A stretch of 36,003 nucleotides of DNA from an uncultured Bacteroides sp. Its GTDB lineage: Bacteria > Bacteroidota > Bacteroidia > Bacteroidales > Bacteroidaceae. The DNA lies in assembly GCA_947074345.1 (NCBI GenBank), contig CAMTPH010000021.1:1-36003 (forward strand), written 5' to 3'. This document shows, one piece after another, positions 1-36,003 of this stretch. The first letter of the stretch is position 1. Each line of letters opens with the position of its first letter. The notes under the pieces are model-generated. The model searched no databases and was not told the DNA's origin. It was given only the letters and a program-made list of their open reading frames with translations. A program made the translations under genes and the position numbers.

Positions 1-655
<655 letters not shown>

Positions 656-731
656 TTATCGTCTTATTTATTAATATGCTTTCTTCTTATTACATATAGA
701 AAGATATCTAAACAGACATTTACTAAAAAAG

Positions 732-746
732 CAAAACGTATGCCAA
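732..746 (-). promoter_or_regulatory. Sigma-54-like promoter element upstream of dnaK
   Basis: Read in the direction of dnaK this is TTGGCATACGTTTTGCT (the last two bases extend to 730). It fits the sigma-54 pattern TGGCA...TTGC with 12 bases between the first G of GG and the G of GC. It shares 12 of 15 bases with the element upstream of clpB at 14002-14016. The predicted start would lie near 719, giving a leader of about 100 nt. The sequence match is direct observation; the sigma-54 role is inference. Confidence 0.5.
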
Positions 747-761
747 AAGAAAATCTCCCTA

Positions 762-796
762 TAATCTGTCATTTATTCTGCCAAAAAGACAGATTA
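762..796. promoter_or_regulatory. Perfect 9-bp inverted repeat upstream of dnaK, possible activator or repressor site
   Basis: TAATCTGTC (762-770) and GACAGATTA (788-796) form a perfect inverted repeat with 17 bases between. It lies 16-64 bases upstream of the sigma-54-like element of dnaK, which is where an enhancer-binding protein could act. It also lies about 130 bases before the divergent importer lipoprotein gene, so it could serve that gene instead. The stretch 779-794 matches 14 of 16 bases at 13946-13961 upstream of clpB. Confidence 0.45.
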
Positions 797-890
797 GCCT
801 AAATTATGACATAAGAATAATGACTCGTTATTTCATTTATTCCATAAAAACAAATACAATCCTCTCTGGTTCAATAGGAAAATAAATTCT

Positions 891-898
891 TATATTTG
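891..898 (+). promoter_or_regulatory. Bacteroidetes -7 box of the importer operon
   Basis: TATATTTG matches the Bacteroidetes vegetative -7 consensus TAnnTTTG and sits 33 bases before the lipoprotein start codon. I see no clear TTTG -33 box. No cobalamin riboswitch-like leader fits in the short space. Confidence 0.6.
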
Positions 899-930
899 TC
901 GTATTATTATTTAACTATCATCATTCATTA

Positions 931-2064
931 ATGAGACCATTCCATCTAATTATCTTTTTAATTTGCTTATGTATAAGCTGTAATAAAACACCTCACAACT
1001 CTAACAATATTGAAGGCGAATCTATACCCTTGAAACATGCCAAAGGCTTTACGATTGCTGAAGCCGATAGTTTTACAATTATTACTGTCAACAATCCTTG
1101 GAAGAAAGGAGAAATATACGATCGCTATTATTTGGTGAAAGATTTATCGGTTGAAACACCCGACAATGGCAATAAAATCAAAATACCGCTTCAAAGCTTG
1201 ATGATAAACTCGGCTACTTATATCGGCTTCTTAGAACTCTTGGGCGAGTTAGATAAAGTAAAGGGCGTATGCAATGCTAATTATATATACAATAAGGATA
1301 TACTCGACGGGGTTTCTGAAGGAACTATTAAGAACTTGGGCGATGCTTTTAATCTCGATATTGAAAACTTACTATTGCTAAATCCACAAGCCGTAATGAC
1401 TACTGCTTACAATGCAGATGATGCTAACAGTAAACGAATCAAACAATCAAATCTCAACACACTATATAATATAGAGTGGCAAGAGCCAACAATACTAGGC
1501 AGAGCCGAATGGATAAAGTTTATTGCTGCCTTCTTTGACAAACAAGCTCTAGGCGATAGCATCTACAATGAGATTGAATTGAAATATAATGCGGCTAAAG
1601 AGATAGCGAACGAAGAAACCAATCGCCCCACTATCTTTTCGGGACAAGACTATCGAGGTACTTGGTCTTTTGCTGGTGGCAACAGCTTTACGGCTCAGTT
1701 ATTTAGAGATGCCAATGCGTCATATCTTTACGAAAATGACACTACCGCTACAAGCATTCCTGCCAATATTGAACAATCGTTGATTAATTTTAGTGAAACC
1801 GATATATGGATTGGCACACAAGAGAACTCGTTGGAGGCTATGGCTCAACTCAATAGCAAGTACAAACTATTCAAAGCCTACAAGAATGGTAATGTATACA
1901 ATATAAATAAGCGCATGAATGAAAATGGAGGAAATGATTATTGGGAGAGTGCTATTGCTCGACCTGACTTATTGTTGAAAGACATGATAAAAATCTGTCA
2001 TCCCCATCTTCTTCAAGATTATGAATTGACTTACATGGATAAATTAACGACCAATGAAAAATAG
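931..2064 (+). CDS. ABC importer substrate-binding lipoprotein (BtuF/FecB type)
   Basis: Predicted periplasmic substrate-binding lipoprotein of a vitamin B12, haem or siderophore importer. The N-terminus is a lipoprotein signal peptide (MRPFHLIIFLICLCISC, lipidated Cys17), so it should be anchored in the membrane rather than free. The body (377 aa) has the layout of the helical-backbone FecB/BtuF fold: an N-terminal lobe with SLMINSATYIGFLELLGELDKV, then NLDIENLLLLNPQAVMT, a long helix, and a C-terminal lobe with NGNVYNINKRMNENGGNDYWES. It overlaps the downstream permease by 11 bases, so the two are translationally coupled. The substrate cannot be decided from sequence alone. Pairing with a BtuC-like permease favours a corrinoid or iron-chelate. 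Confidence 0.85.
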   Translation: MRPFHLIIFLICLCISCNKTPHNSNNIEGESIPLKHAKGFTIAEADSFTIITVNNPWKKGEIYDRYYLVKDLSVETPDNGNKIKIPLQSLMINSATYIGFLELLGELDKVKGVCNANYIYNKDILDGVSEGTIKNLGDAFNLDIENLLLLNPQAVMTTAYNADDANSKRIKQSNLNTLYNIEWQEPTILGRAEWIKFIAAFFDKQALGDSIYNEIELKYNAAKEIANEETNRPTIFSGQDYRGTWSFAGGNSFTAQLFRDANASYLYENDTTATSIPANIEQSLINFSETDIWIGTQENSLEAMAQLNSKYKLFKAYKNGNVYNINKRMNENGGNDYWESAIARPDLLLKDMIKICHPHLLQDYELTYMDKLTTNEK

Positions 2065-3049
2065 CCTATTATTCAGTTCGCTAATTATACTGCTCGTTGT
2101 TGCATTTATCTTAGACTTAATGATTGGCACTGCCAATATATCAGTTTCTGAGATTTGGAATGTCTTTATTGGCGAAAACAGCAATGTAGTATATAATGAG
2201 ATAATCCTTAATCACCGTTTACCAAAAGCGATTACCGCAATTTTGGCAGGAGGTGCTTTAGCCATAGCGGGCGTATTAATGCAAACCATGTTTCACAATC
2301 CACTAGCCGGCCCTGATGTATTAGGGGTAACTTCGGGTTCTAGTTTAGGCGTGGCACTACTCACACTAGGTAGCTCTACCCTACCTTTATGGTTTATCTC
2401 TACATGGGGACAAGTGATAGCTGCGAGTATTGGGGCTGCTTTGGTTTTACTGTTAATAGTAATTGTAGCTATACGTGTGCCACAAACCACCTCGCTACTT
2501 ATTATCGGGTTAATGTTTGGTTATTTTGCGGGAGCCATTGTCAGCATCTTGCAAAGCAATAGCAACCCCGACACATTAAAGTTATTCATCACATGGACTT
2601 TCGGTAGTTTATCGGCAGTTGGATGGGATCAGCTATCTATTATGACTCCTATTATAATTATAGGTATTATAGTGGCCCTTGTTCTACAAAAGCAACTAAA
2701 CATTTTACTCTTAGGAAAGAATTATGCCAATGGACTGGGCATATCTGTAAAGCGCCTTAGAATCTCAATCATTATAGCTACCGCCTTGCTAGCCGGTGTA
2801 TCTACAGCCTTTACAGGACCAATTGCATTTATCGGTATCACCATGCCACACGTAGCACGTGGGTTGTTTCAGACATCAAACCACCGTATCGTATTGCCCG
2901 CAAGTATGATTTGCGGATCAATCACGCTATTGATTTGCGATTTCATATCTCAAGCACCAGGACTTCAAGGCTCTTTGCCTATCAATGCTGTTACTTCGCT
3001 TTTTGGTGCACCTATCATCGTTTGGATTATCTTAAAGAATAGAGGATAA
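2054..3049 (+). CDS. FecCD/BtuC-family ABC importer permease
   Basis: Inner-membrane permease of the BtuC/FecCD family, 331 aa, the usual length, with about ten hydrophobic segments along the whole chain. Diagnostic stretches are the RLPKAITAILAGGALAIAGV and MFHNPLAGPDVLGVTSGSSLG motifs (residues about 55-100) and, near the C-terminus, GPIAFIGITMPHVARGL, the region that meets the ATPase, ending in the family-typical LPINAVTSLFGAPIIVWIIL. The start codon lies inside the upstream lipoprotein gene. A strong terminator follows immediately, so the cognate ATP-binding subunit is not in this operon. It must be supplied from elsewhere or shared. Confidence 0.92.
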   Translation: MKNSLLFSSLIILLVVAFILDLMIGTANISVSEIWNVFIGENSNVVYNEIILNHRLPKAITAILAGGALAIAGVLMQTMFHNPLAGPDVLGVTSGSSLGVALLTLGSSTLPLWFISTWGQVIAASIGAALVLLLIVIVAIRVPQTTSLLIIGLMFGYFAGAIVSILQSNSNPDTLKLFITWTFGSLSAVGWDQLSIMTPIIIIGIIVALVLQKQLNILLLGKNYANGLGISVKRLRISIIIATALLAGVSTAFTGPIAFIGITMPHVARGLFQTSNHRIVLPASMICGSITLLICDFISQAPGLQGSLPINAVTSLFGAPIIVWIILKNRG

Positions 3050-3052
3050 AGT

Positions 3053-3094
3053 AATAGCCGGATACCTGTTGTTAGTAACAAGTATCCGGCTATT
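3053..3094 (+). terminator. Terminator of the importer operon
   Basis: Perfect 13-bp stem AATAGCCGGATAC / GTATCCGGCTATT, four bases after the permease stop codon. The loop can pair further (TGTT/AACA). The downstream T-tract is weak (ATTTAGTTCT). Confidence 0.8.
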
Positions 3095-3100
3095 ATTTAG

Positions 3101-3195
3101 TTCTAATTTGGTTTCTTAATACAGAAACTTTTGTTTCATCGCACTGAAACTATGTTTTCTATTCGATGAAACTAGAGTTTCACCGTATTGAAACT
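3101..3195. repeat. Tandem 22-nt repeat with GAAAC-N4-GTTTC units
   Basis: The heptamer (T/A)GAAACT occurs at 3123, 3145, 3167 and 3189, exactly 22 bases apart each time. GTTTC (GTTTTC once) follows four bases later in three of the units, so each unit is a small inverted repeat of the form GAAAC-N4-GTTTC. A degenerate unit with only GTTTC (3111) precedes them in phase. The array lies between the importer terminator and the stop codon of the convergent META-domain gene, and the last copy overlaps that stop codon. Confidence 0.85.
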
Positions 3196-3982
3196 ATTTT
3201 GCCTTGCGAAGAACAAGTACCATTTGGCCATCAGCATTGTATAATGCTACACCATCTGCAACCTTAGCAAATGTTTGTACACTATTAACTGCATTCAAAA
3301 TCTTAGTTTCCAAATCCATCTCTGGGCATGACATCATTGTAGTAATTACTCCTGGGAAAGAGATTAAAGATGGATCAAGATCATCACCTTTAAATTCGCC
3401 ATTCATAATATTACAACCTGCGTTACCATGAATTCTTTTGGTTTGCATATCAAACTCCATAAAAGGTTGGTTCTCTAAGTCGGTTGGTACCATTTCGCCA
3501 TTGACTTCTGCAATATCCCATTTTCCTTTTAAATCGCTAATTGTAAATGGAGGAACTTTTACTAAAGTTAATAACGCTTTATTGTTTTCATCGCACAATA
3601 CGAATTGATCTTCACTCTCTTTTTTGAATTTTTTCACATCAGATAAAGCAGACAAAATGCTATGCTCTAATGTTAAATCAGGACAAGCCATACGACCAGA
3701 ACCTACAGAACCTAAGTTCAACTCACCTGGTTTAGAATCTTTATCAAACGAAGCCATCACACGGTTACATCCGGCATAGCCATACATTCTACCTGTTTCA
3801 ACATCGAAGCCAACAAACGGAGACTCCTGACTATCACTTAGCTTTATAGGCTCGCCGTTGATAACGGTTATATTCCATTCACCATTTAAATCTTTCAATG
3901 GCGTTTCTTCTGATTTTGTATTACAAGAAATCATAACAGTTGCCGCTATAGCAACCAACATACCAGTTATTAATTTTTTCAT
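3194..3982 (-). CDS. Lipoprotein with two META (HslJ-like) domains
   Basis: Envelope lipoprotein, 262 aa, with signal peptide and lipobox VMISC (Cys20). Two tandem META/HslJ-type domains are visible. The first (about 30-140) has LNGEWNITVINGEPI, YGYAGCNRVMASF and GRMACPDLTLEHSILSAL. The second (about 148-255) has LKGKWDIAEVNGEMV, HGNAGCNIMNGEF and TTMMSCPEMDLETKILNAV. Each keeps the family signature W-x-(I/V)-x-x-(I/V)-N-G, G-x-x-G-C-N and the (A/S)-C-P segment. In E. coli the single-domain HslJ is a heat-inducible outer-membrane protein linked to novobiocin resistance; the biochemical role is not established. It is monocistronic, with a -7 box at 4015-4022. Confidence 0.88.
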   Translation of the reverse strand: MKKLITGMLVAIAATVMISCNTKSEETPLKDLNGEWNITVINGEPIKLSDSQESPFVGFDVETGRMYGYAGCNRVMASFDKDSKPGELNLGSVGSGRMACPDLTLEHSILSALSDVKKFKKESEDQFVLCDENNKALLTLVKVPPFTISDLKGKWDIAEVNGEMVPTDLENQPFMEFDMQTKRIHGNAGCNIMNGEFKGDDLDPSLISFPGVITTMMSCPEMDLETKILNAVNSVQTFAKVADGVALYNADGQMVLVLRKAK

Positions 3983-4014
3983 TATTCAATAATGTTTAAG
4001 TTAAATATAAGGTG

Positions 4015-4022
4015 CAAATATA
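4015..4022 (-). promoter_or_regulatory. -7 box of the META-domain lipoprotein gene
   Basis: On the minus strand this reads TATATTTG, a full TAnnTTTG match 33 bases before the start codon. No convincing TTTG -33 box was seen. Confidence 0.6.
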
Positions 4023-4109
4023 TCAAAAATAACATAATCCGTTTTGATTTGTTTGCCTATTATAGGATAAAAAAGGTTAGCATGAATAAGCATCTTCAAA
4101 TAAATCACG

Positions 4110-4117
4110 TATATTTG
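4110..4117 (+). promoter_or_regulatory. -7 box of the carboxyspermidine dehydrogenase gene
   Basis: TATATTTG, a full TAnnTTTG match, 53 bases before the start codon at 4171. It is divergent from the META gene promoter about 90 bases away. Confidence 0.6.
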
Positions 4118-4170
4118 TTGCTTAAACATGTATATTTAAATACTTAATTTTTAATTCATAAATTAAAGAA

Positions 4171-5364
4171 ATGGGTAGAGTTATTATTATCGGTGCGGGC
4201 GGCGTAGGAACTGTTGTAGCGCACAAAGTGGCACAAAATGCCGATATTTTCACTGACATCATGATTGCCAGTAGAACCAAATCGAAGTGTGATGCTATTG
4301 TTCAAGCCATCGGTAACCCTAATATTAAAACGGCACAAGTTGATGCCGACAATGTAGAAGAGCTAGTTGCATTATTTAACAGTTTCAAACCAGAAATCGT
4401 TATCAATGTTGCTCTTCCTTACCAGGACTTAACTATCATGGAAGCATGTCTTCAAGCTGGTGTGAACTATCTTGATACTGCTAACTATGAACCAAAAGAT
4501 GAAGCTCACTTTGAGTATAGCTGGCAATGGGCATACAAGAAACGTTTCGAAGATGCTGGTTTGACTGCTATTCTTGGTTGCGGATTCGATCCGGGTGTAA
4601 CAGGTGTATTTACAGCTTATGCTGCTAAACATTATTTCGACGAAATCGAATATCTTGATATCGTAGACTGTAATGCTGGTGACCACCATAAAGCATTTGC
4701 TACTAACTTCAATCCTGAAATCAATATCCGTGAGATTACTCAAAACGGACGTTATTTTCAAGATGGCGAATGGGTAACAACTGCTCCTCTATCGATTCAT
4801 CAAGATGTAACATATCCAAATATCGGTCCTCGCGACTCATATTTGTTGTTCCACGAAGAGCTAGAATCGTTGGTAAAAAACTTCCCAACAATCAAACGTG
4901 CTCGTTTTTGGATGACATTCGGTCAAGAATATCTTACTCACCTTCGTGTAATCCAAAACATCGGTATGGCAAGCATCGAGCCTATCAACTACAATGGTCA
5001 AGAGATTGTGCCTTTGCAGTTCTTGAAAGCTGTATTGCCTAACCCACAAGATTTGGGAGAAAACTATGAAGGAGAAACATCTATCGGATGTCGTATTCGT
5101 GGTTTGAAAGATGGCAAAGAACGTACTTACTATGTTTACAACAACTGTAGCCACCGTGCTGCTTACGAAGAAACAGGTATGCAAGGTGTAAGCTACACTA
5201 CTGGTGTACCAGCCATGATTGGTGCAATGATGTTCTTCAAAGGAGAATGGAAACGCCCAGGTGTATGGAATGTAGAAGAGTTCAATCCAGATCCATTTAT
5301 GGAACAATTGAACGTTCAAGGCTTGCCATGGCACGAAGAGTTCGACAAGAACTTGGAAATGTAA
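4171..5364 (+). CDS. Carboxynorspermidine/carboxyspermidine dehydrogenase (saccharopine dehydrogenase family)
   Basis: NAD(P)-dependent enzyme, 397 aa, that should condense aspartate semialdehyde with a diamine (putrescine or diaminopropane) into carboxyspermidine or carboxynorspermidine. This is the first step of the alternative spermidine pathway used by many Bacteroidota. The N-terminus has the Rossmann motif VIIIGAGGVGTVVAHKVAQN (residues about 4-23) and then ASRTKSKCDAI. Later stretches NAGDHHKAFATNFNPEIN, YNNCSHRAAYEETGMQG and SYTTGVPAMIGAMMFFKGEW resemble the Vibrio carboxynorspermidine synthase as I remember it. A lysine-pathway saccharopine dehydrogenase is the alternative, but the length and the C-terminal pattern fit the polyamine enzyme better. 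Its decarboxylase partner is not in the window. A hairpin follows the stop codon. Confidence 0.78.
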   Translation: MGRVIIIGAGGVGTVVAHKVAQNADIFTDIMIASRTKSKCDAIVQAIGNPNIKTAQVDADNVEELVALFNSFKPEIVINVALPYQDLTIMEACLQAGVNYLDTANYEPKDEAHFEYSWQWAYKKRFEDAGLTAILGCGFDPGVTGVFTAYAAKHYFDEIEYLDIVDCNAGDHHKAFATNFNPEINIREITQNGRYFQDGEWVTTAPLSIHQDVTYPNIGPRDSYLLFHEELESLVKNFPTIKRARFWMTFGQEYLTHLRVIQNIGMASIEPINYNGQEIVPLQFLKAVLPNPQDLGENYEGETSIGCRIRGLKDGKERTYYVYNNCSHRAAYEETGMQGVSYTTGVPAMIGAMMFFKGEWKRPGVWNVEEFNPDPFMEQLNVQGLPWHEEFDKNLEM

Positions 5365-5371
5365 TTAAGAG

Positions 5372-5410
5372 TTTAAGTACTGATTAAACACGGTTTGATC
5401 AGTACTTAAA
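5372..5410 (+). terminator. Stem-loop after carboxyspermidine dehydrogenase, terminator or attenuator
   Basis: Arms TTTAAGTACTGAT (5372-5384) and ATCAGTACTTAAA (5398-5410) pair perfectly over 13 bp. AAAC/GTTT adds four more pairs inside and leaves a 3-base ACG loop. The following sequence (AATAAATCTAAATAATG) is not a T-tract, so it may only partly terminate or may stabilise the upstream mRNA while letting transcription continue into bcp and recA. Confidence 0.5.
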
Positions 5411-5424
5411 AATAAATCTAAATA

Positions 5425-5594
5425 ATGAAAAAACATCCATAGTCATTCTATTTACAGTACTTCTTGTACTTGTTATCTTACAATTCATTAATCACAACGA
5501 TTTATTTATCCGCCTATTAGGGATTATACAAATAATATTGATTTTCGTTTTGGGTTATGCACTAGGGAAAGAATTTAAAAAGAATAAATCATGA
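5425..5594 (+). pseudogene. Small two-helix membrane protein with an apparent one-base frameshift near its start
   Basis: From 5439 an open frame runs 51 codons to TGA at 5592-5594 and reads IVILFTVLLVLVILQFINHN..., then a second hydrophobic stretch FIRLLGIIQIILIFVLGYAL and a basic tail GKEFKKNKS. This is a plausible two-helix inner-membrane protein. The frame has no ATG, GTG or TTG upstream. The ATG at 5425 is one base out of phase: it is followed by six A residues and a stop after five codons. One more A would give MKKTS joined directly to IVILF and a 56-aa protein. The stop overlaps the bcp start as ATGA, which is typical of a real coupled gene. It may be a sequencing error, a recent mutation, phase variation or polymerase slippage. 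I do not recognise a family. Confidence 0.55.
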
Positions 5595-6043
5595 AAGTAG
5601 GTGATAAAGCTCCTGACTTATTGGGAAAAGACGAAAACGGTAAAGAAATCCGCCTAAGTGATTACAAAGGCAAAAAAGTTGTTTTATACTTTTATCCAAA
5701 AGATAGCACTCCTGGTTGCACAGCCGAAGCTTGCAGCTTGCGAGATAATTATTCTGAATTACAAAAATCAGGTTATATAGTGATTGGTGTAAGCATTGAC
5801 AGCGAACAATCGCATCAAAAGTTTATTGCCAAAAACAACCTTCCTTTTACTCTGATTGCAGATACTGATAAGAAACTTGTTGAAGAGTTTGGCGTATGGG
5901 GCGAAAAAACGCTTGCCGGACGTAAATACATGGGTACCTTCAGAACTACATTCTTAATAAATGAGGAAGGTGTGATTGAAAAGATTTTTACTCCTAAAGA
6001 AATAAAGACCAAAGAACACGCTACGCAAATCTTGGCTTTATAA
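5591..6043 (+). CDS. bcp: Thioredoxin-dependent thiol peroxidase (Bcp/PrxQ peroxiredoxin)
   Basis: Cytoplasmic peroxiredoxin, 150 aa, reducing hydrogen peroxide and organic hydroperoxides with electrons from thioredoxin. The active-site segment FYPKDSTPGCTAEACSLRD carries the peroxidatic Cys43 and the resolving Cys48, the five-residue spacing of the PrxQ group. GVSIDSEQSHQKFIAKNNLPF and the Arg of TFRTTFLINEEGVIEKI complete the thioredoxin-like fold. It starts at 5591 within an ATGA overlap with the small membrane-protein frame. recA follows after 31 bases with no terminator between, so the two are probably cotranscribed, pairing an oxidative-stress gene with DNA repair. Confidence 0.96.
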   Translation: MKVGDKAPDLLGKDENGKEIRLSDYKGKKVVLYFYPKDSTPGCTAEACSLRDNYSELQKSGYIVIGVSIDSEQSHQKFIAKNNLPFTLIADTDKKLVEEFGVWGEKTLAGRKYMGTFRTTFLINEEGVIEKIFTPKEIKTKEHATQILAL

Positions 6044-6074
6044 ACAAGACAAACGACTTTAAACTTAAATTAAA

Positions 6075-7112
6075 ATGGCAAAGAAAGAAGAATTAAACTT
6101 TGAAACAGGAAATAATATGGCATCAAACGAAAAATTAAAAGCCCTACAGGCTGCCATGGACAAAATAGAGAAGAACTTTGGTAAAGGCTCTATCATGAAA
6201 ATGGGTGACGAAGTTACTGAGCAAATCGAAGTAATCCCATCTGGTTCTATCGCACTTAACGCTGCACTTGGTGTTGGCGGATATCCTCGTGGTAGAATAA
6301 TTGAAATCTATGGCCCTGAATCATCAGGTAAAACAACTTTGGCTATTCATGCAATTGCTGAAGCTCAAAAAGCTGGTGGTATTGCGGCATTCATTGATGC
6401 TGAACATGCATTCGACCGTTTTTATGCTGAGAAGCTAGGTGTTGATGTAGATAACTTGTTTATCTCTCAACCTGATAATGGTGAACAAGCATTAGAGATT
6501 GCCGAACAACTAATTCGTTCGTCAGCTATTGATATTATCGTAATCGACTCTGTTGCAGCTTTGACTCCTAAAGCTGAGATAGAAGGTGATATGGGTGATA
6601 ACAAAGTTGGTTTGCAAGCTCGATTAATGTCTCAAGCACTTCGTAAGTTGACTGCAGCAGTTAGCAAAACAAGAACTACTTGTATCTTCATCAATCAGCT
6701 TCGCGAGAAAATTGGCGTTATGTTTGGTAACCCTGAAACAACTACCGGTGGTAATGCATTGAAGTTTTATGCTTCTGTTCGTATCGACATCCGTGGTAGT
6801 TCTGCTATTAAAGATGGCGAAGAGATGCTTGGTAAACTAACAAAAGTGAAGATCGTTAAGAACAAAGTTGCACCTCCATTCCGTAGAGCTGAATTTGACA
6901 TCATGTTTGGTGAAGGTATTTCACGTTCGGGAGAGGTAGTAGACTTAGGTGCTGATATGGGAATCATCAAAAAGAGCGGTTCTTGGTATAGCTACAACGA
7001 TACTAAACTTGGTCAAGGACGCGATGCTGCTAAACAATGCATTATGGATAATCCTGAACTTGCAGAAGAGATAGAAGCACAAATCGCTGAACGTCTTCAT
7101 GAAAAGAAATAA
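6075..7112 (+). CDS. recA: Recombinase RecA
   Basis: ATP-dependent strand-exchange protein for homologous recombination and SOS induction, 345 aa, typical length. Walker A GPESSGKT is at residues 80-87, Walker [13 protein letters not shown] near 155, and the L2 DNA-binding loop region follows [35 protein letters not shown] second in-frame ATG at 6120 ([20 protein letters not shown]) begins exactly where shorter RecA proteins start, so translation could begin at either; the longer form [12 protein letters not shown] is common in Bacteroides. No LexA-type SOS box was recognised, and the gene seems to depend on transcription from upstream. A perfect terminator follows. Confidence 0.97.
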
Positions 7113-7133
7113 TCTACTTTAGATTCACATAGT

Positions 7134-7169
7134 AAAACGGCTGTTACATTTGCATGTAACAGCCGTTTT
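7134..7169. terminator. Bidirectional terminator between recA and the beta-helix gene
   Basis: Perfect 16-bp stem: AAAACGGCTGTTACAT, loop TTGC, ATGTAACAGCCGTTTT. It sits between two convergent genes and has A/T-rich arms on both sides. Confidence 0.9.
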
Positions 7170-7197
7170 GCTTTAAAATGAAAACACTAGAATAATA

Positions 7198-9621
7198 TTA
7201 AGGTCGCCAATTACCTCCACCACTGCTACCATTTGTACCATAATTATTGGACAATGTAACAGATGCTAAAGATGTACCGTTTGTTATATCAGCCCCCAAA
7301 TACAATCCTTGCCACTCACTCTGATAAGTTACAGGTGCTACAGTACCCGTAGTTATCACACAAGTATCTTTAAAGCCATCAGCACTCAAGAAACAATAGC
7401 TTTGACTCATTGTCTCAGGAATCTTCATTGTATAAATATTGTTTCCTCCCTGTGTTACTGTAAGATATCTATTTTGAGTTAAAGAAACATTTTGCAAATA
7501 GATAGTACCTTGCGTACAAGACGGAGTTGAACTTGTTCCTCCACCTTGTCTACCACCCATAGCAAATACTGTTCCTCCGTTGAATTTTATCCATGCATGG
7601 TTATCGCAATCCATTGCTTCTTCGGGCGAACGAATTCCAACAGCAATTAGTACACCTCCATTTATTGCTATAGCACCACTCATGCCATAATTAGAGTCGA
7701 TTGCATCATTACCATTAGATTGGGCATATACTCTACTTCCATTAAAATTAATAGTGCCAGCAGCATTGATTGCATCATCATAAGCCACCACCACAATATC
7801 ACCACCATTGAAGTACATATTAGCTTTACTCTCTATACCTTCGGCTTCAGTTCTGGATGTAGATATAGTATAATCACCTCCATTTACAATTACATCACCA
7901 TAAGCTTTAATCGCTTTTGCTTTCGAAGAATAGGAACTATAGGTATATTCAGTTCCTGTTGTAACAACACTCATCAAAGGCCCGCTACCATCTTCTCTAC
8001 CCATCGTCAAAGTCTCATCACATTTAATGCCTTTGCCACCCGAACCTGTACACTCAAGAGTAAACGTTCCGCCATAAATGAATAAATTACTATCAGATGT
8101 AATAGCTGTACAAGCATAGGTATCGTAGCCGCTAGCTAGTTTATAATGACCTGCATTGCCTGTAGTTAGTATATCAACCGAACCAGCATTAAACTTACCT
8201 ATTCCATCAATCGAGATTCCTTTATTGGCTTGCCCATTACAAGTCATTTTAATAGTTCCGCCATTAAGTGTAAAATCGGTAGTTTTTAAACCTGAACAAT
8301 ATGATGGATCGTAATCGGTAACAATTGGAATACCTGAAGTTGTGCATGTCAATAATCCATCATTCATCTCAAAGTTCTCAGTCTTGATACATTTAGATGC
8401 ATTTCCACTTGCGCTCAGTTCTATATTACCTCCATTGAAATAGAAAGTGCTGTCCACTTTAAGACCCTTACTCTCATCGCCTTTATTAATGATAGATATT
8501 GTGCCTGCAGAAACAGTTAAGTGTCGTTCCAAATTAATACCATCACAAGACTTGACCTTGCCTTTACTATCAGTAAAGGTATCTCCCGAAACAGTTATTT
8601 TAATATCCGTTGGGTTATTGTCTTCATTGATAGTAACATCCCAATCGGTACTAATTGCTTTCGATCCTGCACCGGTAACATCAATCACAAAGCGTCCTCC
8701 GGTTATTGTGATAGCGCTATCGCTTTTAAGTGCCTTTACATCTTCTGATGCTAAAGAAAGATTTAATGTACCTCCTTTTATTATCATCTGACCATTATTG
8801 CCTTCGGATGTAGGATTACTAACCGCTTCTGCTTGAATACAGTCACCTGCAGTTCCACTTATATTGACAACTCCTCCATTCATCTGAAAGTATTGTCCTG
8901 CATGAATACCATCATTTGCAGACTTCTCAATATTGATTATTCCTGTCGTTTTCTTCAACTGAATATATTCTTTACCACTAATGGCATGTTTGTAATTGCC
9001 GGTTATATTTAACACGCCTCCACCTTCAAACTCCATATGGCCTGTACAATAAAGAGCCGCCTTTTGACTTCCACTCTCAGCATCCGACAAAGTATTATCA
9101 ACACCTTCAGTAAGAATCATAGATACTCTTTTGCCGCATTGTATATCGATAGCACCACCTTTTGTACTTATCAATCGCAAACCGTTAAAGTTAAACTTGC
9201 ATTTATATTCACCGTTATATACCAATGATCCGTTAGTAGAACTGCCTTGCAGTAGAAACTCGATATCGTCAGTTGTATTAGTTGAAGTAATCACAACGTC
9301 GGCACCAGATATAGTATATGTAACGTTACTTATTGAAGACGGAACATCGACCGTAGCAGATGTCTCATTATAATTAACAACCACTTTTTTTGCCATATCA
9401 AACGTTGGTATATCAAAAGTAATACTATCAATAGAAGATACATCGTATGTCACTCCACGAAGAGTTAACAATGAACCATTCTCAGAAAAAGGCATTTCAT
9501 CTAAAGTAGAGATATCAACAGTGGTATAAGTATTTCCTCTACATATATACATTGATTGTTGTGCTTGTACTGATAAAGTAAGCACCATCACTAAAAGTAA
9601 AAATATATACTTCTTCATCAT
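7198..9621 (-). CDS. Large secreted beta-helix-type protein (Cthe_2159/DUF4353-like carbohydrate-binding)
   Basis: Secreted protein, 807 aa. A Sec signal peptide (MMKKYIFLLLVMVLTLSVQAQ) is followed by a short module (about 22-70) ending in VTYDVSSIDSITFD. From about residue 80 the chain is a run of beta-strand repeats of the type GG-x-(V/L/I)-x-I-x-(S/T)-x-(G/D), for example MNGGVVNISGTAGDCIQAEA, IKGGTLNLSLASEDVKALKS and FNGGSVDI-like turns. This is the pattern of the calcium-dependent polygalacturonate-binding Cthe_2159 family. No glycosidase active site was recognised and the C-terminus is glycine/serine-rich. It overlaps the upstream 160-aa gene by 4 bases (ATGA), so they form a coupled pair. 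Surface adhesion or pectin binding is the best inference. Confidence 0.75.
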   Translation of the reverse strand: MMKKYIFLLLVMVLTLSVQAQQSMYICRGNTYTTVDISTLDEMPFSENGSLLTLRGVTYDVSSIDSITFDIPTFDMAKKVVVNYNETSATVDVPSSISNVTYTISGADVVITSTNTTDDIEFLLQGSSTNGSLVYNGEYKCKFNFNGLRLISTKGGAIDIQCGKRVSMILTEGVDNTLSDAESGSQKAALYCTGHMEFEGGGVLNITGNYKHAISGKEYIQLKKTTGIINIEKSANDGIHAGQYFQMNGGVVNISGTAGDCIQAEAVSNPTSEGNNGQMIIKGGTLNLSLASEDVKALKSDSAITITGGRFVIDVTGAGSKAISTDWDVTINEDNNPTDIKITVSGDTFTDSKGKVKSCDGINLERHLTVSAGTISIINKGDESKGLKVDSTFYFNGGNIELSASGNASKCIKTENFEMNDGLLTCTTSGIPIVTDYDPSYCSGLKTTDFTLNGGTIKMTCNGQANKGISIDGIGKFNAGSVDILTTGNAGHYKLASGYDTYACTAITSDSNLFIYGGTFTLECTGSGGKGIKCDETLTMGREDGSGPLMSVVTTGTEYTYSSYSSKAKAIKAYGDVIVNGGDYTISTSRTEAEGIESKANMYFNGGDIVVVAYDDAINAAGTINFNGSRVYAQSNGNDAIDSNYGMSGAIAINGGVLIAVGIRSPEEAMDCDNHAWIKFNGGTVFAMGGRQGGGTSSTPSCTQGTIYLQNVSLTQNRYLTVTQGGNNIYTMKIPETMSQSYCFLSADGFKDTCVITTGTVAPVTYQSEWQGLYLGADITNGTSLASVTLSNNYGTNGSSGGGNWRP

Positions 9622-10100
9622 TTTATAATTTTAGCTACTTGATTATTGACTTTTACGAGATAGATACCATTTGGCAATTCATTGATATTCATACTAGGAT
9701 TTCCAACAGAACCATCGAAGTAAGCTGCTTTAACGATTCTTCCGCTTAAGTCACAGATTAAGACCTTCATATCTACCTCGCTTTGCAGATAAATAGACTG
9801 AGTTATAGAATCATAATATACACCTACCGATGGGATATCTATTTGATCAAAACCCGTAGCCTGAGATATAAATAACAATTTATTGAGTGAAGTCAAATCA
9901 TAGTCTACACTACTATTGTCATGATGAACTTGCATCTTTCCATTTGCGAAAGTGATTTTCTTAAGAGATGCCAGAGCATGTTTTTCGGAGTCATTATTAC
10001 TAACAACATTCAAATAGTTGTACTCTACAGATTGTGCTTGAATAGCCTGCACACTATTGAACAATAGAAGTGCTACAAACAATATAAAACCATTTTTCAT
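9618..10100 (-). CDS. Small secreted protein with a T9SS type A-like C-terminal tail
   Basis: Secreted protein, 160 aa, with a signal peptide ending near QAIQAQ. Residues about 25-80 form a module with LASLKKITFANGKMQVHHDN and YDLTSLNKLLFIS, the same two-strand pattern seen at the N-terminus of its downstream partner (VSSIDSITFD). Residues about 90-160 look like a type IX secretion sorting domain: YLQSEVDMKVLICDLSGRIV, MNINELPNGIYLVKV and the terminal AKIIK. The gene overlaps the 807-aa gene by ATGA. Whether the tail is a true export signal depends on this organism having a type IX system, which this window cannot show. A weak -7 box (TATATTTA on the minus strand) lies at 10149-10156. Confidence 0.7.
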   Translation of the reverse strand: MKNGFILFVALLLFNSVQAIQAQSVEYNYLNVVSNNDSEKHALASLKKITFANGKMQVHHDNSSVDYDLTSLNKLLFISQATGFDQIDIPSVGVYYDSITQSIYLQSEVDMKVLICDLSGRIVKAAYFDGSVGNPSMNINELPNGIYLVKVNNQVAKIIK

Positions 10101-10226
10101 TTGATAAATTCTTAAGTTCAGTATTATAAGAGCTAAATAGATTCATCGTAAATATATTAAAAATAAGTATTTATATATAAATATAATCGACTAACAGACT
10201 ATTTTCATCGACAAACGGAAACAAAA

Positions 10227-10251
10227 AAAGTCAGCTAAAATAGCTGACTTT
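10227..10251 (-). terminator. Terminator of the YeiH-family gene
   Basis: Stem AAAGTCAGCTA / TAGCTGACTTT (11 bp, 3-base loop). Read on the minus strand it is followed by seven T residues, 29 bases past the transporter stop codon. Confidence 0.88.
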
Positions 10252-10279
10252 CTAATGAAACAAAATATCATATATATTA

Positions 10280-11269
10280 TTACCACATAATATAAGTTAA
10301 TGAAGTTACGCTTATTATTATCCAAAGCAACACACCCAACAATAGAGGTTTCAATCCTACTGATTTCAAAACATTCATCGAAAGAGATGCACCGATAAAG
10401 AACATAGTGATGGTTAATGTTTTGCGCGCTAATTCGTTAATAGCTAAACCAATTTGTGGCACATCAGTCAAAAGATAAGTATTCACAACCATAGCTCCTA
10501 AGAAGAAGAAGATAAACCATGGAATAGTAATTTTTTGTCCTTTAGATTTAAACACAAAAGAAGTAAAGAAGGCCATTGGAATAATCCATAAAGCACGTGT
10601 CAACTTGATTGTTGTAGCAATGCCAAGTGCTTCTTCACCATAAGCGGCTCCTGCACCAACTACCGAACTAGTATCATGTATGGCAATTGCAGCCCATGTA
10701 CCAAATTGCTGTTGAGTCATATCCAAAGCATGTCCGATGGCTGGAAATATAAATAAAGCAATTGCATTTAGAATAAATATGGTTGCTAACGATACAGACA
10801 TCTCAGAATCATTGGCTTTCATAACAGGACCAACTGCAGCAATAGCGCTACCACCGCAAATTGCAGTACCCGAACCAATCAAATAAGAAGTTTTCTTATC
10901 TAGTTTAAAAAACTTACGACCTAAGAACCAACCTAAAGCCAAGGTACCTATTACAGAGATTATTGTAAAGCTCATACCTTCCTTACCAGAAGCCAAAGCC
11001 GAATGTAGATTCATACCGAAACCCAAACCGACTACCGAATATTGTAAAAGATACTTAGATGTCTTTTTATTGAAATTAGGATGCGTTTGTCCGCATGTCA
11101 AAGCAAAAGCCAAACCTAGAAACAAGGCAACTGGAGGAGTTACCCATGAAGACATAAATTCCAATCCAGGAAAATAATCCATCAAAAGAAGAACAGTAAG
11201 AGTCAGTAAGATCCCCACATAGATTTGTTTGTTGTGTTTCTGTAAAGTCTTAATAAAGTTTGATGCCAT
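10280..11269 (-). CDS. YeiH/UPF0324-family membrane protein, putative sulfate/sulfite exporter
   Basis: Integral membrane protein, 329 aa, with about nine or ten hydrophobic helices across its length. Family-typical stretches are YSVVGLGFGMNLHSAL, GSGTAICGGSAIAAVGPVM, AIAIHDTSSVVGAGAAYG and LTRALWIIPMAF, with FFIGASLSMNVLKSVG near the C-terminus. YeiH homologues are annotated as putative sulfate exporters, and in Enterobacteria yeiH lies beside the LysR gene yeiE. A LysR gene is present here one gene away (12305-13201), which fits that pairing. The substrate is inference only. The gene has its own -7 box and terminator, so it is monocistronic. Confidence 0.88.
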   Translation of the reverse strand: MASNFIKTLQKHNKQIYVGILLTLTVLLLMDYFPGLEFMSSWVTPPVALFLGLAFALTCGQTHPNFNKKTSKYLLQYSVVGLGFGMNLHSALASGKEGMSFTIISVIGTLALGWFLGRKFFKLDKKTSYLIGSGTAICGGSAIAAVGPVMKANDSEMSVSLATIFILNAIALFIFPAIGHALDMTQQQFGTWAAIAIHDTSSVVGAGAAYGEEALGIATTIKLTRALWIIPMAFFTSFVFKSKGQKITIPWFIFFFLGAMVVNTYLLTDVPQIGLAINELARKTLTITMFFIGASLSMNVLKSVGLKPLLLGVLLWIIISVTSLTYIMW

Positions 11270-11298
11270 ATCTATATCGTTAAATTAATTTTCGGGCA

Positions 11299-11306
11299 CA
11301 AAGATA
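11299..11306 (-). promoter_or_regulatory. -7 box of the YeiH-family gene
   Basis: The minus strand reads TATCTTTG, a full TAnnTTTG match, about 30 bases before the start codon. Confidence 0.6.
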
Positions 11307-11540
11307 TAGTTTAATATCGAAGTAGTTTAATTGTATATTTTTATACTCTATAACTTATTGTTATAACGGTAATTCGTTTGTTAGAAGATAATACAATGTT
11401 CAGAGAGTGCTAATTAGTATTCAATCCAATCTCCTTAACCATAAGCTTTTTACAAAAATCATTAAATAGAAGATACACAACCTACTAGTTTCTTGAAAAC
11501 TAACTTTCTTTGCAGAAAAGAGAAAATAACAGGGAGCATC

Positions 11541-12239
11541 ATGGATAAACTTCATCAACATTTAATAGAGCTAGCCCATCAATACCACACGGCAGATTTT
11601 ATAAAGAGTGACCCCATTCAATTTCCGCATGCGTATGATAAATTGCAAGATATTGAAATAAGCGGATTGCTTACTGCCTACATCTCATTTGGTAGAAGAA
11701 GCATGATTATCGATGCAGCCCATCGATTAAACAAAATCATGGGCCATCAACCATATACGTATGTTTTGTCTAAACAGTGGGAAACTGACTTTAGCAATAG
11801 CGATAAAACCTTTTATCGTACTTTAAATCATCAGAAGATGGAAGAAATGTTTGTATTCCTGTATAGCGTTTACTCGCAACACGAGAGCATGGAGGCTTGG
11901 ATGATAAATAAAAGTACCGGTTTACCTATTGATACGCTCTTGGATGGATTAGGATTATCGAAAACATCGGCTCAAAAGAAACTCAATATGTTTCTTAGAT
12001 GGATGATTCGTAAGGACTCTCCGGTTGATATTGGTTGTTGGAAACAACTACACGCACGCGATTTAATAATTCCACTTGATACTCATGTACATCAAATGGC
12101 TTTAGAGCTGGGTATTACTCAATCTAAAACAGCTAGCTTTAAAACGGCTCAGCAGATAACCGATTACTTTAAGACAATCTTTCCGGATGATCCATGCTTT
12201 GGCGATTTTGCTTTGTTTGGATTTGGAGTAAACAGATAG
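11541..12239 (+). CDS. TIGR02757 (DUF2400) family protein
   Basis: About 232 aa, read from the ATG at 11541 (MDKLHQHLIELAHQYHTADF). An upstream in-frame ATG at 11493 would add 16 residues, but the family begins near MDKL and GGGAG-like purine bases (AGGGAG) sit 9-14 bases before the later start, so I prefer it. Conserved-looking parts are DPIQFPHAYDKLQDIEISGL, LTAYISFGRRSMI, the KKLNMFLRWMIRKDSPVDIG block and LIIPLDTHVHQMALELG. The last resembles the metal/helix-hairpin-helix part of DNA-glycosylase-like folds, and the family has been linked to that superfamily. Function is unknown. It is convergent with the LysR gene and shares a terminator with it. Confidence 0.85.
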   Translation: MDKLHQHLIELAHQYHTADFIKSDPIQFPHAYDKLQDIEISGLLTAYISFGRRSMIIDAAHRLNKIMGHQPYTYVLSKQWETDFSNSDKTFYRTLNHQKMEEMFVFLYSVYSQHESMEAWMINKSTGLPIDTLLDGLGLSKTSAQKKLNMFLRWMIRKDSPVDIGCWKQLHARDLIIPLDTHVHQMALELGITQSKTASFKTAQQITDYFKTIFPDDPCFGDFALFGFGVNR

Positions 12240-12250
12240 TATTATACAAT

Positions 12251-12292
12251 AAAAAACTCTCAATAACACCTATAGATTATTGAGAGTTTTTT
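12251..12292. terminator. Bidirectional terminator between the TIGR02757 and LysR genes
   Basis: A 16-bp stem AAAAAACTCTCAATAA / TTATTGAGAGTTTTTT with a 10-base loop. T-runs are available on both strands, and it lies between convergent genes. Confidence 0.9.
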
Positions 12293-12304
12293 TAATATGT
12301 GTTG

Positions 12305-13201
12305 TTAGATCTTTCCTTTATAATGAGAAGCAAACTGAGTAAACAAATGTGGCAACGCACCCTCCTGCCCTTGTTGTTGTACAAAACAGAACTCACGATG
12401 CATAGGCATATTTTTTATTTCTACTATACGCAAAACACCCGAAGCCAATTCTCTACTTACCGACCTTACCGATACGATTCCCATACAGTCAGTATTTTCG
12501 ATAAACAGTTTAATACTTTCAGTACTTCCTAAATGCATCAATGTGTTGAGCGATGATATCTTGATATGATGTTGCAACAAAGCGCGTTCTATCACATCAA
12601 GAGTACCAGAGCCTCGCTCGCGAAGCACTAACGGAATATTAATAAGTTCTTGTGGGGTAATCTCATCAGGTACATTCAACTTTGATTGTGTACTGATAAC
12701 CGCCACAATCTCATCTTTCAAGAATGTAGTATATCGTAGATTAGGAAGTCGGAATAACCCCTCTACCAAACCTAAATCAATTCTGTTTTCGAGTAAAGCA
12801 GCTTCGATGGCGCGTGAGTTTCCATTCAATACAGATAGATTGATTTGAGGGAACTTGCGTATGAAATTGCCTAAGAACTGAGGCAATACATATTGCGATA
12901 TCGTAGTACTGGCACCCAGTTTAAGTTCGCCGGTATATTCACCATTCAGTAAGTGCATTTCGTACTCAAGCTGTTTATAAGCATCGAGTATCCGCTCACT
13001 ATGTTCGAGCAAAAGCTTACCAGCCTCAGTCAATGATATTTTGTTGCCCAGTCTATCAAAAAGACGTATCTGATAATTAGCTTCTAACTCTTGTATGTGT
13101 TTAGAGATAGCCGGCTGACTGATATATAGCTCTTGCGAAGCTTTGGTAAAGCTAAGATTCTTAGCTACACTCTGAAAAACTTTTAAACGAAAATCAGACA
13201 T
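12305..13201 (-). CDS. LysR-family transcriptional regulator
   Basis: DNA-binding regulator, 298 aa, usual length. The N-terminal winged helix-turn-helix is clear: FQSVAKNLSFTKASQELYIS, then QPAISKHIQELEANY and LFDRLGNKISLTEAGKLLLE (residues about 8-65). The linker helix and a periplasmic-binding-protein-like effector domain (about 90-290) follow, with LKLGASTTISQYVLPQFLGN opening the first subdomain, the pattern of CysB/CbbR/YeiE-type members. The ligand cannot be read from sequence. The nearby YeiH-type transporter makes sulfite or another sulfur species a reasonable guess. It lies 12 bases downstream of the 194-aa gene and is probably cotranscribed with it. Confidence 0.93.
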   Translation of the reverse strand: MSDFRLKVFQSVAKNLSFTKASQELYISQPAISKHIQELEANYQIRLFDRLGNKISLTEAGKLLLEHSERILDAYKQLEYEMHLLNGEYTGELKLGASTTISQYVLPQFLGNFIRKFPQINLSVLNGNSRAIEAALLENRIDLGLVEGLFRLPNLRYTTFLKDEIVAVISTQSKLNVPDEITPQELINIPLVLRERGSGTLDVIERALLQHHIKISSLNTLMHLGSTESIKLFIENTDCMGIVSVRSVSRELASGVLRIVEIKNMPMHREFCFVQQQGQEGALPHLFTQFASHYKGKI

Positions 13202-13213
13202 CTCAGTGATTAA

Positions 13214-13798
13214 TTAAATTTCGTCGGGCTGTATACCTAACGCCTGCATCAACGGAAAAACAAGTAGTTCCCAACGATAAGAGATGCGATCGGTAGATTC
13301 ATTCATGCGATATTGCAAAACCTCTTTCCCTTTTAGATTAGTCAAGAAGTCGATTATTTTATTGTCGTATGTTTTATCGGCTGCAACAACAATCAAACGT
13401 TTCACATTCTCATTGTCGGCAGTAATTTTCAATAAGTCAAATACAAGATCTTCTTGAGAAACCATATCCTCGCAAGGCACTCCGGCAAACATAAACTCGC
13501 CTAAAGTATCTTTAAAAGCCATACCATCAAGTTCAGTTTTGATGTCAGAAGGCTTGCAGTTGTACAGTTTTTTAGAGCCTTCATCATAAGAGAGCAAAAC
13601 TAATGTTTCATTATCACCTCTTTCATAACCGGCATCCATTGCAAGAGATTCGCAAAACAAAGCCAAGTCTATTTCTTGTAAAGTACGATTAATCTTACGC
13701 TCAAAGTATTTCTTAATGTCTTGAATCATGAAATTGAGGTAAGTCACGTCAATTAAAATCACATTGTTTGGCAATACTATATCAAGCTCTTTGGTCAT
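13214..13798 (-). CDS. Uncharacterised Bacteroidales protein (possibly DUF6621)
   Basis: A soluble 194-aa protein without a signal peptide or membrane helices. I think it belongs to the Bacteroidales family DUF6621, but that is from memory. The chain alternates strands and helices: NNVILIDVTYLNFMIQDIKK, then ETLVLLSYDEGSKKLYNC, and VKRLIVVAADKTYDNKIIDF. An acidic residue closes the first strand (ID) and another follows the third (AAD), a layout like NYN/PIN-type nuclease folds. This is a hypothesis, not a match. The gene is 12 bases upstream of the LysR gene. A weak -7 box (TATCTTTA, minus strand) lies at 13830-13837. Confidence 0.75.
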   Translation of the reverse strand: MTKELDIVLPNNVILIDVTYLNFMIQDIKKYFERKINRTLQEIDLALFCESLAMDAGYERGDNETLVLLSYDEGSKKLYNCKPSDIKTELDGMAFKDTLGEFMFAGVPCEDMVSQEDLVFDLLKITADNENVKRLIVVAADKTYDNKIIDFLTNLKGKEVLQYRMNESTDRISYRWELLVFPLMQALGIQPDEI

Positions 13799-13908
13799 AA
13801 TAAGTTTATTAGAATTTTATTTTATGTTTTAAAGATACAACAAAACAATATATCACTATATGGATATTAGCATATATTTTATTAAAAAAAGGCTATTGAG
13901 CGTACTTT

Positions 13909-13988
13909 AAGCTGAAAAATAGATTATATCACTGCATTAAACGAGTGCCAAAATGACAAATAATTAACTTAAAAAGCTGAAAAATAGA
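13909..13988 (+). promoter_or_regulatory. Paired direct repeats upstream of clpB, possible activator sites
   Basis: AAGCTGAAAAATAGA occurs twice, identically, at 13909-13923 and 13974-13988, 65 bases apart (about six helical turns). Each is preceded by ACTT. Between them, 13946-13961 (TGCCAAAATGACAAAT) matches 14 of 16 bases at 779-794 upstream of dnaK. The second copy ends 13 bases before the sigma-54-like element. Confidence 0.5.
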
Positions 13989-14001
13989 CAGAACTATAGG
14001 C

Positions 14002-14016
14002 TTGGCAAATCTTTTG
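14002..14016 (+). promoter_or_regulatory. Sigma-54-like promoter element upstream of clpB
   Basis: TTGGCAAATCTTTTGTA has TGGCA and TTG at the sigma-54 spacing (first G to G, 12 bases) and matches the dnaK element at 12 of 15 positions. The predicted start near 14029 leaves about 37 bases of leader. No TAnnTTTG box is present between 13799 and 14065 on this strand. Confidence 0.5.
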
Positions 14017-14065
14017 TACCCCTTTGATTGTTATTAAAAAATGAAATTAAAGCTAATCTAAACAT

Positions 14066-16654
14066 ATGAATTTTAACAACTTTACAATCAAATCACAAGA
14101 GGCCGTTCAAGAAGCTATTAACCTAGTGAATGGTAATGGCCAGCAAGCTATTGAGCCTGTTCACTTATTGGCAGGATTGATGAAAGTGGGTGAAAACGTA
14201 ACGAACTTTATCTTTCAGAAGCTTGGAGTAAATGGACAACAAGTTTCGTTGGTTTTAAGTAAGCAGATAGAGTCATTGCCCAAAGTCTCGGGTGGTGAAA
14301 CTTATTTAAGTAGAGAGTCTAATGAAGTATTGCAAAAAGCAAATCAATATGCCAAAGAGATGGGCGACGAGTTCGTTTCTCTTGAAGCGATATTGCTAGC
14401 TATACTCCATGTTAAGAGTACTGCTGCAACCATATTGAAAGATGCGGGAGTTACCGAAAGAGAGGCTCGAGCAGCCATAACCGAACTACGCAAAGGCGAA
14501 AAAGTTACCTCGCAATCGAGTGAAGATACTTATCAATCGCTCGAAAAATATGCAATCAACTTAAACGAAGCTGCTCGTCTTGGCAAATTAGACCCTGTAA
14601 TTGGTCGCGATGACGAGATACGAAGAGTATTGCAGATATTAAGCCGACGTACTAAGAATAATCCAATCTTAATTGGTGAACCGGGTACCGGTAAAACTGC
14701 AATCGTCGAAGGGTTGGCGCACCGTATATTAAGAGGTGATGTGCCCGAAAACTTAAAGAACAAAACCATCTTTTCGCTCGATATGGGTGCACTGGTTGCC
14801 GGCGCTAAGTTTAAAGGCGAATTTGAAGAACGTTTAAAATCGGTAGTCAATGAAGTAAAGAAATCGGAAGGTGACATCATTCTGTTTATCGATGAAATAC
14901 ATACACTAGTTGGTGCCGGAAAAGGTGAAGGCGCAATGGATGCTGCCAACATTCTAAAACCGGCTTTGGCACGTGGTGAACTTCGTTCTATAGGTGCTAC
15001 TACACTCGACGAATACCAAAAGTATTTCGAAAAGGATAAAGCCCTCGAACGCCGTTTCCAAATAGTTCAGGTGGATGAGCCCGATACGTTGAGCACAATC
15101 TCTATACTCCGCGGCTTGAAAGAAAGATACGAGAACCACCATCATGTACGTATTAAAGATGATGCTATAATTGCTGCTGTAGAACTAAGTAGCCGCTACA
15201 TCACCGATCGTTTCTTGCCCGATAAGGCCATCGACTTAATGGACGAAGCTGCTTCTAAACTTCGTATGGAGGTAGACTCATTGCCCGAAGAGTTAGATGA
15301 AATTTCTCGTCGTATTCGTCAGTTAGAGATTGAACGCGAGGCTATCAAACGAGAAAAAGATCAGCCTAAAATGGACACCATCAGCAAAGAATTGGCCGAC
15401 TTGAAAGACCAAGAGAAGTCATTGAAAGCTAAATGGCAAAGCGAAAAAACACTGATGGATAAGATTCAAGACAACAAAGTGCAGATTGAGAATCTTAAGT
15501 TTGAAGCAGATAAAGCCGAACGAGAAGGCGATTATGGTAAAGTGGCCGAGATACGCTACGGCAAACTTGAAGCTTTAACCAAAGAGATAGAAGATATTCA
15601 AGAAGAGCTGAAAAGCATGCAAGGCGATAAAGCGATGATCAAAGAGGAAGTTGATGCCGAAGATATAGCTGATGTAGTATCGCGCTGGACAGGTATTCCT
15701 GTAAACAAGATGCTGCAAAGCGAAAAGGATAAATTGCTGCACTTAGAAGAAGAACTTCACCAACGTGTGATAGGTCAAGATGAAGCTATTGCGGCAGTAT
15801 CGGATGCTGTGCGTCGTAGTCGCGCCGGATTGCAAGACCCTAAACGTCCTATTGGTTCGTTTATCTTCTTAGGTACTACCGGTGTGGGTAAGACTGAGTT
15901 GGCAAAAGCATTAGCCGAATTCTTGTTCGACGATGATTCGATGATGACTCGTATAGACATGAGCGAATATCAAGAGAAACATAGTGTATCGCGCTTGGTT
16001 GGAGCGCCTCCCGGATATGTAGGATACGATGAAGGTGGTCAGTTGACTGAAGCTATTCGTCGCAAACCATACTCGGTTGTACTGTTCGACGAGATAGAAA
16101 AAGCACATCCTGATGTATTCAATATCTTATTGCAAGTATTGGATGATGGCCGATTGACAGACAACAAAGGTCGTGTGGTGAACTTTAAAAATACAATCAT
16201 CATTATGACTTCGAATATGGGTAGTTCGTTTATTCAAGCACAAATGGAGAAACTCCATGGCGATAATAAGGAACAAGTTATCGAAGAGACTAAACAAGAA
16301 GTAATGAATATGTTGAAAAAGACTATTCGCCCTGAATTCTTGAATCGTATTGACGAAACAATCATGTTCTTGCCGCTCAACGAACAAGAAATTAAGCAAA
16401 TCGTGTTGCTACAAATCAAGTCTGTACAATCGATGCTTGCAGGCAATGGTGTAGACTTACAGCTCACTGATAGCGCTATCGACTTTATTTCGAAGGCTGG
16501 TTTCGATCCAGAGTTTGGCGCTCGCCCGGTAAAAAGAGCTATTCAACGCTATCTATTGAATGATCTTTCGAAGAAATTGCTTGCTCAAGAAGTAGACCGT
16601 ACGAAGCCAATTATAGTGGATACAAATGAAATGGAGTTGACATTTAGAAACTAA
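14066..16654 (+). CDS. clpB: ATP-dependent disaggregase ClpB
   Basis: Cytoplasmic hexameric Hsp100 that pulls proteins out of aggregates together with DnaK; 862 aa, full length. Domains in order: the N-terminal double Clp repeat (1-145), AAA+ domain 1 with Walker A GEPGTGKT (204-211) and Walker [11 protein letters not shown], the coiled-coil middle domain (about 400-530, rich in E/K heptads, the contact site for DnaK), and AAA+ domain 2 with Walker A GTTGVGKT (603-610) and Walker [16 protein letters not shown]. The C-terminal domain has [20 protein letters not shown]. Both arginine-finger regions are present. It is monocistronic with a strong terminator, and its upstream region shares elements with dnaK, suggesting common stress control. 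Confidence 0.98.
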
Positions 16655-16702
16655 CAACATCTAGATAATAACAGACGATTTGTGGACTATTACAAATGCC
16701 AC

Positions 16703-16766
16703 GATAACTGTTAACTATTATCAGGTGAAATGTATATAAGTAGGGCGATAACTATTAACAGTTATC
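16703..16766 (+). repeat. 64-bp element, copy 1: two 20-bp near-palindromes 44 bp apart
   Basis: Box A GATAACTGTTAACTATTATC (16703-16722) and box B GATAACTATTAACAGTTATC (16747-16766) are separated by 24 bases. The whole unit matches the reverse complement of 28206-28269 at 52 of 64 positions (20/20, 14/24, 18/20). Box B also forms the core of the clpB terminator stem. Confidence 0.85.
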
Positions 16767-16777
16767 GCCCTACTTAT
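16736..16777 (+). terminator. Terminator of clpB
   Basis: Perfect 18-bp stem around loop ATTAAC: ATAAGTAGGGCGATAACT pairs with AGTTATCGCCCTACTTAT. It is a strong hairpin about 80 bases after the stop codon, followed by GTTATATATG, so only a weak U-tract. Confidence 0.8.
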
Positions 16778-16798
16778 GTTATATATGATACTAAAATC

Positions 16799-16834
16799 AA
16801 TAGGGCCACATAGATGAATCTATATGGCCCTATT
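16799..16834 (-). terminator. Terminator of the nusB-to-DUF5606 cluster
   Basis: AATAGGGCCA / TGGCCCTATT outer stem (10 bp), one C-A mismatch, then ATAGA/TCTAT with a TGAA loop. Read on the minus strand it is followed by GATTTTAG. It lies 25 bases beyond the DUF5606 stop codon. Confidence 0.85.
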
Positions 16835-16858
16835 GTTATCTATTAATGTAATATCTTA

Positions 16859-17290
16859 TTATTCAGCAGCTTCAGCAGCTTCTTCTTCAGATGCTTCTTC
16901 AGCGAAATCAGCTAAATCGTTTGCAACCAAGATATTGTACCATTGAATCAATTTCTTGATATCAGTTACATATACACGGTCACGGTCGAAGTTAGGCAAT
17001 ACTTCAGCCATGAAAGCACGAAGTTCTTCTGGTTTTGCTTTTTTAGTATCGATTTCAACAGCAGCACCGTTTTCTTTAGTTTTGATTGATTCGAATACTT
17101 CACGCAAAGGCACTTCTTCATCATCAGTATACATAGCGATATCTGCTAATGAGATGATTTTCTCGTTACCGTAAGCTGGGAAACGTTTTTTAGTTGCATC
17201 GATTGCTTCAACAATCAACATATTTTTTCCTTGTGAAACAAGTTTATATAATCCCGGTTTACCCGAAATAGACAAAATAGTCTTCAACAT
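16859..17290 (-). CDS. DUF5606 domain protein
   Basis: Small soluble protein, 143 aa, of a Bacteroidota-specific family of unknown function. The N-terminal part (MLKTILSISGKPGLYKLVSQ, GKNMLIVEAID, KRFPAYGNEKIISLADIAMY) looks like a small beta-barrel. A helical region follows with LRAFMAEVLPNFDRDRVYVT and DIKKLIQWYNILV, and then a low-complexity acidic tail EEASEEEAAEAAE. It is the last gene of the coaE cluster, 25 bases downstream of coaE, and precedes a strong terminator. No catalytic residues were recognised. Confidence 0.9.
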   Translation of the reverse strand: MLKTILSISGKPGLYKLVSQGKNMLIVEAIDATKKRFPAYGNEKIISLADIAMYTDDEEVPLREVFESIKTKENGAAVEIDTKKAKPEELRAFMAEVLPNFDRDRVYVTDIKKLIQWYNILVANDLADFAEEASEEEAAEAAE

Positions 17291-17315
17291 GGTATATTTC
17301 TTTTATATTAATAAT

Positions 17316-17930
17316 TTATTTTTTTGCAGGGCAAAGGTAGCGATTATTTTGAGATAGAGAAGAAATTAACTCTAAAACCTGTGGTATTAACGGTATTTCA
17401 CCATCGTTTAGAATCGTATAGTGAGCATGTAGTTTCTTCTCTTCATCACTCATTTGAGCTTCAATGCGTTTGCGTATTAACTCTTCAGACACGTTATCAC
17501 GAGCCATTGCACGCTTCAAACGCACATCAACCGGCGCATATACCATCACAATATGATCGACTGTATCGGCAAAACCTGACTCTACAAGTATTGCAGACTC
17601 CATAGCAATGATAGGACAAGACGAATGGTTCATGGCCCATTGTTTAAAATCGTCTTTTACTACAGGATGTATGATTTGATTAATGCGAGTTGCGTTTTCT
17701 GCATTAGCAAATAGATAGGAAGCAAGAAGTGGCTTGTTTAACTCACCATTGTTATAAATCTCTGCACCAAGCAAACTAGAAAGTTTCTCTTGAATATCAG
17801 GATGAGTTAAAGTAAGCATCTTAGCTCTATCATCAGAAATATATACAGGGATATTTAAAACCTCCAATAGTTTGGATACAACACTCTTACCAGAACCTAT
17901 GCCTCCGGTAATACCTAATTTAATATTCAT
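17316..17930 (-). CDS. coaE: Dephospho-CoA kinase
   Basis: Last enzyme of coenzyme A synthesis: phosphorylates the ribose 3'-OH of dephospho-CoA with ATP. The protein is 204 aa, usual length. The P-loop GGIGSGKS is at residues 9-16. Substrate-binding segments include VYISDDRAKML, HPVVKDDFKQW and the lid region RLKRAMARDNVSEELIRKRI. It overlaps the upstream ybbR-like gene by 11 bases, so its translation is probably coupled to it. Confidence 0.96.
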   Translation of the reverse strand: MNIKLGITGGIGSGKSVVSKLLEVLNIPVYISDDRAKMLTLTHPDIQEKLSSLLGAEIYNNGELNKPLLASYLFANAENATRINQIIHPVVKDDFKQWAMNHSSCPIIAMESAILVESGFADTVDHIVMVYAPVDVRLKRAMARDNVSEELIRKRIEAQMSDEEKKLHAHYTILNDGEIPLIPQVLELISSLSQNNRYLCPAKK

Positions 17931-18936
17931 TAATCAAAGAATTTTGTTCTATTAAGAAGTCTACTTGATCGGGGATTATTCTAATTTGCTTAACTCCTAG
18001 TGGCGCTTCTTCAAGAGTAACCAAGCATTTATCTGATTTACTTTTTAGCAATTCATTGTACGATACTGCTACCAGAAAATCGCTAGCTGTTATATCTTTA
18101 AATCGAGCCATCCCTATTTGAAATGTTATCTGCACCTTAGAAGGGAAAGTTCTTAGAATCTTGTCTGATGGAAAATCAAGACCAACAATGGGCACTTCTA
18201 CAGTTTTCTCTGTATAAACATCGGTCAGCAAAGTACATTTCACAATGGAAGGAGTAAATTTGGCCCCTTTCACTTTTGCTAAATCTACAGCTCTAACCAA
18301 AGTGTCAGACACATTGGTATATTGTACATAATTGGTGTAAGCAGCAGTGATTGTATCTAAAATAGAAACTGGCGCATAAACCATCACCGAGTCGGGAGAG
18401 AATATAGTATCTGATATATAATATTGACGAGCAGGCGTCAATCGTCCTCGCAGTTTTATAGGTACTATCTTTGATTTTCCTTTTGAATAAATGTAATCTA
18501 TTGTATCGGGAAAGACAGACACTAAACGCGACGAAACATTTAATTGATTCATCACTTTACGCTCAATATCAGAAGAGCGCACTTTAACATGATTGTCCTT
18601 TACGGGATCTTCATTAAAATCGATAGCTATTGGAGTAAAGCTACGTTTTAATAAATAATTAAATAGCACTGTTCCCCTATCCTTCACCACTACATCAACA
18701 GTTGCAGGTAGTTCAGAAGTGATAACCACATTTTCGGGAACATCCTTTAAACGAATAGGAATAGATAATTCGGTTTCGTACTCGTTATCTAATGTTTGAA
18801 GTAACCAAAACCCTGATGCAATGAGCACAAAACACAAAAAGATTAAAAACTCTCTGCTCTTTGGACTGAGCAGAAAGTTCTTAATCTTTCTAGAAAACTT
18901 CAAATAAAGATGTCTGGCATTGTTACGTTTTAACAT
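17920..18936 (-). CDS. YbbR-like domain protein (CdaR-type)
   Basis: Membrane-anchored protein, 338 aa. A short basic cytoplasmic N-terminus leads into one transmembrane helix (FLIFLCFVLIASGFWLLQTL, about residues 34-53). The rest is outside the membrane and built of YbbR-like beta domains, visible as repeating segments such as SIPIRLKDVPENVVITSELP, IVPIKLRGRLTPARQYYISD and VEVPIVGLDFPSDKILRTFP. In Firmicutes the YbbR protein CdaR modulates the diadenylate cyclase CdaA; here no cyclase gene is adjacent, so that role is not shown. It overlaps coaE by 11 bases and follows yajC by 15 bases. Confidence 0.88.
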   Translation of the reverse strand: MLKRNNARHLYLKFSRKIKNFLLSPKSREFLIFLCFVLIASGFWLLQTLDNEYETELSIPIRLKDVPENVVITSELPATVDVVVKDRGTVLFNYLLKRSFTPIAIDFNEDPVKDNHVKVRSSDIERKVMNQLNVSSRLVSVFPDTIDYIYSKGKSKIVPIKLRGRLTPARQYYISDTIFSPDSVMVYAPVSILDTITAAYTNYVQYTNVSDTLVRAVDLAKVKGAKFTPSIVKCTLLTDVYTEKTVEVPIVGLDFPSDKILRTFPSKVQITFQIGMARFKDITASDFLVAVSYNELLKSKSDKCLVTLEEAPLGVKQIRIIPDQVDFLIEQNSLINEY

Positions 18937-18951
18937 CTTACTGAACTTTAA

Positions 18952-19278
18952 TTATTTTGGTTGCTGCGCAGCTGACGTAGCATCTGCGAAAATAGAATTC
19001 TTGTCGATAGTAATCTTAACGTTGTTTGCAATCTCAAGAACTACTGAGTCATCAGCAATCTCTTTAATAACACCGTGAATACCACCAGCAGTAATCACTT
19101 TTTGATTTACTTGAAGTGATTTTCTAAAATTAGCAATTTGTTTTTGTTTCTTGTTTTGTGGACGAATCATGAAAAAATACATGATAACAAACATACCAAT
19201 TAACATGATCCACAATAAACTTCCATTCTGTGCAGGAGCCGGAGCTTGCAATAATACTGTTACTAAGTTCATAAACAT
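18952..19278 (-). CDS. yajC: Preprotein translocase auxiliary subunit YajC
   Basis: Small inner-membrane protein of the SecDF-YajC complex, 108 aa. One transmembrane helix (LLWIMLIGMFVIMYFFMI, about 23-40) is followed by the family signature RPQNKKQKQIANFRKSLQVN, then GGIHGVIKEIADDSVVLEIA and a basic/polar cytoplasmic domain. It lies 42 bases downstream of nusB and 15 bases upstream of the ybbR-like gene, a common Bacteroidales order. Confidence 0.95.
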   Translation of the reverse strand: MFMNLVTVLLQAPAPAQNGSLLWIMLIGMFVIMYFFMIRPQNKKQKQIANFRKSLQVNQKVITAGGIHGVIKEIADDSVVLEIANNVKITIDKNSIFADATSAAQQPK

Positions 19279-19320
19279 TCGATTTTTTAATTGTTTGACT
19301 TATATAAAGGAATAAACAAA

Positions 19321-20244
19321 TTATTTATTTAGTTTACCCTCTTTCTTCAATTGGTTAACTATACCATCTAACGTTCCATTTATGAAACTACCGCTTTTTA
19401 TAGTACTATAAAGTTTAGCGATATCTACATATTCATTCAACGAAACATTAACTGGAATATTTGGGAAACTCAAAATCTCAGCAAGTGCAATCTGCATAAT
19501 GATAACATCCATAAATGCAACACGATCGAACTCCCAATTCTTCACGTTATCACTAATTAAATGACGATAATATTCAGCATTTAAAATAGTACGACGGAAT
19601 AATCGACGAGCAAACTCTTGATCTTCTTCATCTTTAAATTCTGGTAATAAAGGTTGTTTAGAACCTTGCTCTTCTTCAAAACGCTTAATCGTTTTAAGAA
19701 CAAATGTATCAACAATCTCTTTATCATCATTCCAATAAAGACTTTGATCTTCTAAAACTTGGTCTAAAGCATCATTATTAAAAATGAAGTTTTTGTAAAC
19801 CTTTCTCCAAAACTCCTTATCAGCAGCATACGAGTTGTCTTCTGAAGACATATACTCTTTATACAAATCTGAAGCAGCGATTTTATCAAATAACTCTTTG
19901 ATAAAGTCTTGATCATTGTCCCAAGTACGTTTTTGATTATTGATAAATTCAAGTAGTTGAGAATTTACTTCTAATTGAGCGATGAATTTGTTTTCAACAA
20001 ATTTCATGTTTGGATGCAACTCATCTTTAGTAGGCTGTAGTTTACCCTTTGCAGCGTCTATACGTTTACGCGCATATTCCGTCAAAGCAACCATAAGCAT
20101 CAAAAGATAGTTATAAAGATCGTATGCTTTTGAAAGGCTAAAGAACAACTCTTTTTCCGCTGAATCCAAGTTTTTACTTCCATTCTGATAGTAAGCATAT
20201 ACTATCTGTATGATTTTTAGACGAATAAGAACTCTGTTAATCAT
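19321..20244 (-). CDS. nusB: Transcription antitermination factor NusB (long Bacteroidota form)
   Basis: RNA-binding factor that joins NusE/S10 on boxA for antitermination of rRNA transcripts. The NusB helical core lies at the C-terminus (about 195-305: RRLFRRTILNAEYYRHLISD, VAFMDVIIMQIALAEILSFP, VNVSLNEYVDIAKLYS, then SGSFINGTLDGIVNQLKKEG). The N-terminal two-thirds is an extra helical region, the reason the protein is about twice the E. coli length. I start it at the ATG at 20244 (MINRVLIRLKIIQIVYAYYQ); a TTG at 20262 would add only six residues. A full -7 box lies 34 bases upstream. First gene of the nusB-yajC-ybbR-coaE-DUF5606 run. Confidence 0.93.
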   Translation of the reverse strand: MINRVLIRLKIIQIVYAYYQNGSKNLDSAEKELFFSLSKAYDLYNYLLMLMVALTEYARKRIDAAKGKLQPTKDELHPNMKFVENKFIAQLEVNSQLLEFINNQKRTWDNDQDFIKELFDKIAASDLYKEYMSSEDNSYAADKEFWRKVYKNFIFNNDALDQVLEDQSLYWNDDKEIVDTFVLKTIKRFEEEQGSKQPLLPEFKDEEDQEFARRLFRRTILNAEYYRHLISDNVKNWEFDRVAFMDVIIMQIALAEILSFPNIPVNVSLNEYVDIAKLYSTIKSGSFINGTLDGIVNQLKKEGKLNK

Positions 20245-20277
20245 AAATCTTTTAAAATACAATTATTATATGAATTG

Positions 20278-20285
20278 CAAAAGTA
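20278..20285 (-). promoter_or_regulatory. -7 box of the nusB operon
   Basis: On the minus strand the sequence is TACTTTTG, a full TAnnTTTG match placed 34 bases before the ATG. The predicted transcription start is near 20270, which would exclude the TTG start at 20262 from a leadered message. Confidence 0.6.
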
Positions 20286-20423
20286 GCGATTTTTAATGAG
20301 TAAACATAAATAAATGGCTTTTTTTTATATTGCTTTTCATTCTCTTTACGTTTTTCTTGGGTGATTAAAAAAAATAAATCAAATTTGAAGCCAAAATAAA
20401 GTATACTTAGAGGAAAACTCATT

Positions 20424-20786
20424 ATGGAAGATATTAAAAAGAAAACTGGAACAGACATGAATGATAAAGAGATTGTATTCTCTAAATCTATCAAAGCAGG
20501 CAAACGCATATACTACCTTGACGTTAAGAAAAACAGAAAGGATGAAATGTTTTTAGCAATAACAGAAAGCAAAAAAATAATAAGTGGCGAAGGAGACAAC
20601 GCACAAGTTAGCTTCGAAAAACATAAAATATTCTTATATAAAGAGGATTTTGAAAAGTTTTCTAATGGTTTAGCTCAAGCAATTGACTTTATTAATGGCA
20701 AACAACCTAATCCAATTCAAGAAGCTACAACTGTCGATAATCAAGAAAATGATGGCGAAATCAAGATAGATATTGATTTTGAGTAA
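20424..20786 (+). CDS. PUR-family DNA/RNA-binding protein (DUF3276)
   Basis: Small nucleic-acid-binding protein, 120 aa, of the bacterial PUR-alpha-like family (DUF3276). The single PUR repeat runs from about residue 14 to 95: EIVFSKSIKAGKRIYYLDVK, DEMFLAITESKK, SFEKHKIFLYKEDFEKFSNG and LAQAIDFIN. The C-terminal tail is acidic (DNQENDGEIKIDIDFE). In Borrelia the related EbfC-independent PUR protein BpuR binds DNA and RNA and acts as a regulator; in Bacteroidota the targets are unknown. The gene stands alone, divergent from nusB; the promoter of rplY begins right after its stop codon. Confidence 0.88.
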   Translation: MEDIKKKTGTDMNDKEIVFSKSIKAGKRIYYLDVKKNRKDEMFLAITESKKIISGEGDNAQVSFEKHKIFLYKEDFEKFSNGLAQAIDFINGKQPNPIQEATTVDNQENDGEIKIDIDFE

Positions 20787-20793
20787 GTAATAT

Positions 20794-20824
20794 TTTGATA
20801 TTTCAGAAAGAAAGCATAATTTTG
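20794..20824 (+). promoter_or_regulatory. Complete Bacteroidetes promoter of rplY
   Basis: TTTG (20794-20797), a 19-base spacer, then TAATTTTG (20817-20824): the consensus TTTG-N19-TAnnTTTG. It is the best-formed promoter in the window. The expected start is near 20830, leaving a leader of about 90 bases. Confidence 0.8.
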
Positions 20825-20870
20825 CACCGCTTTTTGCACATCGGGCGGACTTCCGCAGCGTGTGATGGTG
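20825..20870 (+). ncRNA. Structured 5' leader of rplY, candidate cis-regulatory RNA
   Basis: A GC-rich island in an AT-rich region that can fold into nested helices: CACC/GGTG outermost (20825-20828 with 20867-20870), CACA/TGTG (20837-20840 with 20861-20864), and GCGG/CCGC with an ACTT tetraloop (20845-20848 with 20853-20856), with internal loops between. It follows the promoter directly. The folding is by eye. Autoregulation by L25 is inference, and I recognise no named RNA family. Confidence 0.45.
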
Positions 20871-20920
20871 AATTAAGCAAAACAATTACTTAATTTAGAG
20901 TAACACAAAAAATTAAAAAA

Positions 20921-21514
20921 ATGAGATCAATTGAAGTAAAAGGAACTGCAAGAACAATTGCAGAACGCTCTTCTGAACAAGCTAGAGCTTTGAAAGAAAT
21001 CCGTAAAGACGGTGGTGTACCATGTGTATTGTATGGAGGTGAAGAAGTTGTTCACTTTACTGTACCAGCAGAAGGTTTGCGTAACTTAGTTTTCACTCCT
21101 CACATCTACGTAGTTAATCTTTCAGTAGACGGTAAAGAAGTAAAAGCTATCATGAAAGATATTCAATTTCACCCAGTGAAAGACACTATCATTCACGTTG
21201 ACTTTTTCCAAATCAACGAAACTACTCCTATCGTAATGGAAGTTCCAGTACAACTAGAAGGTTTAGCAGAAGGTGTTAAAGCAGGGGGTAAATTGGTTCT
21301 ACAAAGCCGTAAGTTGAAAGTTAAAGCATTATATACAATCATTCCTGAGAAATTGACTGTAAATGTTGCTCACTTAGGTCTTGGTAAAACAGTTCAAGTA
21401 GGCGAATTAAGCTTCGAAGGTCTTGAATTATTGAATTCTAAAGACGCCGTAGTATGTGCAGTTAAGTTGACTCGTGCCGCAAGAGGTGCAGCAGCTGCAG
21501 CAGCAGGAAAATAA
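20921..21514 (+). CDS. rplY: 50S ribosomal protein L25 (CTC form)
   Basis: Ribosomal protein that binds 5S rRNA; 197 aa, the long general-stress (CTC) form with two domains. The N-terminal 5S-binding beta-barrel includes VKGTARTIAERSSEQARALK, the motif EIRKDGGVPCVLYGGEEVVH and IMKDIQFHPVKDTIIHVDFF. The C-terminal domain (about 95-190) includes VPVQLEGLAEGVKAGGKLVL and ends in an alanine-rich tail. It is transcribed from its own strong promoter with a structured leader and ends at a terminator, so it is monocistronic or only partly linked to pth, which is 105 bases downstream. Confidence 0.97.
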   Translation: MRSIEVKGTARTIAERSSEQARALKEIRKDGGVPCVLYGGEEVVHFTVPAEGLRNLVFTPHIYVVNLSVDGKEVKAIMKDIQFHPVKDTIIHVDFFQINETTPIVMEVPVQLEGLAEGVKAGGKLVLQSRKLKVKALYTIIPEKLTVNVAHLGLGKTVQVGELSFEGLELLNSKDAVVCAVKLTRAARGAAAAAAGK

Positions 21515-21545
21515 TCTTACTGTTAAGATATACAAACATATCATT

Positions 21546-21590
21546 GAAACGCAGATTACCACAGACAAGTTCTGTGTTAGTCTGCGTTTC
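21546..21590 (+). terminator. Terminator of rplY
   Basis: Arms 21546-21565 and 21571-21590 pair at 18 of 20 positions (GAAACGCAGA... with ...TCTGCGTTTC, inner CACAGA/TCTGTG). A 5-base loop closes the stem, and TTTATTC follows. Confidence 0.85.
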
Positions 21591-21619
21591 TTTATTCATT
21601 TCAATTACATATTATTTAT

Positions 21620-22183
21620 ATGAAATACCTGATTGTTGGATTAGGAAACATTGGTCCTGAATACCGAGATACAAGACATAATATCGGATTTATGGTGGTC
21701 GATAAACTAGCGAAGCTAAATAACGTACCATTTTCTAGTGGTCGATATGGATCAACTGCTACATTTTCTTTAAAAGGACATCAGATTATTTTGCTCAAGC
21801 CATCTACCTTTATGAACCTTAGTGGATTGGCAGTACGCTATTGGATGCAACAAGAAAAGATTCCTTTGGAGAATGTATTGATTGTTGTAGACGACTTAGC
21901 TCTACCATTTGGCGTTCTTCGTTTGAAGCCTCAAGGAAGCGATGCCGGACACAACGGCTTGAAGCATATTGCTACTACCCTAGCCACACAAACCTACAAT
22001 CGTTTGCGCTTTGGTATTGGCAATGATTATCCTAGAGGTCGCCAAGTAGAGTATGTACTCGGACAATTTACAGATGAAGATTGGACTACAATGGATGAGC
22101 GTTTAGAGATGGCTTGCGATATTATCAGAAGTTTCTGTTTAGCAGGCATGAATATTACAATGAACCAGTACAATAAGAAATAA
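21620..22183 (+). CDS. pth: Peptidyl-tRNA hydrolase
   Basis: Cytoplasmic enzyme that frees tRNA from stalled peptidyl-tRNA; 187 aa, usual length. The active-site signature [19 protein letters not shown] holds Asn10 and the catalytic His20. [34 protein letters not shown] and [14 protein letters not shown] supply the other conserved residues, followed by [13 protein letters not shown]. The next gene starts six bases after its stop codon, so the two form an operon of translation-rescue functions. Confidence 0.97.
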
Positions 22184-22189
22184 AATATT

Positions 22190-22612
22190 ATGGCTGAAGC
22201 TAGAATTGATAAATGGTTATGGGCAGCACGTATCTTTAAGACTCGCACAATTGCTGCAGAAGCTTGCAAGAAAGGGAGAGTGAGCATAAACGGCTCATTT
22301 ATTAAAGCTTCACGTATGATAAAAGTAGGTGATGTAATACAAGTTAAGAAATCACCTATCACTTATTCTTTTAAAGTATTACAAACAATAGAGAGAAGAG
22401 TTGGTGCTAAGTTAGTACCCGAAGTAATGGAAAATGTTACCACTCCCGATCAATACGAATTGTTGGAGATGAGTAAAATCAGTGGTTTCATTGATAGAGC
22501 TCGCGGAACTGGCCGCCCTACTAAAAAGGACAGAAGAAGCATAGAGGAATTTACTGCTCCAGAGTTTATGTCCGATTTTGACTTTGATTCAATCGACGAA
22601 GATGATGAATAA
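22190..22612 (+). CDS. S4-domain RNA-binding protein (Hsp15/RqcP-like)
   Basis: Small RNA-binding protein, 140 aa. The S4 domain covers about residues 4-60: ARIDKWLWAARIFKTRTIAA, ACKKGRVSINGSFIKAS and MIKVGDVIQV. The basic C-terminal region (RARGTGRPTKKDRRSIEEF) and the acidic tail (DFDFDSIDEDDE) are typical of this group. In E. coli Hsp15 (HslR) binds 50S subunits carrying a nascent chain, and in Bacillus RqcP aids tailing of stalled peptides. Its position six bases after pth, which also rescues peptidyl-tRNA, fits a ribosome-rescue role. This is inference from context. Confidence 0.9.
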   Translation: MAEARIDKWLWAARIFKTRTIAAEACKKGRVSINGSFIKASRMIKVGDVIQVKKSPITYSFKVLQTIERRVGAKLVPEVMENVTTPDQYELLEMSKISGFIDRARGTGRPTKKDRRSIEEFTAPEFMSDFDFDSIDEDDE

Positions 22613-22617
22613 AAAAT

Positions 22618-22649
22618 AAGCTGACACTTAATGGATAAGATGTCAGCTT
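22618..22649 (+). terminator. Terminator of the pth operon
   Basis: Nine-bp stem AAGCTGACA / TGTCAGCTT with a 14-base loop, followed by TATTTTTATAT. It sits five bases after the S4-protein stop codon and can also serve the convergent HIT gene. Confidence 0.85.
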
Positions 22650-22677
22650 TATTTTTATATCGTAAGCAATGCAAATA

Positions 22678-23103
22678 TTAAAGATTTGCTTTGATTGCGT
22701 CAATAATCTTTTGATAACCTAGTTCAGTCAAATGTACTTTTCCTGGGTTCATTTGGAATGTACCACCATAATCAGGACCATTCACATATTTAGGAACAAG
22801 GTGAAAGTGTAAGTGAGAAAGTTTATCAGAGTATGCACCATAGTTAATCTTTTCAGGATTAAATGCTTTTTGCATAGCACGAGTTACATGTACAACGTCA
22901 GCCATAAATGCGTTACGTTCTTCATCACTCAATTCATTTAAGTCATTCACATGGTCTTTGTAAGCCACTAGGCAACGACCGTGATAAGTTTGTTCTTTAA
23001 ATAAGAAAAGACGCGAAACACCCAATTGAGCAACTTCAATCATTATATTGTGCAATGCATCATTGTTTTGACAGTATATACAGTCTTTTGGATCACTTTT
23101 CAT
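22678..23103 (-). CDS. HIT-family nucleotide hydrolase
   Basis: Histidine-triad protein, 141 aa, of the Hint type, which hydrolyses AMP-linked phosphoramidates or related nucleotides. The triad HLHFH (His97, His99, His101) within SHLHFHLVPKY is the active site. An N-terminal CxxC (Cys8, Cys11) suggests a structural zinc with later ligands. HGRCLVAYKDHVNDLNELSD is the conserved substrate-side strand. It lies 70 bases downstream of the antiporter gene and has its own possible -7 box (TATTTTTG on the minus strand, 23135-23142), so it may be read alone or with the antiporter. The physiological substrate is unknown. Confidence 0.93.
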   Translation of the reverse strand: MKSDPKDCIYCQNNDALHNIMIEVAQLGVSRLFLFKEQTYHGRCLVAYKDHVNDLNELSDEERNAFMADVVHVTRAMQKAFNPEKINYGAYSDKLSHLHFHLVPKYVNGPDYGGTFQMNPGKVHLTELGYQKIIDAIKANL

Positions 23104-23172
23104 GATTTCGATATATTAAATATTTATTTTTCTACAAAAATAACCAAAAGTTTATCTTATTATGTAGACTTT

Positions 23173-25425
23173 TTAATTCTTTTGTCCTACTAATTGATAA
23201 ACATCTTCTTTTTCTCCCACAATCCACAAGATGTCACCTTCATTAAAAGGCTCATCAATATTAACAGAAACCGAAAGGTTATTGTTTCGTTCTACCCCCG
23301 CAATAAAACAATGATATTTATCACGAATGCCCGATTCTTTAATTGATTTACCTAAAAAGGCAGAATCAGCATCAATCATAAATTGTCTTAATATCATTTC
23401 ATGCTTCTCGTATGCATCGGCCTCAATTGTTATTTTTTGGGCAATAATCTCTCCAAAAAGGTTCAGTTGTTCATCTGTACCTATCACTTGAATGTTGTCA
23501 AAAGGGAATAGTTGAACACGCCCACCTGGAATATTGATTCGTTTTTTACCACGAAGAATAGATGTGATATGCACACCATATGTTTTAGCAAAATTAAGTT
23601 GAGCAAGAGTCTTACCAGCCAACATTGATTCGGCAGGTATTTCAAAATCGCCCATTTGGAGATCATGCGACAACAACTGTCCGGCATACGATGGTTTTGC
23701 ATTACCCAAGTATTGATCGCGCATATCTCGCGAACGAAGATTCTGAAAGAATTGGCGTTCGAGCAATATAGATTGTCTTTTAAGGCGTCGCGAACCAATC
23801 ATAACTCCGATAATCAGAATAGCAGCACCAATCATCAACCCTACCGATGCCTTGAATAAGCCGGCTATAACAAACATAACAAAAGTAATGGCAATCATCA
23901 TTCTGAAGACAATCGTTGCCACCAATGGAGCACGATTAGAACGATGATCATTCCACAAAGCCATAAACTCTATAGAATGATTCTTTTTTATCATTATTGC
24001 TCGGAGGAAAGGCGATATTAATAAGATGGTAACCGTAGTACCTATTAGAGAGCCCCAGAAATCAGATAAATGTTCTCTTAAGAAAGGAGTAACCCAATTG
24101 AAAGAGATAAAAACGACTGCAAGACTAAGAATTGTATAAACAACTACAATTCTCAACATAGCCATCAGCAAGCGCTTCCATAAGTTCTCTTGATTTACAG
24201 TTTGCGCACCACAACTATATCGATTCAGAAAGTTACGCCATGATAGAGGCATACGCTTTTCTACAAATTCAGAAGCAGGATCGGCCAATCGAATCATATA
24301 CGGAGTAAGAAAAGTGGTTATAACCGAAACCGCTACCACGATTGGATATAAGAAAGAACTTGTCACTTTCAACGAAACCCCCATTGAAGCAATAATAAAA
24401 GCAAACTCACCGATTTGCGTTAAGCTAAATCCGCACTGCATGGCTGTTTTCAATGGTTTGCCGGCCAATAGAACCCCACAAGTAGCAAAAATCGATTGCC
24501 CCAATATCACTACTAGGGTAACAACGATAATAGGAACGATATAATTGCCAATCATCACCGGGTCGACCATCATACCAACCGATACAAAAAATATAGCACC
24601 AAACAGATTCTTTACAGGTTTCACTAAGTGTTCTATCGATTCAGCCTCAACAGTTTCGGCAAGAATAGAACCCATGATAAATGCCCCAAAAGCAGCCGAA
24701 AAACCAGCCTTATCGGCCAATACAACCATACCAAAGCACAAGGCTAATGAGACAATCAACAATGTTTCATCATTCATCAATTTGCGGCATCGCTTTAAGA
24801 ACTGAGGAATAAGATAGATACCCACAACAAACCAAAGTATCAAGAAGAATATTAACTTACCGATACTATAAAGCATATCAGCGCCCTGAAAATGATTACT
24901 TACCGAAAGCGTAGATAATACCACCATCAGCACAATGGCCAAGATATCTTCGATAATCAAAATGCTGAGTACAAGACTAGCGAACCGCTTCTTTATCAGT
25001 CCTAAATCTTCGAAAGCCTTATAAATAATGGTAGTCGACGACATGGCAATCATCCCACCCAAGAAGATGCAATCCATCCGTTTCCATCCGAAACTCATCC
25101 CGGCCCCTACCCCAAGCAGCATCATACAAAAGATAATGGTACAAGCAGCAATAACAGCCGGCCCTCCGACCTTCATTATCTTTTTAAAACTAAATTCGAG
25201 ACCTAAAGCAAAGAGTAAGAATATGATACCTATTTCGGCCCAAGTGGCGATACTCGCCTTATCGATTACTGATGGAGTGAAAGATATATGTGGACTAGCC
25301 AATAAACCGGCAACAATATATCCTAAAACTAAAGGTTGTTTTAGCTTTTTGAAGATAAGAGTCATGACACCGGCACAAACCAATATCAACGCCAAGTCAG
25401 CAATTAAAGCGGGTAAATGAGACAT
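23173..25425 (-). CDS. CPA2 (Kef-type) cation:proton antiporter with two TrkA-C domains
   Basis: Membrane antiporter, 750 aa. The first about 385 residues carry 12-13 hydrophobic helices of the Na+/H+ exchanger fold, with LVLGYIVAGLLASPHIS, IGIIFLLFALGLEFSF and AAFGAFIMGSILAETVEAES as family landmarks. Four more predicted helices lie at about 410-545, an insertion not present in E. coli KefB/KefC. The C-terminal cytoplasmic part has two RCK_C/TrkA-C modules in place of a KefC TrkA-N domain: GDFEIPAESMLAGKTLAQLN (about 590-665) and MIDADSAFLGKSIKESGIRD to GDILWIVGEKEDVYQLVGQ (about 680-748). Such domains often sense nucleotides such as c-di-AMP. K+ or Na+ efflux is likely but not provable here. 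Confidence 0.9.
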   Translation of the reverse strand: MSHLPALIADLALILVCAGVMTLIFKKLKQPLVLGYIVAGLLASPHISFTPSVIDKASIATWAEIGIIFLLFALGLEFSFKKIMKVGGPAVIAACTIIFCMMLLGVGAGMSFGWKRMDCIFLGGMIAMSSTTIIYKAFEDLGLIKKRFASLVLSILIIEDILAIVLMVVLSTLSVSNHFQGADMLYSIGKLIFFLILWFVVGIYLIPQFLKRCRKLMNDETLLIVSLALCFGMVVLADKAGFSAAFGAFIMGSILAETVEAESIEHLVKPVKNLFGAIFFVSVGMMVDPVMIGNYIVPIIVVTLVVILGQSIFATCGVLLAGKPLKTAMQCGFSLTQIGEFAFIIASMGVSLKVTSSFLYPIVVAVSVITTFLTPYMIRLADPASEFVEKRMPLSWRNFLNRYSCGAQTVNQENLWKRLLMAMLRIVVVYTILSLAVVFISFNWVTPFLREHLSDFWGSLIGTTVTILLISPFLRAIMIKKNHSIEFMALWNDHRSNRAPLVATIVFRMMIAITFVMFVIAGLFKASVGLMIGAAILIIGVMIGSRRLKRQSILLERQFFQNLRSRDMRDQYLGNAKPSYAGQLLSHDLQMGDFEIPAESMLAGKTLAQLNFAKTYGVHITSILRGKKRINIPGGRVQLFPFDNIQVIGTDEQLNLFGEIIAQKITIEADAYEKHEMILRQFMIDADSAFLGKSIKESGIRDKYHCFIAGVERNNNLSVSVNIDEPFNEGDILWIVGEKEDVYQLVGQKN

Positions 25426-25447
25426 CTTAGAAATATTTAATTTCTTA

Positions 25448-25480
25448 CAAAAATATAGGAAATTAACTTATCAACACAAA
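25448..25480 (-). promoter_or_regulatory. Promoter of the antiporter gene
   Basis: Minus strand: TTTG (25477-25480), a 21-base spacer, and TATTTTTG (25448-25455), which fits TTTG-N19-21-TAnnTTTG. It sits 22 bases before the start codon. Confidence 0.65.
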
Positions 25481-25522
25481 AGGAGTATAAAAAGTTTCGG
25501 CCTATTTGTGAAGATAAAACAA

Positions 25523-25564
25523 GCATGCCGATTCGAAGACTATTCTATCTTCAAATCGGCATGC
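25523..25564 (-). terminator. Terminator of the pepT-gcvT operon
   Basis: Outer stem GCATGCCGATT / AATCGGCATGC (11 bp) with an inner GAAGA/TCTTC stem after one mismatch. It lies 27 bases beyond the gcvT stop codon. Read on the minus strand it is followed by TTGTTTTATC. Confidence 0.88.
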
Positions 25565-25590
25565 CATATATTTATACTTATTTCAGTTGC

Positions 25591-26676
25591 TTATTTACGA
25601 AAAGGAGGACGCACCACTTTAGCTTTCAATTTGCGACCACGAACCTCAACAAAGATTTCCGTATCGAGTGGCGTGTATTCAGGTTTTACGTATCCCATAC
25701 CAATTCCTATTTTGCGAATAGGCGACATAGTACCCGATGTAACAACACCAATCACTTCACCATCGCCATTCAACAGTTCGTATCCTTGACGAGGAATGCC
25801 ACGATCAATCAATTCGAAACCGATAAGTTTTCGAGATGTACCCTCTTTCTTTTGCTTTTCGAGCAGCGGACGATCTATAAATTCTTTTCCATCTACAAAC
25901 TTGGTAATCCATCCCAATCCCGCTTCGATAGGCGAAGTAGCATCATCAAGTTCGTGACCATATAGACAGAATCCGGCTTCAAGTCTAAGTGTATCGCGCG
26001 ATCCTAATCCTGCAGCCTTAATACCAAACTCTTCGCCTGCCTTAAACACAGCATTCCAAATAGTTTGAGCATCATTAGGATAGAAGTACAACTCAAATCC
26101 ACCTGCACCGGTATAGCCTGTATTTGATATGATTACATCTTTCACACCGGCTATCTCGCCTACTTTGAATGTATAGTAAGGAATAGTCGACAAATCAATG
26201 TCAGTTAACTTTTGAAGTGTAGCTTGCGCTTTAGGTCCTTGTATAGCCAACTGAGCAATATTATCAGACGAGTTCTCTAAAATAGCACCCATTGGATTGT
26301 TAACATTGCACCATGCCCAGTCTTTCTCGATGTTAGCAGCATTTACAACCAACATATATTTATCTTCGGCATATTGATAAACAAGCAAGTCGTCTACAAT
26401 TCCGCCCTTGCCATTAGGGAAACAAGTATATTGCACCTTGCCTGGCGATAGAGCAGCCACATTGTTGGATGTTACGTGTTGCAAAAAAGAGAGAGCATTA
26501 GGCCCTTTCACCCAAAATTCTCCCATATGAGAAACATCAAAAACACCCACCGCATTGCATACAGTGAGGTGTTCGTCGATGATTCCTGTATATTCTATAG
26601 GCATATTATAGCCTGCAAATTCGTGCATCTTACCTCCAAGAGAGATATGATTGTTTGTAAATGGTGTAGTTTTCAT
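25591..26676 (-). CDS. gcvT: Glycine cleavage system T protein (aminomethyltransferase)
   Basis: Transfers the methylene group from the aminomethyl-lipoyl H protein to tetrahydrofolate in glycine cleavage; 361 aa, usual length. Landmarks are [36 protein letters not shown] and the folate-site strand [14 protein letters not shown]. The adenine/folate-binding arginine region [20 protein letters not shown] and the C-terminal barrel ([20 protein letters not shown]) are also present. It follows pepT by 30 bases in one operon. The other glycine-cleavage genes (gcvH, gcvP) are not in the window, as is usual when the system is split in Bacteroides. Confidence 0.96.
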
Positions 26677-26706
26677 GTGAATAGTATAATAAGGTTGATT
26701 TAAGTT

Positions 26707-27933
26707 TTATGCTTGTTGTGCTACTAGCTCAGCAATCTTAACGATTACGTTTTGAGCCTTCTCCATATTTTGAATTGGAATAAACTCGAAACGGCCATGG
26801 AAATTTAATCCACCAGCAAAGATATTTGGACAAGGCAAACCTTTGAACGAAAGTTGAGCACCATCAGTTCCACCACGAATTGGCTTAACATTAGGTTTAA
26901 CACCTACTGCTTCCATCGCTTTAAAAGCTGTATCGATGATGTGCATTACAGGTTCAATCTTTTCGCGCATATTGTAGTACTGATCTTTCATATCGAGAGT
27001 TGCTGTACCTTCGCCATGACGCTTGTTGATTTCGGCCACCCAGTCAATCATACTTTGTTTGCGCTTTTCAAAGATAGCACGATCATGATCGCGGATAATG
27101 TAAGAAACCGTAGTCTCTTCTACCGAACCCTGTATACCGATAAGGTGATAGAAACCTTCGTATTTAGAAGTATGCTCAGGAGCTTCTTGGCTTGGCAACA
27201 ATGAAATAAACTCATTAGCAATTGTAATAGAGTTAATCATTTTGTTTTTAGCATAACCAGGATGTACGTTGCGGCCTTTGAAAGTAATTTTGGCACCGGC
27301 AGCATTAAAATTTTCGTACTCTAATTCGCCTAAATCACCACCATCCATTGTATAAGCCCATTCGCAACCGAACTTCTCTACATCAAACTTGTGCGCACCT
27401 AAACCGATTTCTTCATCAGGGTTGAAACCAACACGAATCTTACCATGTTTAATTTCAGGATGAGCTTTCAAGTATTCGATAGCCGACATGATTTCTGCGA
27501 TACCGGCTTTATCATCAGCACCAAGAAGTGTTGTACCATCGGTAACAATCAAGTCTTCGCCTTTATGGTCTAAAAGTTCAGGAAATTGCACCGGACTCAA
27601 AACTATGTTTTGTTCAGCATTCAGCACGATGTCTGTACCATCGTATTTCTCAACGATACGAGGTTTTACATCTTTGCCACTCATATCAGGACTAGTATCC
27701 ATGTGAGCAATAAAGCCGATAGTTGGCACCGGTTTGTCTATGTTAGCAGGAAGAGTAGCAAAAAGGTAGCCATTCTCATCCAACGAAATATCTTCTAATC
27801 CTAACGATTCTAATTCTGCTTTCAAAAATTTAGCAAACACCATTTGTCCTGGTGTACTAGGAGTTACCTGAGTTGAATCATCAGCTTGAGTATCAAAAGT
27901 TACATACTTTAAAAAGCGTTCTACTAATGTCAT
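26707..27933 (-). CDS. pepT: Peptidase T (tripeptide aminopeptidase)
   Basis: Cytoplasmic zinc M20 peptidase that cleaves the N-terminal residue of tripeptides; 408 aa, usual length. Metal and catalytic segments are all visible: [15 protein letters not shown] (first His and catalytic Asp), [14 protein letters not shown] (bridging Asp), [14 protein letters not shown] (catalytic Glu pair), [17 protein letters not shown] and [20 protein letters not shown], with the last His in [12 protein letters not shown]. It heads the pepT-gcvT operon. A candidate -7 box, TACCTTTA, lies on the minus strand at 27978-27985. Confidence 0.97.
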
Positions 27934-28205
27934 ATCAATATAAAAGTTAGTATAATAAATTGTGAATACATTTGCCGTAAAGGTAAAAAAAAGAGTGGAA
28001 TATCATAACTTGATAGATACATATTTTAAAGCTTTTAGTTAAATCGGATTTATCAAGTTACATTTTGTCAAATATTACTAGTTTGAAGATTATACTTCAC
28101 CCTATAATTACTACCATTATTGTTATAAAACAAACCAAACTCTATTATATAATCACTCACAATTAATTCTTTTAAAATGGATTTGTAAAGAGGTAGATAT
28201 CGTTT

Positions 28206-28269
28206 GATAACTGTTAACTGTTATCGCATTAGATATATACACCTAGCACGATAATAGTTAACAGTTATC
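28206..28269 (-). repeat. 64-bp element, copy 2: two 20-bp near-palindromes 44 bp apart
   Basis: GATAACTGTTAACTGTTATC (28206-28225) and GATAATAGTTAACAGTTATC (28250-28269) with 24 bases between. On the minus strand the unit matches 16703-16766 at 52 of 64 positions, the first box being identical over all 20 bases. Nothing else was recognised in the 480-base gene-free stretch 27934-28415 except the pepT -7 box. The two boxes here can also pair with each other at 19 of 20 positions (plus one G-T). Confidence 0.85.
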
Positions 28270-28415
28270 ATTTCTTGTTTTATCATACCGCAATCAGAGG
28301 TAAACAGTCTAAAATGCTCAATAAATTGATTTAGCATATTATTAAAACTCTGTATCCAAACTATTTTAGCCAGAGAGCGTTTATACACTAATTAACAGCT
28401 AATTAAAGATAGTAT

Positions 28416-29486
28416 ATGTCGGCCGAAAACACTTCTAATCAAGAAAAGTCTTCAATATTGATAATCTATACCGGAGGTACAATAGGTATGGTAGAAGACC
28501 CTAAAACCGGTTCATTAGAGCCATTCGACTTTGAACATCTAGTTGACCATGTTCCTGAGTTAAAAGAGGCAAAGCATTTATATACCTCCATACAGTTCAA
28601 TCCGCCATTAGACTCTTCGCAGATTGGACCACAAGACTGGGCAAAGATGGCAAAAACTGTTGCCGACAACTATGATACGTACGATGGTTTTGTAATCTTG
28701 CATGGCACAGATACAATGGCCTATACAGCATCGGCACTTAGTTTCATGTTAGAAAACTTAAACAAGCCGGTCATTATAACAGGTTCGCAACTACCCATTG
28801 GCAGATTTCGCACAGATGGAAAAGAGAATCTTATCACAGCAATAGAAATCGCAGCTTCAAAAAGAAACAACATTGCGATAGTGCCCGAAGTGTGTATCTG
28901 TTTTCAAAATTACTTATTGAGGGGTAATAGGAGCAAAAAGATAAATGCTGATTATTTTCAAGCATTCGATTCATTCAACTATCCTCCATTGGCACACATC
29001 GGTGTTGAGATTGATATTAACGAAGAACTTGTATACAAACAGGCGTCTGTAAAGCCGTTGATTCCACATTACAACATGGACCCCAATGTCATTGCTTTAA
29101 GACTTCTACCGGGCATCACTCCCGATACGCTAAAAGGCATATTGAGTATACCAAACTTAAAGGGTATAGCTATGGAGACATTTGGTGTAGGCAATGCACC
29201 GAGTTTTCCTTGGTTCATCGATCTATTAAAAGAGGCTACAGACAGAGGAATCGTGATTGTAAATGTTACACAATGCATGGAGGGCTCTGTGGCCATGAAT
29301 ATTTATGATACAGGCAATGCAATGCTCGAAGCCGGCATTATCTCGGGATATGATATAACAACAGAAAGTGCCATAACCAAAATGATGTACTTATTTGGCG
29401 AAGGATACGAACCGGATAAGGTAAGGGAGTATATGAAGTGCGACTTGATAGGCGAAATGACTATTCATGATACGAAAGAGAACTAA
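28416..29486 (+). CDS. ansA: Type I L-asparaginase
   Basis: Cytoplasmic amidohydrolase converting asparagine to aspartate and ammonia; 356 aa. The first threonine motif ILIIYTGGTIGMVEDP (Thr19 and Thr22 region) and the second, GFVILHGTDTMAYTASALSF, with catalytic Thr-Asp, are intact. PVIITGSQLPIGRFRTDGKE and the regulatory C-terminal domain (LKGIAMETFGVGNAPSF, TQCMEGSVAMNIYDTGNAML) match the cytoplasmic type I enzymes. No signal peptide is present. It is divergent from pepT across the 480-base spacer that contains a 64-bp element. Confidence 0.95.
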   Translation: MSAENTSNQEKSSILIIYTGGTIGMVEDPKTGSLEPFDFEHLVDHVPELKEAKHLYTSIQFNPPLDSSQIGPQDWAKMAKTVADNYDTYDGFVILHGTDTMAYTASALSFMLENLNKPVIITGSQLPIGRFRTDGKENLITAIEIAASKRNNIAIVPEVCICFQNYLLRGNRSKKINADYFQAFDSFNYPPLAHIGVEIDINEELVYKQASVKPLIPHYNMDPNVIALRLLPGITPDTLKGILSIPNLKGIAMETFGVGNAPSFPWFIDLLKEATDRGIVIVNVTQCMEGSVAMNIYDTGNAMLEAGIISGYDITTESAITKMMYLFGEGYEPDKVREYMKCDLIGEMTIHDTKEN

Positions 29487-29544
29487 CGTATCATCGTTGC
29501 AAAGTGTAGGCAATGCTCCTATATGCTTTATGATATAACTGAAA

Positions 29545-29577
29545 GAAGGCTGCCAAGTAATAAACTTAGCAGCCTTC
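29545..29577. terminator. Terminator shared by ansA and the convergent GH97 gene
   Basis: GAAGGCTGC / GCAGCCTTC (9 bp) with an inner AAGT/ACTT stem. It lies between the two convergent genes. Confidence 0.85.
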
Positions 29578-29600
29578 ATCTCATTATTCTTTAAAGGGGA

Positions 29601-31784
<2,184 letters not shown>

Positions 31785-31800
31785 TTAATAATCGTTTTTG

Positions 31801-31808
31801 CAAAGTTA
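31801..31808 (-). promoter_or_regulatory. -7 box of the GH97 gene
   Basis: The minus strand reads TAACTTTG, a full TAnnTTTG match, 44 bases before the preferred start codon. The gene therefore has its own promoter rather than relying on the upstream regulator gene. Confidence 0.6.
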
Positions 31809-31937
31809 ATTATGTACTACATTAAATGGTAACGTATATAAAGCGAATATAAAAGAAATAACTAATCTCAAACATATAAGTACTTATTTTACAACATTAT
31901 ACATTCGCCGAGAAGTATTATAAATATAAATCATATT

Positions 31938-33509
31938 TCATTCTACAGCACCTATTTTCATTAAATCATTATCAAATTGGTCCCTATTTATGGCTTTATT
32001 CTTTACTTTATTTCGATACGTATAGATGGTATTTATAGAATAATGAAGGAAGTTTGCAATCATAGAACTATCATCTATACCTAGTCGAATAATAGCAAAT
32101 ATACGTAGTTCATTGTTCAACAATTCTCCCGGTTTTAAAACAATACGATCATCGGGCTGAAGTAATTTATTAAACTCTTCAACAAAGTTGGGATAGATCT
32201 GCAGAAAGGCATTATCAAAGTTTGCATAAAACTCTTTTTGCTCATTGCTTACAAATTGAGACGATTTAGTCATACGCAACAGCTCATCTACTTGACCGGC
32301 AACAATCTTACGATTTACAGTACTCCTGAATCGATCTAATTTCTCTATATATAGAGAGCATAGACTTAAGAAATGGCCAATGTACTCCTCTTTAATATGA
32401 TTTGATTGACGAAGATTTCGCTCTGTCAACGACAAACGTTTCATTTGTTTGTAAATCCAAAACAAAGCAAAGAGCAAGAAAAGAGACAATACACTAACCA
32501 ACAACAAGAATATAAGCAATTGACGTTGTTGCTGTTCTTCTTTTAGTTGATACGAGGAATTGATAACAGGCAAAACAGCAGATATCTCCATTGTACGAAG
32601 CCGCGCATTGCAAAACAAAGCATCTTCGAGTGAGTATTTTATATATCGATAGGCTCTATTAATGTCTCCTTGCTCGTATAGAAACAAAGCTAAGTTTTGC
32701 AAAGCAGCATTCTCTTTGATTGCACCTTTCACATCTGCCATAGCAGATAGAGCCAAATATTGAAGATAGAGTTTATTGTTATCTTGTTCTTTATAGATAG
32801 TAGCCAATGAATAGGCTGCTCGCGCATAAATATTAGAGTTATCAGGTACTTGGTGCAAAAGAGATTGCAACATCATTTCAGCTTCCATCATTGAAGAACC
32901 AGAAGATTGTTGCTCAGCAATATATAGCTTATATTCATAAGAGTTAGTTGGAAGCACATCGATTAATGAATCTCTATATAGATATTGTTTCTGATGATAT
33001 TTAGCGATATAAGAATCATTGCGCGAATAAGAACCAAGAAAGCCATAAATCTGACGTCCGCAATTGTAATAATCAACAAGCAATTGATTAGGTAAGTTTA
33101 CACGATCTATTTCATCAAACACATCTAGCGCCTCTTTATACAAACCCGAAACCGAAAGCACATACGCCAAGTTAATACGCACTTCATCTTTCATTGCATC
33201 ATTGCGCAATCTATCGGCCACTATCATACTACGATCGAGATATTTCATAGCCGAATCGGTGATAAATAACTGATAGACTTCGCCTAGCTCGTTATTTAAT
33301 CGAAATTGCTGCTGTAAATTTAGTGATGGATTAGCAAGTTGTAGTTTAAGGCTATCTATTTTATTCTCCTTGTTAGTATCATATATAGATTGGTTTTTGA
33401 GTACACGATCAAGTTCATTCAATATACCATCGTCATTTTTTGCAAAACATAGCATGGATATCAAACAAATAGATATTATCGATAAGGCTAAAACAAAGAC
33501 TTTCTTCAT
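31938..33509 (-). CDS. SusR-like membrane regulator (TPR + transmembrane helix + DUF6377/HTH)
   Basis: Membrane-spanning transcriptional regulator, 523 aa. After a signal peptide/anchor (ALSIISICLISMLCFA) come TPR-like helical repeats in the periplasm (about 60-320, e.g. LGEVYQLFITDSAMKYLDRS and LAYVLSVSGLYKEALDVFDE). A transmembrane helix LIFLLLVSVLSLFLLFALFW (about 328-348) is followed by a coiled linker, and the cytoplasmic end has a LuxR-like helix-turn-helix: ELRIFAIIRLGIDDSSMIAN then FLHYSINTIYTYRNKVKNKA. This layout matches the SusR/DUF6377 group, which in B. thetaiotaomicron switches on the starch genes when maltose is bound. Its neighbour here is a SusB-like GH97, so starch control is the natural inference. 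No susC/D genes are in the window. Confidence 0.85.
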   Translation of the reverse strand: MKKVFVLALSIISICLISMLCFAKNDDGILNELDRVLKNQSIYDTNKENKIDSLKLQLANPSLNLQQQFRLNNELGEVYQLFITDSAMKYLDRSMIVADRLRNDAMKDEVRINLAYVLSVSGLYKEALDVFDEIDRVNLPNQLLVDYYNCGRQIYGFLGSYSRNDSYIAKYHQKQYLYRDSLIDVLPTNSYEYKLYIAEQQSSGSSMMEAEMMLQSLLHQVPDNSNIYARAAYSLATIYKEQDNNKLYLQYLALSAMADVKGAIKENAALQNLALFLYEQGDINRAYRYIKYSLEDALFCNARLRTMEISAVLPVINSSYQLKEEQQQRQLLIFLLLVSVLSLFLLFALFWIYKQMKRLSLTERNLRQSNHIKEEYIGHFLSLCSLYIEKLDRFRSTVNRKIVAGQVDELLRMTKSSQFVSNEQKEFYANFDNAFLQIYPNFVEEFNKLLQPDDRIVLKPGELLNNELRIFAIIRLGIDDSSMIANFLHYSINTIYTYRNKVKNKAINRDQFDNDLMKIGAVE

Positions 33510-33531
33510 ATAAGTATTACATTCTGTCCGC

Positions 33532-33539
33532 CAAAAATA
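33532..33539 (-). promoter_or_regulatory. -7 box of the SusR-like regulator gene
   Basis: The minus strand reads TATTTTTG, a full TAnnTTTG match, 22 bases before the start codon. No clear -33 TTTG was found at the right distance. Confidence 0.55.
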
Positions 33540-33591
33540 TATATTTTATAACGAAAGTTTAATGCATTTAATTGTTAATTCGACAAAACCT

Positions 33592-33606
33592 CCGAAAACG
33601 TTTGCA
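33592..33606. promoter_or_regulatory. LacI-type operator-like palindrome between the SusR-like gene and eno
   Basis: The core AAACGTTT (33596-33603) lies in CCGAAAACGTTTGCA. Read on the minus strand, TGCAAACGTTTTCG matches the LacI/CcpA-type pattern TGNNARCGNWWWCA except for the last base. It lies in the divergent region about 80 bases from the regulator gene and 165 from eno. Site and binder are unproven. Confidence 0.3.
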
Positions 33607-33765
33607 CTAGACAAATCTACACTCAATAAATAACACCTCATTATATCATGAAACGAACAAATAATTAAATACATTGTTTTTAAATCACCTATATATAAGT
33701 TCATTGTTAAGGTGAAATTTATGGATAGTATATCTCCAACAAAAACAATCATTTTTAAATTTTAA

Positions 33766-35058
<1,293 letters not shown>

Positions 35059-35083
35059 AGGCTTAATTGCTTAAAGTATAATG

Positions 35084-35115
35084 AGTGGGAGAAAGTCGAT
35101 TGACTTTCTCCCACT
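35084..35115 (+). terminator. Terminator of eno
   Basis: Perfect 14-bp stem AGTGGGAGAAAGTC / GACTTTCTCCCACT with a GATT loop, followed by TTTATTTTG. Confidence 0.93.
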
Positions 35116-35134
35116 TTTATTTTGACAGGACACT

Positions 35135-35155
35135 ATTTATCGTTTATCGATAAAT
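35135..35155. promoter_or_regulatory. Inverted repeat upstream of the 189-aa membrane protein gene
   Basis: ATTTATCG (35135-35142) and CGATAAAT (35148-35155) form an 8-bp inverted repeat with 5 bases between; TTTATCG is also tandemly repeated. It sits 100-125 bases before the start codon and could be an operator. It has no U-tract, so it is not a terminator. Confidence 0.35.
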
Positions 35156-35258
35156 ATTTTTTAAAATAATTGGGTGAATCTGCAATTTTTATGAATGTTG
35201 TGCTACTTATAGGGAAAGAAACGAAAAAGAAAGTAAAACCCTAAAAATCACAATTGAT

Positions 35259-35828
35259 ATGAAAACAAATGAAAACCTTTACACACAACAAGAAATGGCA
35301 ACTGCAACTACGTCATCAGTAAACCCAGTTAATGAACAAGAAGTGATGAATGATAGTTTATCTAATGAGTCTCTTGCAGAGAACATAGCATCTTTACACA
35401 AAAAGATAGATAGAGATATTTATTTAGATATATTCGGATTAATTCTCATAACTCCTATAACTATTGTAGGCATCATATATTCATTATACTTCAGTTTAGG
35501 TCTCTTGGTATTAATATTAATCGAATTAGGTGTTAATGTTTATTCCAAACGACTTTTGCCTACCCAAATAGAACCAGATACAGATTTAAAAGCCGTCAAC
35601 GCACAAGTTCAAAAGTTTATCACCATTCAGAAAGAATTCTTCAAATATTCACTTATCGTTTTGGGCGTTGGGCTTACAGCTGCTCTTATTATAACAAAAG
35701 CACCTCTACATCTTGCAATATCAGCTCCTATTGGAGCCATAGCAGGATTGATAATCGCTGTGATACTATACAAAAAGTTAATGAATCAGGCAAAGACAGT
35801 ACAAGAGAATATTAAAACCATGCAATAA
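35259..35828 (+). CDS. Uncharacterised inner-membrane protein with four predicted helices
   Basis: A 189-aa membrane protein that I do not recognise. A polar N-terminus (about 1-55, ending in SLHKKIDRDIYLD, possible amphipathic helix) is followed by a first hydrophobic hairpin (FGLILITPITIVGIIYSLYF and LGLLVLILIELGVNVY). A soluble middle segment rich in charged and Gln residues follows (LPTQIEPDTDLKAVNAQVQK), then a second hydrophobic hairpin (YSLIVLGVGLTAALIITKAP and LAISAPIGAIAGLIIAVILY) and a basic tail. No catalytic motif is visible. It has its own terminator, so it is probably a single-gene unit; the upstream inverted repeat may regulate it. Similar proteins often sit beside ECF sigma or peptidase genes, but none is here. 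Confidence 0.7.
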   Translation: MKTNENLYTQQEMATATTSSVNPVNEQEVMNDSLSNESLAENIASLHKKIDRDIYLDIFGLILITPITIVGIIYSLYFSLGLLVLILIELGVNVYSKRLLPTQIEPDTDLKAVNAQVQKFITIQKEFFKYSLIVLGVGLTAALIITKAPLHLAISAPIGAIAGLIIAVILYKKLMNQAKTVQENIKTMQ

Positions 35829-35851
35829 CTACTATAATCAAACTTTAAAAT

Positions 35852-35885
35852 GAGACTTTCTATCTTACTAGGGAGTCTCTTTTTA
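35852..35885 (+). terminator. Terminator of the 189-aa membrane protein gene
   Basis: GAGACT (35852-35857) pairs with AGTCTC (35874-35879), followed by six T residues. The remaining 118 bases to the window edge hold no gene that I can support. Confidence 0.75.
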
Positions 35886-36003
35886 GTATATACACATCTA
35901 CCTATCAATTAATTCAAAAATATCAGCTATCTTTTGTAGTTTTATTGTGGCTTTTGCATCTAATGAGTAAAAGTTCAATGATTTAAACGTAATGAAATGA
36001 CAC

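Follow-up and report, generated by a model that had tools for sequence, protein, structure and literature searches.

A dispersed three-box palindromic element in a Bacteroides genome: a putative multi-dimer binding site

The window, a stretch of 36,003 nucleotides from an uncultured Bacteroides sp. (genome G000 below; other G labels denote genomes of relatives), contains two inverted copies of a palindromic element, whose boxes and neighboring genes are collected in Table 1. The first-pass annotation had placed the copies correctly, and its further observations were reproduced: by a count by eye on their alignment, 52 of 64 bases are identical between copy 1 and reverse-complemented copy 2, the box starts lie 44 bp apart in both copies, clpB adjoins copy 1, and a divergent peptidase (M20-family) and asparaginase pair surrounds copy 2. 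It had also read each copy as two boxes separated by a less conserved 24-base spacer. The two outer boxes stand, but the spacer is not a mere spacer, since it contains a third palindromic box; we therefore dropped the two-box reading in favor of three boxes at a 22-bp pitch. The long inverted repeat of copy 1 has 21-nt arms that are 95% complementary, and because the flank of this copy mirrors its spacer, the second outer box falls within a 42-nt inverted repeat.

Table 1. Boxes of the two element copies and the genes that surround them, in window positions
Feature	Position	Strand	Remark
ClpB	14066..16654	+	stop codon ends 48 bp upstream of copy 1
Copy 1, outer box 1	16703..16722	+	GATAAC..TTATC palindrome
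Copy 1, central weaker box (GTGAAATGTATATAAGTAGG)	16725..16744	+	two bases between it and each outer box
Copy 1, long inverted repeat	16736..16777	+	right half of spacer, box 3 and flank mirroring the spacer
Copy 1, outer box 3	16747..16766	+	
DUF5606/DUF6852 protein	16859..17290	-	convergent with clpB; 92 bp past copy 1
M20-family peptidase (pepT of the first-pass annotation)	26707..27933	-	start 272 bp from copy 2
Copy 2, outer box 3	28206..28225	-	family orientation on - strand
Copy 2, central weaker box	28228..28247	-	
Copy 2, outer box 1	28250..28269	-	
Asparaginase (ansA of the first-pass annotation)	28416..29486	+	start 146 bp from copy 2

A functional site family had been called unlikely should a genome-wide scan return these two copies only, with no conservation of the spacing in relatives, and this is clearly not what was found. 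The 20-bp box matches 189 times at ≤2 mismatches in 3.1 Mb of G000, against 0 matches for a reversed-pattern control, and 88 pairs at ≤3 mismatches, the window copies among them, have exactly 24 bp between their boxes (44-bp spacing). The complete element consists of three 20-bp palindromes at a 22-bp pitch, 66 bp in total, with the central box weaker than the two outer ones, and the whole is itself a dyad. Across 78 copies that are unique by sequence (79 when recounted by place, with one new copy in locus L204), most positions of the outer boxes are at least 95% invariant and a few alternate between two bases. The family matrix amounts to 85 bits. Among the element loci searched, which did not include L204, the range from 5 to 60 bits is empty of sites; the L204 site scores 57 bits. 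Exact patterns of the element gave 0 matches in a viral collection and 0 in a genome collection from which records near the window may be excluded. Since the model searches scored a subset of the initial candidates (150 per genome; 33 in another search), their counts are lower bounds.

None of the 78 copies overlaps a predicted gene. Using a simple, purpose-made gene finder, which classed the L136 copy differently in two runs, we found 26 copies between convergent genes, 30 in tandem gaps, 16 between divergent genes and 6 at contig edges. Neighboring copies are well separated: the smallest of 22 listed gaps is 7.2 kb, where 7.5 gaps under 7 kb are expected (P 5e-5), although the list omits about four of the 88 pairs and a shorter gap may therefore exist. 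Leaving out two elements that lack a confirmed second box gives 20 gaps and P 3e-4. The neighboring genes are a mixture of housekeeping, surface and metabolic functions.

Relatives in the genus, which a match to B. finegoldii identifies as Bacteroides, carry arrays with the same 22-bp pitch, a varying number of boxes and sequence dialects that differ by species; the literature searched, which covered few subscription papers, contains no description of them. Some arrays hold the same position in different species, where they have the same flanks, and flanks are also shared in B. finegoldii, which carries arrays as well. Of the 32 arrays in G181/G180, 6 lie next to a gene that also borders a G000 element, and 3 of these 6 have both neighboring genes in common with it; L261, with small predicted frames intervening, is a further case of shared position, and a looser count gives 7 of 32. 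The extent of this sharing is modest (about 1-2 cases with both genes would be expected by our estimate), and genes beside arrays have orthologs in the available G000 loci without excess over other genes (11/60 vs 11/71).

The first-pass annotation had proposed examining the distance of the sites to origin and terminus. In complete genomes of four relatives the arrays concentrate around the origin predicted from skew (G106, P 6e-4; G044, P 3e-4; G021, P 1e-4; G030, P 0.025), while clustering assessed with no origin estimate falls below P 0.05 in two of the five genomes; the clustering is a result for relatives. The G030 value leaves out two places with 3 mismatches and a different-looking repeat (2.193 and 4.799 Mb), and becomes P 0.041 when they are included. 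One G106 array lies at the skew switch, and without a 0.7-kb subfamily the clustering in this genome weakens to P 0.015. G196 had too few gene calls for the origin test; its four arrays outside the repeated subfamily lie within 0.73 Mb; G197 positions were listed outside the test. The genomes are not independent tests, because the arrays of G106, G044, G021 and G196 are partly of common descent. No parS at ≤2 mismatches lies in the 420 kb surrounding the skew switch of G106, a result that counts against reading the switch as the origin. The same stretch is rich in polysaccharide-utilization genes; both features are unusual for an origin. No convincing dif match was seen near the skew switch, no 16S motifs for orienting replication were found in the DNA searched, and the leading-strand gene bias in spaced samples is inconsistent (0.36-0.74). 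When G000 loci were placed on complete genomes, near, mid and far samples (20 each) matched 5, 7 and 6 times, which is few and without trend.

Two readings had been offered for the element, a site for a multimeric DNA-binding protein and a small non-autonomous mobile element. The former is well supported by 88 copies of fixed geometry, the 22-bp pitch, largely independent half-sites and positions kept across species, whereas the latter is disfavored. A REP- or MITE-like element, amplified by a trans-acting transposase and tolerated between genes, would account for the same fixed architecture at unlinked places and for a copy number that differs strongly between species (88 G000-type pairs at ≤3 mismatches in G000 vs 0 in 99 relatives). 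It would also suit the tandem gaps, in which the stop codon of the upstream gene precedes 24 of 30 copies by 50-150 bp, the minimum spacing, which could stem from target immunity, and the 8 of 20 G106 arrays that reside in a dispersed repeated dyad element of 0.6-0.7 kb with copies 84-96% identical. Against this, all 79 places in G000 have different 64-mers, the closest pair differing at 3 positions (column-shuffled null mean 4.35), so that copies are no nearer to each other than sequences drawn independently by column frequency; the variance of their pairwise distances does exceed the shuffled null (10.7 vs 7.2; null maximum 9.0), a point in favor of mobility. Target-site duplications of lengths 3-9 occur in at most 2 of 78 copies, near the shuffle level, no similarity between copies extends beyond the motif, and weak copies are few in the G000 DNA searched. 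A search for the Y1 transposase family (RAYT, PF01797) was negative in 5 of 5 draft genomes that are 63-92% complete and positive in 5 of 14 control genomes. With positions shared between species and dialects that differ among them, we regard mobility as an unlikely explanation, though one that deserves weight.

Gene control and RNA structure appear less probable still. The boxes are operator-type palindromes, several regulators are known to have adjacent operator boxes, and 16 of the 72 copies with both neighbors sit between divergent genes, all of which would suit the operators of one global transcription regulator. However, for 26 of these 72 copies the adjacent genes converge, an arrangement in which no promoter is expected, and the neighbors reveal no functional theme by eye or in 10 Pfam-scanned cases, nor a coherent gene set with the element in its promoters; we consider such operators improbable. 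As for transcription terminators or 3'-end RNA-stability elements, many copies come after stop codons, strong folding is predicted for the 201 nt around copy 1 (z = -9.7), a stretch that also contains a second inverted repeat, and flanks complementary to the spacer are in excess (11 of 156 box sides, where 2.55 would be expected and none of 2000 shuffles exceeded 8). A conserved hairpin in each box, as in REP/BIME elements, was not found: across 153 distinct units of relatives the half-sites vary independently, and in G000 they largely do so. In both sets, box halves pair about as often as independence predicts, or less often, at nearly every position, except for the innermost pair of the G000 central box (0.88 paired vs 0.74 expected). 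This largely independent variation counts against RNA hairpins, which we rejected as the general function. In addition, the commonest outer box retains two internal mismatches, copies also occur in divergent regions, and Rfam gave no match within the window or in nine loci of relatives, which makes an RNA-level role very improbable.

The site for a DNA-binding protein can be set beside several known systems. The ram sites of RacA and the NBS sites of Noc in Bacillus subtilis are single short dispersed palindromes, non-random with respect to origin and terminus, that serve origin anchoring or division-site control. The arrays resemble them as dispersed palindromes and, in relatives, in their non-random position, but differ in that at least three boxes follow one another at a constant 22-bp pitch. 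Unlike Noc, no second ParB-type gene besides ParB was found in G000 (84% complete), which has one ordinary ParB gene, or in G181, each with one HTH_ParB match; other genomes have 1-5 such matches with and without arrays. A ParB paralog or ParB-like HTH protein, the one candidate family examined, was rejected as the binder, since the gene pattern does not follow the arrays. The matS sites of enterobacteria, bound by MatP, are dispersed short palindromes that mark one macrodomain, the terminus, whereas the arrays in relatives cluster at the predicted origin. Like parS of ParB, the boxes are palindromic and, in relatives, near the predicted origin, but their sequence is unrelated to parS TGTTTCACGTGAAACA, and scans found no parS-like site inside an element. 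REP/BIME elements with RAYT transposases are abundant palindromes between genes, frequently arranged as inverted pairs close to 3' ends; the present element is likewise intergenic and palindromic but has no RAYT in five drafts, no general hairpin constraint and no sign of recent copying. The ARG boxes of ArgR and the three boxes of Ss-LrpB are adjacent palindromes, about two to three helical turns apart, that bind one oligomer, but these are operators of particular genes. Within the Bacteroidales, the BrickBuilt MITEs of Porphyromonas gingivalis consist of tandem repeats of 23 nt with terminal inverted repeats, and their unit AGAYCATARTATCCTCTCRTRTG appears unrelated to the element by eye (PMC4596501). 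The TAACTGA heptamer repeats, also present in some Bacteroidetes, are abundant and intergenic, but they are 7-nt direct repeats, which in the principal genome of that study sit for the most part immediately upstream of start codons (PMC4679880).

Our best reading is that of a lineage-specific multi-dimer binding site for a putative chromosome-acting protein. The occurrence of sites in all gene orientations, the lack of a neighbor theme, the mutual distance of the copies and their gathering around the predicted origin in complete genomes of relatives make a chromosome role likelier than single-gene control. From these features we infer a protein, its oligomeric state and the role of its site: on balance, each element probably belongs to a set of roughly 90 dispersed cis-acting sites that are recognized by a sequence-specific protein binding as dimers, with chromosome organization or segregation as its most likely role. 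With its two linker bases, each 20-bp palindrome spans 22 bp, or roughly two turns of the helix, and three dimers would thus sit side by side on one helix face in a strong-weak-strong order, with weak further half-sites outside the three boxes. The site has become a fixed compact dyad in the species of the window, whereas sites of this kind in other Bacteroides are arrays that vary in the number of boxes and are written in a different dialect. Anchoring, domain formation, occlusion of division and loading of another complex are possible roles.

A 2023 Hi-C study of Bacteroides caecimuris reports no known condensin and yet a signal of aligned chromosome arms (PMC10197239). Tentatively, and with less confidence than in the binding site itself, the arrays may be the DNA end of an undescribed Bacteroides system for chromosome organization or segregation, in which filaments would nucleate around the origin, a protein co-evolving with its site would give rise to the species dialects, and the binder would be a candidate for the missing factor behind this arm alignment. 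Dispersed, constrained sites that are origin-centered in relatives offer a direct handle on the arm-alignment question, in which the 66-bp DNA can serve as bait. That the sites have diverged between species while staying in place also represents a multi-copy binding code that shifts genome-wide.

The two 64-bp copies described in the window by the first-pass annotation are present at the positions given, and an alignment checked by eye shows 52 of 64 bases in common. The draft genome to which the window belongs as contig C21 (G000; 3.1 Mb, 183 contigs, 84% complete) contains 189 boxes at ≤2 mismatches, versus 0 for the reversed control, and the described geometry recurs in it, with 88 two-box pairs spaced by exactly 44 bp. 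No such pair was found at ≤3 mismatches in 99 relatives (59 from the genus of G000), and 5 of the 158 genus genomes, G000 among them, have single boxes at ≤1 mismatch.

We derived the anatomy of the element from an alignment of 78 nonredundant G000 copies, both window copies included. The outer boxes follow the pattern YGATAAYWRTTAACWRTTATCR. The intervening 24 bp, first described as a spacer, contain a third box, with consensus GYTRAATGTATATATTTARC, that is 2 bases away from either outer box. The whole element thus comprises three 20-bp palindromes at a 22-bp pitch, 66 bp in total, and is itself a dyad, in that the commonest box 1 and the commonest box 3 are reverse complements. Most outer-box positions are ≥95% invariant, a few toggle between two bases (e.g., 59% A/41% G), and weaker preferences extend past the boxes (A at position −9 in 81%). 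The 66-column matrix holds 85 bits of information; in the window the two copies reach 96.5 and 80.4, and the next-best score is −50. Across the element loci searched with it, a set without L204, no score fell between 5 and 60. The array at L204, a G000 locus, scores 57; it has three strong boxes rather than a strong-weak-strong arrangement and is intermediate between the local dialect and the TTAA-core dialect of relatives. A model search returned a few weaker G000 matches, such as one on contig C71 at 40 bits.

Coordinates of the elements and associated features
Feature	Sequence or locus	Position	Remarks
Element, copy 1	window	16703-16766 (+)	clpB end
Element, copy 2	window	28206-28269 (-)	peptidase/asparaginase gap
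Second strong inverted repeat	window	16798-16835	between copy 1 and DUF5606 gene
Mirrored flank	window	16736-16777	copy 1
Mirrored flanks	L001, L018, L023, L027, L031, L113, L114, L117, L129, L142		
Array of three strong boxes	L204 (G000:C159)	1495-1560	
Dispersed dyad element	L223, L225, L226, L230, L231, L234, L239, L241 (G106)	about 3.73-4.44 kb in each	
Match to part of the dyad element	MT835639.1	20956-21203	phage-collection record

Relatives carry tandem boxes at the same pitch in differing dialects. A model built from diverged copies matches at least 19 of 158 genus genomes, with G000, G181, and G180 the richest; the dialect of G181 and G180 is close to GATAAMTGTTMACAKTTATC, and several boxes of other genomes read NNTCARSTRTTAAYASYTGANN. 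The three-core pattern STRTTAAYAS at 22-bp pitch matches 27 of the 158 genomes (≤45 matches each; controls 0-3) and, in a sample of 393 genomes of the order, G000 only. The reversed control matched 4 of the same 393 genomes, one of them 54 times. The control pattern is itself an AATT-core palindrome array (SAYAATTRTS) at 22-bp pitch, and it matches in G360 (54), G444 (12), G507 (2), and G254 (1), the first three from one family of the order; these matches may represent a comparable set of arrays in a different Bacteroidales family, or some other repeat.

In 153 distinct 22-bp units from relatives, the left and right halves are about as complementary as independence predicts at every variable position (e.g., 0.33 seen versus 0.38 expected), and across the G000 outer boxes (n = 156) pairing is at or below expectation, save differences of 0.01; in the G000 central box the innermost pair alone exceeds it (0.88 versus 0.74). 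A folded RNA was considered and rejected, as compensation between the halves would be expected and near-independence was observed instead. Independent variation of the half-sites agrees with a DNA-bound dimer, and at a 22-bp pitch successive dimers would lie on nearly the same helix face, so the boxes fit a putative protein site on DNA rather than an RNA structure.

Nor are the G000 elements recent copies. The 79 places examined carry 79 different 64-mers, the closest pairs 3 bases apart (column-shuffled null: mean 4.35, minimum 1); flanks of copies are similar at no more than 47 of 80 bases, target-site duplications are not in excess, and no Y1 transposase was found in five draft genomes. The variance of pairwise distances exceeds the null (10.7 versus 7.2; largest null 9.0), in part through coupling of adjacent positions such as 49/50. 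Of 156 box sides, 11 have a flank that mirrors the spacer on the far side of the box (≥8/10 complementary; 2.55 expected, ≤8 in 2000 shuffles), window copy 1 among them. A possible route is template switching at palindromes, by which a spacer would be copied outwards and the array lengthened in register. G106, a relative, contains a 0.6-0.7-kb dispersed dyad element in 8 copies, 84-96% identical, with a TTAA array in the middle and other ∼22-bp-pitch repeats of types GAATATATAGAT and GCTATAATGATAT at its sides. Orphan genes (AAA_14/DUF4143, Fic, PDDEXK_2, ORF6N) are close to several of its copies, and the element is also present in Bacteroides finegoldii NZ_OY725936.1 at 92% identity. Part of the G106 element is also matched, at 80%, by an unannotated record derived from human faeces.

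Genes were called with a simple codon-usage gene finder made for this analysis, and none of the 78 copies overlaps a predicted gene. The flanking genes, of mixed kinds, are convergent around 26 copies, tandem around 30, and divergent around 16, with 6 at contig edges; 24 of the 30 tandem copies sit 50-150 bp beyond the upstream stop codon. Among the 63 elements listed (41 contigs, 1.49 Mb), the smallest of 22 gaps is 7.24 kb, where uniform placement expects 7.5 gaps below 7 kb (P = 5e-5); leaving aside two listed elements with an unconfirmed second box gives 20 gaps, 6.6 expected, and P = 3e-4. An element beyond those listed could make a gap shorter. We note that the second inverted repeat near copy 1 is terminator-like, with 18-nt arms at 94%. 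At L046 (G000:C3), a single case, 159 bp separate an element from the start of a protein that pairs DNA-binding and septum-binding domains (two HU-CCDC81, one SPOR).

Arrays keep their place among close species: by eye, flanks are common to L158/L166, L159/L160, L163/L164, and L170/L172/L181, and two array regions of G106 match B. finegoldii records, the array at 1.327 Mb lying there too between RNA methyltransferase and DUF4294 genes; these matches point to Bacteroides as the genus. Boxes align in register in L135/L259; other pairs have the gap in common, not always the column. For the more distant G181/G180, an adjacent gene is shared with a G000 element in 6 of 32 arrays and both genes in 3 of 32, against about 1-2 by our estimate of chance, and orthologs are element-adjacent for 9 of 11 array-adjacent genes versus 5 of 11 other genes, which is modest evidence of shared position.

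Replication polarity was estimated from GC skew in G106, a complete genome of 6.78 Mb. A switch from negative to positive skew falls at 1.32-1.33 Mb, with an array at 1,326,666. Third-position GC skew is negative to the left and positive to the right for genes of both strands, AT skew is opposite, and 218 kb of coding sequence points away from the switch versus 155 kb towards it, all features commonly seen at an origin. Cautions are that polysaccharide-utilisation genes are abundant in this region and that no parS was found within 420 kb round the switch, although parS clusters are located at the origin in B. caecimuris according to a Hi-C study, and according to others (PMC10197239). At ≤2 mismatches, 11 of 20 G106 arrays lie no farther than one-quarter of the way from origin to terminus (P = 6e-4 on the mean; P = 0.015 without the 0.7-kb subfamily). 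Among the tested genomes, which have arrays in common by descent, G021 (5 of 5 arrays) agrees and G030 does so less strongly; in G044 the array cluster forecast a switch near 4.3 Mb, and skew samples bracket it between 3.96 and 4.56 Mb. As further cautions, clustering assessed without any origin estimate gave P < 0.05 in 2 of 5 genomes, and strand bias of spaced samples was inconsistent. In the window's own species placeable loci showed no trend with distance from the origin, with 5 hits in near, 7 in mid, and 6 in far samples (20 samples each).

The most economical reading of these sequences is that the elements would be chromosome-wide sites for a protein binding as cooperating dimers, strong-weak-strong. 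RacA, Noc, MatP, RAYT, ArgR, and Ss-LrpB are systems for comparison. ParB-type HTH genes number one each in G000 and G181 and 1-5 in 22 other genomes, with and without arrays. No earlier account of such arrays was met in the literature searched; the papers compared were PMC5771137, PMC4596501, PMC4679880, and PMC10197239. A putative role in chromosome organisation or segregation is suggested by the occurrence of elements in every gene orientation, by their minimum distance, and by the bias towards the origin in relatives. The Hi-C study is reported to show a secondary diagonal in B. caecimuris, in which no known condensin was found (PMC10197239). We do not claim that the array sites fill this vacancy; the diagonal without a known condensin makes a vacancy for a chromosome-organising system in Bacteroides plausible.
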